64,000 nucleotides of DNA from Terracoccus sp. 273MFTsu3.1. GTDB lineage: Bacteria > Actinomycetota > Actinomycetes > Actinomycetales > Dermatophilaceae. Below are positions 1 through 64,000 of this stretch, piece after piece. The translations under genes were made by a program, and so were the position numbers. The notes below the pieces were generated by a model, which was given only the letters and a program-made list of their open reading frames with translations, was not told the origin of the DNA and did no database searches. The stretch lies in NCBI RefSeq assembly GCF_000383675.1, contig NZ_KB911820.1:496001-560000 (forward strand), read 5' to 3'. How positions within the stretch are numbered: position 1 is the stretch's first letter; each line of letters begins with the position of its first letter.

Positions 1-71
1 GTCGCGAGCCACGGGGCTGCCGCCAGCCCGAGCCGCAGCCACAGCCGGACCCGTCGCGTCAGCGTGCTCAT
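1..71 (-). CDS. ABC transporter subunit, N-terminal fragment (runs off the window)
   Basis: An ATG at 71 on the minus strand opens a frame that continues past base 1. Only about 23 codons are visible, beginning MSTLTRRVRLWLRLGLAAAP, a short basic head followed by a hydrophobic stretch. Its start overlaps the stop of the upstream ABC exporter gene (ATGA, 68-71), so the two are very probably translationally coupled. Two fused membrane/ATPase half-transporters in tandem usually form a heterodimeric exporter, so this is most likely the partner half-transporter. That function is inferred from position only, because no ATPase motif is inside the window. Confidence 0.6.
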   Translation of the reverse strand, partial: MSTLTRRVRLWLRLGLAAAPWLA

Positions 72-1912
72 CGCTGCTCCCCGGCGAGGAGGCGTGACGA
101 CTGCAGCGAGAAGAGCCGCGCGTAGGTGCCTCCAGCCGCCATGAGCTCGTCGTGCGACCCGTCCTCGGTGATGCGCCCGCCCTCCAGGACGACGAGGCGG
201 GGGATGGGCCGCAGCACCGAGAAGCGATGCGACGCGACGAGCGACGTGATGCCCGACGTCAGGGCGAGCTGTCGCTCGACGAGGTGGGCCTCGGACCGGG
301 CGTCGAGAGCAGCTGCCGGTTCGTCGAGCACCATCATGCCCGCGCCGTGCGCGAGCCCGAACGTCGCTCGTGCCAACGCGATTCGCTGCCACTGCCCTCC
401 ACTCACGTCCTGTCCGCCGGGGAAGGATGCGTCCAGCACGGTCTCCCACCCACCGGTCAGGTCGTCGATGACGCCCGCAGCGCCGGAGCGGGCTGCGGCC
501 GCCTCCAGCTCGTCTCGGTCGGCCTCGGTCCAGCGGTGCCCGGCTCCCATCGTGACGTTGTCGCGCGCGCTCAACGGGTAGCGGCAGAACTCCTGTGTCA
601 GCACGGCGACCCGACGCTGCCAGCGAGTCACGTCCGCGTCCGACATCGTCGCGAGGTCGACCCCGTCGACGACGACGCATCCGCGGTCCGGTCGCAGGGT
701 CCCGGTCAGGAGCCGGATGAGGGTCGACTTGCCCGCGCCGTTGACACCGACGAGCCCGACGTTCTCGCCCGCGTCGAGGTGGAGCGACAGCCCGTCGATC
801 ACGGGGACGTCGCGGCCGGCGTACGAGAAGGTGATGTCGCGCAGCTCGACGGTGGGCGGGCGCCCGTGCCCGCCACCACGGAGGGCGTATGCCGTCCGTC
901 CGCCCCGAGTGACCGCGGATCCGTCCGTGGCAGTGGGGGACTCGGGCAGCGGCTGCCCGTAGAGGCGCTCGGTCTCCTCCAGGTCCGCGAGGACAGCCGC
1001 GCCCCGGACGAAGAGCGGCAGCCCGCCGATCTCGGCCTGTGCGAGGAGCAGCACGAGCGGGATCACGGTCGCGACCGCGCCGACGTCGAACCGCCCGTCG
1101 AGGGCGCCGCGCACGACGTGGACGACGACGCCGACGGCGATCGCAGCCCGGCCGCCGTCGAGGAGCAGGGTCCAGACCGAGTTGTGGATGCGCTTGCGCC
1201 AGAACGGCCTCCACGACAGCCCCATCCGTTGCCAGTAGCGAGCCCCGAGCCAGTCGGCCAGCCCGAAGACCCGCACCTCCTTCGGGGCGAGCCCCGTGGC
1301 CAGGCCGAACGCATACTCCGCGTGGCGTTGGTGCTCCGTGGCCCCGACCCACTGGTCGAGCTCGCGGCGCATGAGGAGCGCCCGCGCGACGGCCACCGCG
1401 ACAGCGGCGCCGACCAGGAGCAGGGCACTCGGCCAGCCCACGGCGGCCCCGACCGAGATCGTCGCCCCGACGAGGGTGAGGACGCCCGTGACGGCGACAC
1501 CACCCTGCATGAGGCCCTGGTCGACCTCCCAGACGCGCGACCGCACTCGCTGGGCGCGGTCGAGGAAGTCGGGGTCCTCGAGGTGCTCGATCCGGACGGG
1601 GGAGACGAAGAGCCGACCCAACCGGCCGAGGACGTCCTTCTCCGTGCGCAAGCTGAGGTCCTGGAACACCGGCTCCTGCGCTCCGGAGATGACGACCTGG
1701 GCGGCGAGCACGGCGACGAGGCCGCCGAACTCCAGTGCGATGGTGCCCGTCGGGCCGCCCGCGGCAGCCGCAGGGAGGTCGGCGACGAGCCCGCCGACGA
1801 GCCAGGGCACGCCGACGGCGACGGCGGAGACCAGGAGCGCGTTGACGCCGACGAGCACCACCCCGAGCGGGTGCACGCGGTACTGGTGGCGCACGAGTCC
1901 GAGCACGCTCAC
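68..1912 (-). CDS. ABC exporter half-transporter (membrane domain fused to ATPase)
   Basis: A 614-residue protein with a membrane domain in roughly residues 1-310 (several hydrophobic segments) and a C-terminal nucleotide-binding domain from about 355. Walker A (GVNGAGKST) lies near residue 388, the ABC signature (VSGGQWQR) near 500 and Walker B (MMVLDEP) near 525, all intact. It should pump a substrate out of the cell at the cost of ATP. The substrate cannot be read from sequence. The start is a GTG at 1912. The stop overlaps the ATG of a second, truncated ABC gene, which suggests a heterodimer. The long low-similarity linker around residues 320-355 is Pro/Gly-rich. Confidence 0.9.
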   Translation of the reverse strand: MSVLGLVRHQYRVHPLGVVLVGVNALLVSAVAVGVPWLVGGLVADLPAAAAGGPTGTIALEFGGLVAVLAAQVVISGAQEPVFQDLSLRTEKDVLGRLGRLFVSPVRIEHLEDPDFLDRAQRVRSRVWEVDQGLMQGGVAVTGVLTLVGATISVGAAVGWPSALLLVGAAVAVAVARALLMRRELDQWVGATEHQRHAEYAFGLATGLAPKEVRVFGLADWLGARYWQRMGLSWRPFWRKRIHNSVWTLLLDGGRAAIAVGVVVHVVRGALDGRFDVGAVATVIPLVLLLAQAEIGGLPLFVRGAAVLADLEETERLYGQPLPESPTATDGSAVTRGGRTAYALRGGGHGRPPTVELRDITFSYAGRDVPVIDGLSLHLDAGENVGLVGVNGAGKSTLIRLLTGTLRPDRGCVVVDGVDLATMSDADVTRWQRRVAVLTQEFCRYPLSARDNVTMGAGHRWTEADRDELEAAAARSGAAGVIDDLTGGWETVLDASFPGGQDVSGGQWQRIALARATFGLAHGAGMMVLDEPAAALDARSEAHLVERQLALTSGITSLVASHRFSVLRPIPRLVVLEGGRITEDGSHDELMAAGGTYARLFSLQSSRLLAGEQR

Positions 1913-1976
1913 CCCTGTCGTCGTGGACGCTGACCCGTCTCCGGTCTACCCGACTCCACCTCCCGGTGCATCCCGT

Positions 1977-1990
1977 TAACGTGGGGCGCA
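1977..1990 (+). promoter_or_regulatory. Leaderless promoter -10 box of the META-domain gene
   Basis: TAACGT at 1977-1982 is followed by 7 nt and then the ATG at 1990. This matches the TAnnnT-type -10 consensus of actinobacteria. The transcript would begin at or next to the start codon, leaving no room for a Shine-Dalgarno sequence. Confidence 0.55.
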
Positions 1991-2337
1991 TGGCAGACAG
2001 CGCGATCGCGGGCACGTCGTGGGTGGTCCAGGAGCTCGGCGGCACGGTCACGACCGACCCGAAGCCCGAGCTGTCGTTCGGCGACGACGGCCGGCTCACC
2101 GGCACCACCGGCGTCAACCGGGTCATGGGCCGCTACGAGGTCGCCGAGGGGCTGCTCACCGTCTCCGATGCCGCGACGACCCGCATGGCCGGCCCGCCGG
2201 AGGCGATGGAGCAGGAGCAGCGTCTGCTCGCCCTCTTCGACGCGCCCCGGGCCTTCGTCGTGACGGGCGACCGTCTCGAGGTCGGCGACGGCGAGACCCT
2301 CGCCCTGCTCGTGCGCCCGGGCGCCCAGCCCGTCTGA
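1990..2337 (+). CDS. META (HslJ-like) domain protein
   Basis: A 115-residue protein with the typical META/HslJ pattern: GTSW near residue 8, the phrase ELSFGDDGRLTGTTGVNRVMG (residues ~29-49, family GxxGCNxxxG core with C replaced by V), and TRMAGPPEAMEQEQ in the middle. META domains are small beta-rich folds linked to heat-induced novobiocin resistance (HslJ) or found on secreted proteins. No signal peptide is visible, so it is probably cytosolic. The start at 1990 is preferred over a longer frame from 1966 because a -10 box sits exactly 7 nt upstream. Molecular function is unknown. It is a single-gene unit divergent from the ABC exporter gene. Confidence 0.8.
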   Translation: MADSAIAGTSWVVQELGGTVTTDPKPELSFGDDGRLTGTTGVNRVMGRYEVAEGLLTVSDAATTRMAGPPEAMEQEQRLLALFDAPRAFVVTGDRLEVGDGETLALLVRPGAQPV

Positions 2338-2363
2338 GGCCACGAGAGCCGTCCGGCGTCGGT

Positions 2364-2377
2364 TAGCGTGGATCACA
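2364..2377 (+). promoter_or_regulatory. Leaderless promoter -10 box of the DUF1992 gene
   Basis: TAGCGT at 2364-2369, then 7 nt, then ATG at 2377. It has the same hexamer and spacing as several other genes in the window (for example 40434 and 54072), which supports choosing the inner ATG as the start. Confidence 0.55.
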
Positions 2378-2880
2378 TGACGGGCCAGCCGTACTGGGAG
2401 AGCCCCGTGGACAGGCAGATCCGCGAGGCGCAGGAGCGTGGGGAGTTCGACAACCTCCCGGGTGCCGGCAAGCCCCTCGACCTCAGCGACTCGGGCGATC
2501 CCGACTGGTGGGTCAAGCGCTTCGCGGCGCGCGAGAACCTCGATCTCGGGGGCGCCCTGCCGGGGGCGCTGGGGCTGCGCAAGGAGGCCGCGGGCTATCC
2601 GGAGTCGCTCGTCGACGTGCGCACCGAGGCGCAGGTCCGCGAGGTCATCGAGGACTACAACAAGCGCGTCCTCGCCGACCGGCTGCGACCTGCGGTGGGC
2701 AACCTGCCGCCGCTCATCGCCAAGACCCTCGATGTCGACGAGATGGTCGAGCGCTGGCGGCCGCTGCGCGCCGCGCTCGAGGAGCAGCAGCGGACCGTGC
2801 GGGAGGAGAAGGCCGCCGCGGCTCGCGCCGCAGCGCTCGAGACCCGGCCGTCCTGGTGGCGCCGTCTCCTCGGAGGCTGA
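2377..2880 (+). CDS. DUF1992 (DnaJ homologue subfamily C member 28-like) protein
   Basis: A 167-residue cytosolic protein dominated by a DUF1992 domain in residues ~8-130. Diagnostic features are the N-terminal WESPVDRQIREAQERGEF block, the NLPGAGKPLDL turn, and the later EDYNKRVLADR helix. The family is widespread and named after eukaryotic DNAJC28, but this protein carries no J domain. Its biochemical role is not established. The C-terminus is an Arg/Ala-rich helix ending in WWRRLLGG. The ATG at 2377 is chosen because a -10 box lies 7 nt upstream. The gene stands alone between the META gene and the GAF regulator. Confidence 0.82.
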   Translation: MTGQPYWESPVDRQIREAQERGEFDNLPGAGKPLDLSDSGDPDWWVKRFAARENLDLGGALPGALGLRKEAAGYPESLVDVRTEAQVREVIEDYNKRVLADRLRPAVGNLPPLIAKTLDVDEMVERWRPLRAALEEQQRTVREEKAAAARAAALETRPSWWRRLLGG

Positions 2881-2979
2881 ACGCGCCCTACCCAAGCGGC
2901 CGCCTCCGTGTCACGATCACGGTGAGCCGTGACCCCACGCGGACGACCTCGCGCGGGGCCACCCGTCGCAAAGGTGCGC

Positions 2980-4158
2980 ATGTCCACAGCCTCCGGACTC
3001 GAAGCGGCCCTGACTGCGTTCGAGGACCCCGCAGCCAAGGCCCGCGACCTGCTGCGCCTGCACCGGGCCTGGGCGCACACGCACGAGGTGCCCTCCGGCG
3101 CCCGGGGGGTCGTCGCCCGCTCGTGGCTGCGCCAGACGCCCGAGGGCGACAAGATCTCGACGCCGATCTCGGACCACGCGCTGCTCGCCCGCCGGGAGCG
3201 CTCGCGCCTGCTCGCCTCCGTCGTGCCCGTCCTCAAGGACCGGCTCCTCCCCCTCGCCCACGAGGCCGGCAACGAGCTCGTCATCAGCGACGACGAGGGC
3301 TACCCGTTGTGGATGTTCGGCCCGTCGCCGATCCGCCGCCGCAGCGACGGCCTCGGCTTCGTCGAGGGCGCCCGCTGGCGCGAGGGCGACGTGGGCACCA
3401 ACTCGCTCGGCACCGCGATGGAGGAGCGGCGACCCGTCCAGATCTTCGGCCCCGAGCACGCCCGGGAGGACCAGCACGCGTGGGTGTGCACGAGCGCCCC
3501 GATCCTCGACCGCCGGGCGCGGACGCCGCTCGGCGTCGTGACGCTGAGCGGGGCCTTCCGCACCGCCCACCCACACACGCTCATGCTCGTCACCATGGCG
3601 GTCCGCGAGGCCGTCGAGACGCTCGCCGGCCAGCACGAGCGCGACCTGCGCCGGGTCGCCCGCGCGAGCGAGTCGTATGCCGGGTCGGGCCGTTTCGTCG
3701 TCGTCGACCGTCACGGGTGGGTGGCCCGGGCGGAGGGCTTCGGCGTCGGCGAGCGTGTCTGGGTGCCCGGCAGCCTGCGCGAGGGCACGGTGTGGGTGCC
3801 CGAGATCGGGCAGGTCCGGGCCGAGGCGATCACGGGCGGCTGGGTGCTCCACGAGTCGGTCAGCGCCCCGGCGTCCGTCGAGGTCGTCCGCCACCCGAGC
3901 CCGCGCCTCCTCGTCACGACGGCCGGATCGACGGTCGAGATCGCCCTGTCCGAGCGGCATGCCGAGATCGTCGGCCTCCTCGCGCACCATCCGGCCGGGC
4001 TCGACACCGCCGCCCTCATGGCCCTGCTCGACGGCGCGACGACGCCTGTGACGATCCGGGCCGAGATGTCGCGCCTGCGCAAGCGGCTCGGCGGCCTCGT
4101 CGAGAGCCGGCCCTACCGCCTCACCACGCCCGCGACGGTGCGGCCCGACGCGACCTGA
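2980..4158 (+). CDS. GAF-domain transcriptional regulator (AcoR N-terminal type)
   Basis: A 392-residue regulator. Residues ~70-215 form a GAF-type sensor of the kind found at the N-terminus of AcoR activators (SWLRQTPEG, the DEGYPLWMFG segment, the GTNSLGTAM motif and the HAWVCTSAPI motif). The AAA+ ATPase domain of sigma54 activators is absent. Instead the C-terminal ~80 residues look like a helix-turn-helix segment (LSERHAEIVGLLAHHPAGL... VTIRAEMSRLRKRLGG). Such stand-alone actinobacterial regulators usually sit beside dehydrogenases or oxidases that they activate. The monooxygenase downstream, with a TGCAAC direct repeat in its promoter, is the obvious target. ATG 2980 follows an AAAGG ribosome site at 2970. 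Confidence 0.8.
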   Translation: MSTASGLEAALTAFEDPAAKARDLLRLHRAWAHTHEVPSGARGVVARSWLRQTPEGDKISTPISDHALLARRERSRLLASVVPVLKDRLLPLAHEAGNELVISDDEGYPLWMFGPSPIRRRSDGLGFVEGARWREGDVGTNSLGTAMEERRPVQIFGPEHAREDQHAWVCTSAPILDRRARTPLGVVTLSGAFRTAHPHTLMLVTMAVREAVETLAGQHERDLRRVARASESYAGSGRFVVVDRHGWVARAEGFGVGERVWVPGSLREGTVWVPEIGQVRAEAITGGWVLHESVSAPASVEVVRHPSPRLLVTTAGSTVEIALSERHAEIVGLLAHHPAGLDTAALMALLDGATTPVTIRAEMSRLRKRLGGLVESRPYRLTTPATVRPDAT

Positions 4159-4187
4159 GCACCCGGCATACGCCATCGGGGTCGACC

Positions 4188-4203
4188 TGCAACGTTCTGC
4201 AAC
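4188..4203 (+). promoter_or_regulatory. TGCAAC direct repeat, candidate activator site before the monooxygenase
   Basis: TGCAAC occurs at 4188-4193 and again at 4198-4203, exactly 10 bp apart (one helical turn). A TAGCGT -10 box lies at 4229-4234, so the repeat covers about -38 to -53 relative to the expected start, a class II activator position. The adjacent GAF regulator is the best candidate ligand. Confidence 0.45.
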
Positions 4204-4228
4204 CCTGTCCGGCGACCCCACGCCCTCC

Positions 4229-4234
4229 TAGCGT
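4229..4234 (+). promoter_or_regulatory. -10 box of the monooxygenase promoter
   Basis: TAGCGT at 4229-4234, about 33 nt before a good ribosome site (AAAGGAG, 4261-4267). Unlike many neighbours, this transcript should therefore carry a short leader. Confidence 0.45.
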
Positions 4235-4273
4235 CAGCACCACGACCCCACCACGTGGACAAAGGAGTTGGCG

Positions 4274-6055
4274 ATGGGTGAGCAGATGACGGCGAGCGAG
4301 TGGCTCGGGAGGTTCGGGGATGCGCTGGCCTCCGGCGAGGTCGACCGGGTGACCGGTCTCTTCGGGGACGAGTGCTACTGGCGCGACCTCATCAGCATGA
4401 CGTGGAACATCCACACGTCCGAGGGCCGCGAGCAGGTGGCCGACATGCTCGACGGCGTCGAGCGCGGCGCGTGGCCCACCGACATCGAGCCGACGAGCGA
4501 GTCCGAGGCCGACGGCGTCCACGAGGCGTGGTTCACCTTCGGCAACGCCACCTTCACCGGCAAGGGCCTGGTCCGCGTCCGCGACGGCCAGGCGTGGACC
4601 CTGCTGACGAGCGCGCAGTCGCTCAAGGACCACCCCGAGCCGTCCGGCACCCGTCGACCGCGCGGCGCCGAGCACGGCGTCAACGTCTCGACGGAGAACT
4701 GGCTCGACAGGCGGCAGCAGGAGGTCGAGTCCTACGGCGTCGATGCCGAGCCCTACGTCCTCGTCGTCGGCGGCGGGCAGGGCGGCATCGGCCTCGCCGC
4801 GCGCCTCAAGCGTCTCGGCGTCCCGACGCTCGTCGTCGACAAGTACCCACGGCCCGGCGACCAGTGGCGCAGCCGCTACCACTCGCTGTGCCTGCACGAC
4901 CCGGTCTGGTACGACCACATGCCCTACCTGCCCTTCCCCGACCACTGGCCCGTCTTCACGCCCAAGGACAAGATGGGCGACTGGCTCGAGAGCTACACGA
5001 GGGTCATGGAGCTCGACTACTGGAGCAACAGCGAGGCGACGTCGGCGACCTTCGACGCCGAGACGGGCGCGTGGACCGTGCACGTGACCCGTGAGGGGCG
5101 CGAGGTCGTGCTCCACCCGGCGCAGCTCGTCCTCGCCACCGGGATGAGCGGCATCGCCAACGTGCCGACGCTGCCCGGGCAGGACGTCTTCCAGGGCGAC
5201 CAGCACCACAGCAGCAAGCACCCGGGCGGCGCGCGCTACGCCGGCAAGAAGGTCGTCGTCATCGGCTCGAACAACTCGGCCCACGACATCTGTGCCGACC
5301 TGTGGCAGAACGGCGCCGAGCCGATCATGCTCCAACGGTCGAGCACGCACATCGTGCGGTCCGACTCGCTCATGGACCAGGTCCTCGGCCCGCTCTACTC
5401 CGAGGAGGCCGTCGCGAGCGGGATCGACCACGACACCGCCGACCTCGTCTTCGCCTCGATCCCCTACAAGATCCTCGCCGACTTCCAGCGGCCCGCCTTC
5501 GACGCGATCCGTGAGCAGGACAAGGACTTCTACGCCGCGCTCGAGGCGGCCGGCTTCGACCTCGACTTCGGCGACGACGACTCGGGGCTCTTCCTCAAGT
5601 ACCTCCGGCGCGGCTCGGGCTACTACATCGACATCGGCGCCTCGGAGCTCGTCGCGAAGGGGGCGATCCGGCTGGTGCGCGGGCAGGTCGACCACCTGAC
5701 CGAGCACGCCGTCGTCCTCACCGACGGCACCGAGCTCGAGGCCGACGCCGTCGTCTACGCCACCGGCTACGGCTCGATGAACGGCTGGGCCGCCCGGCTC
5801 ATCAGCCAGGACGTCGCCGACGCGGTCGGCAAGTGCTGGGGCCTCGGCTCCGACACGACGAAGGACCCGGGCCCCTGGCAGGGCGAGCTGCGCAACATGT
5901 GGAAGCCCACGCGACAGGACAACCTGTGGTTCCACGGCGGCAACCTGCACCAGTCACGGCACTACTCCCGGTACCTCGCGATGCAGCTCAAGGCCCGGAT
6001 GGAAGGCATCGACACCCCCGTCTACGCCCTCGCGGAGACCCACCACCTGGCATGA
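4274..6055 (+). CDS. Flavin-containing monooxygenase-like protein with N-terminal SnoaL-like domain
   Basis: A 593-residue protein. Residues ~1-125 resemble a SnoaL/NTF2-like alpha+beta barrel. The rest is a class B flavoprotein monooxygenase-type fold with an FAD Rossmann motif (VVGGGQGGIG, residues ~163-172) and a second dinucleotide motif (VIGSNNSAHD, near 328) in which the usual glycines are partly replaced by S/N. ATG sits at 4274 behind AAAGGAG (4261-4267, 6 nt spacing). It would use NAD(P)H and O2 to oxygenate or oxidise a small organic substrate, which is not identifiable. Likely activated by the upstream GAF regulator. A strong hairpin terminator follows. Confidence 0.82.
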   Translation: MGEQMTASEWLGRFGDALASGEVDRVTGLFGDECYWRDLISMTWNIHTSEGREQVADMLDGVERGAWPTDIEPTSESEADGVHEAWFTFGNATFTGKGLVRVRDGQAWTLLTSAQSLKDHPEPSGTRRPRGAEHGVNVSTENWLDRRQQEVESYGVDAEPYVLVVGGGQGGIGLAARLKRLGVPTLVVDKYPRPGDQWRSRYHSLCLHDPVWYDHMPYLPFPDHWPVFTPKDKMGDWLESYTRVMELDYWSNSEATSATFDAETGAWTVHVTREGREVVLHPAQLVLATGMSGIANVPTLPGQDVFQGDQHHSSKHPGGARYAGKKVVVIGSNNSAHDICADLWQNGAEPIMLQRSSTHIVRSDSLMDQVLGPLYSEEAVASGIDHDTADLVFASIPYKILADFQRPAFDAIREQDKDFYAALEAAGFDLDFGDDDSGLFLKYLRRGSGYYIDIGASELVAKGAIRLVRGQVDHLTEHAVVLTDGTELEADAVVYATGYGSMNGWAARLISQDVADAVGKCWGLGSDTTKDPGPWQGELRNMWKPTRQDNLWFHGGNLHQSRHYSRYLAMQLKARMEGIDTPVYALAETHHLA

Positions 6056-6077
6056 GTCTGGGTGAAGTCTGGGAGTT
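6056..6077 (+). repeat. 11-bp direct repeat, possible PhoP-type box
   Basis: GTCTGGGTGAA (6056-6066) is followed at once by GTCTGGGAGTT (6067-6077), two 11-bp units starting right after the monooxygenase stop. On the minus strand each unit contains a TTCACCC-like or CTCCCAG core, and actinobacterial PHO boxes are 11-bp direct repeats with a TTCACC core. The nearest gene downstream encodes a secreted phosphatase, but a terminator lies between, so the link is tentative. Confidence 0.25.
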
Positions 6078-6098
6078 CCATGCCATTTGAATGGGAAT

Positions 6099-6133
6099 GC
6101 CCCCGCGGCGGGTCTCGAGACCCCCGCGGGGGC
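6099..6133 (+). terminator. Strong hairpin terminator after the monooxygenase gene
   Basis: Arms GCCCCCGCGG (6099-6108) and CCGCGGGGGC (6124-6133) pair perfectly. The inner GGGTCTCGAGACCC (6110-6123) is itself a palindrome, leaving one bulged C at 6109 and a TCGA loop. No T tract follows, as is usual in actinobacteria. Confidence 0.7.
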
Positions 6134-6193
6134 ACGCCCGGGGCTACGGTCGAGCGGCCCACCCGCACCCCGAGCAGCCCCAGAGGTGAACCC

Positions 6194-7831
6194 ATGAGGC
6201 GTCCCACCCGCAGAACCACCGGCCTCGCCGTCGCAGCCGTCGGCTCGGTCATCGGCTCCCTGGTCGTCGCCAGCGCGTCCCCGGCCCTCGCCCACGGCGA
6301 CGCCGGCGGCCGCCACGACCAGACCCTGACCCCGCGCACCCACTTCGTCATGGCCGCCGACGGCTCGAGCGGCGCCCGCGCCGACGGCGCCGGCATCCCC
6401 AACATCGACTCGGTCAAGAAGACGATCTACAGCTACTACGGAGACCCCGGCACGGGCCTGGCCAACCGGACGAGCTCGCCCTACATCTCCGAGATGGGCC
6501 GGATCACCCGCGGTCTCCGGGCCCAGCTCGAGCGGACGTATGCCGCCGCGGAGCGAGCGGGCAAGAAGCCGGCCATCGTGCTCGACGCCGACGACACGAC
6601 GCTGTGGACCTACGACATGGAGGTCGCGGACATGAAGTTCGTCTTCGACCCCGTGCGTCAGGACTACTGGGTCCAGCACCGGCTCTTCCCGGCGACGCCG
6701 ACCATGGTCGACCTCGTCAACGAGGCCGACGCGATGGGCTTCACGATCTTCGGCCTGACCGGTCGCGGCGCGGCCCAGAAGGACGCGACGATCGGCAACC
6801 TCAAGGACGTCGGCTACAACGCCTTCACCCCCGACCACTACTTCACGAAGTGGGCCGGCTCGACGCCTCCGGCCTACATCACGTGCGCGACCGCGAAGTG
6901 CACGACGGTCGAGTACAAGGCCGGCACGCGCAAGCACATCGAGCAGGACCTCGGCTACGACATCGTCCTCAACATCGGCGACCAGTGGTCCGACCTGCAG
7001 GGTGGTCATGCCGACCGCAACGTCAAGCTGCCCAACCCGACGTACTACCTCCCGTCGCCCGACCTGCCCGGAGTCAGCGAGCCCCGCCTCGCGCCGCGCA
7101 CCCACTTCAGGATGAAGCCGGACGGCTCGAGCGGCCTCACCGAGAGCGGCGAGGGCATCCCCAACATCGACTCGGTCAAGAAGACGATCGCCACCTACTA
7201 CGGCGACCCCGGCACCGGCATCGCGGACAGGACGAGCTCGCCATACATCACCGAGCTCGCAGCCCTCGAGCGGCGCACCACCCAGCGCCTCGCCAGCGAG
7301 TGTCGCCAGGGCGTCCGCGCGGGCTCGAAGCCGGCCGTCGTCTTCGACGCCGACGACACGACCCTGTGGACGTACGACATGGAGGTCGCCGACATGAAGT
7401 TCGTCTTCAACCCCGTGCGCCAGGACTACTGGGTCCAGAACAAGCTCTTCCCGGCGACGCCCGGGATGCCTGCTGTCGTCAAGGCCGTCGCCGACTCCGG
7501 CTGTGCGGTCATCGGCCTCACGGGCCGCAACAGCGGCCAGCGCGCGGCCACCCTCGCCAACCTCCACGAGCAGGGCTACCCGCAGTTCAGCGACGACCTC
7601 TACTTCACGAAGTGGCGCTCGAGCGAGACCCCGCCGGCCTACATGCAGGGCCACTGCAAGGCCTACCCGACGTGCACGACGATCGAGTACAAGTCGACGA
7701 CCCGCGCCCACATCGAGCAGGACCTCGGCTACGACGTCGTCGCCAACCTCGGCGACCAGTACAGCGACCTCATCGGCGGCCACGCCGACCGTGCGGTCAA
7801 GCTGCCCAACCCGACGTACTACCTGCCCTGA
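6194..7831 (+). CDS. Secreted tandem HAD acid phosphatase (class B-type, two catalytic domains)
   Basis: A 545-residue exported protein with a basic N-terminus and hydrophobic core ending near ASPALAHG (residue ~34). Two very similar HAD acid phosphatase domains follow. Each begins PRTHF and contains PNIDSVKKTI, catalytic DADDTTLWTYD (near residues 131 and 385), GLTGR (motif II) and a GDQ.SDL acidic motif (motif IV). The single-domain family is about half this length, so this is an internal tandem duplication with both active sites intact. It should hydrolyse phosphomonoesters outside the membrane. ATG 6194 follows AGAGGTGA (6182-6189), and TACGGT at 6145-6150 is a candidate -10. It ends at a bidirectional terminator. 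Confidence 0.85.
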   Translation: MRRPTRRTTGLAVAAVGSVIGSLVVASASPALAHGDAGGRHDQTLTPRTHFVMAADGSSGARADGAGIPNIDSVKKTIYSYYGDPGTGLANRTSSPYISEMGRITRGLRAQLERTYAAAERAGKKPAIVLDADDTTLWTYDMEVADMKFVFDPVRQDYWVQHRLFPATPTMVDLVNEADAMGFTIFGLTGRGAAQKDATIGNLKDVGYNAFTPDHYFTKWAGSTPPAYITCATAKCTTVEYKAGTRKHIEQDLGYDIVLNIGDQWSDLQGGHADRNVKLPNPTYYLPSPDLPGVSEPRLAPRTHFRMKPDGSSGLTESGEGIPNIDSVKKTIATYYGDPGTGIADRTSSPYITELAALERRTTQRLASECRQGVRAGSKPAVVFDADDTTLWTYDMEVADMKFVFNPVRQDYWVQNKLFPATPGMPAVVKAVADSGCAVIGLTGRNSGQRAATLANLHEQGYPQFSDDLYFTKWRSSETPPAYMQGHCKAYPTCTTIEYKSTTRAHIEQDLGYDVVANLGDQYSDLIGGHADRAVKLPNPTYYLP

Positions 7832-7854
7832 CCACCCGGCCCCGACGGGCCAGC

Positions 7855-7905
7855 ACGACGTATGCCGTCACGACCGTCACCGACGGGCGTGACGGCATAC
7901 GTCGT
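7855..7905. terminator. Bidirectional hairpin terminator built from two GTATGCC motifs
   Basis: Perfect 18-bp arms, ACGACGTATGCCGTCACG (7855-7872) and its complement at 7888-7905. The loop holds a further 5-bp stem (CCGTC 7874-7878 / GACGG 7882-7886). It lies between the convergent acid phosphatase and HAD-IIA genes and can serve both. Each arm contains the GTATGCC heptamer that recurs across the window. Confidence 0.8.
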
Positions 7906-7923
7906 CGTGGGCTCCCTTGCGGC

Positions 7924-8727
7924 TCAGTGCTGCTGGGAGTCCTCGTGTGCGACGGAGCGCACGAGGTCGGCGACGGAGTCGACGATGCGGCTCGGGCGGT
8001 AGGGGAAGTGCTCGACCTGCTCGCGGCTCGTCGAGCCGGTGAGGACGAGAACGGTGCGCAGGCCCGCCTCGAGCCCGCTGATGATGTCGGTGTCCATCCG
8101 GTCGCCGACCATGATCGTCGTCTCGGAGTGCGCGTCGAGGCGGTTGAGGGCGCTGCGCATCATGAGCGGGTTGGGCTTGCCGATGTAGTAGGGCTGGCGG
8201 CCCGTCGCGGTCGAGATGAGGGCGGCGACCGAGCCGGTCGCCGGGAGGGTGCCGGCCGGGCTCGGACCGCTCGGGTCGGGGTTCGTCGCAATGAAGCGGG
8301 CGCCCTTCTCGATCAAGCGGATCGCGCGGGTGATGGCCTCGAACGAGTAGGTCCGCGTCTCACCGAGCACGACGTAGTCGGGGTCGCGGTCGGTCATGAC
8401 GTAGCCGACGTCGTGCATCGCCGTCGTCAGGCCGGCCTCGCCGACGACGTAGGCCGAGCCGCCGGGGCGCTGCTCGGCGAGGAACTGGGCCGTCGCCAGG
8501 GCGGAGGTCCAGATCGCCTCCTCCGGCACGTCGATGCCGCTGCGGAGCAGCCGGGCGCGCAGGTCGCGCGGCGTGAAGATCGAGTTGTTCGTCAGGACGA
8601 GGAAGCCCCTGCCGGACTCCTTGAGCGCCGTGACGAACTCGGCGGCGCCGGCGATCGCGTCCTCCTCGTGCACGAGGACGCCGTCCATGTCGGTGAGCCA
8701 CGTCTCGACGGGCCGGTGATCGGTCAT
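7924..8727 (-). CDS. HAD-IIA family (NagD-like) phosphatase
   Basis: A 267-residue cytosolic hydrolase with the HAD-IIA layout: motif I DMDGVLV (near residue 12), motif II TNNS (near 47), a large cap including the conserved AALISTATGRQPYYIGKPNP segment, and motif IV GDRMDTDI (near 207). NagD-type enzymes dephosphorylate sugar phosphates or nucleotides. The real substrate is unknown. The start is the ATG at 8727, because CACAAT at 8740-8735 sits 7 nt upstream like other leaderless promoters here. An open frame runs further upstream but has no family similarity. It lies just downstream of, and co-directional with, the ROK gene. Confidence 0.85.
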   Translation of the reverse strand: MTDHRPVETWLTDMDGVLVHEEDAIAGAAEFVTALKESGRGFLVLTNNSIFTPRDLRARLLRSGIDVPEEAIWTSALATAQFLAEQRPGGSAYVVGEAGLTTAMHDVGYVMTDRDPDYVVLGETRTYSFEAITRAIRLIEKGARFIATNPDPSGPSPAGTLPATGSVAALISTATGRQPYYIGKPNPLMMRSALNRLDAHSETTIMVGDRMDTDIISGLEAGLRTVLVLTGSTSREQVEHFPYRPSRIVDSVADLVRSVAHEDSQQH

Positions 8728-8762
8728 GGACCCCATTGTGGCGGGTCGGGCGGCCGCGCCGC

Positions 8763-9968
8763 TCAGGACGCCGACTGGGCGATGGCGAGGTCGACGCGGT
8801 CGGCCGTCAGGGCGTGCTGGATGACCATCGTGGCCGCGCCGATGACGCCGGCCTGCACGCCGGTGGTGGCCGGCACGATCTGGAGCACGCCGGTGGCGAG
8901 CGGGAGCGAGCGGCCGTAGACGACCTCGCGGACGCCGGCGATGAGGCTCTCGCCCGCCTGGACGAGCGAGCCGCCGATGACGATGACCGAGGGGTTGAGC
9001 AGGCTGACGCACGTGGCGAGCACCTCGCCGATGGTGCGCCCGGCCTGACGCACCGCGAGGGCGGCGGGGATGTTGCCACCCCGGACGAGGTCGACGATGT
9101 CCTTGTTGGACTCGGCGACGATGTCGATCTGCTTGAGCGCCTTGGAGATCGCCGGTCCGCTGGCGACCGCCTCGAGGCAGCCGACGTTGCCGCACGAGCA
9201 CAGGACCTCGGGGGCGTGCGGCGCCGCGACGTGGCCGAGGTCGCCGGCGGCCCCGACCGCCCCGCGGTGCAGGCGCCCGCCGCTGATGATGCCGGCGCCG
9301 ATGCCCGTGGCGACCTTGACGAAGAGGAGGTGCTCGACGTCGGGGTGGGCCATCGCGTGCTCACCGAGCGCCATGATGTTGACGTCGTTGTCGACGAGAA
9401 CCGGCACGTCGAAGTCGCGGCGCACGTGGGCCGGCACGTCGTAGCCGTCCCAGCCGGGCATGATCGGCGGTCGCATCGGGCGTCCGCTCGAGTGCTCGAC
9501 GGGTCCGGGCACGCCGATGCCGATGCCGATGAGGTCTCGGGGCTCGCGGCCCGCCTGCTCGAGGAGCCGGCGGCTCGTCGCGACGAGCCAGTCGAGGACG
9601 ACCTCGGGGCCGTCGGTGATGTCGAGGCTCTCGCCGATCTCGCAGATCGGACGGCCGCTGAGGTCGGTCAGGGCGACCCGGCCGTGGGTGGCGCCGATGT
9701 CGGCGCCGACGACGACGCGGGCCTCGGGGTTGAAGGCGAAGCGGACGGGCGGTCGGCCGCCGGTGCTGACGGCCTCACCGCTCGGGGCGAGCAGGCCGGT
9801 CGCGAGCAGCGCGTCGACGCGTGCACCGACCGTCGACCGGGCCAGGCCGGTGAGCTTGGCGAGCTCGGCGCGGGTACGGGGCGTCTCGTCGCGGAGCAGC
9901 TGGAGCAGCTCGCCGGCACCACTGACGGCGGTGGCGGCATACGCGGACGACGATGGCTCTGGACGCAC
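8763..9968 (-). CDS. ROK-family transcriptional repressor
   Basis: A 401-residue protein with an N-terminal winged helix (residues ~15-75, TRAELAKLTGLARSTVGARVDAL) fused to a sugar-kinase-like ROK domain. The ROK part has the ATP-binding phrase GADIGATHGRVALTD (near 88) and the zinc signature CSCGNVGCLE (near 255). ROK regulators such as XylR and NagC repress sugar uptake and catabolic genes and respond to a sugar or sugar phosphate. This gene is divergent from the sugar ABC importer across a 108-bp region containing an inverted repeat on top of the importer -35 box, so it very likely controls that block. The start is a GTG at 9968. No clear ribosome site is seen. Confidence 0.88.
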   Translation of the reverse strand: MRPEPSSSAYAATAVSGAGELLQLLRDETPRTRAELAKLTGLARSTVGARVDALLATGLLAPSGEAVSTGGRPPVRFAFNPEARVVVGADIGATHGRVALTDLSGRPICEIGESLDITDGPEVVLDWLVATSRRLLEQAGREPRDLIGIGIGVPGPVEHSSGRPMRPPIMPGWDGYDVPAHVRRDFDVPVLVDNDVNIMALGEHAMAHPDVEHLLFVKVATGIGAGIISGGRLHRGAVGAAGDLGHVAAPHAPEVLCSCGNVGCLEAVASGPAISKALKQIDIVAESNKDIVDLVRGGNIPAALAVRQAGRTIGEVLATCVSLLNPSVIVIGGSLVQAGESLIAGVREVVYGRSLPLATGVLQIVPATTGVQAGVIGAATMVIQHALTADRVDLAIAQSAS

Positions 9969-10032
9969 GTTTCAAGTCAAGCACAGACGGCTTCGGTATG
10001 TCATGCGACGGCTTTCGTGTCTCAGCGCGAAA

Positions 10033-10059
10033 ACTTTTGCTTGACGTGCCGACAAAAGT
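10033..10059 (+). promoter_or_regulatory. Candidate ROK operator (inverted repeat ACTTTTG...CAAAAGT)
   Basis: ACTTTTG (10033-10039) and CAAAAGT (10053-10059) form a perfect 7-bp inverted repeat with a 13-nt spacer. The spacer contains the TTGACG -35 box of the importer promoter. The sequence GCTTGAC inside it recurs inverted as GTCAAGC at 9976-9982, near the repressor start. A bound repressor would block polymerase. Confidence 0.55.
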
Positions 10060-10077
10060 GGGTCACGGTGTGACGCA
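10041..10077 (+). promoter_or_regulatory. Promoter of the sugar ABC/ebo block, leaderless
   Basis: TTGACG (10041-10046), 17-bp spacer, CACGGT (10064-10069), 7 nt, then ATG at 10077. The -35 match and exact spacing make this the best promoter in the window. No ribosome-binding site precedes the ATG, consistent with a leaderless message. Confidence 0.6.
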
Positions 10078-11606
10078 TGGAATCTCGACGGCGAGATGTA
10101 GCAGGCACCCCTCTCCTGCGAATGACAAACGTGGTCAAGCGTTTTCCCGGGGTCGTGGCCCTCGGTGGCGTCGACCTCGACGTGCAGTCCGGCGAGGTGC
10201 ACTGCCTGCTCGGCCAGAACGGCGCGGGCAAGAGCACCCTCATCAAGGTGCTCGCCGGCGTCCACGAGCCCAACGAGGGCACCATCGAGTGGGCCGGCGA
10301 CGCCGTCACCCTGCACCACCCCCAGGCCGCGATGGACCTCGGCGTCGCGACGATGTACCAGGAGCTCGACCTCGTCGAGGGCCTCACCGTCGCGGAGAAC
10401 ATCTTCCTCGGCCACGAGCCCACGCGCTTCGGCTTCTCCCAGCGCACGTCCGCCCGCCGCGAGGCGGCCCGGCTGCTCGCCCGTCTCGGCCACCCCGAGA
10501 TCTCGCCCGCCGCCGAGGTCGGCACGCTCTCGGCAGCGTCGTGCCAGATCGTCAGCATGGCCCGCGCCCTCTCGCGCGACGCGCAGCTCATCATCATGGA
10601 CGAGCCGTCCGCGGTGCTCGACGCGGGCGAGGTCGCGCAGCTCTTCCGCGTCATCCGCGAGGTCACCGACCAGGGCGTCGCCGTCGTCTACATCTCCCAC
10701 CGCCTCGAGGAGATCCGCGAGATCGGTGACCGCGTCACGGTGCTCAAGGACGGCAAGACGGTCGCGACCGGGCTCGACGCCAAGTCCACCCCGACGCAGG
10801 AGCTCATCCGACTCATGACGGGTCGCTCCATCGAGTACGTCTTCCCGCCCAAGCCCGAGGTCGTCGTCGACGCCGAGCCCGTCCTCCGTGTCGAGGGCCT
10901 CAGCCGGGCCGGCGAGTTCGGCTCGGTGAGCTTCGACGTGCGACCCGGTGAGGTCGTCGGGCTCGCGGGTCTCGTCGGCTCGGGACGCAGCGAGGTCGTC
11001 GAGACGATCTTCGGGGCCCGCAAGCCCACGAGCGGCACCGTCAGCGTCGACGGCACGGTGGTGCGCGGCGGGTCCGTCGCGGCAGCCGTCGCCGCCGGGA
11101 TCGGGCTGTGCCCCGAGGAGCGCAAGAGCCAGGCCCTCGTGCTCGGCGCCTCGCTCGCCTCGAACATCACGCTGGCGACGCTCCCGCGCTTCTCGCGCGG
11201 CGGCCTGCTCGACGGGTCGGCCGAGGTCGAGGCCGCCGAGGAGCTGCTCGAGTCGCTCGACGTGCGTCCGCGCGGCGTCCACCGTGAGTCGCGCACCCTC
11301 TCCGGCGGCAACCAGCAGAAGGTCGTCCTGGCCCGCTGGCTGCTCCGCGGCTGCAAGGTGCTGCTCCTCGACGAGCCGACCCGTGGCGTCGACGTCGGCG
11401 CCCGCTCCGAGATCTACGCGCTGATCCGCCGCCTCACCGACGAGGGCGTCGCCGTCGTCGTCGTCTCCAGCGAGATCCCCGAGGTCCTGGGGCTGTCCAA
11501 CCGGGTGCTGGTCCTCGCCGACCGCACCGTCCGTCACGAGGGCCCGGCCGACGAGCTCGACGAGCACGCCGTCCTCGACATCATCCTGAAGGGAGACGCG
11601 GCATGA
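10077..11606 (+). CDS. Sugar ABC transporter ATP-binding protein (RbsA/MglA type)
   Basis: A 509-residue protein with two fused ATPase domains, the hallmark of RbsA/XylG/MglA importers. The first has Walker A GQNGAGKST (near residue 46), an unusual signature LSAASCQIVSMARAL, and IIMDEPSAVLD. The second half has the degenerate Walker A typical of the family (GLVGSGRSE), the ATPase signature LSGGNQQKVVLARW and LLLDEPTRGVD. It powers uptake of a pentose, hexose or cyclitol-type substrate. The last 4 bp overlap the permease start (ATGA). It is the first gene of a co-oriented block reaching 27.9 kb. Confidence 0.92.
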   Translation: MESRRRDVAGTPLLRMTNVVKRFPGVVALGGVDLDVQSGEVHCLLGQNGAGKSTLIKVLAGVHEPNEGTIEWAGDAVTLHHPQAAMDLGVATMYQELDLVEGLTVAENIFLGHEPTRFGFSQRTSARREAARLLARLGHPEISPAAEVGTLSAASCQIVSMARALSRDAQLIIMDEPSAVLDAGEVAQLFRVIREVTDQGVAVVYISHRLEEIREIGDRVTVLKDGKTVATGLDAKSTPTQELIRLMTGRSIEYVFPPKPEVVVDAEPVLRVEGLSRAGEFGSVSFDVRPGEVVGLAGLVGSGRSEVVETIFGARKPTSGTVSVDGTVVRGGSVAAAVAAGIGLCPEERKSQALVLGASLASNITLATLPRFSRGGLLDGSAEVEAAEELLESLDVRPRGVHRESRTLSGGNQQKVVLARWLLRGCKVLLLDEPTRGVDVGARSEIYALIRRLTDEGVAVVVVSSEIPEVLGLSNRVLVLADRTVRHEGPADELDEHAVLDIILKGDAA

Positions 11607-12691
11607 GCGCCGACGTCACGAAGGTCGACCAGGCAGGGGAGCCCGTCGCCGGCCGCGCCGAGGGGGACGCCACGGCCACCCCGAGCGGGCCACCGGTCGG
11701 TGGCGCCGCACCCCGGAAGGACGGCGGCCTCGCCGGCTTCCTCAGCGGGCCGGCCGGCCGCAACGCGGGCCTCGTGCTCGCCCTCATCCTCCTCGTGGTC
11801 GTCGGCATCGTCACGGCGGGCGACCGCTTCGCCAGCCCCGAGAACGCCCTGACGATCCTGCGCCTCGGCTCGGTCATCGGTGTGGTGAGCGTCGGCATGA
11901 CGTTCGTCATCTCCGGCGGCGGCATCGACCTGTCGGTTGGCGCCATCGTCGCCCTCTCGTCGGTGTGGGCCACGACGGTCGCCACGCAGACGATGGCGGC
12001 GAACGTCCACTGGATCGTCATGGTGGTCGCGGCACTCGTCGTCGGCGCCGTCTGCGGACTCGTCAACGGGGTGCTCATCGCGTACGGCCGGATGGCCCCG
12101 TTCATCGCGACCCTCGCGATGCTCGCCGCCGCCCGCGGGCTCGCCGAGATCATCGCCAAGCGCCGCACCCAGATCATCCGCGACCGCGGCTTCATCGAGT
12201 TCTTCGGCGGCAGCGTCCTCGGCATCCCCGTCCTCGTCATCATGTTCGCGATCGTCGCCGTCGTCGGCTGGGTCCTGCTCAACCGCACGACGTTCGGCCG
12301 GCGCACCCTGGCTATCGGGGGCAATCCCGAGGCGGCCCGTCTCGCGGGAATCCGGGTGCAGCGCCAGACGATGTACCTCTACATCCTGCTCGGTGTCGCC
12401 TGCGGCATCGCGGCCGTGATGATCATGGCCCGCACGACGACCGGCACCTCGACGCACGGCACGCTCTACGAGCTCGACGCGATCGCGGCCGTCGTCATCG
12501 GCGGCACGCTCCTCAGCGGCGGCCGCGGCACCATCGTCGGCACCGTCCTCGGCGTCCTCATCTTCACGACGCTCACCAACGTCTTCACCCTCAACAACCT
12601 CGACACGTCGACGCAGGCGGTGGCCAAGGGGGCGATCATCGTCGCCGCCGTCCTGCTCCAGCAGCGGGTCTCCCGCACCAGGTCGGGCTAG
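11603..12691 (+). CDS. Sugar ABC transporter permease (RbsC type)
   Basis: A 362-residue membrane protein with a Pro/Gly-rich cytosolic N-terminus (~50 residues) and about 8-10 hydrophobic segments. It contains the family phrases GGGIDLSVGAI, NGVLIAYGRMAPFIATL, AIGGNPEAARLAGI and GGTLLSGGRGTI of BPD_transp_2 permeases. It forms the translocation path with the RbsA-type ATPase, whose stop it overlaps. Substrate class is the same as for the binding protein downstream. Confidence 0.92.
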   Translation: MSADVTKVDQAGEPVAGRAEGDATATPSGPPVGGAAPRKDGGLAGFLSGPAGRNAGLVLALILLVVVGIVTAGDRFASPENALTILRLGSVIGVVSVGMTFVISGGGIDLSVGAIVALSSVWATTVATQTMAANVHWIVMVVAALVVGAVCGLVNGVLIAYGRMAPFIATLAMLAAARGLAEIIAKRRTQIIRDRGFIEFFGGSVLGIPVLVIMFAIVAVVGWVLLNRTTFGRRTLAIGGNPEAARLAGIRVQRQTMYLYILLGVACGIAAVMIMARTTTGTSTHGTLYELDAIAAVVIGGTLLSGGRGTIVGTVLGVLIFTTLTNVFTLNNLDTSTQAVAKGAIIVAAVLLQQRVSRTRSG

Positions 12692-12779
12692 CCGAACGGC
12701 CCGGTCGACAGCAGCACCACCAGCACGGCAGAGCACCACTCACACCGCACCACCCCTCTTCGCTCACATAGGAGTCAGC

Positions 12780-13838
12780 GTGTCCGCATCACTCTCCCGT
12801 TCGACCAAGCGCGTCGCCGTCCTGGCGATCGCCCTGAGCTCGGCACTCGTCGCCGCCGGCTGCACGAGCAACGACCCGGCCACGACTCCCGCGGCCTCGA
12901 CCCAGCAGGCCAGCAACGCGGCGAGCGACAACGACGCCCCCGGCAAGAAGGTCGTCATCGGCTTCTCCGGCCCGGCCGCCGACCACGGATGGCTCGCCGC
13001 CGTCAACAACTCGGCCCTCGCCGAGGCGAAGAAGTACAGCGACGTCGAGCTCAAGTCCGCCGAGGGCACGAACGACGCCAGCCTCCAGATCAGCCAGATC
13101 GAGACCTTCATCAACGACAAGGTCGACGCGATCGTGCTGCTGCCGACCGACGGCGCGGCGCTCACCGAGGTCGCCACCAAGGCCATGCAGGCGGGCATCC
13201 CCGTCATCAACGTCGACCGTGAGTTCTCGAGCCCGTTCGCCGCGCGCGCGACGATCCTCGGTGACAACTACGGCATGGGCGTCTCGGCCGGCACGTACGC
13301 CTGCAAGATCGTCAAGGACAAGAACCTCACCAACCCGGTCATCGCCGAGATCGCCGGCATCGACGCCCTGCCCCTGACGCAGGACCGTTCGAAGGGCTTC
13401 GCCGACGCGCTCAAGGCCTGCAACCAGACCGTCGACAACCGGGTCGCGGCCGAGTTCACCGTCGAGTCCGGCGAGAAGCAGGCGTCCAACCTGCTCCAGG
13501 CCGCACCGAAGATCGACGTCCTCTGGAACCACGACGACGACCAGGGTGTCGGCGTCATGGCCGCGCTCGACCAGGCCAACCGCCACGAGATGGCCTTCAT
13601 CGGCGGTGCCGGTTCGGCCAACGCGATGCGCTGGATCCAGGAGGGCAAGATGGAGGCCACGGTCATCTACCCGCCGACCCAGGCTGCCGACGGCATCAAG
13701 CTCGCGCGCCTCATCGCCCAGAACAAGGGCCTGAGCGACCTCGTCCAGGTCGAGGTGCCCAACCGCGTCGTCCTCAACGCGCCCGTCGTGACCAAGGAGA
13801 ACGTCGAGCAGTACCTGCCTCTCGGCTTCGAGTCCTGA
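12780..13838 (+). CDS. Sugar ABC transporter substrate-binding lipoprotein (RbsB type)
   Basis: A 352-residue protein with a lipoprotein signal (basic SRSTKRVAVLAIALSS then lipobox LVAAGC, Cys near residue 24), a Ser/Thr/Ala linker, and a type I periplasmic binding fold. Family phrases include VVIGFSGPAADHGWLAAVNN, IVLLPTDGAAL, PVINVDREF, NHDDDQGVGVMAAL and GGAGSANAM. It should be anchored to the outer face of the membrane and deliver a sugar-like ligand to the permease. The start is GTG 12780 behind AGGAGT (12772-12777). A hairpin follows at 13845-13879. The ligand is unknown. Neighbours suggest a sugar, keto-sugar or cyclitol. Confidence 0.92.
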   Translation: MSASLSRSTKRVAVLAIALSSALVAAGCTSNDPATTPAASTQQASNAASDNDAPGKKVVIGFSGPAADHGWLAAVNNSALAEAKKYSDVELKSAEGTNDASLQISQIETFINDKVDAIVLLPTDGAALTEVATKAMQAGIPVINVDREFSSPFAARATILGDNYGMGVSAGTYACKIVKDKNLTNPVIAEIAGIDALPLTQDRSKGFADALKACNQTVDNRVAAEFTVESGEKQASNLLQAAPKIDVLWNHDDDQGVGVMAALDQANRHEMAFIGGAGSANAMRWIQEGKMEATVIYPPTQAADGIKLARLIAQNKGLSDLVQVEVPNRVVLNAPVVTKENVEQYLPLGFES

Positions 13839-13844
13839 CCGGTC

Positions 13845-13879
13845 GGTGCCCGCGCCGCCGCACCGGTGACGCGGGCACC
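13845..13879 (+). terminator. Hairpin after the binding-protein gene
   Basis: GGTGCCCGCG (13845-13854) pairs with CGCGGGCACC (13870-13879) across a 15-nt loop. Such structures after binding-protein genes often stabilise the upstream message or partly terminate it, giving more binding protein than downstream enzymes. Confidence 0.5.
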
Positions 13880-13940
13880 GCACCGCACCCGCAGGACCGA
13901 ACCGTCAGCGGTACCACCCCACGTCGGATGTGAGGACGTC

Positions 13941-15173
13941 ATGAGCACACCCAGCAAGCCCACCCTCGGGGTCGGGATGATCGGCTACGCCTTCATGGGG
14001 CGGGCCCACTCCCAGGCCTGGCGCAACGTGCGCAGCTACTTCGACGTGCCGGCCGCGCCGGGTCTCGTCGCCGTGGCCGGGCGCAACGAGGCGGCCGCGC
14101 GCGACACGGCCGACCGCTTCGGCTGGGCCGGGGTCGAGACCGACTGGCGGCGCCTGCTCGAGCGTGACGACATCGACATCATCGACATCTGCACGCCGGG
14201 CGACACCCACGCCGAGATCGCCGTCGCCGCGCTCGAGGCCGGCAAGCACGTGCTCTGCGAGAAGCCCCTCGCCAACTCGGTCGGGGAGGCCGAGGCGATG
14301 GTCGTCGCCGCAGAGGCGGCCCGGTCGCGGGGGGTCCGCTCGATGGTCGGCTTCACCTACCGCCGGGTCCCGGCCATCGCGTACGCGCGTCGCCTCGTCA
14401 CCGAGGGACGCCTCGGTCGCATCCTCCACGTCCGCGGCGCCTACCTCCAGGACTGGCTCGTCGACCCGCAGTCGCCGCTCACCTGGCGCCTTCAGAAGGA
14501 GCGCGCCGGCTCCGGGGCGCTCGGTGACATCGGCGCGCACATCGTCGACCTCGCCCAGTTCGTGACGGGCGAGCGGCTCACCGGCGTCAGCGCGCTCACC
14601 GAGACCTTCGTCCGCGAGCGCCCGGTCGCCGACCCGACGACGGTCGGCACCGGCGGGATCAGCGCGTCGGCCGCCCAGAACGGCTCGGCCACCACCGGGC
14701 CGGTGACCGTCGACGACGCCGCCGTCCTCGTCTCGCGGATGAGCGGGGGCGCGCTCGCCACGTTCGAGGCGACGCGTTTCGCGAACGGCCGCAAGAACGC
14801 GATCCGGCTCGAGATCAACGGGACCGAGGGCTCGCTCGCCTTCGACTTCGAGGACATGAACGTCCTGCACGTCTTCGACGGACGTGTCCCGAGCCGGGAC
14901 GCCGGCTTCACCCGGGTGCTCGTCACCGAGTCCAGCCACCCCTACGTGGCGTCCTGGTGGCCGCCCGGCCACGTGCTCGGCTATGAGCACGGCTTCACCC
15001 ACCAGGCGGTCGACCTGCTGACCGCCATCGCCGAGGGCACCGACCCCCGGCCTTCCTTCTCCGACGGGCTCCAGGTGCAGCGGATCCTGTCGGCGGTCGA
15101 GACGAGCGTGGAGCGGGAGGGGTCCTGGACCCCGATCGACGGGGCCCACGCGACGTCACCGGCCATGTCCTGA
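13941..15173 (+). CDS. Gfo/Idh/MocA family NAD(P)-dependent oxidoreductase
   Basis: A 410-residue enzyme with an N-terminal Rossmann fold (GVGMIGYAFMGRAH, residues ~11-24) and the family lysine motif CEKPLANS (near residue 110), followed by the GFO_IDH_MocA C-terminal domain with the DIGAHIVDLAQF helix (near 196) carrying the catalytic-type D-x-x-x-H. Members oxidise sugars, inositols or related polyols, often at C1, C2 or C3. ATG 13941 follows a GAGGA ribosome site. It lies between the importer and an exported isomerase, so a role in oxidising the imported compound is likely. An inositol 2-dehydrogenase-like or 3-keto-glycoside activity are both plausible. Confidence 0.88.
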   Translation: MSTPSKPTLGVGMIGYAFMGRAHSQAWRNVRSYFDVPAAPGLVAVAGRNEAAARDTADRFGWAGVETDWRRLLERDDIDIIDICTPGDTHAEIAVAALEAGKHVLCEKPLANSVGEAEAMVVAAEAARSRGVRSMVGFTYRRVPAIAYARRLVTEGRLGRILHVRGAYLQDWLVDPQSPLTWRLQKERAGSGALGDIGAHIVDLAQFVTGERLTGVSALTETFVRERPVADPTTVGTGGISASAAQNGSATTGPVTVDDAAVLVSRMSGGALATFEATRFANGRKNAIRLEINGTEGSLAFDFEDMNVLHVFDGRVPSRDAGFTRVLVTESSHPYVASWWPPGHVLGYEHGFTHQAVDLLTAIAEGTDPRPSFSDGLQVQRILSAVETSVEREGSWTPIDGAHATSPAMS

Positions 15174-15231
15174 ACGTTGCGGTGGTGCACCCGACCTCGC
15201 CTGTCAGAAAAGGAGATTCGGCTCAACCGCA

Positions 15232-15237
15232 CGTCTA
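15232..15237 (+). promoter_or_regulatory. Possible internal -10 box
   Basis: TAGTCT at about 15232-15237, in the 96-bp gap before the exported isomerase gene, preceded by an A-rich AAAAGGAGA run. It might give a secondary promoter within the long block. Weak evidence: a hexamer match only. Confidence 0.25.
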
Positions 15238-15269
15238 GTCTCTGTCACCCCCTGAAGGAGCAAGCTCAC

Positions 15270-16385
15270 ATGCACGACAATGACGTCAACCCGCTCAAGC
15301 TCGTCAGCAAGCTCGGCCTCAACCGTCGCCAGTTCTTCGCAGCCACGACCGGCATGGCGGCCGCAGTCGCCATGACCGGGGCCGCCGCGGCCCAGGCCGC
15401 CCCCGGCGCCAACGGCGTCCTCATCCCGGCGCCCCGCCGCGGCATCATCCTCTACACCGTGCGCGATGCCGTCAGCCGCAACCCGCTGACCTCGCCCTAC
15501 GCCTCCGGTTTCAAGGAGGTGCTCACCGAGCTCTCCTCGATCGGCTACCGCCAGATCGAGTTCGCCGGCCTCACCCAGAACGCCAACTCGGAGGGCGGTG
15601 CCAACCTCAACACCGTCGAGGGGGCGACGCTGCTCCGCTCGTGGCTCGACGACCTGGGCCTCCAGGCCGAGGGCAACCACGGCTCCGTCCCGTCGACGAT
15701 CACGGACGCCAACATCGCGGCGTTCGACACGGCCTGCGAGATCGCCAACATCCTCGGCATGGGCCACATCGGCACGGGCAGCGACCCGACGAGCAGCGCC
15801 TACGTCGCCGACTGGGAGGCCGCCGCAGCACGCTGGGACTTCTACGGCGAGCGGGCGTCCCGCCACGGCCTCAAGCTCTACACGCACAACCACGACATCG
15901 CCTACAGCTTCCTGCTCGACAGCGGGCCGCTCGACGCGAACGGCCGGCCGACGCGCTCGTCCGGCATCCGTCGCCTCGAGCACTTCCTCGCCAACACCGA
16001 CCCGAAGCACGTCTATCTCGAGATGGACATCTACTGGGCGCACGTCGCGCAGTACAAGCACAAGACGTACACCGCTCCGGACGGATCGGTCGTCACGTCG
16101 CTCTTCGACCCGGCCGCCGTCGTCGCCGCCCAGACGAACCGCTTCCCGCTCTTCCACGCCAAGGACGGCAAGATCGACACGACGCAGGCCAACGGCTACG
16201 TCATGGCCCCCTTCGGCCAGGGCGACATCGACTACTCGACGTTCCTGCGTCGCGTCGGTGCCAAGGGCTCGCACAACCCGATGTGGGAGATGGACACGGC
16301 ACCGGGCAACGCCACGACGGCCCCGAACCAGTCGATGGAGCTCTCGAAGGTCAGCTACGACAACATGGCCGCCCTTCGCGGCTGA
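15270..16385 (+). CDS. Tat-exported sugar phosphate isomerase/epimerase-like TIM barrel
   Basis: A 371-residue protein with a twin-arginine signal (LNRRQFFAATTG near residue 25, then an Ala-rich hydrophobic stretch to ~AAAAQAAPG). The mature part has the AP-endonuclease-2/xylose-isomerase-like TIM-barrel layout: YTVRDA, GYRQIEFAG, GLKLYTHNHDIAY, YLEMDIYWAH, FHAKDG and a final E/D metal-ligand region. Export by Tat suggests folding with a metal cofactor in the cytosol. Extracellular members in similar loci act on sugars or keto-glycosides rather than phosphates. ATG 15270 follows GAAGGAG (15254-15260). The exact substrate is unknown. Confidence 0.85.
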   Translation: MHDNDVNPLKLVSKLGLNRRQFFAATTGMAAAVAMTGAAAAQAAPGANGVLIPAPRRGIILYTVRDAVSRNPLTSPYASGFKEVLTELSSIGYRQIEFAGLTQNANSEGGANLNTVEGATLLRSWLDDLGLQAEGNHGSVPSTITDANIAAFDTACEIANILGMGHIGTGSDPTSSAYVADWEAAAARWDFYGERASRHGLKLYTHNHDIAYSFLLDSGPLDANGRPTRSSGIRRLEHFLANTDPKHVYLEMDIYWAHVAQYKHKTYTAPDGSVVTSLFDPAAVVAAQTNRFPLFHAKDGKIDTTQANGYVMAPFGQGDIDYSTFLRRVGAKGSHNPMWEMDTAPGNATTAPNQSMELSKVSYDNMAALRG

Positions 16386-16428
16386 CGCCGTCCCCGTTCC
16401 CACGGGGGCCGAAACACGAAACGCCGAC

Positions 16429-16472
16429 CCCCGGGGAGTGCAAGTGCCGTTGCAGCGGCGCGCTCCCCGGGG
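16429..16472 (+). promoter_or_regulatory. Structured RNA leader/attenuator candidate
   Basis: CCCCGGGGAG (16429-16438) pairs with CTCCCCGGGG (16463-16472). Inside, TGCAA (16439-16443) pairs with TTGCA (16450-16454). The element sits in the 124-bp gap just before the secreted dehydrogenase gene and could be a partial terminator or message-stabilising structure. Confidence 0.45.
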
Positions 16473-16509
16473 ACCGGCTTCGCCCGTCTCTGTCAAGAAG
16501 GACGTACCG

Positions 16510-19500
16510 ATGAATGCTACTTCGCGATCCAGGGCGAGGAGGCTGGTTGCCACAACTGCGGCAGCCGTCCTCGCCTGCACGGCGCTCGGCGCCGTGGCCA
16601 CCCTCCCCGCCCAGGCGCACGACGGGGTCGACCACGGCTCCGAGCCGGCGCTCGACTGGTCGAACTACGAGAAGATCACGCTCACCAAGGACACCGGTGA
16701 GCCGATCGACATGGCCGTGCTGCCCGACCGCCGCGTGCTGACGACCGCCCGCAACGGCGACGTCCGCCTCGTCGACCCCGACACCGGTGTCACCAAGGTG
16801 GTCAACACCCTTCCCGTCTACAACAACTCGGAGGACGGTCTCCAGACCGTCACCATCGACCCCGACTTCGACACGAACAAGTGGGTCTACCTCTACTACG
16901 CACCGCGCACCATGACGGCGCCGTACGTGACGACGACCCCGACCGGGTCGGCGCCGAACAGCCTGCCCGCGGGTGCGGACGCCTCCTACTGGGACCAGTG
17001 GAAGGGCTACAACCAGCTGAGCCGCTTCAGGTGGGACGACGCGGCCGACAAGCTCGACCTCGCGAGCGAGCAGGTCATCCTCAAGGTGGAGACGCAGCGC
17101 GGCCAGTGCTGCCACGTCGCTGGTGACGTCGACTTCGACGCCGACGGCAACCTCTACCTCTCGACCGGTGACAACACGCCGGCGAGCGCGCCGGGCGCCA
17201 ACGGCTTCGCGCCGAACAACAACGCCCCCGGCTTCAACCCGGGCTTCGACTCGCGTCGCGGCGCCGGCAACACGAACGACCTGCGCGGCAAGATCCTGCG
17301 CATCCACCCCGAGGCCGACGGGTCTTACACGATCCCTGCGGGCAACCTCTTCGCGCCGGGCACCGCCAAGACCCGTCCCGAGATCTTCGTCATGGGCGTG
17401 CGCAACCCGTTCCGCATGGACGTCGACCCGGTCACGAACTCCGTCTCGTGGGGCGACTACGGTCCCGACGCCGGCGCCGCCGACCTGCAGCGCGGCCCGA
17501 TGGGCTACGTCGAGTGGCAGACGACGGCGATCACCAAGCCGGTCAACGGCGGCTGGCCGTACTGCCACGGTCCGAACGCCAACTACAACGAGTGGAACTT
17601 CGCGACGGCGACACCCGGTCCGTGGTTCGACTGCGGTGCCGGCGCCAAGAACAACTCGACGTGGAACACCGGTCTCGCCCAGGTGCCCCCGGCCACCGCG
17701 CCGACGCTCTACTACGGCGACAACAACACGCACCAGCCGTGGCCCGAGCTGACCGACTTCGACCCGCAGGGTGGCCAGGGACCGATGGGTGGCCCCGTCT
17801 ACCACTACGACGCGACCAACCCGTCGACGACGAAGTTCCCGGCGTACTGGGACAAGAAGGCGTTCTTCGCCGAGTTCTCGCAGGACTACCTCGCGGTCTT
17901 CGACGTGCAGTGGCCGAACGGACCCGTCGACCACATCCAGCACTTCCTGCCCAACAAGGCCCTCGAGACGAACGGCCAGCCGATCACCGACAGCCCGATC
18001 GACATCGAGTTCGGGCCGGACGGCTCGCTCTACGTCCTCGACTACGGCGACGGCTTCTTCCGGCAGAACCCCGACGCCGGCCTCTACCGCATCGACTACT
18101 CGCCCGGGAACAAGGCACCGCAGGCCAGCATCAAGGCCACCCCGGTGAGCAGCAGCACCGCGCCGCTGACGGTCGCCTTCGACGCGTCCGGCTCGGTCGA
18201 CCCCGAAGGCGGGGCCCTCACCTACGAGTGGGACTTCAACGGTGACGGCACGTTCGACGCGACCGGTGTCACGGCGAGCTACACCTACAGCGAGCTCGGC
18301 AAGTACACGGCGCGACTGCGGGTCACCGACCCACAGGGCCGTCGCGGCCTGACGAGCACGTCGATCAGCGTCGGCAACGTCGCCCCGACCATCACCATCG
18401 CGACGCCGCCCAACGGTGGCTTCTTCGACTGGGGCCAGGCCGTGCCGTTCGACGTCAAGACCTCGGACCCCGAGGACGGCGCCGCGACCGTGTGCTCCCG
18501 CGTCAGCTGGACCTTCGGTCTGGGCCATGACGCGCACGCCCACCCGCTGAGCCAGGGCACGGGCTGCCAGTTCGCGATCCCGACCCCGGCCGATGCGACG
18601 CAGCACGGTGAGACCGAGAACATCTTCGGCGTCGTCGTCATCACCTACACCGACAACGGCGCCAACGGCCTGCCCGGTGCGACCACCACCGAGCAGCTGA
18701 TCCTCAACCCGAAGAAGCAGGAGGCCGAGTGGGCCGACGCGACCCAGGGCGTGGAGATCACGAACGACGACTCGGCGAGCGGCCTGCGCAAGGTCACCTC
18801 GTTCGACGCCGGTGACTGGCTGGCCTGGGACCCGGCGAACCTCGTCGGCGTCACGGGCGTCACGGCCCGCGCCTCCGGCAGCGGCACCCTGTCGCTGCGG
18901 TGGAACTCGCCGACGGCGGCTCCCTTCGGCACCATCGCGGTGAACGGCTCCGGCTGGACCGACGCGGCAGCGACCCTGTCGTCGAAGCCCACCGGCACCG
19001 GGCGGCTCTACGTCACCTCGTCGGGCGGGGTCGTCCTCGACTCCCTCACGTTCGTGGGCAACGGCGTCGCGGATGTCACGCCCCCGGTCGTCTCGGCGAC
19101 GCTGAACCCGGCGACGCCGAACGGAGCGAACGGCTGGTACACGAGCAACGTCACCGTGACGGTCAACGCGACCGACAACGGCACCGTCGCCTCGCGCCAG
19201 CGCTCCACCGACGGCGGGGCCACGTGGGTCAACGCCAACACGGCGCTGACGATCTCGACCGAGGGCACGACGACCGTGCTCTACCGCGCCACCGACAACG
19301 GCGGCAACGTCTCGCAGGTCGGGTCGGTGACGGTCAAGCTCGACAAGACGGCCCCGACCGTCGCGGTCTCCGGCGCGGCTGAGGGGGCGTCCGTCAGCAA
19401 CGCGGGAGACGTCACCTGGACGGCGACGGACGCCACGAGCGGCATCGACTCCGTGACGGCCACCGTCGACGGCGTCGCCGTCGCGGCCAAGCCGCTGGCG

Positions 19501-19851
19501 CTGTGGACGCTCTCGCTCGGGAGCCACACGCTCGTCGTCAAGGCGACCGACAAGGCCGGCCTCGTCACGACGACGACGAGGACGTTCACGACGACGACCT
19601 CCATCCTGTCGCTGACCGCCCTGACGGAGCGGCTGGCCCGTGAGGGCCTGGTCACTCCGGCCGGTGAGAAGGAGCTCGAGAAGCGGCTCCAGCAGGCCGA
19701 GAAGCACGTCGCCGGTGGTCGCACCGCGGCAGCGATCTCGCAGCTCGAGGGCTTCGTCGCAGCAGCGAAGTCCAGCTCCAACGTCCGCGACGCGGCGGCC
19801 TCGGCCGCCCTGCAGCGCGACGCCAACGCGGTCATCGCCTCGCTGCGCTGA
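16510..19851 (+). CDS. Secreted glucose/sorbosone dehydrogenase-type beta-propeller with PKD, carbohydrate-binding and C-terminal helical domains
   Basis: A 1113-residue exported protein. A signal peptide (residues 1-36, ending LPAQAHDG) is followed by a PQQ-type sugar dehydrogenase beta-propeller (~45-535; EDGLQTVTIDPDFD, HVAGDVDFDADGNLYLSTGDN, GVRNPFRMDVDP, SPIDIEFGPDGSLYVLDYGDG). Next come a PKD domain (~540-620; FDASGSVDPEGGALTYEWDFNG split over the core), a jelly-roll carbohydrate-binding-like region (~735-855, EAEWADATQG...), Ig-like repeats with YRATDNGGN, and a C-terminal helical FIMAH-like segment (~1030-1113). It probably oxidises sugars or glycans at the cell surface. ATG 16510 follows AAGGA. 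A longer upstream frame is a GC-rich artefact. Confidence 0.87.
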   Translation: MNATSRSRARRLVATTAAAVLACTALGAVATLPAQAHDGVDHGSEPALDWSNYEKITLTKDTGEPIDMAVLPDRRVLTTARNGDVRLVDPDTGVTKVVNTLPVYNNSEDGLQTVTIDPDFDTNKWVYLYYAPRTMTAPYVTTTPTGSAPNSLPAGADASYWDQWKGYNQLSRFRWDDAADKLDLASEQVILKVETQRGQCCHVAGDVDFDADGNLYLSTGDNTPASAPGANGFAPNNNAPGFNPGFDSRRGAGNTNDLRGKILRIHPEADGSYTIPAGNLFAPGTAKTRPEIFVMGVRNPFRMDVDPVTNSVSWGDYGPDAGAADLQRGPMGYVEWQTTAITKPVNGGWPYCHGPNANYNEWNFATATPGPWFDCGAGAKNNSTWNTGLAQVPPATAPTLYYGDNNTHQPWPELTDFDPQGGQGPMGGPVYHYDATNPSTTKFPAYWDKKAFFAEFSQDYLAVFDVQWPNGPVDHIQHFLPNKALETNGQPITDSPIDIEFGPDGSLYVLDYGDGFFRQNPDAGLYRIDYSPGNKAPQASIKATPVSSSTAPLTVAFDASGSVDPEGGALTYEWDFNGDGTFDATGVTASYTYSELGKYTARLRVTDPQGRRGLTSTSISVGNVAPTITIATPPNGGFFDWGQAVPFDVKTSDPEDGAATVCSRVSWTFGLGHDAHAHPLSQGTGCQFAIPTPADATQHGETENIFGVVVITYTDNGANGLPGATTTEQLILNPKKQEAEWADATQGVEITNDDSASGLRKVTSFDAGDWLAWDPANLVGVTGVTARASGSGTLSLRWNSPTAAPFGTIAVNGSGWTDAAATLSSKPTGTGRLYVTSSGGVVLDSLTFVGNGVADVTPPVVSATLNPATPNGANGWYTSNVTVTVNATDNGTVASRQRSTDGGATWVNANTALTISTEGTTTVLYRATDNGGNVSQVGSVTVKLDKTAPTVAVSGAAEGASVSNAGDVTWTATDATSGIDSVTATVDGVAVAAKPLALWTLSLGSHTLVVKATDKAGLVTTTTRTFTTTTSILSLTALTERLAREGLVTPAGEKELEKRLQQAEKHVAGGRTAAAISQLEGFVAAAKSSSNVRDAAASAALQRDANAVIASLR

Positions 19852-19857
19852 CCCATC

Positions 19858-19903
19858 CCGGTGGCCCGGCGGCGGGCACACGCCCCCGCCGCCGGGCCAC
19901 CGG
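19858..19903 (+). terminator. 19-bp perfect hairpin between the dehydrogenase and the inositol-phosphate synthase
   Basis: CCGGTGGCCCGGCGGCGGG (19858-19876) pairs perfectly with 19885-19903 across an 8-nt loop. No T tract follows. This is the strongest RNA structure inside the 18-kb block. It may terminate most transcripts from the importer promoter or set the ratio between secreted and cytosolic parts of the pathway. Confidence 0.65.
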
Positions 19904-19928
19904 CCCCACCACGTAGAGGAGAACGACC

Positions 19929-21086
19929 ATGACGGACGAACGAACCGGACTCTGGCTCGTCGGCGCGCGCGGCTCGGTCGCCACGACCGTCGCGACCGGC
20001 CTCGCCCTCATCACCGCCGGCGGCGCCGGACCCGACGGCCTCGTCACCGAACAACCCGACCTGGCGGGCGCCGGCCTCGTCGCGCTCGACCACCTCGTCG
20101 TGGGCGGCCACGACGTCGCCGACGTGCCGCTCGTCAAGCGCGCGGCGCAGCTCGCCGACGCCGGCGTCATCCCGCACACGGCCCTCGCGCTCGTCGCCGA
20201 CGAGCTCGACCGCACCTGCAGCCGGATCCGCCACGGGCACCGGGACGCGGAGGAGCGCCAGGCCGATGCCGTCGAGCGGCTGGCCGCCGACATCCGCGAC
20301 TTCGCGCAGGCCGAGTCGCTGACACGCGTCGTCGTCGTCAACGTCAGCTCCACCGAGCCGGTCGTCACCGACGACCCCGCTCACGCCTCTCTCGACGCGC
20401 TCGAGCAGGCCTGGGCCGCAGGGGAGTCCCCGCTCCCACCGAGCGCCGTCTACGCGGCGGCCGCGTTCATGGCCGGCGCCGCCTTCGTCGACTTCACCCC
20501 CTCGACGGGCGCGCGCCTGCCGGCGCTCGAGCAGCTGGCCGTGCGCCATGGCGTGCCGTGGGGCGGGAGCGACGGCAAGACGGGCGAGACGCTCGTCAAG
20601 TCGGTCCTCGCGCCGATGTTCGCAGCGCGCTCGCTCCGGGTCCGTTCCTGGGCCGGCACGAACCTCCTCGGAGGCGGTGACGGTGCCACGCTCGCCGATC
20701 CGGAGGCGATGGAGAGCAAGGCCCGCAGCAAGGCCCGCGGCCTCGAGGCCATGCTCGGTCACCCCGTCGACAGCCCCGTCCACATCGACAACATCGCCGA
20801 CCTCGGGGACTGGAAGACGGCCTGGGACCACCTGACCTTCTCCGGCTTCCTCGGCACGCGGATGTCGATGCAGTTCACGTGGCAGGGCTGCGACTCGAGC
20901 CTCGCCGCGCCGCTCGTCATCGACCTGGCCCGCCTCGCCGACCTCGCGCTCCGGCGTGGCGAGGTGGGGCCGCTGCCGGCGCTCGGCTTCTTCTTCAAGG
21001 ACCCCGTGGGCTCCGACGAGCACCGCCTCTTCGAGCAGCAGCGGGTGCTGACCGCATGGGCGACGGAGCGGGCGACGGCGTCGTGA
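19929..21086 (+). CDS. myo-Inositol-1-phosphate synthase family protein
   Basis: A 385-residue NAD-dependent cyclase. It starts with a Rossmann motif (LVGARGSVATT) and shows the family core in order: VVVNVSSTE, PPSAVYAAAAFMAGAAFVDFTPS, GSDGKTGETLVKSVLAPMF, SWAGTNLLGGGDG, and DWKTAWDHLTFSGFLG. The usual LGN-x-DG tetrad is varied to LGGGDG. It should convert glucose-6-phosphate (or a related sugar phosphate) to an inositol phosphate. It is the first gene of a run of overlapping genes typical of ebo loci, standing where ebo operons carry EboD, another sugar-phosphate cyclase. ATG 19929 follows GAGGAGAA. Its stop overlaps the next GTG (GTGA). Confidence 0.88.
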   Translation: MTDERTGLWLVGARGSVATTVATGLALITAGGAGPDGLVTEQPDLAGAGLVALDHLVVGGHDVADVPLVKRAAQLADAGVIPHTALALVADELDRTCSRIRHGHRDAEERQADAVERLAADIRDFAQAESLTRVVVVNVSSTEPVVTDDPAHASLDALEQAWAAGESPLPPSAVYAAAAFMAGAAFVDFTPSTGARLPALEQLAVRHGVPWGGSDGKTGETLVKSVLAPMFAARSLRVRSWAGTNLLGGGDGATLADPEAMESKARSKARGLEAMLGHPVDSPVHIDNIADLGDWKTAWDHLTFSGFLGTRMSMQFTWQGCDSSLAAPLVIDLARLADLALRRGEVGPLPALGFFFKDPVGSDEHRLFEQQRVLTAWATERATAS

Positions 21087-21979
21087 CGACCCTGCGCGAC
21101 CTCGTGGAGCTGGTGCGTGCACCGGCCGCCCTCACCGTGCCCGGCGACACCCTCGCGGGTGCGGCGAGCGCGGGGTGGCCGGCCGGCGCGCGCTCAGCGG
21201 CGCTTCCGGTCGCGTCGACGTGCCTCTATTGGGCGGGGATGGCGCTCAACGACTGGGCCGACCGGCGCACGGACGCCGTCGAGCGCCCCGAGCGACCCAT
21301 CCCGTCCGGCCGCGTACCGGCGCGCACCGCACTCGCCGTCGCCACCGGCCTCACCGCCACCGGCGTCGCCGTTGCCGCGGCCGCCGGTGGTCGTCGCTCG
21401 GCCGCCACGGCCGCGGTGCTCGCGGCGGCGGTCTGGGCCTACGACCTGTCCCCCAAGCAGGGGCCGCTCAGCGTCGCGACGATGGCCTCGACCCGAGGGC
21501 TCGACGTGCTCCTCGGCGCGAGCGCGGGCGGACTGCCCGGTCTGCGGGCCGCGGCCGTCCCGGCCGCGCTCGTCGCCGTGCACACGGCCGGGGTGACGGC
21601 CTTGAGTCGCGGTGAGGTCCACGGCGGATCCACCGGTGTGGCCCGGGCCTGCGTCGCCGCGACGGTGCTCGTCGCCTCGGCATCCGCCCTGCGGTCGGTC
21701 CCTGCCGCCGGTCGTGGACGCGCCGGGGGAGCGCTCGGCGCCGCGCTCTCCGTGGCCCTCACGGGGGCGTATGCCGTGAGCGTCCTCCGTGCCCAGCTGC
21801 CCGCCGCGCGCACCCCCGATGCCGGCACGGTGCGCCGGGCCACGGGCGCCGGCATCCGCGGCCTCGTGCCGCTCCAGAGCGCGGCTCTCGCGGCGACCGG
21901 CCACCATGCGGCTGCCCTCGGTCTCGTCGCGTCCGCACCGGTCGGTGCGGCGGCCATGAGGCGGGTGTCGGCGACATGA
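21083..21979 (+). CDS. UbiA-family prenyltransferase, EboC/SCO3242 type
   Basis: A 298-residue membrane protein with about 7-9 hydrophobic segments and the first aspartate-rich UbiA motif in the form NDWADRRTD (near residue 56), then ERPERPIPSGRV, both diagnostic of UbiA enzymes. A weaker second site is AYDLSPKQG (near 117). UbiA proteins transfer prenyl chains to an acceptor at the membrane. Actinobacterial homologues of this type are named after SCO3242 and correspond to EboC of ebo clusters. It is coupled by GTGA to the cyclase and by ATGA to the next gene. The prenyl donor and acceptor are unknown. A prenylated cyclitol is an inference from the context. Confidence 0.83.
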   Translation: MTTLRDLVELVRAPAALTVPGDTLAGAASAGWPAGARSAALPVASTCLYWAGMALNDWADRRTDAVERPERPIPSGRVPARTALAVATGLTATGVAVAAAAGGRRSAATAAVLAAAVWAYDLSPKQGPLSVATMASTRGLDVLLGASAGGLPGLRAAAVPAALVAVHTAGVTALSRGEVHGGSTGVARACVAATVLVASASALRSVPAAGRGRAGGALGAALSVALTGAYAVSVLRAQLPAARTPDAGTVRRATGAGIRGLVPLQSAALAATGHHAAALGLVASAPVGAAAMRRVSAT

Positions 21980-22830
21980 GCCTGCGTTTCGGCTACGGCC
22001 TCAACGGCTTCACCGACCATCGGCTCGATGACGCGCTCGCGCTCCTCGCCGACCTCGGCTACGACGGTGTCGCCCTGACCCTCGACCACGCCCACCTCGA
22101 CCCCTTCGCGCCCGACCTGGCCGGCCGCACGGCCCGGGTCGGGGCCCTGTTGGAGCGTTACGGACTCGCCGTCGTCGTCGAGACCGGTGCGCGCTACGTG
22201 CTCGACCCTCGTCACAAGCACGAGCCGACGCTCGTGTCCCAGGCCGGTCGCGAGCGACGGATCGACCTGCTGGAGAGGGCGATCCGTGTCGCAGCGGAGC
22301 TCGGCTCGCCCGCCGTGTCCTTCTGGAGCGGCATCGCCCCCCGTGGCACGAGCCGGGACGAGCTCTGGGCCCGTGTCGAGGCCGGCGTCAGCGCCCTGCT
22401 GCCCGTCGCCGAGTCCCATGGCGTCGACCTCGCCCTCGAGCCGGAGCCGGGCATGGTCGTCGAGCGCATCGCCGACGTGCTCGAGCTGCGGCGCCGACTC
22501 GGCTCGCCCGACCGGCTGCGCCTGACCGTCGACGTCGGTCACCTGCGCTGCACCGAGGACGTCGAACCGGCGGCCTGTGTGCTCGGTGCGGGTGACCTCG
22601 TCGCCAACGTCCAGATCGACGACATGCGGCGCGGCGTCCACGAGCACCTGCCCTTCGGGGAGGGCGAGGTGGACTTCCCGCCCGTGCTCGCCGCGCTCGA
22701 GGCCGTCGAGTTCACCGGCCTCGTCGCCGTCGAGCTGCCCCGCCACTCGCACGCCGCTCCGTCGCTCGCGGCGTCGAGCCTCGCGTTCCTGCGCGAGGCC
22801 GCCCGACGACCCCAGGAGGTGGGCCGATGA
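21976..22830 (+). CDS. Sugar phosphate isomerase/epimerase-like TIM barrel
   Basis: A 284-residue cytosolic AP-endonuclease-2-like TIM barrel: FGYGLNGFTDHRLDDAL at the start, GYDGVALTLDH, the metal-ligand phrases ALEPEPGMV (E), TVDVGHLRC (D/H), VQIDDMRRGVHEHLPFGEG (D, H) and a terminal VAVELPRH (E). Members isomerise or epimerise sugars and inosose-type compounds (IolE/IolI relatives). ATGA overlap with the prenyltransferase and ATGA overlap with the EboA gene place it firmly in the operon. Substrate unknown. Confidence 0.82.
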   Translation: MSLRFGYGLNGFTDHRLDDALALLADLGYDGVALTLDHAHLDPFAPDLAGRTARVGALLERYGLAVVVETGARYVLDPRHKHEPTLVSQAGRERRIDLLERAIRVAAELGSPAVSFWSGIAPRGTSRDELWARVEAGVSALLPVAESHGVDLALEPEPGMVVERIADVLELRRRLGSPDRLRLTVDVGHLRCTEDVEPAACVLGAGDLVANVQIDDMRRGVHEHLPFGEGEVDFPPVLAALEAVEFTGLVAVELPRHSHAAPSLAASSLAFLREAARRPQEVGR

Positions 22831-23402
22831 GCCCCGTGACCACGCAGGACGCGATCGCCGAGGTGGCGTCCGACCCCACGAGCCTCGACCGGCTCTTCCC
22901 CGCGGCCGCCCGCACCGCGGCCCGCGAGGGTCTCGACGGCGACGCCGCACGCGAGGCGCTGCTGCTCGCGGTGCCCGGCCCGGCGGCATACGTCATCGAC
23001 GCCGTGCGTCGCGTCTACGACCACGGCGACGCGGCCGAGCGGCGCGCCGTCCTGCTCGCGCTGCCCGCCCTCGACGCGCCCGGACGCCCCAACGCCATCG
23101 GGGACGCAGCGCTCCCCATCGTGCGGGACGCCCTGCGCACCAACGACACCCGCCTGGTCGCCGCCGCCCTCGGGCCGTATGCCGCCGTGTACCTCGACGC
23201 CGACGCGTGGCGCCAGGCGGTGCTCAAGGTCCTCTTCACCGGCATCCCCGTCGAGCAGGTCGCCGGCCTCGCCGACCGCGCCGACGCCGAGCTGGCCCGC
23301 ATGGTGCGCGACTACGCCGCCGAGCGCGAGGCCGCCGGTCGCGTCGTGCCCCCGGACGCCCGAACGGTCCTCGACCTCTCCCTTGCCCACCGAGCCGACT
23401 GA
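22827..23402 (+). CDS. eboA: EboA-domain protein
   Basis: A 191-residue all-helical, HEAT-like protein (Ala/Leu/Arg-rich helices; GDAAERRAVLLALPAL, LRTNDTRLVAAALGPYAA, WRQAVLKVLFTGIPV) matching the EboA family in size, composition and position. EboA has no established biochemical activity. It is a marker of ebo loci, which in cyanobacteria are needed to move a scytonemin precursor to the periplasm. It overlaps the upstream isomerase gene (ATGA) and lies 9 bp before the EboB-like gene. Assignment is by locus logic plus protein pattern, so moderately firm. Confidence 0.75.
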   Translation: MSPVTTQDAIAEVASDPTSLDRLFPAAARTAAREGLDGDAAREALLLAVPGPAAYVIDAVRRVYDHGDAAERRAVLLALPALDAPGRPNAIGDAALPIVRDALRTNDTRLVAAALGPYAAVYLDADAWRQAVLKVLFTGIPVEQVAGLADRADAELARMVRDYAAEREAAGRVVPPDARTVLDLSLAHRAD

Positions 23403-23411
23403 GGAGCAGCC

Positions 23412-24299
23412 GTGCGCATCTTCGACCCCCACATCCACATGACGTCCCGCACGACCGACGACTACCAGCGCATGCACGCCGCCGGGGTCCGCGCCGTCGT
23501 CGAGCCCTCCTTCTGGCTCGGCCAGCCGCGCACGAGCGTCGGCTCCTTCTGCGACTACTTCGACGCGCTCCTCGGGTGGGAGCCGTTCCGGGCCTCGCAG
23601 TACGGCATCGCTCACCACGCGACGATCGGCCTCAACCCCAAGGAGGCCAACGACGCCCGGTGTCGCGAGGTGCTCGACGTCCTGCCCCGCTATCTCGCCA
23701 AGGACCGCGTCGTCGCCGTCGGCGAGCTCGGCTACGACTCGATGACCCCGGAGGAGGACGACGTCTTCGCGGTCCAGCTCGCGCTCGCCGCCGAGCACGA
23801 GCTGCCCGCCCTCGTGCACACGCCGCACCGGGACAAGCTCCCCGGCACGCGGCGCACCCTCGACGTCGTGCGCGAGTCGGCGCTCGAGCCGGGCGCCGTC
23901 CTCGTCGACCACCTCAACGAGATGACGGTCGGTGTCGTGGCCGAGTCCGGTTGCTGGATGGGCTTCTCCGTCTACCCGGACACGAAGATGGACGAGCACC
24001 GGATGGTCGAGATCCTCCGCCGCTACGGCCTCGACCGGATGATCGTCAACTCGGCCGCGGACTGGGGCAACAGCGACCCGCTCAAGACCCGACGCGTGGC
24101 CGAGACGATGCTCGCCGCGGGCTACACGGCCGACGACGTCGACCGGGTGCTGTGGCGCAACCCCGTCGAGTTCTACGGCCAGAGCGGTCGCCTCGAGCTG
24201 CCCGAGACGGACTCGCCGGTCGAGACCGAGCCGGGTGACCTCGTCGGGGCCGGTGCGACGTTCATGGGCAACTCCGTGCTCCGCGGCGCGAGGGAGTGA
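23412..24299 (+). CDS. eboB: TatD-family metal hydrolase, EboB type
   Basis: A 295-residue amidohydrolase-fold protein with the metal-binding HxH (DPHIHMTSR, residues 5-9 region), GELGYDS (metal-bridging E), VHTPH and VDHLNE (His ligands), and NSAADWG (catalytic D). TatD relatives hydrolyse phosphodiesters or amides, and the EboB branch has unknown substrates. It starts with GTG at 23412 after GGAG and is separated from EboE by only 3 bp. Its family and position between EboA and EboE agree with ebo clusters elsewhere. Confidence 0.82.
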   Translation: MRIFDPHIHMTSRTTDDYQRMHAAGVRAVVEPSFWLGQPRTSVGSFCDYFDALLGWEPFRASQYGIAHHATIGLNPKEANDARCREVLDVLPRYLAKDRVVAVGELGYDSMTPEEDDVFAVQLALAAEHELPALVHTPHRDKLPGTRRTLDVVRESALEPGAVLVDHLNEMTVGVVAESGCWMGFSVYPDTKMDEHRMVEILRRYGLDRMIVNSAADWGNSDPLKTRRVAETMLAAGYTADDVDRVLWRNPVEFYGQSGRLELPETDSPVETEPGDLVGAGATFMGNSVLRGARE

Positions 24300-24302
24300 G
24301 CC

Positions 24303-25502
24303 GTGCGCCTGCTCCACGCCGACGGCCAGACCGTCCACGTCGCCTACTGCACCAACGTCCACCCGGGTGAGGACCTCGACACGATCATCGGGCAGCTCGA
24401 CCGCTTCGCCCTGCCCGTGCGCCACCACCTCGGCGCAGACCTCCTCGGTCTCGGTCTCTGGCTGAGCGCCCCGGTCGCCCGTGGTCTCGCCGACGACCCG
24501 CGCCAGACGGACCGGCTCCGCGCAGCCCTCGACGAGCGGGGTCTCGAGGTCGTCACCCTCAACGGCTTCCCCTACCGCGGCTTCCAGGACGAGGTCGTCA
24601 AGCACCGCGTCTACCACCCGGACTGGACCGAGCCGGCCCGCCTCGCCTACACGACCGACCTCACCGAGGTGCTCGCCCGCCTGCTGCCCGACGACGCCGC
24701 GCGGGGCAGCATCTCGACGCTCCCCCTCGGGTGGCGGCACCCGTGGTTCGGCGACCGGCAGGTCCTCGCCGCCGAGCAGCTCGACCGGCTCGCCGACCAC
24801 CTCCACGCGCTGCGTGACCGCACCGGACGCGAGATCCGCGTCGGCCTCGAGCCCGAGCCCGGCTGCGTCATCGAGACGACGACCGAGCTCGTCGACCGGA
24901 TGGCGGGCTGGGACGAGGAGGTGCTGGGGGTCTGCCTCGACCTCTGCCACCTCGCGGTCGGCTTCGAGGACGCGGCCGTCGCCGTGCCCCGGCTCGCCGC
25001 CGCCGGTCGCCGGGTCGTCAAGGCCCAGGTGTCCGCCGCGCTCCAGGTCGACCATCCCGGTGACCCGGCCACCCGCGAGGCGCTCGCGGCCTTCGACGAG
25101 GACCGCTTCCTGCACCAGACCCGCTCGCCCGGCCAGCCGGGTGAGGGCCACCTGCTGCGCGCCCGTGACGACCTCGGCGACGCCCTCGGTGGCCCGCGCC
25201 CCCTCGACCCGTGCCCGGGTGGCACCGAGCGGCCGTGGCGGGTCCACTTCCACGTGCCGCTCGACCACGCGCCCGAGCCGCCGCTCTCCGCGACGACCTT
25301 CGACCTTCAGCACTCGCTCGACGTCCTCGTCGGCGGCGACACCGCCCTGACCGACCACCTCGAGGTGGAGACCTACACGTGGACCGTCGTCCCCGAGGCG
25401 GTGCGCCCGACCGACGACGCCGCCCTCGCCGTGAGCATCGCCGGCGAGCTCGCCTGGCTCCGCGACACCCTCATCGACCTCGGCCTCAAGGAGTCCGCAT
25501 GA
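24303..25502 (+). CDS. eboE: EboE-like TIM-barrel protein (metabolite traffic protein EboE)
   Basis: A 399-residue protein opening with VAYCTNVHPGEDLDTII, the signature N-terminus of EboE, then a xylose-isomerase-like TIM barrel: VVTLNGFPYRGF, ISTLPLGWRHPW, VGLEPEPGCVIETT, GVCLDLCHLAVGFED, VKAQVSAALQV and WRVHFHVPLDH. EboE is annotated as a metabolite-traffic protein from its part in scytonemin-precursor export in cyanobacteria. The reaction is unknown, but conserved E/D/H residues imply a metal-dependent sugar-like substrate. GTG start at 24303. Its stop overlaps the phosphodiesterase-family start (ATGA). Confidence 0.85.
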   Translation: MRLLHADGQTVHVAYCTNVHPGEDLDTIIGQLDRFALPVRHHLGADLLGLGLWLSAPVARGLADDPRQTDRLRAALDERGLEVVTLNGFPYRGFQDEVVKHRVYHPDWTEPARLAYTTDLTEVLARLLPDDAARGSISTLPLGWRHPWFGDRQVLAAEQLDRLADHLHALRDRTGREIRVGLEPEPGCVIETTTELVDRMAGWDEEVLGVCLDLCHLAVGFEDAAVAVPRLAAAGRRVVKAQVSAALQVDHPGDPATREALAAFDEDRFLHQTRSPGQPGEGHLLRARDDLGDALGGPRPLDPCPGGTERPWRVHFHVPLDHAPEPPLSATTFDLQHSLDVLVGGDTALTDHLEVETYTWTVVPEAVRPTDDAALAVSIAGELAWLRDTLIDLGLKESA

Positions 25503-26905
25503 CCACCCCGAACACCGTGCCCACGAAGGTGCTCCTCCTCGACGTCGTCGGCCTGACGCCGCGCGCGCTCGCCGACATGCCGCGACTGCGCCGCCTGGCC
25601 GGGTCCGGCTGGCAGTCGTCGCTCGAGACCGTGCTGCCCGCCGTCACGTGCTCCGTGCAGTCGACGATGCTCACCGGCCGCCCTGTCGCCGACCACGGCG
25701 CCGTCGGCAACGGCTGGTACTTCCGCGACCTCGGCGACGTGTTCCTCTGGCGTCAGCACAACGCGCTCGTCGAGGGCGAGAAGGTCTGGCACGCCCTGCG
25801 CCGCGCGCACCCCGGAGCCCGCGTCGCCAACGTCTGCTGGTGGTACGCCATGGGCATGGACGTGGACTCGATCGTCACGCCGCGCCCGATCTACCACGCC
25901 GACGGGCGCAAGTCGCCCGACTGCTACACGCGCCCTGCCGCGCTGCACGACCGCCTCACGGAGCGGCTCGGTGACTTCCCGCTCTTCCACTACTGGGGTC
26001 CCACGGCGTCGATCGCGTCGTCGCGCTGGATCATCGAGGCGACCCGCATCCTGCTGCCCGAGCACGACCTGACCCTGTCCTACGTGCCGCACCTCGACTA
26101 CGACCTCCAGCGCTTCGGACCGGAGTCGCCCGAGGCCCGCGCCGCGGCGCGCGAGCTCGACGCCGCCCTGACGCCGCTGCTCGACGACGCCGAGCGGCTC
26201 GGCGTCAGCGTGGTGGTCGTCAGCGAGTACGGCATCACCGCCGTCGACCAGCCCGTCGACGTCAACCGGGTGCTGCGCCGGGCCGGGCTGCTCGAGGTCC
26301 ACACCCAGGCCGGGATGGAGTACCTCGACCCGTGGGCGTCCGACGCCTTCGCCGTCGCCGACCACCAGGTCGCCCACGTCTACGTGCGCGACCCCGCCCG
26401 CCTCGACGAGGTCCGTGCGGTCCTCGCGGCGACCCCCGGCGTCGAGCAGGTGCTCGACCGGGCCGGCCAGGCGGCATACGGCCTCGACCACGAGCGCAGC
26501 GGCGACCTCGTCCTCGTCGCCGAGCCACGCGCGTGGTTTACCTACTACTACTGGCTCGACGACGAGCGCGCGCCCGACTTCGCCCGCGGCGTCGAGATCC
26601 ACCGCAAGCCCGGCTACGACCCCGCCGAGCTCTTCTTCGACCCCGCCGACCGCTCCGCCAAGGCGCGGGCCGGGCTCGGGCTCGTGCGCAAGAAGCTCGG
26701 CCTGCGGTATGCCATGAAGGTCGTCCCGCTCGACCCGCGGTGGGTGCGCGGCAGCCACGGACGGCTGCCCGCGGACCCCGCGGACGGACCCGTCGTCATC
26801 GCCTCCGACGCGAGCCTGCGCCGTGAGACGGTGGCGGCAGCCGACGTGCACGACCTCGTCCTCGAGGCTGCCGGCGTCCCCGTTGTCGCAGCCGCCCACC
26901 ACTGA
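25499..26905 (+). CDS. Alkaline phosphatase-superfamily nucleotide pyrophosphatase/phosphodiesterase (EboF-like)
   Basis: A 468-residue protein of the type I phosphodiesterase/nucleotide pyrophosphatase group: metal site DVVGLTP near residue 15, nucleophile Thr in [16 protein letters not shown] (T near 49), [15 protein letters not shown], then [15 protein letters not shown] (D/H metal ligands), VVVSEYGI and [11 protein letters not shown]. No signal peptide is visible. It would cleave a phosphoester or pyrophosphate bond of a metabolite. In ebo operons such a protein closes the set (EboF). ATG 25499 overlaps the EboE stop. The next gene starts 32 bp after its stop. Confidence 0.82.
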
Positions 26906-26937
26906 CCCAGCACCTCACAGCAGCAAGGAGATCCACG

Positions 26938-27948
26938 ATGGCTCGACCGATCACGCTCTTCACCGGACAGTGGGCCGACCTGCCCTTCGAGGAGGTGTGC
27001 CGCCTCGCAGGGGAGTGGGGCTACGACGGTCTCGAGATCGCCTGCTGGGGCGACCACTTCGAGGTCGACCGGGCCCTGTCCGAGGACGGCTACATCGAGT
27101 CACGACGGGAGATCCTCGAGCGCCACGGCCTCCAGGTCTGGGCCATCTCGAACCACCTCGTCGGCCAGGCGGTCTGCGACGACCCCATCGACCAGCGCCA
27201 CCGGGACATCCTGCCCTCGGCCGTCTGGGGCGACGGCGACCCCGAGGGGGTGCGGCAGCGCGCGGCCGAGCGGATGGCCGACACGGCCCGCGCCGCGGCG
27301 AAGCTCGGCGTCGACACCGTCATCGGCTTCACCGGGTCGGCGATCTGGAAGTACGTCGCGATGTTCCCGCCCGTGGGCGACGACGTCATCCAGGCGGGCT
27401 ACGCCGACTTCGCCCGACGCTGGAACCCGATCCTCGACGTCTTCGACGAGGTGGGCGTGAAGTTCGCCCACGAGGTGCACCCGAGCGAGATCGCGTACGA
27501 CTACTGGAGCACCGTCGCGACGCTCGAGGCGATCGGGCACCGCGAGGCGTTCGGACTCAACTGGGACCCGAGCCACATGGTGTGGCAGGACCTCGACCCG
27601 GCCGGCTTCATCTGGGACTTCAAGGACCGGATCTACCACGTCGACTGCAAGGACACCCGCAAACGGATCGGCAACGGCCGCAACGGTCGTCTCGGCTCGC
27701 ACCTGCCGTGGGGCGACCCGCGCCGCGGCTGGGACTTCGTGTCGACGGGTCACGGCGACGTGCCGTGGGAGGACTGCTTCCGCACCCTCAACGCGATCGG
27801 CTACGACGGCCCGATCTCCATCGAGTGGGAGGACGCCGGCATGGACCGTCTCGTCGGTGCACCGGGCGCGCTCGAGTACGTCCGGGGCCTCAACTTCGAG
27901 CGCCCGACCGCCTCCTTCGACGCGGCCTTCAGCAGCAACAAGGACTGA
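26938..27948 (+). CDS. Sugar phosphate isomerase/epimerase-like TIM barrel
   Basis: A 336-residue TIM barrel, the third of this superfamily in the block (besides EboE). Landmarks are the [17 protein letters not shown] opening, [40 protein letters not shown] (E/H ligands), [11 protein letters not shown] (D/H), YHVDCKDT (D) and [12 protein letters not shown] (E). Such proteins often act with Gfo/Idh dehydrogenases as inosose isomerases or as lyases on keto-sugars. A clear ribosome site (AAGGAG) precedes ATG 26938. It closes the 10-28 kb co-oriented block, with the next gene having its own promoter. Confidence 0.85.
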
Positions 27949-27969
27949 CGCCCGCGGCCCCGGCGGGTC

Positions 27970-27982
27970 TACCGTCGGGGCA
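27970..27982 (+). promoter_or_regulatory. Leaderless promoter -10 box of the VOC gene
   Basis: TACCGT at 27970-27975, 6 nt before ATG 27982. It marks a new transcription unit after the sugar/ebo block. Confidence 0.5.
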
Positions 27983-28353
27983 TGGAACTCGTCCAGATCG
28001 CCCAGCACGCCGACGACCTCGGCCGGGCCACCGCCTTCTACCGCGACCTGCTCGGATCCGAGCCGCTCGCGAGGTTCGACCCTCCCGGGCTCGTCTTCTT
28101 CGACGTCGGCGGCGTGCGGCTGCTCCTCGACCAGGGCGCACCGAGCGCCCTGCACTACCTGCGGGTCGACGACATCGACGCGACCGTCGAGCGCCTGCGG
28201 GCGGCCGGCGTCGAGGTGCGCGGCGAGCCACACGTCATCTTCGGCCACGACGACGACACCCTCGGGCCGGCCGGCACCGACGAGTGGATGGCGTTCGTCG
28301 TCGACTCCGAGGGCAACCTCGTCGGGCTCGTCGAGCAGCGCCCGCGCGGCTGA
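27982..28353 (+). CDS. VOC (glyoxalase/bleomycin-resistance fold) protein
   Basis: A 123-residue single-domain VOC protein built from two beta-alpha-beta-beta-beta halves: VQIAQHADDLGRATAFYRDLLG at the start, GLVFFDVGGVRLLL, YLRVDDIDATVERLR, and a final WMAFVVDSEGNLVGLVE. The His near residue 8 and Glu near 115 could be metal ligands. Family members are dioxygenases, isomerases or antibiotic-binding proteins, and none can be singled out. Leaderless start at 27982. Confidence 0.8.
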   Translation: MELVQIAQHADDLGRATAFYRDLLGSEPLARFDPPGLVFFDVGGVRLLLDQGAPSALHYLRVDDIDATVERLRAAGVEVRGEPHVIFGHDDDTLGPAGTDEWMAFVVDSEGNLVGLVEQRPRG

Positions 28354-28526
28354 GTCAATCCACCTACCGGACAGGGCGATTCCCGGGACAAGGCTCGCAG
28401 TTCGGCGATATCGTCTGGCGACCTGAGTGAGGTCCGCAGCGTCACGAGGACACGCCCGGGGTGGCTCGAGCAGGGGCCACGAATATGTCCATGGGCGACT
28501 GCCCATGCAGACCGTCAGGAACCGCC
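28354..28526 (+). promoter_or_regulatory. 173-bp upstream region of the esterase gene with a hairpin leader
   Basis: It contains TATCGT (near 28413) as a candidate -10 and a perfect 7-bp hairpin, CATGGGC (28490-28496)/GCCCATG (28501-28507) with loop GACT, ending 7 nt before the TCAGGA ribosome site (28515-28520). The hairpin could hide or expose that site. Nothing else recognised. Confidence 0.35.
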
Positions 28527-29543
28527 ATGCGCCTTGGCCGCCCAGTCCCGCTCCGCCGCAGCGTCCTTCCCGTCCTGGTGCTGGTGGCCTTCGCGGTCGC
28601 CTCCGGCTCGAGCCGGACCGCCGACGCGCAGGTCGGTCTCGTGCCGCTTGCCGCGGCGAGGGCCCCGGCGTCGGTGACGGCCGCGGCGGGGCCGAGCCGG
28701 ACCATCGCGTCCACCGCGGCGACGGCCGCAGTCGCGACGTTCGCCTACGCCCTCGACGATTCGTCGCAGAACCTCGACGCCTACTACGACACGCGCTGGG
28801 TCGGGGGTTCCGGCCGTGCGGCCGTCGTCGTCATCCATGGCGGGTCCTGGGCGAACGCGACCAAGTCGGCGAGTGCCGCCACCTCCGCGAAGTTCTTCGG
28901 CGAGGGCTTCGCGGTCTTCAACATCAACTTCCGTGTCACGGCGCCGAGTGGTCGCCATCCGGGGACGCCGTGGCCGGCCCAGCGCGTCGACACCGAGCTC
29001 GCGGTCCGCTGGATCAAGGCCAACGCGACCCGGTTCGGCGTGGATCCGCACCGCATCGCCCTGTACGGGTCGTCGTCGGCGGGGCAGATCGCGCTCACGG
29101 CGAGTGGCTACTACCGCAGTGTCAGGGCTGCCGTCTCGGTGGCCGGCGTGCTGCAACCACACCGGGTCATGGACATCGCCGTCAAGGGCACGATCGGTGC
29201 GGACCGCCGCACCGAGCAGCTCGTCACACTCTCCCAGTGGGAGTCGTTGGCGGTGCAGTGCCCATACCTCTCGACGTGGGTCGAGTGCGGCGGGCGGTGG
29301 CGCACGTTCAAGCCCGAGACGTACTTCGCCTCTGTCGCACCGCCGTTCTACGCCGTCATGGGCGACCAGGACCTCGTCGTCCCCCGCGGAACGTTCTCGG
29401 GGATCGAGTACTGGGCTGATCGTGCCGGACAGCGGCACGTGAACATCCTGGTCCCGGGGTTCGGACACTCCGAGAGCATGCTCACGGGCAGCCCGACCCG
29501 ATGGGCGGCGATGATCGCCTGGCTGAGGCGCGAGACGGCATGA
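28527..29543 (+). CDS. Secreted alpha/beta hydrolase (esterase/lipase, HSL/BD-FAE-like)
   Basis: A 338-residue protein with a signal peptide (RRSVLPVLVLVAFAVASGSS) and a hydrolase fold. Oxyanion-hole motif VVVIHGGSW is near residue 102, nucleophile elbow YGSSSAGQ near 173 (GxSxA form), acid MGDQDLV near 275 and His GFGHSES near 310. These make up an intact Ser-Asp-His triad for ester hydrolysis outside the membrane, substrate unknown. ATG 28527 is selected because it follows TCAGGA and directly precedes the signal peptide. Upstream starts would add an unrelated leader. Confidence 0.83.
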   Translation: MRLGRPVPLRRSVLPVLVLVAFAVASGSSRTADAQVGLVPLAAARAPASVTAAAGPSRTIASTAATAAVATFAYALDDSSQNLDAYYDTRWVGGSGRAAVVVIHGGSWANATKSASAATSAKFFGEGFAVFNINFRVTAPSGRHPGTPWPAQRVDTELAVRWIKANATRFGVDPHRIALYGSSSAGQIALTASGYYRSVRAAVSVAGVLQPHRVMDIAVKGTIGADRRTEQLVTLSQWESLAVQCPYLSTWVECGGRWRTFKPETYFASVAPPFYAVMGDQDLVVPRGTFSGIEYWADRAGQRHVNILVPGFGHSESMLTGSPTRWAAMIAWLRRETA

Positions 29544-29573
29544 AGGGTGAGCCGGCCCCGATTTTCCACCTCT

Positions 29574-29600
29574 TGTCGAGATGGGAGGGTCGCGTTCGTG
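29574..29600 (+). promoter_or_regulatory. ECF42-type promoter of the first DGPF/sigma module
   Basis: TGTCGA (29574-29579), 17-bp spacer, CGTG (29597-29600). The ECF42 group recognises a TGTCGA -35 with a short CG-type -10. The same elements with the same spacing precede the second module (42747-42721), both reading GTTCGT at the spacer/-10 boundary. Confidence 0.6.
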
Positions 29601-29669
29601 TAGACGGTGGAGGGTGCACGGAGGGTGCGCCCCGGACCAGCCGGTGACCGCCGGCAGGAGGAGATCACC

Positions 29670-30053
29670 GTGAAGACCTACCTCATCAGCCTCTTCTCGC
29701 CCGACGGGCCGCCGCCGGAGGACCTCGACCTCACGAAGGTCATGGCCGACCTCGAGGTCGTCAACGCCGACATCCGTGCGGCCGGGGGTTGGGTGTTCGC
29801 CGGAGGCCTCGCCGACCAGGCCAGCGCGACGACGATCCGACGGTCGCGCGACGGGGTGGCCGACGCCGTCCTCACCGACGGGCCGTTCGCCGAGGCGAAG
29901 GAGCACCTGGGCGGCCTGACGATCCTGCGCTCCGACGACTACGACGTCGTCCTCGGCTGGGCCGAGCGGATCGCCGGAGCCACGGGCCTGCCCGTCGAGG
30001 TCCGTCCCTTCCAGGGCGAGGGCGACCCCGGCCAGGCGCCGACCGACCTGTGA
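29670..30053 (+). CDS. YCII-related DGPF-family protein
   Basis: A 127-residue YciI-like alpha/beta protein with the defining TDGPF motif (near residue 71, ADAVLTDGPFAEAKEHLGG). DGPF proteins are the standard genomic partners and regulatory targets of ECF42 sigma factors. Their enzymatic role is unsettled. GTG 29670 follows AGGAGGAG. The sigma gene starts 13 bp after its stop, forming a two-gene unit under the TGTCGA promoter. Confidence 0.85.
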   Translation: MKTYLISLFSPDGPPPEDLDLTKVMADLEVVNADIRAAGGWVFAGGLADQASATTIRRSRDGVADAVLTDGPFAEAKEHLGGLTILRSDDYDVVLGWAERIAGATGLPVEVRPFQGEGDPGQAPTDL

Positions 30054-30066
30054 CGGCGCGGGCGTC

Positions 30067-31311
30067 ATGACGGTCTCGGGCGCGGACATCGCGCGGGTCT
30101 TCCGCGCCGAGCACGGCCGTGCGGTGTCCGTGCTCATCCGGGCGCTCGGTGACATCGACCTCGCCGAGGACGCCGTCCAGGACGCGTTCACCGTGGCCGT
30201 GGAGCGCTGGCCCCGCGACGGTATGCCGCCCAGTCCCGCCGGCTGGATCATCACGACCGCGCGGCGCCGGGCCATCGACCGGCTGCGGCGGGAGGCGACG
30301 CGGGAGGCCCGGCACACGGAGGCGCTCGCCCTGTACGCCGCCGAGGAGAACACCGCTGCGACGCAGGAGGGACCCGTGAAGGACGAACGACTGCGCCTCG
30401 TCTTCACCTGCTGCCACCCCGCCCTCTCCCGGGAGGCCCAGATCGCGCTGACGCTCCGGCTGCTGGGCGGCCTGACGACCCCCGAGATCGCGCACGCCTT
30501 CCTCGTGCCGGAGTCGACGATGGCCCAGCGGATCGTCCGGGCCAAGAGCAAGATCCGCTCGGCCGGCATCCCCTACCGGGTGCCGCGCGACGAGGATCTG
30601 CCCGCCCGGCTCGCCTCGGTCCTCTCCGTGCTGTACCTCGTCTTCACCGAGGGCCACACCGCCACCGCCGGTGCCGACCTCGGCAGACCGGACCTCGCAG
30701 CCGAGGCGATACGGCTGACCCGGGTGCTCGTCGAGCTGATGCCCGACGAGCCGGAGGCCACCGGCCTGCTGGCCCTCATGCTGCTGACGGAGGCCCGGCG
30801 CGCGGCGCGCACGGACGCAGCCGGCGAGCTCGTCGTCCTCGCGGAGCAGGACCGCTCCCTCTGGGACCGTGCGCTCGTCGACGAGGGGCAGGCGCTGGTC
30901 CGCCGGTGCCTGCGGCGCGGCGCGCCCGGCCCGTACCAGCTGCAGGCCGCGATCAACGCCGTGCACACCGATGCCTCGACCGCGGCCGAGACCGACTGGT
31001 CCCAGGTCGTCGCGCTCTACGACCACCTGCTGCGCCTCGCGCCGACCGACGTCGTGCGGCTCAACCGGGCCGTCGCCGTCGCCGAGCTCGACGGTCCGCA
31101 GGCCGCGCTCGCCCTCCTCGACGGACTGGACCTCGACGGCTACGTCGCCTTCCACGTCGTGCGGGCCGAGCTGCTCGGTCGCCTCGCGCGGTGGCCCGAG
31201 TCGGCCACCGAGTGGGACCGGGCCGCCGGGCTCAGCGACAACGAGCCCGAGTCGCGCCACCTCCTGGCCCGTGCCGCCGGAGCTGCCGCGCGGACAGGTG
31301 ACCGGCGGTAA
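30067..31311 (+). CDS. ECF42-group RNA polymerase sigma factor with C-terminal extension
   Basis: A 414-residue protein. Sigma region 2 spans ~8-75 (RVFRAEHGRAVSVLIRALGDIDLAEDAVQDAF, AGWIITTARRRAIDRLRR), region 4 ~110-175 (LRLVFTCCHPALSREAQIALTLRLLGGL, then VPESTMAQRIVRAKSKIR). The remaining ~230 residues form a helical, TPR-like extension (DUF6596 type) that defines ECF42 and is needed for activity in studied members. No anti-sigma gene is adjacent. It should activate the TGTCGA promoter in front of its own DGPF partner. Its stop codon TAA is part of the -10 box of the next gene. Confidence 0.88.
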   Translation: MTVSGADIARVFRAEHGRAVSVLIRALGDIDLAEDAVQDAFTVAVERWPRDGMPPSPAGWIITTARRRAIDRLRREATREARHTEALALYAAEENTAATQEGPVKDERLRLVFTCCHPALSREAQIALTLRLLGGLTTPEIAHAFLVPESTMAQRIVRAKSKIRSAGIPYRVPRDEDLPARLASVLSVLYLVFTEGHTATAGADLGRPDLAAEAIRLTRVLVELMPDEPEATGLLALMLLTEARRAARTDAAGELVVLAEQDRSLWDRALVDEGQALVRRCLRRGAPGPYQLQAAINAVHTDASTAAETDWSQVVALYDHLLRLAPTDVVRLNRAVAVAELDGPQAALALLDGLDLDGYVAFHVVRAELLGRLARWPESATEWDRAAGLSDNEPESRHLLARAAGAAARTGDRR

Positions 31312-31321
31312 CCTGCCGTCA
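31309..31321 (+). promoter_or_regulatory. Leaderless promoter -10 box of the alpha/beta hydrolase gene
   Basis: TAACCT at 31309-31314 (its TAA is the sigma-factor stop codon), 6 nt before ATG 31321. Confidence 0.5.
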
Positions 31322-32262
31322 TGACGACCCCGCCGTCCACCGCACCGACCGACATCGCGTCCAAGTGGGGAGGGGTCGGCCGCACCATCGACCTCGACGG
31401 CCCCGTCCACTGGGTCGACTTCGGCGGCCCGGACGCGGATCCGGGGACGCCCGAGGCACCGCCGGTCGTCCTCGTCCACGGTCTGGGCGGCTCGCACCTC
31501 AACTGGGTCGCCGTCGCACCGGCGCTCGCCGCGCGTCGCCGGGTCGTCGCCATCGACCTGCCGGGCTTCGGGCTGAGCCCGGCCCTCGGTCGTGCGACGA
31601 GCGTCAACCACAACGCGGCTCTGCTGAGCCGCTTCGTCCACGAGGTGCTCGGCCGCCCCGTCGTCCTCGTCGGCAACTCGATGGGCGGCATGGTGAGCCT
31701 GCTGCTCGCCGACCGTCGCCCCGAACAGGTCGTGGGCCTCGCGCTCGTCGACCCCGCGCTGCCCAACCCCGGCGCGCGCCCCGACCCGCAGGTCGCCGCC
31801 ACCTTCGCGATGTATGCCGTGCCGCGCGTCGGCGAGCTCGTGCTGACCCGCTACAACAAGAGCGTCTCGGACCGACAGCGCGTGCTCGGCACCGTGGCAC
31901 TGTGCTTCGCCGACCCGTCACGCGCCGACGACGACGTCGTCGAGGCCGGGATCGAGCTCGCCGCCTGGCGCCGGTCGCTCCCGGACCCCGAGGGCGAGTT
32001 CCTCGGTGCGGCACGGTCCCTGCTGCGGGTGCTCCGTGGTCGGCGTGAGTACGACCGCATCATGCGTGACCTGGACCGTCCCGTCCTGCTCATCCACGGC
32101 ACCCGCGACCGTCTCGTGCCCGTCTCGGCCGCCCGCCGCGCTGCCCGGCTCAACCCGGCCTGGCGCACGGCCTGGCTCGACGGGATGGGGCACACACCCC
32201 AGCTCGAGGCGCCCGACGACGTGCTCGGGCACCTCGAGCCCTGGCTCGACTCCCTCGGCTGA
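31321..32262 (+). CDS. Alpha/beta hydrolase
   Basis: A 313-residue cytosolic hydrolase. Oxyanion motif VLVHGLGGSHLNW lies near residue 52, nucleophile GNSMGGM near 120, acid HGTRDRLVP near 262 and catalytic His GMGHTPQLE near 288, so the triad is complete. The fold resembles hydrolases of the MhpC/BphD and proline-iminopeptidase type. The substrate is unknown. It has its own leaderless promoter rather than reading only from the sigma operon. Confidence 0.83.
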   Translation: MTTPPSTAPTDIASKWGGVGRTIDLDGPVHWVDFGGPDADPGTPEAPPVVLVHGLGGSHLNWVAVAPALAARRRVVAIDLPGFGLSPALGRATSVNHNAALLSRFVHEVLGRPVVLVGNSMGGMVSLLLADRRPEQVVGLALVDPALPNPGARPDPQVAATFAMYAVPRVGELVLTRYNKSVSDRQRVLGTVALCFADPSRADDDVVEAGIELAAWRRSLPDPEGEFLGAARSLLRVLRGRREYDRIMRDLDRPVLLIHGTRDRLVPVSAARRAARLNPAWRTAWLDGMGHTPQLEAPDDVLGHLEPWLDSLG

Positions 32263-32278
32263 ACGGGACCCGACGGCG

Positions 32279-32803
32279 TCAGGCGACGCCGTGGGTGACG
32301 CGTGAGGCCAGCTCGGCGCCCCACTCGCGGGCGCGGTCGAGCTCGCCCGCCTCGATGGGTCCGGGCGTGCCCTGGACCCAGAAGGTCTCGCCGCGCTCGG
32401 CGCGACGGAATCCGTGGTGCCGCAAGGACTTCGCCGCGGCGCTCGCGGCCGAGCCCGGAAGCATCTTGACGTGCACGCGCGTGTCGAAGGTGACGACGGG
32501 GAGCTCGGGCCGCGGTGTCACCGACTCGATCCACTCGCGGACGCCCTCGTGCGCGGCGGTGCCGCCCTTCGTCGTCGCGTCCTCTCGCGTCTTCGGGCGG
32601 GTCATGCCGAGGGCGTGCGTGGGTCCGCCGACGAGCAGCAGGTCGACGTCGTCGGGGATGACGGTCGGGGCGTCGTCGACGTGGACGAGGCTGACGTCGC
32701 CGTCCTCGGCCGGTCTGCCACGGCGCAGGCCGTCGGCGATGGCCGAGGCGATCTCGCGGGTGTTGCCGAACATGGACTCGTGGACGATGAGGACGTTCAT
32801 CAT
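32279..32803 (-). CDS. Flavodoxin-domain protein
   Basis: A 174-residue flavodoxin-like protein with the FMN phosphate loop (ESMFGNTREIA, residues ~9-19) and the second FMN-binding stretch LLLVGGPTHALGM (near 56). It would carry electrons or sense redox state. The C-terminal WVQGTPGPIEAGELDRAREWG differs from short-chain flavodoxins and is common in actinobacterial homologues. Either of two adjacent ATGs (32803, 32800) follows GGAAGGGA. It is divergent from the methyltransferase gene. Confidence 0.82.
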   Translation of the reverse strand: MMNVLIVHESMFGNTREIASAIADGLRRGRPAEDGDVSLVHVDDAPTVIPDDVDLLLVGGPTHALGMTRPKTREDATTKGGTAAHEGVREWIESVTPRPELPVVTFDTRVHVKMLPGSAASAAAKSLRHHGFRRAERGETFWVQGTPGPIEAGELDRAREWGAELASRVTHGVA

Positions 32804-32935
32804 GGATCCCTTCCGCCATCCACGCTACGCGCGGCGTGCGAGGGCGCGTCCGAATCGTGACGCACGAGACGTGCCGCGACACAATGGGATTCGCGGCCCA
32901 CACCAGGTCGGCCGCCGACGACGAGGAGAGTCACC

Positions 32936-33556
32936 GTGGACGCCAAGGACTGGGACGAGCGGTATGCCGCCCACGACCTCGTGTGGTCGGCCGAGCCGAA
33001 CCGCTTCGTCGCCGAGATCATCGGCCCGCTGACACCGGGTCACGCGGTCGACCTGGCCGCGGGCGAGGGTCGCAACGCGATCTGGATGGTCGAGCAGGGC
33101 TGGGTCGTCACGGCCTCGGACTACTCGCCGGTGGCCGTGGAGCGGATGCGGTCGCTCGCCGCCGACCGCCTCGGTGACGACCTCGGCCGGCTGACCGCCG
33201 TCGTCGCCGACGCGACGCAGTCGACGCCGGGGGGCCCGGCCGCCTACGACCTCGCGCTGCTCTGCTACCTCCAGCTGCCGGCCGAGGAGTGGAGGCAGGC
33301 GCTGCGCTTGGCGGTCGAGGCGGTGCGCCCGGGCGGCCTCGTCGTCGTCATCGGGCACGCCGGTCGCAACCTCGCCGAGGGCTGGGGTGGTCCGAGCGAG
33401 CGAGCCGTGCTCTACGACCCCGAGGAGGTGCTCGACCGGGCCGAGGGGCTCCCCGTCGCGGCCCTGCAGTCGAGCATCCGGGAGCGTCCGGTCGCGACCG
33501 ACGACGGTGACCGCGTCGCGCTCGACACCGTGGTCGTGCTGCACCGCGAGGGCTGA
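32936..33556 (+). CDS. Class I SAM-dependent methyltransferase
   Basis: A 206-residue methyltransferase of the TehB-like type: N-terminal DWDERYAAHDLVWS, SAM motif I AVDLAAGEGRNA (near residue 38), the acidic post-motif ASDYSPVAVERM, and motif IV YDLALLCYLQLP. Members methylate small molecules, including tellurite or thiols. The acceptor cannot be told. GTG 32936 follows GGAGAG. A CACAAT box near 32879-32884 may be its -10, which would give a leader of about 45 nt. Confidence 0.82.
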   Translation: MDAKDWDERYAAHDLVWSAEPNRFVAEIIGPLTPGHAVDLAAGEGRNAIWMVEQGWVVTASDYSPVAVERMRSLAADRLGDDLGRLTAVVADATQSTPGGPAAYDLALLCYLQLPAEEWRQALRLAVEAVRPGGLVVVIGHAGRNLAEGWGGPSERAVLYDPEEVLDRAEGLPVAALQSSIRERPVATDDGDRVALDTVVVLHREG

Positions 33557-33612
33557 GCGCCGCGGCAGGCGCAGGAGTGGCTCGAACGGTGCGAGCCCAG
33601 CAGGATGGCCGC

Positions 33613-34011
33613 ATGGCACTCGAGCTCTCGCACACGACCGTCAACGCCCTCGACGCGCACGCGCAGTCCGTCTGGTGGGCCGATCTCCTCGGCTACCACG
33701 AGGACCCCGCCGACCCCAACGAGCCGGGGCACGAGGAGTGCATGATCTTCTCCCCCGACGAGTCGCACCGGCTGCTCTTCATCGAGGTCGAGGACGCCAA
33801 GCAGGTGCGCAACCGCGTCCACCTCGACCTGCGGCCCACCGACCGGCCGCGTGACGAGGAGGTCGAGCGCGTCACGGGCCTGGGAGCGACCGTCGTGCAG
33901 GACTGCCGCACGGACGACGGTCGCGGCTGGGTCGTCATGTCCGACCCCGAGGGCAACGAGTTCTGCATCCTGCGCAGCGACGACGAGCGGCGCGCGGCCG
34001 GGGACCTCTGA
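33613..34011 (+). CDS. VOC-fold protein
   Basis: A 132-residue VOC protein ([67 protein letters not shown], and the typical end [14 protein letters not shown]). The His near residue 5 and the Glu in EGNEFC are the usual metal positions. Function unassigned. The ATG at 33613 has CAGGAT exactly 6 nt before it, supporting this start over an in-frame upstream codon. Confidence 0.8.
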
Positions 34012-34013
34012 GG

Positions 34014-34349
34014 ATGACCGTCACCCGCTCGATCCTGCTCTTCGTGCTCGCCGCCGTCGCCGAGATCGGCGGCGCCTGGCTCATCTGGCAGGGCGTGCGG
34101 GAGCACCGCGGCTGGATCTGGGCCGGCGCGGGCGTCGTCGCGCTCGGCCTCTACGGCTTCGTCGCCACGCTCCAGCCCGACGCGAACTTCGGGCGCATCC
34201 TCGCCGCCTACGGTGGCGTCTTCGTCGTCGGCTCGCTCGTCTGGGGCATGGTCGCCGACGGCTTCCGACCCGACCGGTGGGACGTCGCAGGCGCGCTCGT
34301 GTGCCTCGTCGGCGTCGCGCTCATCATGTACGCACCCCGCTCGGGCTGA
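34014..34349 (+). CDS. YnfA/UPF0060 small membrane protein
   Basis: A 111-residue protein with four hydrophobic helices and family signatures [51 protein letters not shown] and [14 protein letters not shown]. YnfA proteins are SMR-like inner-membrane proteins of uncertain transport role. It starts 2 bp after the VOC stop codon, so it is translated from the same message. Confidence 0.88.
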
Positions 34350-34372
34350 GCGGCGCTCACGGACCTTCGTGA

Positions 34373-34687
<315 letters not shown>

Positions 34688-34689
34688 GG

Positions 34690-36330
34690 TCAGTGGGACA
34701 GCGCCGGCTCGCGGACGCCCGTGCCCGCGAGCCAGGTGCGGTAGCCGCCGTCGAGGTTGCGCACCTCGCGACCGGCGTGGGCGAGCATCCGGGCCGCGGT
34801 GTGGCCGCGTTGGCCGACGGCGCAGTGCACGACGACCGGGCCGGGCGGGATCTCGTCGAGGCGTCCCCGCAGCTCGTCGACCGGGACGAGGAGCGCTCCC
34901 GGGATGGCCCCGGACTCGTGCTCCTCGCGGGTGCGCACGTCGACGAGGATGGCGCCTGCCGCCATGGCGTCCTCCAGCTCGTGCCACTGGACCGAGCGGC
35001 TGACGCCGGTGCGGAGGTTGTCGGCGACGTAGCCGAGCATGTTGACGGGGTCCTTGGCCGAGGCGAACTGCGGCGCGTAGGCCAGCTCGAGGTCGGCGAG
35101 GGCTGATGCCGTCAGACCCCCGGTCATGGCGGTCGCGATGACGTCGATGCGCTTGTCGACGCCCTCGCGGCCGACGCCCTGCGCGCCGAGGATCGCGTCG
35201 GTGTCGCGGTCGACGAGGAGCTTGAGGCTCATCCCCTCGGCGCCGGGGTAGTACGTCGCGTGCGACGCCGGGTGGGTGTGGATGACGCGGTGCGGGCGCC
35301 CGGCGGCGACGAGACGCTTCTCGCTCCAGCCGGTCGTCGCGACCTGCAGGCCGAACACGCCGACGATCGCGGTGCCGAGCACGGGCCGGTCGTGCGACGG
35401 GAGGCCGGCCATGACGTCGGCGGCCATGCGGCCCTGGCGGTTCGCGGTGTTGGCCAACGGCACCAGCACCTGGTCGCCGTCGACCGCGTCCCGCTTCTCG
35501 ACGGCATCGCCGACCGCGAGGATCCGCGGGTCGCTCGTGCGGAACCGGCTGTCGACGAGGATGCCGCCGAGGCGGCCCGTCTCGAGCCCGGCGTCGTCGG
35601 CCAGGCGCGTGTCGGGCCGGACGCCGACGGCCGAGACGACGAGGTCGGCAGGGACGTGCTCGCCGGTCGCGAGCGTCACCGTGTCGGGGCCGACGGCCGT
35701 GACGGACGCGCCGAGCCGCAGGGCCACGCCCGAGGCGCGGAGGTGGTCGTGGACGGGTGCGACCATCTCGGGGTCGAGCGGCGTCATGACCTGGTCGGCG
35801 GCTTCGACCACCGTGACGGCGATGCCGCGGCGGGTGAGGTTCTCGGCGAGCTCCAGACCGATGAAGCCGCCGCCGATGATCGCGGCGGTGCGGGCCGGGG
35901 TGCTCGCCGCGACGAGTGCGTCGGTGTCCTCGATGTCGCGCAACGAGAGGGCGCGCTCGATGCCCGGGATCCGCGGGCGGAGCGGCCGCGCGCCGGGGGA
36001 GAGGAGCATGTGGTCGTAGGGCAGCTCGGAGACGGTGTCGGAGGCGAGCTCGCGCACGACGACGACCCGCCGCTCGCGGTCGATCCGCACGGCCTCGGTG
36101 CCGACGCGCACGTCGAGCCCGAAGCGGCGTCCGAGGGATGCCGGGGTCTGGAGCAGCAGGGACCGGCGGTCCTCGATGACGCCGCCGACGTGGTACGGCA
36201 GGCCGCAGTTGGCGAAGGACACGTGCCCGCTGCGCTCGATGACGGTGATGTGGGCGTCCTCGTCGAGCCGGCGCAGGCGCGTGGCGGCACTCATGCCGCC
36301 CGCGACGCCACCGATGATGATGTGTTCCAT
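34690..36330 (-). CDS. CoA-disulfide/persulfide reductase with C-terminal rhodanese domain
   Basis: A 546-residue flavoprotein of the CoADR/NADH oxidase group. FAD motif IIGGVAGGMSAATRLRR is at residues 5-21, single catalytic cysteine C42 in SFANCGLPYH, an NAD(P)H Rossmann motif AAIIGGGFIGLELAENL near 155, and a C-terminal rhodanese domain (~455-546) with active-site loop VVHCAVGQRGHTA near 500. Such fusions reduce CoA or protein persulfides and handle sulfane sulfur. ATG 36330 is preceded by TATCTT at 7 nt (leaderless). An operator palindrome covers the promoter, pointing to control by the CstR-like sensor next door. Confidence 0.87.
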   Translation of the reverse strand: MEHIIIGGVAGGMSAATRLRRLDEDAHITVIERSGHVSFANCGLPYHVGGVIEDRRSLLLQTPASLGRRFGLDVRVGTEAVRIDRERRVVVVRELASDTVSELPYDHMLLSPGARPLRPRIPGIERALSLRDIEDTDALVAASTPARTAAIIGGGFIGLELAENLTRRGIAVTVVEAADQVMTPLDPEMVAPVHDHLRASGVALRLGASVTAVGPDTVTLATGEHVPADLVVSAVGVRPDTRLADDAGLETGRLGGILVDSRFRTSDPRILAVGDAVEKRDAVDGDQVLVPLANTANRQGRMAADVMAGLPSHDRPVLGTAIVGVFGLQVATTGWSEKRLVAAGRPHRVIHTHPASHATYYPGAEGMSLKLLVDRDTDAILGAQGVGREGVDKRIDVIATAMTGGLTASALADLELAYAPQFASAKDPVNMLGYVADNLRTGVSRSVQWHELEDAMAAGAILVDVRTREEHESGAIPGALLVPVDELRGRLDEIPPGPVVVHCAVGQRGHTAARMLAHAGREVRNLDGGYRTWLAGTGVREPALSH

Positions 36331-36337
36331 GTCGCCC

Positions 36338-36356
36338 AAGATACCCCAGGGGGTAT
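36338..36356 (-). promoter_or_regulatory. Promoter and perfect CsoR/CstR operator of the reductase gene
   Basis: ATACCCCAGGGGGTAT at 36341-36356 is a perfect 7-bp inverted repeat with a 2-bp centre (ATACCCC/GGGGTAT), the G-tract operator of the CsoR family. The -10 box TATCTT (36343-36338, minus strand) overlaps its promoter-proximal edge. Confidence 0.7.
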
Positions 36357-36437
36357 GAGCCCCACGAATCGTGGGCGGCTGGACTCTGGACGAACCGGGC
36401 ACCGCGGCGCGACCATGGAGGGCACGGAGGTCGCGCC

Positions 36438-36977
36438 ATGAACGTCCAGCCCAATGCCGCCATCCCGCCCCTCGCCCCGGCGGGTCAGCTCGATGCGCAG
36501 GGTTTCGATCGTGGCCGGGTCGAGACCGCCGCCGACCTCGCCGTCCATCTCGAACGGGTGCGGCGACACCGCTCCGAGCTGCGTGACTCCGTGGCCGCCG
36601 TCGACCTCGCGCTCGAGGCGCCGATCGCCCGCGGCGGGATGTGGCGCGAGCGGGTGCGGGCGGCCCTCGCCGAGCTGGCGCACGACTTCGACGACCACGT
36701 CGCGCTGACGGAGAGCCCGGGCGGCATCTACGACCGGGCCCGGCGCAGCGCGCCGCGGCTCTCGGGCCGCGTCGAGCGGCTGCTCGAGGAGCACCGTGAC
36801 CTCCGGGAGGCCCTGCACGGCTACCTCGCGGTGCTCGAGCACGGCGGCACGATGGCCGACCTGCCCGTCTTCCGCGAGGAGCTGACGGTGCTCGTCGGCC
36901 GGCTCGTGCGCCACCGCCAGAAGGGCGGCGACCTCGTCTACGAGGCCTACGACGTCGACCTCGGCGGGTCGGGCTAG
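36438..36977 (+). CDS. Hemerythrin-like (HHE) helical protein
   Basis: A 179-residue mostly helical protein with histidines placed as in HHE cation-binding proteins: HLERVRRHRSELRD, ELAHDFDDHVALTES, EEHRDLREALHGYL and a final RHRQKGGDLVYEAYDVD. It could bind a di-iron centre and sense or bind O2 or oxidants. The ligand set is inferred, not proven. ATG 36438 follows GGAGG. Its TAG stop shares the palindrome CTAG (36974-36977) with the stop of the convergent methyltransferase gene. Confidence 0.65.
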   Translation: MNVQPNAAIPPLAPAGQLDAQGFDRGRVETAADLAVHLERVRRHRSELRDSVAAVDLALEAPIARGGMWRERVRAALAELAHDFDDHVALTESPGGIYDRARRSAPRLSGRVERLLEEHRDLREALHGYLAVLEHGGTMADLPVFREELTVLVGRLVRHRQKGGDLVYEAYDVDLGGSG

Positions 36978-38254
36978 GGCTGGGGTTCGAACCGCGGCCG
37001 CAGCGGGAAGCCCGACACCCCCTCGCTGCTCGTGCGTGAGGCGAGCACCTGGTGCAGCTGGATCCCGCCCCGCTCGAACGCCAGTCGCGACCCCGCGAGG
37101 TAGAGGCCCCACACCCGGGCCGTGCCGAGACCGGCGAGCTCGACGCAGTCCTCCCAGTGCTTGGCGAGGTTGGCGTTCCAGGCGGCGCACGTGCGGGCGT
37201 AGTGCTCGCGGAGGTTCTCGTGGTGGCGCACCTCGAAGCCCTCGTCCTCCATGACCCGCACGATGTCGCCGCTGCCCGTCAGCTCACCGTCGGGGAAGAC
37301 GTAGCGGTTGATGAAGCCGCGCTGCGGCAGCCCCGGGTGCTGGTTGTCGGGGCGGGTGATGCAGTGGTTGAGCAGTCGGCCCTCGTCGCGCAGCCGCTCG
37401 CGCAGGAAGCGGAAGTAGGCGGGGTAGTTGCCGACGCCGATGTGCTCGGTCAGTCCGATCGAGCTGATCGCGTCGAACCCGCGCTCGGTGATGTCCCGGT
37501 AGTCGCCGTGCCGGACCTCGGCCCGGTCGGCGAGCCCGTCGGCCTGGATGGCCGCCTGTGCCCACGTCGCCTGCTCGCGCGACAGCGTCACCCCGAGGGC
37601 CGTGACGCCGTAGTTCCGCACCGCGTGGCGCACCATGCCACCCCAGCCGCACCCGACGTCGAGCAGGCGCATGCCCGGTTGCAGGCCGAGCTTCCTGGCG
37701 ACGAGGTCGTACTTGTAGGCCTGGGCGTCCTCGAGCGAGGCCTCGTCGGTGGGGAAGCATGCGCACGTGTAGGTCATCGAGGGACCGAGGACCTTCTCGT
37801 AGAAGGCGTTCGACACGTCGTAGTGGTGGCTGATGGCCTCGGCGTCGCGCGTCCGCCCGTGCCGCAGCCCGTGCGCCAGGCGACGCAGCTGTCCCGGCGT
37901 CTCCTCGGGCGGCAGGGTCGGGGTGTGCGGCCGGTGGTGGGCGACGAAGCGGGCGAGCTCCGCAGCCTCGTGCCGCGAGGGGCGCCGCGGGGTGAGGCCG
38001 TCACCGAGGACGCGCAGCACGTCGTAGGGGTCGGCCTCGTCGATCCCGTCGATGACGAGGTCACCGAGCAGGTACGCGCGGGCGAGGCCGAGGTCGCCGG
38101 GCGCGGTCAGGAGGTGGTTGAGCGCCTCAGGACTGGTCAGGCGCAGCACGAGCCCGTCCGGGCTGCCGCCCTCCGAGCCGTCCCACGCGACGACCCGCAC
38201 CGGGGCCTCGGGGCCGAACACGTGGTCGAATGCCTGTCCCACTGTCAAGGTCAT
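36974..38254 (-). CDS. tmsB: Cyclopropane-fatty-acid synthase family methyltransferase, TmsB-like
   Basis: A 426-residue lipid methyltransferase. SAM motif LLDVGCGWGGM is near residue 197, with the conserved HYDVSNAFYEKVLGPSMTYTCACF substrate region (~142-166), the SSIGLTEHIGVGNYPAYF acidic loop and CAAWNANLAKHW near the end. It belongs to the CFA/mycolate methyltransferase family. The overlapping upstream FAD reductase makes it the TmsB-type enzyme, which methylates C10 of an oleoyl phospholipid on the way to 10-methylstearate. The start is ATG 38254, overlapping the reductase stop (ATGA). Confidence 0.82.
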   Translation of the reverse strand: MTLTVGQAFDHVFGPEAPVRVVAWDGSEGGSPDGLVLRLTSPEALNHLLTAPGDLGLARAYLLGDLVIDGIDEADPYDVLRVLGDGLTPRRPSRHEAAELARFVAHHRPHTPTLPPEETPGQLRRLAHGLRHGRTRDAEAISHHYDVSNAFYEKVLGPSMTYTCACFPTDEASLEDAQAYKYDLVARKLGLQPGMRLLDVGCGWGGMVRHAVRNYGVTALGVTLSREQATWAQAAIQADGLADRAEVRHGDYRDITERGFDAISSIGLTEHIGVGNYPAYFRFLRERLRDEGRLLNHCITRPDNQHPGLPQRGFINRYVFPDGELTGSGDIVRVMEDEGFEVRHHENLREHYARTCAAWNANLAKHWEDCVELAGLGTARVWGLYLAGSRLAFERGGIQLHQVLASRTSSEGVSGFPLRPRFEPQP

Positions 38255-39705
38255 CGAGCCTGCACCGCCTTCTCGTAGAGCGTCGGGAACCGTCCCCCCG
38301 GGTCGTACCTGCGCTTGACGGGGGCGTATGCCGTGCCGCCGTAGAGAGCGGCGAAGGTCGCCTCGTCGTAGTACGCGTCGGAGTAGAGCGACTTGTGGCC
38401 GCCGAGCCGGGTCACCTCGGCCTCGATGCGGCGGTTGACGTCGCCGTCGGCCGCACCGGCCTCGACGGCGACCGTCGACCAGAAGCCGACGTTGACGTAG
38501 CGCTCGTCCCGGCGCATCGGGTAGAGCGGCCACGGCGTCTCGTCGGTGGCCGTGCCCGGAGCCGGGCGCAGCCGGATCGGGCACAGCCAGATCGGCTCGA
38601 TCGGCACCTCGCGGAGGAACCAGTCGACGAACTCGGCCGTGCGCGCGAGCGGGATCTCGACGTCCTGCACGACGCGCTCGCGGTCGGGCAGGCCACGCAG
38701 CCGGTCGAAGCGGCCCATGACGCGGTGCCGGTTCTCGAAGGCGACGATGCGCCAGTAGACGTCGCTGCGCAGCAGGTGGCGCGGCCAGAGCCGGCGGATC
38801 GCCGGGACCTGGGCGCCGAAGGCCCGGCTGCACCAGAACCAGTCGGTGTCCCACCGCCAGAGGTAGTCGTGGGCGGTCAGCACATCGGTGCGCCGCTGCT
38901 GGATCGAGCGGTAGAAGACGTGCTCGCCCGTGTAGTCGCTCGGCCGGGCCTGGCCCTCGAGGTGGTCGGTCCAGCGTCCGAGGCACAGATAGGCCTCGGT
39001 GGCGCCGAAGACGACGCCGTCGACGAAGTCGACCCGGTCGCCGTCCCACGTCTGGGACGACAGCACGACGTCGACCGCGTCGGTGAGGGCCCGCACCGAG
39101 TCGAACCGCACGTGCCGCAGGGCGACGTACGGGCGCGCGGGCTCGAGCTCGATGACGAGGTCGAGCGCGTAGCCCAGCGACCCGTACGAGTTGGGGAAGG
39201 TGCGGAAGAGGTCGGCGTGGTCGCCGTCGGGCGTCGCCGTCACGATGTCGCCGGCCCCGGTGAGGATCCGCATCTCGAGGACCGACTCGTGCGGCAGGCC
39301 GTTGCGGAACGACGCCGCCTCGATGCCGAGGCCGGTGACGGCGCCGCCGATCGTGATGGTGCGCAGCTGCGGTACGACGAGCGGGACGAAGCCGTGCGGC
39401 AGGAGCTCGTCGACGAGCTGCTCGTAGGTCGTCAGGCCCCCCACGAGCGCCGTGGCCGGCCCGCCGTCGACGCCGGGGCGGACCTCGACGACGCCGGTCA
39501 TGGCCGAGAGGTCCAGGCCGGGGGAGTCGGTGGCGCTGCGGTTGCGGAAGAGGTTGGACGTGCGCTTCGCGAGCCGGACCGGCCGGTCGGGCGGCAGGGC
39601 GGCATACGCCCTCCGCACCTCGTCGAGGGCACGCTCGTGATCGCGGACCCGCTGGAGGGGGTCGTGCCGATCCGCAGGAGATGTGACCTGAGGGGTTGCC
39701 ACCAT
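38251..39705 (-). CDS. tmsA: FAD-linked oxidoreductase, TmsA-like (DHCR24-type fold)
   Basis: A 484-residue flavoprotein with a PCMH-type FAD domain (VRLAKRTSNLFRNRSA, LVGGLTTYEQLVDELL, PQLRTITIGGAVTGLGIEA near residue 110, then SYGSLGYALDLVIEL) and a C-terminal substrate domain rich in Trp/Arg. The closest architecture is sterol delta24-reductase-like proteins. Immediately upstream of and coupled to a CFA-family methyltransferase, it fits the tmsA/tmsB (bfaA/bfaB) pair in which the FAD enzyme reduces a 10-methylene to a 10-methyl chain. ATG 39705 is chosen. A TTG nine bases upstream is possible. Confidence 0.8.
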   Translation of the reverse strand: MVATPQVTSPADRHDPLQRVRDHERALDEVRRAYAALPPDRPVRLAKRTSNLFRNRSATDSPGLDLSAMTGVVEVRPGVDGGPATALVGGLTTYEQLVDELLPHGFVPLVVPQLRTITIGGAVTGLGIEAASFRNGLPHESVLEMRILTGAGDIVTATPDGDHADLFRTFPNSYGSLGYALDLVIELEPARPYVALRHVRFDSVRALTDAVDVVLSSQTWDGDRVDFVDGVVFGATEAYLCLGRWTDHLEGQARPSDYTGEHVFYRSIQQRRTDVLTAHDYLWRWDTDWFWCSRAFGAQVPAIRRLWPRHLLRSDVYWRIVAFENRHRVMGRFDRLRGLPDRERVVQDVEIPLARTAEFVDWFLREVPIEPIWLCPIRLRPAPGTATDETPWPLYPMRRDERYVNVGFWSTVAVEAGAADGDVNRRIEAEVTRLGGHKSLYSDAYYDEATFAALYGGTAYAPVKRRYDPGGRFPTLYEKAVQAR

Positions 39706-39748
39706 CTCAGTCAAACAGATTCGGATCGGGTGCGCTCGGGATGTGCGA

Positions 39749-40375
39749 CTACTCGCGAGCGAGCATCGCCGCGCCGAGCCCGACCATCATGACCCCGCCG
39801 GTGGCGCCGAGCGTGTCGAGCCGTGCGGGCTTGCGGGCGAACCACTCCCGGGCCCGCGCGGCGAGCAGGGCCCACATGCTGTCGCTGCAGATGGCCATGA
39901 GACCGAAGACCCCGCCGAGCACGACCATCTGGACGCCCACGTGGCCCGCGCCGGTGTTGACGAACTGCGGGAGGAAGGCGACGAAGAAGAGGATCGTCTT
40001 CGGGTTGGTGAGGCCGACGACGGCACCGATGCGCAGGGCGTGTCCGCGCTTCGCCGACACGTGCGCCTCCATGGCCTCGCGGGCGTCGTGGCGGTGGCGG
40101 ATGGCCTGGACCCCGAGATAGATGACGTAGGCGGCGCCCGCGACCTTGATGACGGTGTAGGCCGTGATGCTCGCGGCGATGACCGCGCCGAGGCCGACGG
40201 CGACGAAGACGGCCTGCGCCGTGACGCCGATGGCGTTGCCGACGACCGAGAGCAGCGCCTCGCGCCGCCCGACGGTCAGGGCACGACCGATGGTGAAGAG
40301 CAGGCTGGGGCCCGGGACCTGGATGAAGAGGATCGACGCGACGAGGAACGCGACCCACTGGCTCGATGACGGCAC
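39749..40375 (-). CDS. LysE-family translocator (amino acid exporter)
   Basis: A 208-residue membrane protein with about six hydrophobic helices and LysE/RhtB signatures: VPGPSLLFTIGRALTVGRREAL near residue 20, GAAYVIYLGVQAIR near 80, and GLTNPKTILFFVAFLPQFV near 120. It should export an amino acid or related small molecule. The start is GTG 40375. It is 43 bp upstream of tmsA on the same strand, so some co-transcription is possible, without an obvious functional link. Confidence 0.85.
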   Translation of the reverse strand: MPSSSQWVAFLVASILFIQVPGPSLLFTIGRALTVGRREALLSVVGNAIGVTAQAVFVAVGLGAVIAASITAYTVIKVAGAAYVIYLGVQAIRHRHDAREAMEAHVSAKRGHALRIGAVVGLTNPKTILFFVAFLPQFVNTGAGHVGVQMVVLGGVFGLMAICSDSMWALLAARAREWFARKPARLDTLGATGGVMMVGLGAAMLARE

Positions 40376-40433
40376 CGGACCAGTGTGCTCCCGGCAGGCG
40401 ACAAAGGGCAGGCGGTTTTCGAGGCTCGGACAC

Positions 40434-40448
40434 TAGCGTCGGGTGACA
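40434..40448 (+). promoter_or_regulatory. Leaderless promoter -10 box of the DinB-fold gene
   Basis: TAGCGT at 40434-40439, 8 nt before ATG 40448, in the gap divergent from the LysE gene. Confidence 0.5.
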
Positions 40449-40990
40449 TGACGACACCTGCTCGGACCGAGCGCACCGACCCGCCCCTCGCCGCCGACGA
40501 GGCGACCACTCTCGTGGCCTTCCTCGACTACCACCGGGACACCCTCCGGCAGAAGACCGAGGGCCTGACGGCCGAGCAGCTCGCCCAGCCCCTCGCGCCC
40601 TCGACCCTGACGCTCGGGGCCCTGCTCAAGCACGTCGCGCTCAACGAGGCGAGCTGGTTCGGCGAGGTGCTGCACGGGCGACCGATGCCGGAGCCCTGGG
40701 CCAGTGCCGACTGGGAGGCCGACCGCGACTGGGAGATGACCTCGGCGCGGGACGACAGCCCCGAGGAGCTGCGCCGGATCATGGACCAGTCGGTCGAGCA
40801 GGCTCGGCGCGACATCGAGGCGGCGCTCGCCGCGGGCGGCCTCGAGGTCCGCTCGGCGACACTGTCGCGCAAGGAGAACCAGACGTTCAGCCTGCGCTGG
40901 ATCCTGCTGCACATGATCGAGGAGTACGCCCGCCACAACGGCCACGCGGACTTCCTCCGCGAGGCGGTCGACGGCGTCACCGGGGAGTGA
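40448..40990 (+). CDS. DinB/DUF664-family protein (possible thiol transferase fold)
   Basis: A 180-residue four-helix-bundle protein. The metal-binding histidines are recognisable in LGALLKHVALNEASWFGEV (near residue 62) and LRWILLHMIEEYARHNGHADFLRE (near 155), the pattern of the DinB/YfiT-like superfamily and of actinobacterial DUF664 proteins. Some relatives are mycothiol- or bacillithiol-dependent transferases. The function here is not determined. Its 3' end overlaps the convergent sigma-factor gene by 14 bp. Confidence 0.78.
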   Translation: MTTPARTERTDPPLAADEATTLVAFLDYHRDTLRQKTEGLTAEQLAQPLAPSTLTLGALLKHVALNEASWFGEVLHGRPMPEPWASADWEADRDWEMTSARDDSPEELRRIMDQSVEQARRDIEAALAAGGLEVRSATLSRKENQTFSLRWILLHMIEEYARHNGHADFLREAVDGVTGE

Positions 40991-42230
40991 CGGCCCGTCG
41001 GAGGCAGAAGCGACGGAGCGGCTCCGCCGGCATGACCTCGGCGAGGTCCCGGTAGCGCTCCGCTGCGTGCTCGCGCCGCCCCGTGCGCCACTCGAGGTCG
41101 GCGAGGGCAAGGCTCGCGTCGCGACTGGCGTAGGCCGGTGCGCCGGCCTCGATCGCAGCCAGCTCGGCCTCCACCTCGGCGACGGACCCAGGGGGGTCGG
41201 CGGCGAGGATGCCCTGGGCCGTGGCGACGAGCCGTGCGACCCGGACGGAGGGGGAGGGCCAGCGCTGCTCGAGCCCACCGTAGAGCTGGACGATCCGACG
41301 CCAGTCGGTGCGCTCGAACGACGGCGCGCTCGAGTGCAGGCCCGCGATCGCCGCCTCGATGGCGAAGCGACCCTCGCCCGCAGCGGCCAGCGTGGCGTCG
41401 GCGAGTCCGGCTCGGAGCAGGGCGCCGTCCCACCGGCTGCGGTCGACCTCGTCGAGCGCGAGCCCTGTCCCGGTCTCGTCGACGCGGCCGGGGCGACGGG
41501 CCAGGCCGAGCCGGATGACGGCTCGCAGACCGCGCACCTCGGTGTCCTCGGGGTAGGCCGCGACGAGAGCATCCGCGATGGACAGCGCCTGGCGCCCGGT
41601 GTCGGCCAGGGCATCGGCAGGGTCGAGGACGGTCCGGTGCGCGACCGTGAACATGCCTGACACGCAGGCGATGACGACCGGCAGGCGCCGGTCGCGCTCG
41701 GTGGCGTCCGGCACGTGGAAGGTGCCCCGGGCCTCGGCGAGGGCCCGCTTGGCGCGCGTGAGACGGGCTGCGGCCGCGGTGTCCTGCACGCCGAGGTGGC
41801 CGGCGATCTCCGGGACCGTCAGGCCGCACACGACGCGCAGGGCCAGGACCATGCGCGAGGCGGGCGAGATGGCCTCGTCGCACGCGACGAAGAGCAGGGC
41901 GAGGCGGTCGTCGAGCCCCTCGTGCGCGTGCAGGGACAGGTCGTCGGCATCCATGGCGGCGTGGTCCGCCTCGGGACGGGCGAGCTCGGGGGCGAGGCGG
42001 CGCAGCGTCGTGCGCCGTCGGGCGTCGTCGAGCCAGGCGCGCCTGGCCACGGAGGTGCACCACGCGGCATACGACTCGATCGGCGCCCCGCCGGCGCGCT
42101 CGTGGGCGGCGGCTCGCGCGACGGCCTCGGCGGCATACTCCTCGGCGTCGTCGAGGCTCCCGGTGAAGGAGGCGAGGGCGCGCACGATGCGCGGCCACGC
42201 CTCCTCGAACTCACCCGTCCCGAGCGGCAC
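40977..42230 (-). CDS. Second ECF42-like sigma factor with C-terminal extension
   Basis: A 417-residue protein with the same architecture as the 30.1-kb sigma factor but more diverged: region 2 ~8-75 (WPRIVRALASFTGSLDDAEEYAAEAVARA, SYAAWCTSVARRAWLDDARR), region 4 ~115-170 (LLFVACDEAISPASRMVLALRVVCGL, VQDTAAAARLTRAKRAL) and a helical extension of about 240 residues with tetratricopeptide-like repeats. GTG 42230 starts one codon-frame after the stop of its DGPF partner, so the two are translated together. The promoter upstream carries the ECF42 elements. Confidence 0.82.
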   Translation of the reverse strand: MPLGTGEFEEAWPRIVRALASFTGSLDDAEEYAAEAVARAAAHERAGGAPIESYAAWCTSVARRAWLDDARRRTTLRRLAPELARPEADHAAMDADDLSLHAHEGLDDRLALLFVACDEAISPASRMVLALRVVCGLTVPEIAGHLGVQDTAAAARLTRAKRALAEARGTFHVPDATERDRRLPVVIACVSGMFTVAHRTVLDPADALADTGRQALSIADALVAAYPEDTEVRGLRAVIRLGLARRPGRVDETGTGLALDEVDRSRWDGALLRAGLADATLAAAGEGRFAIEAAIAGLHSSAPSFERTDWRRIVQLYGGLEQRWPSPSVRVARLVATAQGILAADPPGSVAEVEAELAAIEAGAPAYASRDASLALADLEWRTGRREHAAERYRDLAEVMPAEPLRRFCLRRAVTPR

Positions 42231-42659
42231 TCACATCCCCGTCGGGAAGACCTTGCGCCACTCGATCCGACTGGTGGTCGGCACGAGGGCGGCGATCCGG
42301 CGGGCCGTGTCCTCGTCGTCGGTCTCGACGAGGTAGAAGCCCGTGATGACCTCCGAGGTGTCGGTGAAGGGCCCGTCGGTGTAGACCGCGTCCTCGACGG
42401 CGCGGTCTCCGGAGCCGGGAGTCACCGTGCCGCCGTAGCGGGAGTTCTGCAGGGCGGCTCCACCCATGATGCGAGCCCCGAGGTCGGCGACGGCCTGCTG
42501 GAAGGCCTTGTGCTCCGGGAACGACGCGTCCATGTCGGGGGCCGCTGCGGCGCTGGGGTCCTTGCCGGCGGGCCCGGCGTCGGTCGTGGGCTCGCCACCG
42601 AGGTAGGCGTCGGAGTCCCAGTCACCCTCGTGGATCAGGTAGACGTACGTGTCGGCCAT
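42231..42659 (-). CDS. YCII-related DGPF-family protein (second copy)
   Basis: A 142-residue YciI-like protein with the marker VYTDGPFTDTSEV near residue 92. It is longer than the 29.7-kb copy because of an insert with AGPAGKDPSAAAAPDMD around residues 30-45. ATG 42659 follows AAGGAG. It is the target/partner gene of the adjacent ECF42 sigma factor. The pair is paralogous to 29670-31311 but in opposite orientation. Confidence 0.84.
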   Translation of the reverse strand: MADTYVYLIHEGDWDSDAYLGGEPTTDAGPAGKDPSAAAAPDMDASFPEHKAFQQAVADLGARIMGGAALQNSRYGGTVTPGSGDRAVEDAVYTDGPFTDTSEVITGFYLVETDDEDTARRIAALVPTTSRIEWRKVFPTGM

Positions 42660-42720
42660 GGCCGGCTCCTTCTCGAACAGGCGCGCGATGCGCGGGTGGC
42701 GACTCTCGCCACATCATCCT

Positions 42721-42747
42721 GACGAACTCGCCGGATGGGAATCGACA
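42721..42747 (-). promoter_or_regulatory. ECF42-type promoter of the second DGPF/sigma module
   Basis: On the minus strand TGTCGA (42747-42742), 17-bp spacer, CGTC (42724-42721), about 62 nt upstream of ATG 42659. Same elements and spacing as at 29574-29600. Confidence 0.6.
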
Positions 42748-42777
42748 CGCGGCCCCGGGAATCTCGGGCCGGCCCGG

Positions 42778-43833
42778 TCAGCTCCCTCCGAGACGCTCGA
42801 GCCGGCCCTCGAGCGAGGCCCGGCGGTGGGCGTTTCCCTCGAGGTCGAGGTAGCGCGTGCCGAAGGTGGCGAGCAGTGCGTCGTCGAGCCGGCGCACAGC
42901 CCCGGGCGGGTACTTGTAGCCCATCCTCTCGATGAGGCCGGCCGCGTCGACGGGCGCGATGACCTCGGCGAGCGCGTCGACGGACGTGATGCCGAGCTCG
43001 AGCAGCAGGCCGGACACCCACGTGTAGTGGTCGGTGCGCGACCAGCCGGCGTCGGCGTACTTCGAGGCGAGGAACTTCGCGAGATCCTGAGTGCTGATGC
43101 GGGAGTCCTGCTCCACCGCGTCGGGCGGACTGGCCGGGAGGGCCATCTGGAGCCGGTCGCGGATGGCCGAGAACTCTCGGTCGGCGAGCTCGATGAGACC
43201 GGCGGCGAGGGTGAAGCGGCGGTCGAGGTCGTGCGCGTGCTCCTCGGGGACGGTGCCCTTGTAGCGGATGTCGTGCTCGAACTCGGCCCACGCGTGCTGG
43301 AGCACGGTGCGGATCTGGACCGACGCGCTCCGTCGGCGGAGCCCCTCGTAGGCGGGCGGGACAGTGCGGCTCGCGTCGACCGCGACGAGCAGGTGGCGGC
43401 TCGCGTAGCCGAAGCGACCCGATCGTGCGGTCTCGAGGCCCATGTCGCGGTCGTCGAGGACGGCGAGCTCCTCGGCCAGCAGCTCGGCCACGGCGGCGAC
43501 GTCGTCGTGGACGTAGGTGATGACACGGACGCCGATCTGGTCGGTGATGTCGGCGAGCGGGTCGGGGTAGAGCAGCTCGCCGTCGCGGCGGCGCTCGGCC
43601 TTGGCGGCGAAGGACGCCACGGACTTCGTGCGGCCGCTCACGCTGAGGTAGTTGATGCCGGCCTCGTCGAGCAGGCCGGTGACCATCTCGACGAAGAGCG
43701 CCGTCGCGGCCTCGACCTCGGGGCGCGCCGCGGCGTACGCCTGCGCCGCCTCGCTGCTCTCGCTGGTCTCGGTGGGCTCGCTGGGCGGGCCGCCCCCCTC
43801 GTCGGTCGCGCCTGCTCCATCGCTGTCGGACAT
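42778..43833 (-). CDS. RelA/SpoT-domain (p)ppGpp synthetase-like protein
   Basis: A 351-residue protein with an acidic, Ser/Glu/Thr-rich N-terminal ~40 residues followed by a RelA_SpoT synthetase domain (~45-200). Motifs are LSVSGRTKSVASFAAK (substrate loop), PLADITDQIGVRVITYV (metal-binding D near 94) and VQIRTVLQHAWAEFEHDIRYK (catalytic Glu). No HD hydrolase domain and no TGS/ACT regulatory domains are present, so it resembles a long small-alarmone-synthetase. The C-terminal ~130 residues are uncharacterised helices. It would make ppGpp or a related nucleotide. The upstream HTH gene may be its regulator or fused partner. Confidence 0.82.
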   Translation of the reverse strand: MSDSDGAGATDEGGGPPSEPTETSESSEAAQAYAAARPEVEAATALFVEMVTGLLDEAGINYLSVSGRTKSVASFAAKAERRRDGELLYPDPLADITDQIGVRVITYVHDDVAAVAELLAEELAVLDDRDMGLETARSGRFGYASRHLLVAVDASRTVPPAYEGLRRRSASVQIRTVLQHAWAEFEHDIRYKGTVPEEHAHDLDRRFTLAAGLIELADREFSAIRDRLQMALPASPPDAVEQDSRISTQDLAKFLASKYADAGWSRTDHYTWVSGLLLELGITSVDALAEVIAPVDAAGLIERMGYKYPPGAVRRLDDALLATFGTRYLDLEGNAHRRASLEGRLERLGGS

Positions 43834-43867
43834 GCCGCCATCCTGCCGTGCTCGCAGGACGGGCGGC

Positions 43868-44179
43868 GACCGGTGGTCGTGGAACCACCAGAGGTCCCAC
43901 CGCGCCGTCGTCCTCCCAGTCGTGGCAGCGCGGCCTCATGTCGTCGCTCGCCGGACACGGGAAGAGGTGAGTCAGACCGATGCCGAAGCCGAGTGCGCGG
44001 TAGAGCGACATCGCAAGCTCGAGCGTGATGCCGTGGCGGCCGCTCTCCAGCCGGGAGATGCGGCTGTGCGGGACGTCGAGCCGGCCGGCCAGGGCGCGCT
44101 GGCTCAGAAGGTAGGTGCGGCGCACGTGCCGTAGCGCGTTGCCGAACGCGTCGGGGCCGTGGCCGAGGGGAACGGTCAT
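43868..44179 (-). CDS. XRE-family HTH regulator with unresolved 3' end (probable frameshift)
   Basis: From ATG 44179 a clear Cro/CI-type HTH is read: FGNALRHVRRTYLLSQRALA, RLDVPHSRISRLESGRHG (recognition helix) and LELAMSLYRALGFGIGLTHL. After about residue 100 the frame turns into Arg/Pro-rich junk and meets no stop until 42635, running through the entire RelA-domain gene in another frame. The true end is therefore unknown. The end given here is where protein-like sequence fades. Possibilities are a frameshift mutation, a sequencing indel, or ribosomal frameshifting into the synthetase gene, whose upstream frame reads PPVLRARQDGG just before its ATG. Confidence 0.5.
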
Positions 44180-44470
44180 GGGTCCACCGTCCGTCCTCGG
44201 TGGCCGAGCTGCCTTCTGCGTGTGGGCGCTGTGGACGAGACGGTCAGGAGGCGCGGAGGGTGTGGACGGCGGTCCCGACTCGCGCGGGGCCATGGCCCTG
44301 CCGAACGCTGTGCATTGGGTCGCCAGGCGACTCAAGCGGTGCACGGGTCAGCGTGAGTCAGGTGATGACCCAATGCACAGCGCCCGAGAGGGACGCAGCA
44401 CCCGTTGCGCAACCGGAGACGGGCTGGAATGGCGTGGACGGGTGGGGTGGGCAGGTGCGAGCGTGTCGCC
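44180..44470. promoter_or_regulatory. 291-bp divergent intergenic region with a 16-bp inverted repeat
   Basis: No convincing gene. It contains CGCTGTGCATTGGGTC at 44304-44319 and its exact complement at 44365-44380, plus inner GACTC/GAGTC (44327-44331/44353-44357) in register, giving a long cruciform-capable element between the HTH gene and the acetyltransferase gene. Confidence 0.45.
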
Positions 44471-45004
44471 ATGCACCTCGAGACCGCCCGCCTCACCATC
44501 CGTCCCTGGTCGCACGACGAGGCCGAGCGGCTGCTCGACATCCAGAGCCGCATCGAGGTCGTGAAGTGGCTCGGCGACGGCGAGCCGGTCCTCATGAAGG
44601 ACCTCGACGAGGCGCACGCCCGGATCGACCGCTACCTCGAGCGCAGCGAGGCGCCGCCGCTCGGCTTCTGGGCCGTCGAGGTCCGTGAGACCGGGGTCGT
44701 CGCCGGCTCCGTCATCCTGCTGACCCTGCCGAACGCCGACGACGGGGAGGTCGAGGTGGGCTGGCACCTGCACCCCGACTCGTGGGGCCACGGCTACGCG
44801 ACGGAGGCCGCGACCGCGGTGATCCAGCACGGCTTCGACGGCGGGCTGCCCGAGGTCTATGCCCTGACCCACACGACGAACGAGCCGTCGCAGGCCGTGT
44901 GCCGCCGCCTCGGTCTCGACGACCTCGGGATCATGGAGAAGTGGTACGAGGACGAGTCGCGGGTCTACCGCACCACCCCCGAGCGCTGGGCCAACCGCGC
45001 CTAG
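44471..45004 (+). CDS. GNAT-family N-acetyltransferase (RimJ/RimL-like)
   Basis: A 177-residue acetyltransferase: ETARLTIRPWSHDEAERL at the N-terminus, FWAVEVRETGVVAGSVILL, EVEVGWHLHPDSWGHGYATEAATAV carrying the acetyl-CoA loop (G-H-G-Y-A near residue 103), and THTTNEPSQAVCRRLGLDDLG. It transfers an acetyl group from acetyl-CoA to an amine, possibly a protein N-terminus or a small molecule. ATG 44471 is preferred because upstream in-frame codons lack family similarity. Confidence 0.85.
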   Translation: MHLETARLTIRPWSHDEAERLLDIQSRIEVVKWLGDGEPVLMKDLDEAHARIDRYLERSEAPPLGFWAVEVRETGVVAGSVILLTLPNADDGEVEVGWHLHPDSWGHGYATEAATAVIQHGFDGGLPEVYALTHTTNEPSQAVCRRLGLDDLGIMEKWYEDESRVYRTTPERWANRA

Positions 45005-45022
45005 GTATGCCGTGTGCCCCGG

Positions 45023-46975
45023 TCAGCCGCCGACGTGCACCTGCGGGCGACGGTCGGCGTCGGGCTCGGCGCGCCGGATGATCTCGTGCGTCAGCGGAGG
45101 GATGTCGCCCTCGCCGGCGAGCAGGAAGCGCAGCACGTTCTGCCCCGGCGCCTTCTCGCTCCACTCGAAGTAGATGTGCGGCGGCTTGCTGACGCGGTCG
45201 CGGACGTCGAGCAGGACCGCGGCGAGCACGTTGGGCACCGACGGGCCCGTCGCGCGCAGGATGTAGTGGCCGCCGACGACGGCCGACCCCACGTGCACGG
45301 TCGTCGCGAAGTCGCTCGCGTCGCTGATCTCCACCTCGAGGAAGATCGCGCCCTGCCGGGCGTTGAGGTGGTTGTGCATGCGGACGTCGAGGGACTTCGC
45401 GCGGTACTCGTCGCGGTCTCCGGCGTTGATCTTGTTGGCGATGAACCGCAACGGCTGGGGACCGAGCGCCGCGTCGTCGAGGATCGCCCGCGCGCTGTCG
45501 TCGTAGACGACCCGCTGCACGCGCAGCTCGGTCGAGCGCACGATGCGCGACCAGACGCTGATGACGACGATGAGGGCGATGAAGATCAGGGCGATGACGA
45601 GACCCTCGGGGCGCTGCTCGATCGTGATCGTGATCGTGTAGACGAAGATCGCGCTGACGACGGCGAAGAAGGCGGCCGCCGCGCGGTGGCCGCGCCGCAG
45701 CTCGGTGAGGAACACGGCGATCGCCGCGGACGTCATGAGCGCGAGCACGCCGGTGGCATACGCCCCCGCCTGCTCGTCGACGTTGGCGCCGAAGGCGAGC
45801 GTCACGACGGCGGCGATGAACGACAGGACGAGCACGAGAGGCCGCGTCGACCGGGCCCAGTCCGGCGCCATGCCGTAGCGGGGCAGGTAGCGCGGGACGA
45901 TGTTGAGCAGACCCGCCATGGCCGAGGCGCCGGCGAACCACAGGATGCCGATCGTCGAGATGTCGTAGATCGTGCCGAAGCCCTCCCCGAGGAGGTCGTG
46001 GGCGAGGTAGGCCAGGGCGCGGCCGTTGGCGCTCCCTCCCGGCTGGAACGCGTCGGCCGGGATGAGCAGGGTGGTGACGAGCGAGGAGCCGATGAGCAGG
46101 ACGCTCATGATGAGCGCGGCGGTCGTCAGCAGCTTGCGGGCGTTGCGGATGCGACCCTCGGGCTTCTCCGGCGTGTCGGTCGGGTCGCCCTTGACGAGCG
46201 GCATGACGACGACGCCCGTCTCGAAACCGGAGAGCCCGAGCGCCAGGGCCGGGAAGACGAGCAGGGACGCGCCGATGATCCCGAACGGAGCGGAGTGGGC
46301 CGAGGTCATCGCGGTGATCCAGTCGCTGAACGCCGTCGGGTGGTCGCCGATCTCGACGGCGCCACGCACGAGCACGACGAAGCTGAGGCCGAGGTAGGCC
46401 ACGACGAGGACGACGGCGATCCCGATGGCCTCCTTGAAGCCCTTGAGGAAGATGCCGGCGAGGAAGACGAGCAGCGTCAGCGTCACACCGACCTGGTGGC
46501 CCGTCAGGGTGCTCTTGAGGTAGGGGTTCTCGATGAGGTGCGCGCTCGCGTCGGCGGCCGACAGGGTGATCGTGATGATGAAGCCGGTCGCGACGAAGCC
46601 GATGAGGCACAGCACGAGGATCTTGCTCGGCCAGTAGGACAGGAGACGCTCGAGCATCGAGAGGCTGCCGTCGCCGTGCGGGCTCTCGGCCGCGACGCGG
46701 CGGTACATCGGGAGGGCGCCGAACAGCGTGATGAGCACGAGGACGAGCGTCGCGACGGGCGACAGCGCACCGGCGGCGAGGGCCGCGATGCCGGGCTGGT
46801 AGCCGAGGGTCGAGAAGTAGTCGACACCCGTCAGGCACATGACGCGCCACCACGGCTGCACGTGCTGCTGCTCGGTCGCCTCGCGCTCGCGCTCGTAGTA
46901 GCCGCCCGGGTCGGCCTCCTCGGCGTCGAGGAACCACCGCATGAGAGGTGTGCGCTCCGCGCGCTGTGTGATCAC
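45023..46975 (-). CDS. APC-superfamily permease, large form
   Basis: A 650-residue membrane protein. A ~30-residue hydrophilic N-terminus ([20 protein letters not shown]) is followed by about 12 hydrophobic segments ([45 protein letters not shown]) and a ~170-residue cytosolic C-terminal domain from about 480. It would carry an amino acid or cation. The long C-terminal domain suggests regulation, similar in layout to KimA-type potassium importers although not closely in sequence. The start is GTG 46975, because TAGACT (46989-46984) lies 8 nt upstream. Confidence 0.75.
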
Positions 46976-47010
46976 GGCGGCGAAGTCTAGGGGTCGGCGC
47001 TGGGAGAGCC

Positions 47011-48309
47011 CTACCGGCGCTGCCGGCGTGACCGGGACTGGTAGGCGAGCGAGAGGACGACGAGCCCGAGCGCCCACAGGGCGTGGGCGCCGTTGACGAC
47101 GAGCAGCACGACGACGGACGCGTGGGCGACGAGCGCGGTCCACCAGCCTCGCGCGCCGCGGGGCAGCAGGCGCAGGGCGGAGGCCGTGCCGAGCACGTAG
47201 ACGAGCGTGAAGCACCCCGTCGCGAGCAGCATGAGCGGCGTGAGGCCGAGGTCGAGCACGACGGCGAGGACGAGCGAGAGCATCGAGCCGGCCGTGACGA
47301 GGGCGATGCTGCGGCGTGGAACCTGTCCGGCCTCGCCGCCCTGCGCCAGCCATCGCGGCAGCGCCCCGTCGCGGGCCAGCGCGGCGCCCAGCCGTGAGCC
47401 GCCGGCGTAGTAGGCGTTCATCGCCCCGACCGTGAGCAGCACCGCCACGACGGCGGTCACGACGCGGGCCTGCTCGCCCAGGGCGATCGCCATGAGGTCC
47501 GAGAGCGGCGCCTGGCTGTGGCCGGTCGCCGGCCCCAGCACGAGGACGCTCGTCGTCGCGAGCCCGAGGTAGAGCACCCCGACGACGGCGACTGCGATCC
47601 CCGTGGCGCGCGGCACGTCACGGCGCGGGTCGCGGTAGTCACCGGCGAGCGAGGCGACGGCCTCCCACCCGGCGAACCCCCAGACGAGCACGGCGGCCGC
47701 CGTGCCGACGGCGGCCCATCCGTTCGGGGCGAAGTGGGTCAGGGACGCCGTGCTCGCGTGCGGCAGGGCGACGGCCATCGTCGCGGTCATGAGCAGGGCG
47801 AGCACGGTCGCGAGGCCGAGCTGCACGCGGCCGGAGAAGCGCAGCCCGGCGAGGTTCATCAGTCCGGTGCCGAGGATCAGGGCGGCGGCCACGACGACGG
47901 TCGTCGTGCGTCCGCCGCCCACGACGTCCGCCACGTAGCCGCCGGCCATCATCGAGGCGGGCGGGGCCCCGACGGGGACGGCGAAGTAGAAGCACCACCC
48001 GACCGCACCCGCCGCGCGGTCCCCGAAGGCGCGACGGACGTACGTCGACACGCCACCGCCATCCGGGTGGCGGGCGCCCAGCGCGGCGAACGTGCTCGCC
48101 AGGGGCACCGACAGGAGCACGAGCGCCACCCACGCGAGCAGCGACGCGGGACCGGCGACCTCGGCTGCGAGGGCCGGCAGCGTGATGACCCCGGTGCCGA
48201 GCACGGCGCCCACCGACAGGGCGGCCCCCTGTGCGACCGTGAGCGTGCCCCGGTTCGTGGAGTGGCCGGGGGTCGAGGTGGCCCCGGGGATGCGTGCGGT
48301 CGTCGCCAT
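47011..48309 (-). CDS. APC-family amino acid permease
   Basis: A 432-residue protein with about 12 hydrophobic segments and the APC landmark [32 protein letters not shown] near residue 25, then [44 protein letters not shown] near 220 and [22 protein letters not shown]. It is likely a proton-coupled amino acid or polyamine importer. It is divergent from a MocR regulator, a common arrangement in which MocR controls the permease. ATG 48309 follows GGAG. Confidence 0.86.
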
Positions 48310-48326
48310 GGCTCCAGACTCCCGTC

Positions 48327-48383
48327 GAAGTGGACCGGTCGGAAGTGCCACTTCTTGTCAAGATGTTTGGGCCAATCCAGACT
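48327..48383 (+). promoter_or_regulatory. MocR promoter with direct/inverted GAAGTG repeats
   Basis: GAAGTG at 48327-48332 and 48342-48347 (15 bp apart); the second copy continues into CACTTC to form the palindrome GAAGTGCCACTTC (48342-48354). TTGTCA (48355-48360), 17 bp, CAGACT (48378-48383) and 6 nt to ATG 48390 give a leaderless promoter next to these sites. This is the layout of an autoregulated MocR gene. Confidence 0.55.
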
Positions 48384-48389
48384 GGGGGC

Positions 48390-49862
48390 ATGGACCTGCA
48401 CCTCAGCCTCACCGGGTCGGGCGACCTGACCGCACAGATCTACGCCCAGCTGCGCGCCGCGGTCCTCGACGGCCGCCTCGGCGGGGGCGACCGGGTGCCC
48501 GCCTCCCGTGACCTCGCGGCGAGCCTCAGCGTCTCGCGGGGCACGGTGACGGCGGCCTACGACAGGCTCCTCGCCGAGGAGCTGCTGGAGAGCCGCCGTG
48601 GGGCCGGGACCTTCGTCGCGACCGGGTGCGTCCCGCCCGCCCGGGTGACCGGCCGGCGGGCGCGGGCGGGAGCCGTCACCGCCACGTCGCTCTGGGCGAC
48701 CGTGCCGACCGCGGAGCCTGCGCCCGGTCCGCGCGGTGCGCTCCACGACTTCTCCGTCGGGGTGCCCGACGACTCGCTCTTCCCCCTCGCGACGTGGCGA
48801 CGTCTCGTCAGCGGCACGCTGCGTCGGGGCCGGCTGTCCGCCGGCACCTACGACGACCCCGGTGCGAACCGTGGCGGGAGCCGTCTCGAGGCCGAGATCG
48901 CGAGGTATGCCGGCGTGTCCCGGTCGGTCGTCGCCTCCGGTGCCGACGTGGTGACCACCGCAGGGGCGCAGCAGGCCCTCGACCTCGTCTCGCGGGTGCT
49001 CGTCGAGCCCGGTGCCGTGGTGGCCGTCGAGGACCCGGGCTACACCGCCGCGGCCCGCCTCTTCGCGACGCACCGCGCCGTCGTCCGTGGCGTCCCGGTC
49101 GATGGTGAGGGGATCGTCGTCGACGCCCTTCCGGATGCCGCGCGACTCGTCTACGTCACGCCGTCGCACCAGCACCCGACCGGGGTCGCGATGTCACGAG
49201 CCCGACGGATCGCCCTGCTGGAGTGGGCCGTCCGGCACGGATCGGTCATCGTCGAGGACGACTACGACAGCGAGTTCCGCTTCGCCGACCGACCTCTCGA
49301 GCCGCTGCAGAGCCTCGACCGCGACGGTCGGGTCGTCTACGTCGGGTCGTTCTCCAAGTCGCTGCTGCCGGGGCTGCGCGTCGGCTACGCGATCGCCCCG
49401 GCGACGCTGACGCCGGCCCTGCGCGAGGCCAAGCGCGTCACCGTCTGGGACGGCGACGTCGTGACCCAGGGGGCGCTCGCGGACTTCCTCGCCGAGGGGC
49501 ACCACGCCGCCCACGTCAAGCGCGCGACGAAGGTCTACCGTGCCCGGCGCGAGGCGTTGCTCGAGGTGCTCACCAGCCCCGCCGGACTCGGCGACTGGCT
49601 CGAGGTCATCCCGTCGGCCGCGGGCCTGCACCTGTGCGCCCTGCTGCGCGACCCGGGCCTCGACGACGTGGCGATCGCCGAGGCCGCCCTGGCCGTGGGA
49701 GTGTTCGTCGAGCCGTTGTCCGTTCGGCACCTCGAGCAACCGGCCCGCCACGGGTTCGCGTTCGGCGTGGGCGGCATACCCCTGTCGGGCATCGCCCCGG
49801 CGCTCACCGCGCTGCGGGGCGTCCTCAGCTCGAGCCGGCCGGGACGCCCCGGCGGCGGATGA
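48390..49862 (+). CDS. MocR/GabR-type regulator (GntR HTH fused to PLP aminotransferase fold)
   Basis: A 490-residue protein. GntR-type winged helix in residues ~8-75 (LTAQIYAQLRAAVLDGRLGGGDRVPASRDLAASL, SRGTVTAAYDRLLAE), then an aminotransferase class I fold with GAQQALDLVSRVLVEPGAVVAVEDPGY near 195, TPSHQHPTGVAMS near 255, EDDYDSEFRF near 288 and PLP-lysine motif VGSFSKSLLPGLRVGY near 320. Such proteins bind PLP and an amino compound to switch transcription. The divergent APC permease is the likely target. The 3' end overlaps the convergent MFS gene by 38 bp. Confidence 0.88.
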   Translation: MDLHLSLTGSGDLTAQIYAQLRAAVLDGRLGGGDRVPASRDLAASLSVSRGTVTAAYDRLLAEELLESRRGAGTFVATGCVPPARVTGRRARAGAVTATSLWATVPTAEPAPGPRGALHDFSVGVPDDSLFPLATWRRLVSGTLRRGRLSAGTYDDPGANRGGSRLEAEIARYAGVSRSVVASGADVVTTAGAQQALDLVSRVLVEPGAVVAVEDPGYTAAARLFATHRAVVRGVPVDGEGIVVDALPDAARLVYVTPSHQHPTGVAMSRARRIALLEWAVRHGSVIVEDDYDSEFRFADRPLEPLQSLDRDGRVVYVGSFSKSLLPGLRVGYAIAPATLTPALREAKRVTVWDGDVVTQGALADFLAEGHHAAHVKRATKVYRARREALLEVLTSPAGLGDWLEVIPSAAGLHLCALLRDPGLDDVAIAEAALAVGVFVEPLSVRHLEQPARHGFAFGVGGIPLSGIAPALTALRGVLSSSRPGRPGGG

Positions 49863-51015
49863 TCGCGAACTGCGTCGCGAGCGGGATGATCCCGAGGATG
49901 AGGACCATCGGCACCGCGAAGCCGAGACGCAGGTTGTCCGATCCGACGGCCCCGGTCAGCACGGCGCCGAGCAGTGCGCCGACGTAGTTGAACTGGTTGA
50001 AGCGGGCGACGACCTGGTCGGTCTTGTCGATGCGCTCACCGGCGGAGTCGGCGTCGCCCCCGGCGATGGCACCCGCCGCCGAGAAGCTGAGCGGCGCGAT
50101 GGTCGCGACGGCGCCGCCGAGGATCGTGAAGCCGACGACGGCGACCACCCACGTGGGCGCGAAGACGATGACGGCGAGCGAGAGGGCGGCGACGACACCG
50201 CTGATCCGGAGCAGCCACACGGCCCCGTGGCGGTCGACGAGACGGTCGCCGACGGCGCGAGCCAGGAGCGTCGCGACGAGGTAGGGCAGCGTGGCGAGCG
50301 CGGTGAGCCCGGTCGGTGCGTCGAGCGTGCCGTCGAGGTAGACCGGTCCCCACGTCGTCGCCGCCGTGTCGACCATGTAGAAGAGCACCATCGCGACCCC
50401 GAGCAGGGCGATCCGCCGCCACGGCACGTCGACGGTGGCGTCGGTCTCGGCGAGGCGGTCGCGACGGACGTACGGCGCGGCCAGCGCCGCGACGGGGAAG
50501 ACGAGCAGCGGCAGCAGGGCCGGGCCGAGGTCGACGCCCGAGGTCGCCAGGGTGACGAGGGTCCCGAGGATGCCGCCGGCGGTCCAGAAGGCGTGGAAGG
50601 ACGGCAGGATGGGGCGGCGGTAGAGGTGCTCGACGGTCACGGCCTGCATGTTGGACGACGCGTCGACGAGGCCGAGGGCGAGCCCGTAGGCCGCGAGGCC
50701 CGCGACGAAGACCCCGAAGGCCGGCGCGACGAGCAGCACCGCGAAGCCGAGCGTGGCCACGACGAGCCCGACCCGCACGACCATGGCGCTCGAGGACCGC
50801 GCGGAGACGACCTCGGCGACGACCGAGCCGACGCCCGCGAGCAGCACGACCATGAGCAGCAGGCCGCTGACGGCGAGCTCGTCGAGCGACCACTTCTCCT
50901 GCACCTGGGGCAGGCGCGTCGTCAGGGAGATGAAGAGCAGTCCCTGGACGAAGAAGGCGGTGCCGGCGGCGAGCCGCGCCCGCAGCAGGGAGGAGGACTC
51001 GGCCCGGAGTGTCAC
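49825..51015 (-). CDS. MFS transporter
   Basis: A 396-residue protein with about 12 hydrophobic segments in two halves separated by a charged loop (VRRDRLAETDATVDVPWRR near residue 205). Landmarks are GTAFFVQGLLFISLTTRLPQVQEKW, GLALGLVDASSNMQAVTVEHLYRRPILPSFHAFW and WGPVYLDGTLDAPTG, typical of a fucose-permease-like MFS clade. The substrate is unknown. GTG start at 51015. Confidence 0.84.
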   Translation of the reverse strand: MTLRAESSSLLRARLAAGTAFFVQGLLFISLTTRLPQVQEKWSLDELAVSGLLLMVVLLAGVGSVVAEVVSARSSSAMVVRVGLVVATLGFAVLLVAPAFGVFVAGLAAYGLALGLVDASSNMQAVTVEHLYRRPILPSFHAFWTAGGILGTLVTLATSGVDLGPALLPLLVFPVAALAAPYVRRDRLAETDATVDVPWRRIALLGVAMVLFYMVDTAATTWGPVYLDGTLDAPTGLTALATLPYLVATLLARAVGDRLVDRHGAVWLLRISGVVAALSLAVIVFAPTWVVAVVGFTILGGAVATIAPLSFSAAGAIAGGDADSAGERIDKTDQVVARFNQFNYVGALLGAVLTGAVGSDNLRLGFAVPMVLILGIIPLATQFAIIRRRGVPAGSS

Positions 51016-51073
51016 GGTGGGTCACACTGTCGGTCGCGGGTCCCGTCGTCAAGACTCCGGCGGGGTCCTGGGG

Positions 51074-51706
51074 TCAGCAGCACGCGTCGCCGCGCCAGTT
51101 CGAGCGTCCCTCGCGTACCGCGACGGCGGCGATGACGAGCGCGGCGACTGCATCGAGCCACCACCATCCGAGGAGGGCGTTGGCGAGCAGGCCGACGAGG
51201 AGCACGCCCGAGAGGTAGGTGCACAGCAGCGTCTGGGTGCCGTCGGCGACGACCGCCCCCGACCCGAGCTCGTGGCCGGTGCGTCGCTGCCACCGCGAGA
51301 GCAGCGGCATGACGACGAGGGACAGGGCGGCGAGCGCGATGCCGACGACCGAGGTGTCGGGCTCCTCGCGGGTCACGACGGCGCGCACCGACTCGACGGT
51401 GACGTAGGCGGCGAGGGCGAAGAAGGAGAGGGCGATGAGGCGACGGGCCAGGTGCTCGCGCTCCTCCGGCACGGGGTGGCCGAACTGCCAGAGGATGACG
51501 AGTCCGCTCATCACCTCGACCGTCGAGTCGAGCCCGAAACCGACGAGCGCGGTGGAGTCGGCGATGCGACCGGAGGCGATCGCGACGACGGCCTCGACGA
51601 CGTTGTACGCGACGGACGCGCCGGCCAGCAGCCGGGCTCGGCGCACGAGGGCCGCCCGCCGCGAGGGCGGAAGGAGCGAGAAGACGGGACGGGGCGGGGT
51701 GCTCAC
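51074..51706 (-). CDS. CDF-like cation transporter, divergent
   Basis: A 210-residue protein with five to six hydrophobic segments. It has the general cation-diffusion-facilitator layout, but the canonical HxxxD metal sites are replaced: TM2 reads GFGLDSTVEVMSG and TM5 reads VADGTQTLLCTYLSG, so Asp/Glu/Cys rather than His. It ends in a Cys-Cys pair (GDACC). It is probably an efflux protein with altered metal choice. GTG 51706 overlaps the stop of the upstream CDF gene, making it the last gene of the ArsR operon. Confidence 0.78.
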   Translation of the reverse strand: MSTPPRPVFSLLPPSRRAALVRRARLLAGASVAYNVVEAVVAIASGRIADSTALVGFGLDSTVEVMSGLVILWQFGHPVPEEREHLARRLIALSFFALAAYVTVESVRAVVTREEPDTSVVGIALAALSLVVMPLLSRWQRRTGHELGSGAVVADGTQTLLCTYLSGVLLVGLLANALLGWWWLDAVAALVIAAVAVREGRSNWRGDACC

Positions 51707-52626
51707 CAGTCGGCCCCACGGCACTCGGACCGGTCGGTCGTCTCGACCTGGAGGGTCGCGTGGGCGACGTGGAAGCGGTCGCGCAGCATGGCGCTCGCGG
51801 CCTCGAGCACCTCGGGCGCCGCGTCGGTACGGGTCGTCACGAGGTGCGCCGTCGCGACGTCCATGCCGGACGTCAGCGTCCAGACGTGGAGGTCGTGGAC
51901 CTCGGTGACTCCCGGCACCTCGCCGAGGGCCACGAGCAGGTCGGTGGGCTCGAGTCCGGTGGGCGCGTGCTGGCCGAGGACCGCCACCACCTCGCGCCCG
52001 AGGCCGACGGCGCGCACGGCGACGAAGACGGCGATGGCGAGCGCGACGACGGTGTCCCACCATGCGCTCCCGGTCGCCCCGACGAGGATGGCTGCCGCGA
52101 TGACGCCCACGGAGCCGACGGTGTCGGCGACGACCTCGAGGTAGGCCCCACGGACGTTGAGGCTCTCCCCGGCGCCCCCGCGCAGCAGGAGGAGGGCGAC
52201 CACGTTGACGAGGAGACCGATCGCACCGACGACGAGCATGGTGCCCGAGGCGATCTCGGGGCTCGAGCCGATGCGCCGGAGGGCCTCGACGGCGATGTAG
52301 ACGGAGACGCCGAGCATGAGCAGCACGGCGAGCCCGGATGCGAACACCTCGGCGCGGTAGGAGCCGAACGTGCGTCGCCCGGTCGTGTCGGCGCGCGTCG
52401 CGATGCGGGTGGCGACGAGTGCGGCGCCCAGCGTCACGACGTCGGCGGCCATGTGGCCCGCGTCGGAGAGGAGGGCGAGGGAGCCGGACGCGAGGCCGGC
52501 CACGAGCTCGACGCAGAAGAAGGCCGCGACGAGGCCGAAGGCGACGGCAAGCCGCCACCGGTGGCGTCCCCCGGCGTGGACCGCGGCGGCGCCCTGCGCC
52601 GGGCCGTGCCCGTGCCCGTGGCTCAC
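51703..52626 (-). CDS. CDF-family metal efflux protein (CzcD/ZitB type)
   Basis: A 307-residue CDF transporter starting SHGHGHGP (His-rich), then six hydrophobic segments. Metal sites are complete: LLSDAGHMAADVVTLG (TM2, HxxxD) near residue 55 and YLEVVADTVGSVGVI (TM5, D) near 160. A C-terminal cytosolic domain carries HDLHVWTLTSGMDVATAHLV and a His-containing end. It exports Zn, Co or Cd against protons. GTG 52626 overlaps the stop of the ArsR regulator gene. Confidence 0.88.
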   Translation of the reverse strand: MSHGHGHGPAQGAAAVHAGGRHRWRLAVAFGLVAAFFCVELVAGLASGSLALLSDAGHMAADVVTLGAALVATRIATRADTTGRRTFGSYRAEVFASGLAVLLMLGVSVYIAVEALRRIGSSPEIASGTMLVVGAIGLLVNVVALLLLRGGAGESLNVRGAYLEVVADTVGSVGVIAAAILVGATGSAWWDTVVALAIAVFVAVRAVGLGREVVAVLGQHAPTGLEPTDLLVALGEVPGVTEVHDLHVWTLTSGMDVATAHLVTTRTDAAPEVLEAASAMLRDRFHVAHATLQVETTDRSECRGADW

Positions 52627-53006
52627 CGGTGGCGCTCGCCGTCGTGGAGGGCGTGCTCGCGCGTGACGTCGAGGAGCAGGCGGACGTGGGCGTCGGAGAG
52701 CCGGTAGTAGATGTTGCGGCCCTCGCGCCGGCCGGTGACGACGGCCGAGGCGCGCAGCAGCCTGAGCGCCTGCGAGACCGTGGTCTCGGCGGTGCCGGTC
52801 GCGGCCGCGAGGTCGCACACGCAGAGCTCGCCGGCCTCGAGGAGGGCGTAGAGCATCCGCGCCCGGGTCGGGTCGCCGAGCAGCTTGAAGACGCTGGTGA
52901 CGCGCGCGAGCTCCTCGACGCCCGGGGCGTTGTCCGTGGCCAGGGCGACCTTCTCGGGGTGCACGCACGGCGCGGCGCAGCCGTCGAGTCCGGTCACGGT
53001 GCTCAT
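52623..53006 (-). CDS. ArsR/SmtB-family metal-sensing repressor
   Basis: A 127-residue winged-helix repressor. It has two potential metal sites: an N-terminal Cys/His group (GLDGCAAPCVHPEK) with ELCVCDLAAA at the alpha3 region, and the alpha5 pattern DAHVRLLLDVTREHALHD typical of SmtB/NmtR sensors. DNA recognition helix TAETTVSQALRLLRAS. It should repress the two CDF genes until Zn, Co or Cd binds. ATG 53006 follows AGAGGGA, and another ATG lies at 53021. A palindromic operator lies just upstream. Confidence 0.86.
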   Translation of the reverse strand: MSTVTGLDGCAAPCVHPEKVALATDNAPGVEELARVTSVFKLLGDPTRARMLYALLEAGELCVCDLAAATGTAETTVSQALRLLRASAVVTGRREGRNIYYRLSDAHVRLLLDVTREHALHDGERHR

Positions 53007-53018
53007 GGTCGTCCCTCT

Positions 53019-53040
53019 CATCTGAACGGATGATCAGATG
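53019..53040 (-). promoter_or_regulatory. ArsR/SmtB operator
   Basis: CATCTGA (53019-53025) and TCAGATG (53034-53040) form a perfect 7-bp inverted repeat with an 8-bp centre that includes TGAACGGATGATCA, a form close to SmtB-type sites. It lies 13 bp upstream of ATG 53006 and is well placed to block the efflux operon. Confidence 0.65.
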
Positions 53041-53080
53041 TCACTGTCGTGGCACCTGCCCTCCGGCGTCAACCTCGCGG

Positions 53081-53094
53081 CAGACTGTCCGACA
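53081..53094 (+). promoter_or_regulatory. Leaderless promoter -10 box of the DUF389 gene
   Basis: CAGACT at 53081-53086, 7 nt before ATG 53094; the same hexamer serves the MocR gene. Confidence 0.45.
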
Positions 53095-54074
53095 TGTTGA
53101 GACTGACGGTCACCGTCCCGAGCGAGCTGACCGAGAAGGTCACCGCGGTGCTGGCCGACTCGAGCGCCGTGAGCACGCTGTCCGTCCTGCGCGGCGCGGC
53201 GGTGCGCCCCGTGGGCGACGTCGTCCACGCCGACGTCGCCCGGGAGGGGGCCAACGTCCTCGTCGACCGGCTCCGGGACCTCGGGGTCCACGAGGGCGGG
53301 ACCCTCCAGATCGAGCCGGTCACGACGTGGGTCTCGCGCGCCGGCTTCGAGGCCGACGAGGAGACGCCAGGCAGCAGCGCCGACGCCGTCGTCTGGGCCC
53401 AGGTCGCCCAGCGTTCCTACGACGACAGCGAGCTGAACTGGACCTTCCTGTCCTTCATGTCCCTCGCGACCCTCATCGCCGGCATCGCGATCGTCCTCGA
53501 CTCGCAGATCCTCGTCATCGGCGCGATGGTGCTCGGTCCCGAGTTCGGGGCGATCGCCGCCCTCGGCGTCGCGCTCGTGCGACGGCGCCCGCTCCTGCTC
53601 GCGGTCGCCGCCCGCGCGCTCGTCGTCGGCTTCGTCGTGGCCATCGCCGTCACGTGTCTCGCCGGTCTCGCCGGCCGGGCCCTCGGGTGGATCACCCTCG
53701 ACGACATCTCCGGCGACCGGCCGGCCACCGACTTCATCTACTCGCCCGACAAGTGGTCGTTCATCGTCGCCGTCCTCGCGGCTGCCGCCGGCGTGCTGTC
53801 GCTGACCTCGGCCAAGCTCGGTGGCCTCAGTGGCGTCTTCATCTCGGTGACGACGATCCCGGCCGCCGGCAACGTCGCGCTCGGGCTCGCCTTCGGGGCG
53901 TGGGCCGAGGTGCGCGGCAGCGGCCTCCAGCTCGTCGTCAACATCGTCGGCATGGCGCTCGCCGGCTGGCTCACCCTCGCGCTCCAGGACGCCGTGTGGT
54001 CGCGGGTGCCCGCGCCGCGGTCGCACTCGAGGCTGAGCCGCCGGATCCATGCGGAGCCGCCACCGCGCCGCTAG
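53094..54074 (+). CDS. DUF389 membrane protein
   Basis: A 326-residue protein. A ~110-residue cytosolic N-terminal domain ([20 protein letters not shown]...) is followed by six hydrophobic segments containing the DUF389 core: [47 protein letters not shown] and [24 protein letters not shown]. The family is widespread in actinobacteria and has no known function; transport is a guess from the topology. Leaderless start at 53094. It is divergent from the metal operon, and the SmtB-type operator sits between them. Confidence 0.85.
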
Positions 54075-54106
54075 CGTCGAGCCCGTGATGACGCCGTGAT
54101 GACGCC
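54072..54106 (+). promoter_or_regulatory. Leaderless promoter with tandem 11-bp duplication and a four-codon mini-ORF
   Basis: TAGCGT (54072-54077) is followed by 7 nt and GTG at 54085, the normal leaderless position, but that frame reads GTG ATG ACG CCG TGA and stops. The unit GTGATGACGCC occurs twice in a row (54085-54095, 54096-54106); the second copy carries the real start in another frame, overlapping the mini-ORF stop. Confidence 0.5.
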
Positions 54107-55097
54107 GCCCGCGGACTTCTCCACCGACCTGCTCGCGGCGGCCCTGCGCGAGATGTGGGGCCTCGATGTCCGTGAGATCACCTATGCGCCAGTCGGTTTC
54201 GGCAGCCACCACTGGCGGGTCGATGCGCGCGACGACAGCCGCTGGTTCGTCACCCTCGACGACTATGCGGGCGCCGGGGCCGACGTCGAGCGCGGCGCGG
54301 CCCTCAGCTCGGCGTTCCGCACCGCGCGAGCCCTCGCCGACTCTGGGCTGGACTTCGTCGTCGCTCCCGTCCCGGCGCGGGACGGGGCGGTCCCCTTCGA
54401 GCTCAGCCGGCACCGGTGGGTGTCGATGACCCCGTGGCTCGACGCGCCGCGCCTGCCGTCGCCGTCCGAGCAGACGTCGGCCGACCGGCACGCCGTGACC
54501 GAGGTGCTCGCGCGGCTGCACGCGGCCACGCCTCGTGCCGTCGGCGTGGCCGGTACCGACGACCTGGCCCTGCCCGAGCGGGCGCTCCTCGACCGTGCCC
54601 TGGCGGCCGACCTGCCGCCCGGCGCCGGCCCCTACGGAGCCCGCGCCCGGGACGCCCTGGCCGAGCACGCGGAGGCGGTGCGGCGCGCCCTCGTCGTCTG
54701 GGACGAGCGGGCCGTCCGGGACCGTGCCGAGCGCGACTCCTGGGTCATCACCCACGGAGAGCCGCACTGGCGCAACGTCCTCTCCGACGCGGACGGTCTC
54801 CACGTCGTCGACTGGGACACCGCCCTGCTCGCGCCCGCGGCCCGCGACCTCTGGCACGTGGCGGGTGCCGAGGGTGTCCGTGCCGAGGAGGTGCTCGCCG
54901 ACTACGCCGCGCTGACCGGTCGGGCCGTGACGACCGACGACCTCCACGCGCAGGCGTTGCGGTGGGACCTCACCGAGGTCGCGCTCTATGCCGCCTGGTT
55001 CGCTCGACCCCACGCGGACGACGCCGACGGCGAGATCGCCTGGGGCGGCTTCACGGAGTCGTTGTCGTCGGTCGGGGCGCGGGAGTCGGCAGCGTGA
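54099..55097 (+). CDS. Aminoglycoside phosphotransferase-fold protein
   Basis: A 332-residue kinase-like protein: GSHHWRVDA near the N-terminus, RWFVTLDDY, the Brenner-type catalytic loop VITHGEPHWRNVL near residue 225 (HGE-PHWRN instead of HGD-x-H-x-N), and metal-binding VVDWDTALLAPAARDLWHV near 245. The first Asp of the catalytic loop is Glu here, so activity should be checked. It would phosphorylate a small molecule with ATP. Start at ATG 54099, or GTG 54096, immediately after a mini-ORF. The 3' end overlaps the convergent lipoprotein gene by 47 bp. Confidence 0.8.
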   Translation: MTPPADFSTDLLAAALREMWGLDVREITYAPVGFGSHHWRVDARDDSRWFVTLDDYAGAGADVERGAALSSAFRTARALADSGLDFVVAPVPARDGAVPFELSRHRWVSMTPWLDAPRLPSPSEQTSADRHAVTEVLARLHAATPRAVGVAGTDDLALPERALLDRALAADLPPGAGPYGARARDALAEHAEAVRRALVVWDERAVRDRAERDSWVITHGEPHWRNVLSDADGLHVVDWDTALLAPAARDLWHVAGAEGVRAEEVLADYAALTGRAVTTDDLHAQALRWDLTEVALYAAWFARPHADDADGEIAWGGFTESLSSVGARESAA

Positions 55098-55689
55098 ACG
55101 TCGTCGTCAGCGCACCGTTGACGACCGAGAGCAGGATGCCGGTCTCCTGACGGATGACGGCGTACCGGCTCTGGGCCACCGGCGAGCCCGCCGTCGCCTC
55201 GTCGGACGCGGCGCGGGCGAAGAGTCCGAGCGACGCCAGCCGACCGTAGTAGCTGGGCGCGTCCAGTCCCGGTGGCGGCCCGTTCGCGCCGAGCCGCTCG
55301 AGGTGCTGGGCCATGAGGTCGAGCTGGAGCGCGGCGGCGTTGCCGGACAACGACATCCGGTCGAGCAGCCGCACGTCGACGACGAGGTTCGAGTAGTCAG
55401 CCAGCGCGGCCGGCCGGTTGAAGACGGTGCTCGTCGTCAGGCTCGGTCGCGGGAGCGCCGTGACGGTGACCGTCGGCGTGGCCACGACCGTCGCCGTCGT
55501 CACGACCGTCGTCGTCGCGGTGACGGTCCTCGTGTCGATCTCCGTCACCGTCACGGTCTCGGTCGGCACCGGCGTGCCCGTGGAGCCGGCCACCTGGCTG
55601 AGGACGATCTCCGGCTCGCCGGACGAGCACCCAGCGAGCACGACTGCAGCCGAGAGCGCCAGCGTTGCGGCGACCGTGGCTCGGCGCAC
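55051..55689 (-). CDS. Predicted secreted lipoprotein with Thr/Val-rich stalk
   Basis: A 212-residue protein of unknown function. Signal RRATVAATLALSAAVVLAGC with lipobox LAGC (Cys near residue 20), then a ~55-residue stalk of Thr-Val repeats (TVTVTEIDTRTVTATTTVV and similar) and a ~110-residue compact domain (LADYSNLVVDVRLLDRM, LDLMAQHLERLG), ending in a Pro/Thr tail. The stalk suggests a surface-anchored, possibly glycosylated protein. GTG start at 55689. Confidence 0.7.
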   Translation of the reverse strand: MRRATVAATLALSAAVVLAGCSSGEPEIVLSQVAGSTGTPVPTETVTVTEIDTRTVTATTTVVTTATVVATPTVTVTALPRPSLTTSTVFNRPAALADYSNLVVDVRLLDRMSLSGNAAALQLDLMAQHLERLGANGPPPGLDAPSYYGRLASLGLFARAASDEATAGSPVAQSRYAVIRQETGILLSVVNGALTTTFTLPTPAPRPTTTTP

Positions 55690-55774
55690 CCTCGACTCCC
55701 GTGCTCGACGTGGACAGTGGGTCGATTGTCATCGTTGGGCCGCCGCCGTGGGACCGAATGCGCGAATCGTCCTG

Positions 55775-56563
55775 TCAGGTGCGTGCCGCCGCGAGCTGCG
55801 GGCGGGTGAGGAAGAGCGCGCCGTCGAGCCGCGCCCCGCGCAGGTCGGCGTCGCGCAGGTCGGCACCGAGCAGGTCAGCCCACCGAAGGTCGGCGTCGCG
55901 CAGGTCCGCCGCGATGAGCAGCGCGCCCCGGAGGTCGGCCGTGCGCAGGTCACGGCCGCGGAGGTCGGCGGCGACGAGGTCGGCCCCGGCCCGCAGCCGC
56001 CGAGGAGGAGTGCGTATGCCGTCACGCCGCCGCCGCCGGGCGCGTGCCGTCGCGCTGGCGGCCCGCAGCAGGCCACCGACCCGGGACCGCACGGCGACGA
56101 GGTCGAGGGCGAGCAGCTCGTCCGGAGAACCGGCTGTCGCGGTCCTGACCTCCTCGGTCGACGCGACGAGCCCGGCCCGCGTCGCCTCGTCAGGCTCGAG
56201 CGCGAGGGCGTCACGGAGGTGGGCGAGCATCTCGTGCAGCTGGCGCATGACGGGCAGGACGGCATACATCGTCGCGGCGGTCTCGGGGGCCTCGCGCCAC
56301 GAGATGCCGCCGAAGGTCACCTGCGAGACCTGTTGTCCGGCGCCGAAGCAGTCGAACGTCACGCACCCGCGCCATCCGCCCTCGAGGAGCCGGTCATGGA
56401 TGCCGCACCGGTGGCCGGCGAGGAGGTTGCGGCAGGGCTCCCCGGCGGCCTTGTCGACCGGGAAGTCGGCCGATCGCGCGAAGGGGAGGGCGACGCAGCA
56501 CAGGCCGAAGCACCGCGAGCAGTCGGCCTCGAGCGCCGGCGACCCGTGCGACCGGGTGCTCAC
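55775..56563 (-). CDS. Cysteine-cluster protein with C-terminal pentapeptide repeats
   Basis: A 262-residue protein. The N-terminal ~70 residues contain DCSRCFGLCCVALPF, EPCRNL, HRCGIHD and RGCVTFDC, a C-x2-C-x3-CC pattern like the YkgJ metal or Fe-S binding group. The middle is helical. Residues ~195-250 form pentapeptide repeats (ADLRGRDLRTADLRGALL..., A(D/N)LRx pattern), giving a right-handed beta-helix. The combination is unusual. Such repeats can mimic DNA or mediate contacts, and no function can be assigned. GTG 56563 overlaps the stop of the upstream gene, so they are co-translated. Confidence 0.72.
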   Translation of the reverse strand: MSTRSHGSPALEADCSRCFGLCCVALPFARSADFPVDKAAGEPCRNLLAGHRCGIHDRLLEGGWRGCVTFDCFGAGQQVSQVTFGGISWREAPETAATMYAVLPVMRQLHEMLAHLRDALALEPDEATRAGLVASTEEVRTATAGSPDELLALDLVAVRSRVGGLLRAASATARARRRRRDGIRTPPRRLRAGADLVAADLRGRDLRTADLRGALLIAADLRDADLRWADLLGADLRDADLRGARLDGALFLTRPQLAAART

Positions 56564-57039
56564 GGCAGCTCGTTGCGGACCATCGTCGTGCGGTCCGTCC
56601 CGCCGTCCTCGGCCGGCGTCTCGTAGCGCACCGGCATCCCGGGGAACGCCGGCGCGAACCAGAAGGTCGCGACGCCGCCCTCGCCGTCGTCCACGGCGTA
56701 GCGCAGCGCGTCGACGGTGCCGAGCGGCAGCTCCACCGTGTCGGGCGTGACCGTCACCGCGGACACGGGGAAGGAGGCGTGGCCCTGGAGCTGGAGCCAC
56801 GTCATGCGCCCCTCCTCGACCTCCCCTTCGCGGTGGCCGTCGGGCCCGATCCGCCAGCGCTGCAGGGTCGCTCCGTCCTCGTCCGGGTCGACGAACCGGT
56901 TGACGCGCTGCCACGACGGCCCGTCGGCGGGCTCCACGAGGAGGGTGATCGTGCGTCCGTCGGGACACCCCGCGCGGATCTCGTCGGCGGTGAACGGCGT
57001 CGGGGCGGTGCCCGGTGCGAGCACGTGGGGATCGCTCAT
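56560..57039 (-). CDS. Conserved hypothetical protein, beta-rich
   Basis: A 159-residue cytosolic protein I do not recognise. Visible features are PFTADEIRAGCPDGRTITLLVEP, WQRVNRFVDPDEDGATLQRWRI, a central acidic HREGEVEEGRM and a beta-rich end ATFWFAPAFPGMPVRYET. The strand alternation suggests a lipocalin-like or beta-sandwich fold. ATG 57039 is preceded by GATACT at 6 nt (leaderless). It overlaps the Cys-cluster/pentapeptide gene by 4 bp (GTGA), so a shared task is likely. Confidence 0.6.
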   Translation of the reverse strand: MSDPHVLAPGTAPTPFTADEIRAGCPDGRTITLLVEPADGPSWQRVNRFVDPDEDGATLQRWRIGPDGHREGEVEEGRMTWLQLQGHASFPVSAVTVTPDTVELPLGTVDALRYAVDDGEGGVATFWFAPAFPGMPVRYETPAEDGGTDRTTMVRNELP

Positions 57040-57081
57040 CCCGCCAGTATCACGGGCCGTCGGGGCGGCGCGAAATGCCCG

Positions 57082-57477
57082 TCAGAGCAGCGAGCTGGGG
57101 TCGTCCGGGATGTCGGCGGCATACGACTGGAGCAGCTGGAGCGGCACGATCTCGAGCGCGCGCTCGTGCGTGGCGGCGAGGAAGACGGGTGCGGCGGCGC
57201 CGTCCTGGTGGGCCTCGAGCCAGCGGCTCGCGACGACGCACCACCGGTCGCCCGGTGTCAGGCCGGGGAAGCGCCACTCCGGACGAGGCGTCACGAGGTC
57301 GTTGCCGACGCTGCGCTGGTGCTCGAGGAACTCGCTCGTGACGACGACGCAGACGGTGTGGCTGCCCCGGTCCTCGGGCCCCGTCGTGCAGTAGCCGTCG
57401 CGGTAGAAGCCGGTCACCGGGTCGGTGCCGCACGCCTCGAGCTCGCCGCCGAGCACGTTCCGTTCCCGCGCTGCCAT
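57082..57477 (-). CDS. DUF2237-family protein
   Basis: A 131-residue protein matching DUF2237: start NVLGGELEACGTDPVTGFYRDGYCTTGPEDRGSHTVCVVVT (only in outline), then FLEHQRSVGNDLVTPRPEWRFPGLTPGDRWCVVASRW and APVFLAATHERALE. Conserved Cys pairs could bind a metal. The family has no known activity. It is leaderless: TAGGTT (57489-57484) 6 nt before ATG 57477. Confidence 0.82.
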   Translation of the reverse strand: MAARERNVLGGELEACGTDPVTGFYRDGYCTTGPEDRGSHTVCVVVTSEFLEHQRSVGNDLVTPRPEWRFPGLTPGDRWCVVASRWLEAHQDGAAAPVFLAATHERALEIVPLQLLQSYAADIPDDPSSLL

Positions 57478-57518
57478 GACCCAAACCTAGTGGTGGCGCG
57501 CCTCGCTAGGCTGGCCCC
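57478..57518. promoter_or_regulatory. 41-bp divergent pair of leaderless promoters
   Basis: Both -10 boxes, TAGGTT (57489-57484, minus) and TAGGCT (57507-57512, plus), sit exactly 6 nt from their ATGs. Only 17 bp separate the two boxes, so each -35 region must lie over or beyond the opposite -10, and the two promoters should exclude each other. Confidence 0.6.
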
Positions 57519-57965
57519 ATGCTGGGAGTGAAGGACTACGAGCAGGACTACATCGACGCCTGCCGGTCACGGGTCGAGACGCAGGTCGTGATGTTCCACG
57601 AGGTGGCGCAGGCCGCGCGCGACCACGGTGACGCCGACGTCTCCCACCTCGAGGGCGCGCTCGAGTCGCTCGAGTACGAGTACTTCAACAACATGCTCAT
57701 CGTCCTCGACGGCTACTTCGTCCACCGCCTGCGCGGTGTGGAGGGCGAGGACGGCAACGCGCTCAACGAGGTGCGGGTGCTCGTGCGCTCGCTCATGGAG
57801 AACGGCGGCACCGTCATGGCCGACCCGCAGATCCGGCTCGACCCGGCGCGCAGCGTCCTCGGCCTGGAGGTCGGTGCCCCCATCACGCTGACGCTCCAGA
57901 AGTACCGCCGGATCTCCGACGCCTTCCTCCGCGAGATCGAGAACAAGTTCTCGCGCAACGACTGA
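57519..57965 (+). CDS. Conserved hypothetical protein
   Basis: A 148-residue cytosolic protein, not recognised. The N-terminal half is helical with FHEVAQAARDHGDADVSHLEGALESLE; the middle reads YEYFNNMLIVLDGYFVHRLRGVEGEDGNALNEVRVLVRSLM (listed here as landmarks YFNNMLIVLDGYFVHR and NEVRVLVRSL); the end is QKYRRISDAFLREIENKF. The charged helical pattern resembles small globular housekeeping proteins of actinobacteria. Leaderless start at 57519. Single gene. Confidence 0.65.
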   Translation: MLGVKDYEQDYIDACRSRVETQVVMFHEVAQAARDHGDADVSHLEGALESLEYEYFNNMLIVLDGYFVHRLRGVEGEDGNALNEVRVLVRSLMENGGTVMADPQIRLDPARSVLGLEVGAPITLTLQKYRRISDAFLREIENKFSRND

Positions 57966-58018
57966 CCGGGACCCGCCCGCCTCCTGTCCGACATGCCCGC
58001 GATCGAAGGAGATCCGCC

Positions 58019-60187
58019 GTGCCCCGCGCTCCGATGTCCGCCGAGGTGCGACGTGACGCCGTCGGTGTCCCGCACCTGCGTGCTGGCGACGTCATGGACC
58101 TGGCCCGCCTCCAGGGGCGCATCACCGCCCTCGACCGGGCGTGGCAGGTCGAGCACCACCGCTGGCGGATGGAAGGGCGGACGGCCGAGTACGTCGGTGC
58201 CCACGGGTTCGCCTGGGACCGGTTCTCCCGGCAGGTGCTGCTCGAGCCGACGGTGCGCCGCTGCTTCGAGCGGCTCGACCGCGAGACGCGGACGTGGCTG
58301 ACGGCCTACGTCGACGGCGTCAACGAGACCCTCGCCGAGGGGCTCGCGGGCACGCCCGAGGTCGCGCTGCTCGGGCTCCAGTCGTATGCCGCCGCGCCGC
58401 GCCCGTGGGAGCCGTGGACGCCGCTCGGCATCTTCTGGGGCATCCACCTGCTCTTCGGGACCTTCCCCGCCAAGCTCTTCAACGCGCACGTCGCCGACCG
58501 GCTCGGCGCCGAGGCCCTCGAGCTGTTCAACGCCGAGGGGGTCGAGCGGGCCGAGGCCTCGGGGAGCAACGCGTGGGTGATCGGCGGGGCGCGCACGGCG
58601 AGCGGGCTGCCGCTCGTCGCCGGTGACCCGCACCGGACGATCGAGCTGCCCGGCTGCTACCAGCAGGTCGGCCTGGCCTGCCCCGAGTTCGACGTGGTCG
58701 GCTTCACGTTCCCGGGGGTGCCCGGCGTGCAGCACTTCGCCCACACGGGAACCGTCGCGTGGGGCATCACGAACGCCATGGCGGACTACCAGGACCTGAC
58801 GCTCGAGTCCCTCGGTCACGTCGGTCTCGGCCCCGACGGCTCGCCGCTGCTCAAGGCGCGCGGCATCGACGGGTGGGAGCCGGTGCGCGCCTCGACCGAG
58901 ACGCTGAGGGTGCGCGGCGGGGCCGACGTGGCCGTCCCGGTCGTCGTCACGTCGCGCGGGCCGATCGTCACCGGCCTCGAGGCCGAGATCGAGCGGCTCG
59001 ACGCCGAGGCCGAGGCGCCGCCGCAGTGGACCGACGAGAGCGTCCAGCCGCGCCGGGCCCACCCGGCGGCGCACAGCCTGCGCACGCCGACCCAGGTCGA
59101 GGAGGACCTCGGCTTCGGCGCCCTCCTGCCCCTGCTCCGGGCGCGGACGGTCGCCGACGTCGAGGAGGCCCTGTCGCGCTGGGTCGAGCCGGTCAACAGC
59201 GCTCTCGTCGCCGACGACACGGGTCGCGTCCGTCACCTCGTCGTCGGTCGCGTGCCCGAGCGCGACGAGGTCGGGGCGGTGCTGCCCGTCCCGGCGTGGG
59301 ACCCCCGGCACGTGTGGCACGGCTACCGGCGCGGCACGGGCAGCGACGTCCCCGACGTCATGGTCAGCGCCAACGACCGGGCCAGCGGCGGCGGCCTCGG
59401 GGTGGAGTACGCCACCCCCTTCCGGGCCGGTCGCATCCGCGAGCTCGTCGAGTCGGGGGAGCGGTTGACCGTCGACGACTGCGCGGCGATCCACGTCGAC
59501 ACGCGCAACGGACAGGCCGACGTCATGCGCGAGCTCGTCGCGGCGGCTCAGGTCTCGGGGCCCGCAGCCGACGTGCGGTCCGAGCTGCTCGCCTGGGACG
59601 GCCACAGCGACACGGGCAGCCGAGGTGCCGCCCTCTTCGCCGGCTGGCGCACGGCGCTCGTGCGGTGGTTCTCCGAGCACCCGTCCCTCTCGGCGCTGCA
59701 CGAGCCGAGCGGGCACTCCCGCATCTTCGCGGCGTGGACCGACGTCGTGACGCAGATCGGGGTGGGCTGGCACTCGATGGCACACCTCGGGCCGGCCCAC
59801 GGCATCGAGGTGGACGAGGGTGTGCGCGTGGCGCTCGAACACGTCGCGGCGCAGCGTGACTCGCTGACGACGTGGGGCGAGCGGCACTGGCTCGACCCGG
59901 TCCACGCGCTCGACGCGACCGGCCGTGCGCCCCGCGTCCCGCGCGACCCCGTCGCCGGCGACAAGGGCTGCGTCCTCGCGGCGGCGAGCGCGCCCGGGGT
60001 GACGGACCACTGCTACGGCGGACCGGTCGCGCGTTACGTCTGGGACCTCGCCGACCGCGACGCGAGCCGCTGGGTCGTGCCCTTCGGGGCGAGCGGCGAC
60101 GCCCGCGACCCGCACTTCGCCGACCAGACGCCGGCCTGGCTCGCCGGCGGCCTCCACCCGGTTCAGCCGACGACCGGCACGACGTAG
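58019..60187 (+). CDS. Penicillin acylase-family Ntn hydrolase, apparently cytosolic
   Basis: A 722-residue protein of the penicillin G acylase/aculeacin acylase family: N-terminal DAVGVPHLRAGDVMDL, GRITALDRAWQVEHHRW, the autocleavage site ASGSNAWVIGGARTASG with nucleophile Ser at about residue 182, PLVAGDPHR, VGFTFPGVPGVQHFAHTGTVAWGITNA, and beta-subunit VSANDRASGGG. The precursor should cut itself before the Ser and hydrolyse an amide such as an acyl-homoserine lactone or N-acyl compound. No signal peptide is seen, which is unusual for this family. GTG 58019 follows GAAGGAGA. Confidence 0.85.
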   Translation: MPRAPMSAEVRRDAVGVPHLRAGDVMDLARLQGRITALDRAWQVEHHRWRMEGRTAEYVGAHGFAWDRFSRQVLLEPTVRRCFERLDRETRTWLTAYVDGVNETLAEGLAGTPEVALLGLQSYAAAPRPWEPWTPLGIFWGIHLLFGTFPAKLFNAHVADRLGAEALELFNAEGVERAEASGSNAWVIGGARTASGLPLVAGDPHRTIELPGCYQQVGLACPEFDVVGFTFPGVPGVQHFAHTGTVAWGITNAMADYQDLTLESLGHVGLGPDGSPLLKARGIDGWEPVRASTETLRVRGGADVAVPVVVTSRGPIVTGLEAEIERLDAEAEAPPQWTDESVQPRRAHPAAHSLRTPTQVEEDLGFGALLPLLRARTVADVEEALSRWVEPVNSALVADDTGRVRHLVVGRVPERDEVGAVLPVPAWDPRHVWHGYRRGTGSDVPDVMVSANDRASGGGLGVEYATPFRAGRIRELVESGERLTVDDCAAIHVDTRNGQADVMRELVAAAQVSGPAADVRSELLAWDGHSDTGSRGAALFAGWRTALVRWFSEHPSLSALHEPSGHSRIFAAWTDVVTQIGVGWHSMAHLGPAHGIEVDEGVRVALEHVAAQRDSLTTWGERHWLDPVHALDATGRAPRVPRDPVAGDKGCVLAAASAPGVTDHCYGGPVARYVWDLADRDASRWVVPFGASGDARDPHFADQTPAWLAGGLHPVQPTTGTT

Positions 60188-60356
60188 CCCTCGCCGTCGA
60201 CGGACACCTCCAGCGGTCGCCGAGCCACGCGGCCATGAGGGTAAAGGAGAACTTTGCCCGCCTTTTACTATTTGCGGTACAAAACGTGACTTTACGACGT
60301 ACTGTTCTCGCGTAGCCCCGCGAACGGGCCCCGCACACGCAGGAGTAGTGAGTCTG
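60188..60356 (+). promoter_or_regulatory. 169-bp intergenic region with an AT-rich island
   Basis: Bases ~60237-60305 are far richer in A/T than anything nearby (runs CTTTTACTATTTG and ACAAAACGTGACTTTACG). It contains an imperfect repeat GTAAAGG/CCTTTTAC (60241-60268), a TACTGT box (60300-60305) and a 26-codon frame from ATG 60235 with rare TTA and CTA codons. It is most likely a regulated promoter of the next gene rather than coding. Confidence 0.4.
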
Positions 60357-61706
60357 GTGACGACGAGCATGACGCCCACGCACGGCGATCCGTTGCGCCA
60401 CGGCTCGCGGTCCGTCTCCGACGGTGACCACGAGCGCTGGCTGCCCGACCCGTCCTGGCCCGTGCCGCCCCGAGGGTGGCAGCTGTGGGCTGCCGCCGGC
60501 TCGACCGCGCGTCCGCGACGAGCAGGAAATGTCGACTCCGGCCAGATCGGGGACGAGTCGGACTCCCACTCGAGGCCCTGGATCGACGAGACTGTCGACG
60601 TGAAGTCCGAAATGCCCTATTGGGCGGTCCTCGAGGACGCCTCGTTCACGCTGCCCGCCCGCCCGAGCGTCCTCGTCGACCACGAGCGGGTCGACCTGCT
60701 CGCCGACCGTCCGGGGCGACGGGTCCCGGAGGGCGCGGTCGCGGGCTTCGCGGTCCTCGGTGCGCTCGTCCTCTTCAGCTGCCTCGTCGGCGGCCTGACC
60801 GGCGGCCTCATCGTCATCGGCGTCTCGACCCTGCTCGCGGCGAGCGCGGCCCTCGTGCGCGGCCACCTCTCGCTGTCGCGGGTCGGTGGCCAGCGCGGCG
60901 CCGGGCTGCTCCTCGGGGCTGCCGTCACCGCCCTCATCCTCGGCTCGGTCGCGACGCACGACCGTCGCCCCGGTGTCGAGGTCCTGCCGAGCGCGCCCGT
61001 GCCGGTCAGCTCCGACCGCGTCACCGACACCCAGACGGCGTATGCCGCCGTCCCCCCGACGCCGTCCGCGACGTCGGTCGCGTCCACGACGCCGACCCCG
61101 CGTGCCATCCGCTCGACCGAGGCCGCCGACGCGGCGGCCGGCCCGACGCCCGTCGTGCCCACCGAGTCGGACGAGTCGGTCGTCCCGGTCGCCGACGTCA
61201 CCCCCGCCGCGACGCCGGCGGACGACGACGCCTCGACCCTGGCGTCGGGCTCGACGAGTGGGGGCGAGGCCCTGACCCTCAAGCCCGACGCGCTGAGCCC
61301 GTCGGCGGTCGCGCCCGGCGGCGGCACGGGCCCGAAGGGGGCCACGGACGACAAGGGTGGCAAGAGCGGCAAGGGCGGCAAGGGCGGCAAGGGCGGCAAG
61401 AGCGACAAGAGCGACAAGGCCCCGAAGAGCCCGAAGGATGCCAAGACGTCGAAGGCCTCGAAGGACACGACGGCCAAGGAAGCGAAGACCAAGGGCGCGA
61501 AGGACAACGGCGCGAAGAACAACGGCGCCAAGGACAAGAACGGCAAGAACAAGAACGTCAAGGGCAACCCGCAGCCCACGCTCTCCGAGGCCGGCATCGG
61601 CGGGTCGGGGGCGGCGACGACGTCGGTCACCGGCTTCTCGGCGATCCCGGAGGCACGTGGCCACGCGGTCTCCCCGCGAGGCGTCGCGCCCCGTCCGGTC
61701 CGCTGA
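60357..61706 (+). CDS. Membrane protein with Ser/Thr/Pro stalk and Lys/Gly-rich low-complexity tail
   Basis: A ~449-residue protein, not recognised. A hydrophilic N-terminal ~120 residues (LPDPSWPVPPRGWQLW) is followed by three hydrophobic segments between ~125 and 215 (AVAGFAVLGALVLFSCLVGG, GAGLLLGAAVTALILGSVA), then a Pro/Ser/Thr/Ala-rich extracellular stretch (~215-320). A ~70-residue Lys-rich repeat of KGG, SDK, AKD and GAK units comes next, and a short Gly/Ala/Ser end. The positive tail could bind wall polymers or nucleic acid. Start uncertain: GTG 60357 lies 11 nt after AGGAG; GTG 60348 is too close to it. Confidence 0.65.
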   Translation: MTTSMTPTHGDPLRHGSRSVSDGDHERWLPDPSWPVPPRGWQLWAAAGSTARPRRAGNVDSGQIGDESDSHSRPWIDETVDVKSEMPYWAVLEDASFTLPARPSVLVDHERVDLLADRPGRRVPEGAVAGFAVLGALVLFSCLVGGLTGGLIVIGVSTLLAASAALVRGHLSLSRVGGQRGAGLLLGAAVTALILGSVATHDRRPGVEVLPSAPVPVSSDRVTDTQTAYAAVPPTPSATSVASTTPTPRAIRSTEAADAAAGPTPVVPTESDESVVPVADVTPAATPADDDASTLASGSTSGGEALTLKPDALSPSAVAPGGGTGPKGATDDKGGKSGKGGKGGKGGKSDKSDKAPKSPKDAKTSKASKDTTAKEAKTKGAKDNGAKNNGAKDKNGKNKNVKGNPQPTLSEAGIGGSGAATTSVTGFSAIPEARGHAVSPRGVAPRPVR

Positions 61707-61811
61707 CCCGTCGACCTCGGGGCGTGCCCCAGGGGGTATGCCCTCGCGCCACGGTTCACGGACCCGACCGAGGTGCTCTCTAGCGCCCCGGACCTGTGCC
61801 ACAGTGACCTC

Positions 61812-62246
61812 GTGGGGAATTCAATGACCCGGGCCACGATCATCTGGTTCGTCGGCGCCGCGGTCGTGGGGGCGGTCGCCGGCGGCCTGCACCTGCTCCG
61901 TTCCTCGATCGGTGGCGCGCACACCGGGTTGCCGCTCGCCGTGTCGGCCTTCGCCCTGACCGCCCTCGCGGCCGCCATGCTGTTCCACGGCGTCATGCTG
62001 GCGGCGCGTGAGCAGGACGCCGCTGCCGGACCCGCGCCCCGCTTCGTGGACGAGCCGCAGGACGAGCCGCAGGACGAGCTCGCGCGCACGCAGGGCGGGG
62101 CGTCCGGCGCCGCGTCCGTCGCCCTCGACCCCGACCCCGACCAGGCCTCGTCCGACGGGCCGGCGGTCTACACCTTCCGCGGCGGCAAGCCGGTCGGCGA
62201 CCGCTCCCACCGCCCGGACCGGCGCGACCGCTCGCCGCGCAGCTGA
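61812..62246 (+). CDS. Small membrane protein of unknown function
   Basis: A ~144-residue protein with two hydrophobic helices (IIWFVGAAVVGAVAGGLHLL and LAVSAFALTALAAAMLFHGVML) and a hydrophilic acidic C-terminal ~75 residues containing DEPQDEPQDE and ending in an Arg-rich RSHRPDRRDRSPRS. No family recognised. GTG 61812 is preferred because CACAGT (61800-61805) sits 6 nt upstream. ATG 61824 is the alternative and would drop four residues. Confidence 0.6.
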   Translation: MGNSMTRATIIWFVGAAVVGAVAGGLHLLRSSIGGAHTGLPLAVSAFALTALAAAMLFHGVMLAAREQDAAAGPAPRFVDEPQDEPQDELARTQGGASGAASVALDPDPDQASSDGPAVYTFRGGKPVGDRSHRPDRRDRSPRS

Positions 62247-62268
62247 CTGCACCGTCACACCCTCCGGG

Positions 62269-62281
62269 CACAATGGCGGGA
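62269..62281 (+). promoter_or_regulatory. Leaderless promoter -10 box of the DNA polymerase gene
   Basis: CACAAT at 62269-62274, 6 nt before ATG 62281; identical hexamer to the HAD-IIA promoter. No LexA-type (GAAC-N4-GTTC) box was seen nearby. Confidence 0.45.
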
Positions 62282-63363
62282 TGAGCGCGGGCCCCACCCA
62301 CTGGGTGCTGCACGTCGACCTCGACCAGTTCATCGCGGCGGTCGAGGTGTTGCGCCGCCCCGAGCTCGCCGGGCGGCCGGTCATCGTCGGGGGTCACGGC
62401 GATCCCACCGAGCGGGCCGTCGTGTCCACGGCGAGCTACGAGGCCCGTGAGTTCGGTGTCGGGTCAGGTATGCCGTTGCGCCTCGCCGCGCGCAAGGTGC
62501 CCGACGCGGTGATCCTGCCCGTCGACGCCCCGGCCTACACCGAGGCGTCCGAGCACGTCATGGACACCCTGCGCGGCCTCGGCGCGGTCGTCGAGGTGCT
62601 CGGCTGGGACGAGGCCTTCATCGGCGTCGACACCGACGACCCCGAGGCCTTCGCCGAGCGGGTGCGCGCCGCGGTGCTCGACGCGACGCAGCTGCACTGC
62701 TCGGTCGGCATCGGCGACAACAAGGTGCGCGCCAAGATCGCGACGGGCTTCGGCAAGCCGCGCGGGGTCTTCCGCCTCACCCGCGACACGTGGTTCGAGG
62801 TCATGGGTGAGCGGCCGACCATCGACCTGTGGGGTGTCGGGTCCAAGGTGTCCAAACGCCTCGCCGGCCACGACATCCACACGGTGCGCGAGCTCGCCGA
62901 CGCCGAGGAGGCCGTGCTCGTCGGTGAGTTCGGTCCGCGGATGGGCGTCTGGTACTCGCAGCTCGGCCGCGGCATCGGGTCGGCTGTCGTCGACGACTCC
63001 CCGTGGATCGCCCGGGGGCACAGTCGCGAGACCACCTACCAGCGCAACCTCACGACCCCCGACGAGGTGCGCGATGCCGTGGGTGAGCTCGCCTCGCAGG
63101 TCTTCGACGACACGGTCAAGGAGGGGCGCCCGGTCTTCCGGGTCACCCTCAAGGTGCGCTACGCCCCCTTCTTCACCCAGACCAGGGCCCGCAAGCTGGC
63201 CGCCCCGACGAGCGAGCGCGCCGACGTCGTCGACGCAGCCGTCGCCCTCGCCGGGACGCTCGACCCCGACCGCGAGGTGCGGCTGCTCGGCGTCCGGGCC
63301 GAGATGGTCATGCCCGAGGGCGGCGACCCGGTCGAGCGCACGCCCGTGCGCGGCCGGCTCTGA
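62281..63363 (+). CDS. dinB2: Y-family DNA polymerase, DinB2-like
   Basis: A 360-residue translesion polymerase. Palm motif HVDLDQFIAAVE (residues 11-22) supplies D13/D15, and GWDEAFIG (residues ~109-116) supplies D111/E112; STASYEAREFGVGSGMPLRLA is the fingers region, followed by GIGDNKVRAKIATGFGKP and the little-finger domain. The steric-gate residue, Phe or Tyr in most Y-family enzymes, is Ile18. Mycobacterial DinB2 has Leu here and uses ribonucleotides readily. No C-terminal beta-clamp peptide (QxxLF-type) is visible, also as in DinB2. It should bypass lesions and may insert rNTPs. Confidence 0.87.
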   Translation: MSAGPTHWVLHVDLDQFIAAVEVLRRPELAGRPVIVGGHGDPTERAVVSTASYEAREFGVGSGMPLRLAARKVPDAVILPVDAPAYTEASEHVMDTLRGLGAVVEVLGWDEAFIGVDTDDPEAFAERVRAAVLDATQLHCSVGIGDNKVRAKIATGFGKPRGVFRLTRDTWFEVMGERPTIDLWGVGSKVSKRLAGHDIHTVRELADAEEAVLVGEFGPRMGVWYSQLGRGIGSAVVDDSPWIARGHSRETTYQRNLTTPDEVRDAVGELASQVFDDTVKEGRPVFRVTLKVRYAPFFTQTRARKLAAPTSERADVVDAAVALAGTLDPDREVRLLGVRAEMVMPEGGDPVERTPVRGRL

Positions 63364-63401
63364 CGCCGAGGCTCTCATCTTCATCGCCTACGGTCGTCCG
63401 C

Positions 63402-64000
63402 ATGCCTTCTCGAGATGACACCGCGATGGACGTCCGACGGCGGTTCGCCGGCGGACCCGCGATGGGGGCCCTGTCCGCGCTGGCGGTCGTCGGGGTCGCC
63501 GTCGTGCTGCTCTTCCTCGTCCGCGACGCGGCCTACCGCGCCACCGCCTCCGGTGCCGTGGCACTCCCGTCGGTCGTCGGTGGTGTCTTCGAGGTGGTCG
63601 GCGAGCTCGGGCTCGTCGTCCTGGCCGGCGTCGCCGTCGCGCTGACGTGGCGGGCCCGCTCGCGAGGGCTCGAGCACCTCGCGGTCGCCGTGGTGGCCGC
63701 GGTGGCGACGGTGGCGGCCTACGTCCTGAGCGAGGTCGTCAAGGGGTTCGTGCGCGAGGAGCGGCCGTGTCGGACGCTCTCGGTGCGGACCGTCGCGTCC
63801 TGCCCCGCCGCGGGTGACTGGTCGTGGCCGAGCAACCACGCGACGATCGCGGGCGCCCTCGCCACCGCCGTGGTCGTCCTGGCCCCGGTGTGGTGGCGGC
63901 TCGTCGTCCCGCTCGCCCTGGCGGTCGGGGCCTCGCGCGTGCTCACCGGCGCGCACTACTGGCACGACGTCGTCGCCGGCCTCGCGGTCGGGGTGCTCGT
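63402..64000 (+). CDS. PAP2-family phosphatase, truncated by the window end
   Basis: About 199 codons are visible from ATG 63402. Several hydrophobic segments (LSALAVVGVAVVLLFLV, LGLVVLAGVAVALTW, AVATVAAYVLSEVV) surround the PAP2 signature: KGFVREERP near residue 121, WSWPSNHATIAGA near 145 (PSNHA in place of PSGH) and SRVLTGAHYWHDVVAG near 180. It should dephosphorylate a lipid phosphate or pyrophosphate (for example undecaprenyl pyrophosphate) at the outer membrane face. Leaderless: TACGGT (63389-63394), 7 nt before ATG. The frame is open at base 64000. Confidence 0.85.
   Translation, partial: MPSRDDTAMDVRRRFAGGPAMGALSALAVVGVAVVLLFLVRDAAYRATASGAVALPSVVGGVFEVVGELGLVVLAGVAVALTWRARSRGLEHLAVAVVAAVATVAAYVLSEVVKGFVREERPCRTLSVRTVASCPAAGDWSWPSNHATIAGALATAVVVLAPVWWRLVVPLALAVGASRVLTGAHYWHDVVAGLAVGVL

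Follow-up and report, generated by a model that had tools for sequence, protein, structure and literature searches.

An inositol-phosphate synthase in place of EboD in an ebo-like operon of Terracoccus and related actinobacteria

We describe a form of the ebo operon, found in Terracoccus sp. 273MFTsu3.1 and in most ebo clusters of its class, in which an enzyme of the inositol-3-phosphate synthase family (INO1) occupies the slot of the cyclase EboD. That INO1 replaces EboD in this slot is strongly supported. The ebo operon itself is already known; what is new here is the INO1-based form, of which no description was found in the open-licence PMC literature searched. Our preferred reading, to which we give a probability of about 0.5, is that the Ebo core is here fed by another head-group module, and that a prenylated cyclitol serves export or extracytoplasmic chemistry.

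The canonical ebo operon is described in Yurchenko et al., 2016 (PMC5133447) and Klicki et al., 2018 (PMC6282210). In the window, by which we mean the whole analysed stretch of 64,000 nucleotides, seven plus-strand genes are packed at 19929-26905, with neighbours overlapping by 4 bases or sitting 3-9 bases apart (Table 1), and each gene of the mostly overlapping row that an earlier note on this DNA had described was recovered at its position. The same note had called the operon Ebo-like, and profile searches agreed: both the EboA domain (NF035938, 170.6 bits, cut-off 50) and EboE (NF035939, 418 bits, cut-off 250) scored above cut-off. The canonical eboA-F operon has EboA, EboB, EboE and EboF in common with the window and likewise one UbiA-superfamily prenyltransferase and one sugar-phosphate cyclase (PMC5133447, PMC6282210). 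The window differs in having INO1 and not EboD, a UbiA protein that falls within the SCO3242 family, and a further TIM barrel.

Table 1. Features of the ebo-like cluster and its surroundings, with positions in the window
Feature	Positions	Strand	Remarks
Sugar-type ABC transporter	10077-13838		precedes the cluster
Gfo/Idh/MocA sugar dehydrogenase	13941..15173	+	PF22725/PF01408
TIM barrel with twin-arginine-like signal (read from the N-terminus)	15177..16385	+	PF01261, 53.9 bits
Secreted-looking glucose/sorbosone-dehydrogenase (GSDH) beta-propeller	16513..19851	+	directly upstream of INO1
Strong hairpin, 19-bp stem	19858..19903	+	between beta-propeller gene and INO1
INO1, archaeal-type inositol-3-phosphate synthase family, 385 aa	19929..21086	+	PF07994, PF01658; EboD slot
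UbiA-superfamily prenyltransferase, SCO3242 family, EboC homologue	21083..21979	+	NF045897; GTG start overlaps INO1 stop
Xylose-isomerase-like TIM barrel going with INO1	21976..22830	+	PF01261, 150.3 bits
EboA-domain protein	22827..23402	+	NF035938
EboB, TatD-like metal hydrolase	23412..24299	+	PF01026
EboE, TIM-barrel protein, isomerase/epimerase-like fold	24303..25502	+	NF035939
EboF, type I phosphodiesterase / nucleotide pyrophosphatase family	25499..26905	+	PF01663
Second sugar-isomerase-like TIM barrel (TIM2)	26938..27948	+	PF01261, 143 bits

The window INO1 (PF07994, 166.3 bits; PF01658, 109.4 bits) has as its best solved relative the A. fulgidus MIPS 1u1i (212 bits), an enzyme of the same INO1 subtype for which we know of no membership of an ebo-like cluster. 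The seven catalytic active-site residues compared (N, D, K, K, K, D, K) are those of the A. fulgidus enzyme and are invariant in all 111 ebo-linked copies (107 distinct). Family membership and the intact active site suggest that the protein would convert glucose 6-phosphate to inositol phosphate. Another cyclitol phosphate, for example one with a five-membered ring, might enter the ebo route instead, given that the fold is capable of it (6k96, a five-membered-cyclitol-phosphate synthase, is an INO1 homologue), but the window protein matches 6k96 at only 51.8 bits and the A. fulgidus enzyme at 212, and we hold such a product to be highly improbable. The mycothiol enzyme was rejected as an identity for the window INO1, which lies far below the cut-off of the mycothiol model (TIGR03450, 46.4 bits, cut-off 638), while another INO1 elsewhere in the genome can be read as the mycothiol type. 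No eboD was found in the Terracoccus genome, and its presence elsewhere was rejected because the sole gene of the DHQ-synthase family is aroB, which lies in an aro operon flanked by aroC-/aroK-like and aroQ-like genes (names read from translations).

The class census covered 394 genomes, in which EboE scored above cut-off at 95 places, 89 of them ebo clusters. INO1 is present in 82 of the 89, and neither EboD nor AroB occurs in the fetched stretch of any; the exact gene order of the window recurs in 77, so the seven-gene arrangement is not due to chance. The INO1 form is the usual ebo form in the class, and a one-off arrangement in Terracoccus was thereby rejected. Each genome with one of the seven clusters that lack a full INO1 has an ebo-type INO1 elsewhere. 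Three such clusters (L163, L194, L195) lie at a contig end with the INO1 on another contig, in two genomes at most 320 bases from its start, and two (L042, L155) are second clusters in genomes with a full ebo-type INO1 elsewhere. At L159 only the first ~100 INO1 residues precede UbiA, a full ebo-type copy being on another contig (an assembly gap inside INO1 was rejected, the N run being located elsewhere), and L189 is without any INO1, its genome having a full ebo-type copy elsewhere. A second complete ebo cluster in the Terracoccus genome was also rejected: the other EboE (L053), a paralogue, stands alone among the genes of a different operon.

Among the EboD-type control loci, EboD was present in 10/10 and INO1 in 0/10, and none of the 134 loci with EboE carries both enzymes. 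In Gemmatimonadota, INO1, an SCO3242-like UbiA and the TIM barrel stand beside EboE, EboB and EboF proteins that group among those of the EboD type; judging by this mosaic, INO1 and its own UbiA and TIM barrel seem to move together as one module. The mosaic and the exclusion, together with the genome without eboD and the class census, bear out the proposal of the earlier note that INO1 stands in for EboD, and the linkage of INO1 to the other ebo genes proved to be conserved in relatives. Two outcomes had been named in advance as speaking against the proposal, namely a mismatch of the profiles, and a separate eboD with no INO1 linkage; on both, what was found favoured INO1 in place of EboD. INO1-bearing genomes of other phyla gave a weak second test of exclusion: EboE exceeded its cut-off in 12 of 27, mostly Planctomycetota, each time alone in the fetched stretch, and no EboD-like gene in these 12 genomes scored more than 145 bits. 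Five planctomycete INO1 loci without EboE (L061, L091, L096, L104, L112) have an aroB-like gene within ~10 kb whose best match is AroB and not EboD. Some haloarchaea and a Nitrospira carry an ebo version without EboA and EboE.

The prenyltransferase, which had been designated UbiA/EboC, is a homologue of EboC that falls in a different curated family: it scores 338.7 bits to the SCO3242-family model (NF045897, cut-off 260) and 125.9 bits to the EboC model (NF035940), below the cut-off of 250, with Aureibacter EboC as control at 342.5 bits. Three proteobacterial/Deinococcus UbiA proteins of the EboD type also fell below that cut-off when tested, so the EboC model is narrower than the operon. The nearest named relatives of the window protein include an enzyme prenylating a glycerol-phosphate hydroxyl, and its score to the geranylgeranylglycerol-phosphate geranylgeranyltransferase model is 56.9 bits, below the cut-off of 296. 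The first Asp motif is present in 114/114 INO1-type proteins (110 distinct). RxxD/NxxxG occurs in 113/114 INO1-type as against 3/10 EboD-type proteins, a difference that we do not use as evidence because Arg142/Asp145 are described in Nostoc EboC too (PMC6282210). Ubi-297, a relative of EboC, farnesylates the aromatic 8-HQA in vitro (PMC9235831, where an ebo cluster is also reported in Saccharomonospora), which speaks against a cyclitol acceptor in that the acceptor may differ. UbiA might prenylate an aromatic or other cargo directly, with INO1 supplying inositol merely for another purpose, for example mycothiol or phosphatidylinositol. We give this little credence, as the separate mycothiol-type INO1 in the genome would make a second one in the ebo slot unneeded, and INO1 and EboD are mutually exclusive in the loci examined.

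The third gene, earlier taken for a TIM-barrel isomerase, does encode a TIM barrel, with MJ1311, UlaE and other sugar epimerases as its nearest profile matches, and has a relative in 83/89 census clusters, but none at 45 bits or more in the ten EboD-type control loci. It shares a single reading frame with EboA in 5 of the 83 clusters. Actinobacterial TIM-EboA hybrid proteins were noted, and ebo variants without EboA accepted, in PMC5133447, the available text of which does not contain 'inositol' and makes no connection with INO1. The window EboA scores 77.9 bits to the narrower EboA_family model (NF035937), below the cut-off of 320. EboB matched the TatD model (57.9 bits, cut-off 27) and no dedicated EboB model; relatives occur in 89/89 census clusters, and actinobacterial EboB share a branch of the protein tree with seven of the ten EboD-type EboB. 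The EboE profile has IolI (1i60, E 1.5e-5) as its best PDB match, and sugar phosphate isomerases and 3-epimerases were the top Foldseek matches of its AlphaFold2 model (pLDDT 94.5). The last gene, previously listed as an alkaline phosphatase-superfamily phosphodiesterase, is present as such (207.4 bits, cut-off 23), and its product is EboF, with relatives in 88/89 clusters; in the EboF tree one branch of 30 (97%) unites actinobacterial and EboD-type proteins with two from Gemmatimonadota.

We therefore envisage a shared core of EboA, EboB, EboE and EboF fed by different head-group modules. In the cytoplasm, INO1 would cyclise glucose 6-phosphate to inositol phosphate, and the membrane UbiA would prenylate either this cyclitol phosphate or a compound derived from it. 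Adjustment of the cyclitol may fall to EboE and the TIM barrel that accompanies INO1, EboF and EboB may hydrolyse the phosphate or another bond, and EboA, from a published proposal and the TIM-EboA fusions, may hold the enzymes together; in the other form, EboD and EboC would play the role of INO1, UbiA and TIM barrel. Most likely, the prenylated cyclitol would help to export other small molecules or serve chemistry on them outside the cytoplasm, as ebo genes are reported to do in scytonemin formation in Nostoc (PMC6282210). Further points in favour of this reading are the invariant INO1 active site, the first Asp motif of UbiA, its score to the geranylgeranyltransferase model, the IolI match of EboE, and ScyD/ScyE-family genes immediately before INO1 on three Streptomyces plasmids. 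The data fit the idea that a prenylated cyclitol is made and moved, with acceptor, product and transport deduced from gene content. The haloarchaeal and Nitrospira versions, and L159 and L189, where INO1 is kept away from a cluster that is otherwise normal, sit uneasily with this pathway.

The GSDH beta-propeller, which looks to carry a secretion signal at its N-terminus, combines a PF07995 match (104.5 bits) with PF18911, PF03422 and PF22888 (PKD, CBM6 and FIMAH domains). A relative (tblastn, at least 100 bits) occurs in 54/89 census clusters, where Pfam counts for 20 genomes would predict ~1.3, upstream in 47 and on the same strand in 47. Of 20 genomes picked by hand, 17 have, by our reading, a Pfam GSDH match within ~10 kb of the EboE cluster. 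ScyD/ScyE-family genes directly precede INO1 in three similar Streptomyces plasmid loci, and PQQ-dependent dehydrogenases lie beside the haloarchaeal version in Natronococcus (a sugar dehydrogenase) and after an EboD-type cluster in Salipiger; in a search for PQQ-synthesis genes the control itself matched nowhere. The ebo product might act in the membrane as a cofactor or redox carrier that serves such secreted oxidoreductases, of the GSDH or ScyD/ScyE type, and not carry cargo. We consider this very unlikely, since 35/89 clusters have no GSDH relative in the fetched stretch, 33/89 have neither GSDH nor ScyD/E relatives, linkage is not function, and most of the 101 GSDH genes in the same 20 genomes are located elsewhere. 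The hairpin region (19850-19930) folds at -50.4 kcal/mol (z -5.98, 0/200 shuffles as stable), and no T run follows the hairpin.

Other neighbours could point to a catabolic cluster that takes up and degrades a sugar or cyclitol and in which INO1 provides an intermediate. The ABC transporter, the Gfo/Idh/MocA dehydrogenase (375.3 bits to the levoglucosan dehydrogenase model, below its cut-off of 650) and four TIM barrels lie nearby; relatives at 100 bits or more were found in 16/89 clusters for the dehydrogenase, 30/89 for the TIM barrel with the twin-arginine-like signal and 39/89 for TIM2. The lone EboE operon contains an alcohol-dehydrogenase gene, E1/E2-like genes and an aldehyde dehydrogenase, BMP-type ABC genes adjoin two haloarchaeal clusters, and Gfo/Idh genes precede an EboD-type cluster. 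This lone EboE in a catabolic-looking operon, and the sugar transporter and dehydrogenase genes before the window cluster, count against our preferred reading. Nevertheless, INO1 and a prenyltransferase build and do not degrade, and the same cassette occurs amid NRPS, type II PKS and aromatic-prenyltransferase genes on Streptomyces plasmids, so we judge catabolism unlikely and keep to the prenylated cyclitol.

The SCO3242-SCO3243 region of Streptomyces coelicolor is expected to carry the same seven genes. SCO3242, which names the prenyltransferase family, and SCO3243, annotated as a myo-inositol phosphate synthase, are counted as genes of the CDA cluster in PMC3610822, the passages of which do not describe the pair as an ebo system; inositol is not mentioned in those of the endophenazine cluster paper PMC3326630.

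Two non-homologous ring-closing enzymes in one slot constitute comparative evidence, independent of homology, for a cyclitol start, and the INO1 form suggests that synthesis of the ebo product begins with a ring-shaped sugar alcohol. A broader proposal, speculative and rather doubtful, is that in bacteria and haloarchaea both ebo forms make prenylated cyclitol lipids of a hitherto unknown class, in which one head group can stand in for another (inositol type with INO1, C7 type with EboD), and that these lipids are general membrane carriers or cofactors, serving beta-propeller oxidoreductases that are secreted as well as extracytoplasmic natural-product steps; the link to the secreted beta-propeller provides a concrete candidate partner for ebo. 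With the INO1 form, the ebo question reaches ordinary Streptomyces, in which isotopic inositol could be used to label a product derived from it. The form also suggests that a prenyl lipid derived from inositol, so far overlooked, may be made by many actinobacteria.

We confirmed by profile searches the seven consecutive genes that the earlier note had described, and assigned them to families as follows: an inositol-3-phosphate synthase of archaeal type (INO1), an SCO3242-family prenyltransferase of UbiA type, a TIM barrel resembling xylose isomerase, EboA, the TatD-like EboB, EboE and an EboF-type phosphodiesterase. The note's UbiA/EboC label holds in part. Judged by its profile scores, the prenyltransferase is an EboC homologue of the UbiA superfamily but belongs to a separate family, since it passed the SCO3242 model (338.7 bits, cut-off 260) and stayed below the cut-off of the EboC model (125.9 bits, cut-off 250). 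A Bacteroidota EboC taken as control (locus L232) gave the opposite pattern (104.4 and 342.5 bits, respectively), and neither cut-off was reached by the UbiA proteins of two haloarchaea or by those of three clusters carrying the canonical 3-dehydroquinate (DHQ)-synthase-like EboD, two from Proteobacteria and one from Deinococcus.

Coordinates of the ebo cluster, its surroundings and features of compared loci (L-numbers)
Feature	Location	Strand	Remarks
Sugar-type ABC transporter (ATPase, permease, binding protein)	window 10077-13838	same as ebo genes	upstream of the ebo genes
Hairpin, strong, 19-bp stem	window 19858-19903		separates beta-propeller gene from INO1; not followed by a T run
Seven-gene ebo cluster	window 19929-26905	+	neighbours overlap by 4 bases or sit 3-9 bases apart
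ECF-type sigma factor with DUF6596 domain	window 30067-31311		
Alpha/beta hydrolase	window 31321-32262		follows the sigma factor gene
FAD-dehydrogenase-like gene	L042:9912-11333		before UbiA; identity read from N-terminus
FAD-dehydrogenase-like gene	L155:13834-15255		before UbiA; identity read from N-terminus
Shortened INO1	L159:14385-14657		first 100 or so residues, ahead of UbiA
Second EboE of the source genome	L053:9586-10806		contig C9
PQQ-dependent dehydrogenase, Salipiger	L229:13193-15340		second gene past an EboD-type ebo cluster

That INO1 stands in place of EboD, as had also been proposed, was strongly supported both in the source genome and across the class. The assembly, 4.94 Mb in 18 contigs with a stated completeness of 100, lacks eboD; its sole DHQ-synthase-family gene is identified as aroB because the neighbours, judged from their translations, look aroC-, aroK- and aroQ-like. 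It has two INO1 genes, the second of which, away from the window, we read as the mycothiol type. The class census covered 394 genomes, 90 of which had EboE (NF035939) above its cut-off, at 95 places in all; seventeen weaker, partial matches were excluded (the three of these inspected had no other ebo genes). Comparison of all 95 places by tblastn, with the window proteins, two EboD proteins and the genome's own AroB as queries, established 89 ebo clusters and 6 lone EboE genes, and with them the gene content and conservation of the INO1-type cluster. INO1 was present in 82 of the 89 clusters, while neither EboD nor AroB was found by tblastn in any; EboA and EboB occurred in all 89, EboF in 88, UbiA in 85 and the TIM barrel in 83. 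The order INO1-UbiA-TIM-EboA-EboB-EboE-EboF was kept in 77/89, once with a further TIM barrel behind EboF, and one reduced cluster (L169) held only INO1-EboA-EboB-EboE. TIM and EboA shared a single reading frame in 5/83 clusters (L154, L187, L207, L217, L050), resembling the TIM-EboA hybrids without eboD that PMC5133447 notes in Actinobacteria and planctomycetes. A scan of the phylum (396 genomes) placed the SCO3242 prenyltransferase over its cut-off in 17 genomes; for EboE, 19 genomes had a match with an E value no higher than 1e-20, and 18 had one above the cut-off.

Seven clusters were without a full INO1. The contig end truncates three (L163, L194, L195); L042 and L155 are second ebo clusters, where a different gene precedes UbiA; L159 has a shortened INO1 in an otherwise normal cluster, with the full gene on another contig of the same genome; and from L189 INO1 was absent. 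All seven genomes carry an ebo-type INO1 elsewhere (246-451 bits).

INO1 and EboD were mutually exclusive in the loci examined. Ten EboD-type control loci (one same-phylum, the other nine on plasmids of Proteobacteria, Deinococcus and a Bacteroidota), searched with the census queries, had EboD in 10/10 and INO1 in 0/10, and the best INO1 match in the phylum-mate carrying EboD (genome G381) was weak (48.6 bits). Jointly, 134 loci whose EboE reached at least 100 bits (130 distinct proteins, four loci being duplicated), a sample that is non-random outside the class, comprised 106 with INO1 only (102 distinct), 10 with EboD only, 18 with neither and none with both.

EboE also occurs alone. The second EboE of the source genome (429.9 bits) has no other ebo genes beside it; of the five further lone census genes, the four placed in a tree grouped with it. 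Its gene run holds an IolM-like dehydrogenase (213 bits, below the cut-off of 450), a VOC protein, an M24 peptidase, E1-alpha/E1-beta, an E2-like protein, an FMN dehydrogenase and an aldehyde dehydrogenase. EboE was above cut-off, each time solitary, in 12 of 27 INO1-bearing genomes from several phyla, and EboD-like genes above 145 bits were found in 0/12 of these.

The enzymes appear intact. Among solved structures the window INO1 was closest to A. fulgidus MIPS (1u1i, 212 bits), ahead of a five-membered-ring enzyme (6k96, 51.8) and 1gr0 (49.9). Positions aligned with N255, D261, K274, K278, K306, D332 and K367 (numbering counted from the alignment with 1u1i), which we take to be catalytic, were invariant in all 111 ebo-linked INO1 proteins (107 distinct). 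Because they are equally invariant in 63/63 other family members compared and in the genome's own mycothiol-type copy, the alignments show an evidently intact active site and imply no special product. The UbiA motif NDxxDxxx[D/E/N] was kept in all 114 INO1-type proteins (110 distinct). EboE residues E183, E185, D213, H216, H315, H317 and E356, kept in all 34 rows of its alignment, form what we read as a putative metal site. The best solved relative of the EboE profile was IolI (1i60, E 1.5e-5), and the predicted structure (pLDDT 94.5) resembled sugar phosphate isomerases, 3-epimerases and xylose isomerase in Foldseek; the 50 matches listed (E 1.1e-8 to 2.2e-6, query TM-score 0.44-0.51, identity 11-16%) give a fold class, not a substrate. 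Nearest to the extra TIM barrel by profile were MJ1311 and UlaE.

Beyond the class, the best 80 of 590 confirmed matches in an INO1 scan of genome contigs, using an alignment led by a Gemmatirosa protein, came from Planctomycetota, Gemmatimonadota, Myxococcota, Nitrospira, haloarchaea, Actinomycetota, a Rokubacteria MAG and others. In a quick tree of 102 INO1 rows (SH-aLRT support), 32 formed a single actinobacterial clade (98%) adjoined by the Rokubacteria row (91%); these 33 lie in ebo clusters, bar two on short contigs showing UbiA alone. Two Gemmatimonadota loci (L055, L060) have INO1, UbiA, TIM, EboB, EboE (in two pieces in L060) and EboF; EboA was not found there. In quick trees of the same kind, their EboE, EboB and EboF group within EboD-type proteins and their UbiA joins the actinobacterial SCO3242 type (support 84), which suggests that INO1, UbiA and TIM were exchanged as one unit. 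Of five haloarchaeal plasmid INO1 records listed, four were inspected: L054, L235 and L236 combine INO1 with UbiA, two TIM barrels, EboB and EboF, EboA and EboE being absent, and no ebo neighbours were found at L237. The same set lies in a Nitrospira (L128) and a Proteobacteria MAG (L071), likewise without EboA and EboE, and in Halorussus (L097), whose other INO1 (L077) has no such neighbours; L092 holds INO1, UbiA, EboB and one TIM barrel. The Natronococcus set (L236) is followed by a further TIM barrel and by a PQQ sugar dehydrogenase. Most planctomycete INO1 loci are without ebo neighbours, some having a TIM barrel and UbiA (L079, L083, L093). At L061, L091, L096, L104 and L112, also planctomycete, an aroB-like gene lies close to INO1 and EboE was not seen.

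Immediately 5' of the window INO1 lies a gene for a secreted-looking glucose/sorbosone dehydrogenase (GSDH) beta-propeller protein with PKD, CBM6 and FIMAH domains; together with a Gfo/Idh dehydrogenase and a TIM barrel it fills the space between the ABC transporter and the ebo genes. Relatives at 100 bits or more (tblastn) accompany 54 of the 89 clusters, 47/54 upstream and 47/54 on the same strand. The number expected is about 1.3, calculated from 20 hand-picked genomes (some 135.5 Mb) that contain 101 PF07995 matches; the observed figure thus comes from tblastn and the expected one from a different method, the PF07995 profile. By our own reading of match positions, 17 of these 20 genomes have a PF07995 match within about 10 kb of the EboE cluster. 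Five annotated Streptomyces plasmid loci carry an INO1-ebo cassette. Three of them, alike in their surroundings, have directly before INO1 a gene of the ScyD/ScyE family, which takes its name from scytonemin proteins; the remaining two cassettes adjoin NRPS or type II PKS genes. Streptomyces plasmids L225 and L227 share similar type II PKS neighbourhoods, one with a complete INO1-ebo cassette and the other with eboE only.

The genes themselves are known, because NCBI already annotates the component families; it is the INO1 variant that appears undescribed in the literature searched. Searches for ebo with inositol and for SCO3242-SCO3243 returned no description of it, and the word 'inositol' is absent from the ebo papers PMC5133447, PMC6282210 and PMC9235831. 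We propose that INO1 would supply an inositol phosphate, that UbiA may prenylate this or a derivative, that TIM and EboE could rearrange the cyclitol ring or a sugar, and that EboF and EboB might carry out hydrolysis steps. The product would be membrane-bound and may aid export or extracytoplasmic chemistry. One published result competes with this reading: in vitro, 8-HQA is farnesylated by an EboC relative (PMC9235831). For the EboD form an isoprenoid-cyclitol product has been proposed (PMC5133447), as has a cyclitol lipid carrier for ebo (PMC6282210), and the INO1 form lends independent support to the cyclitol element of these proposals.
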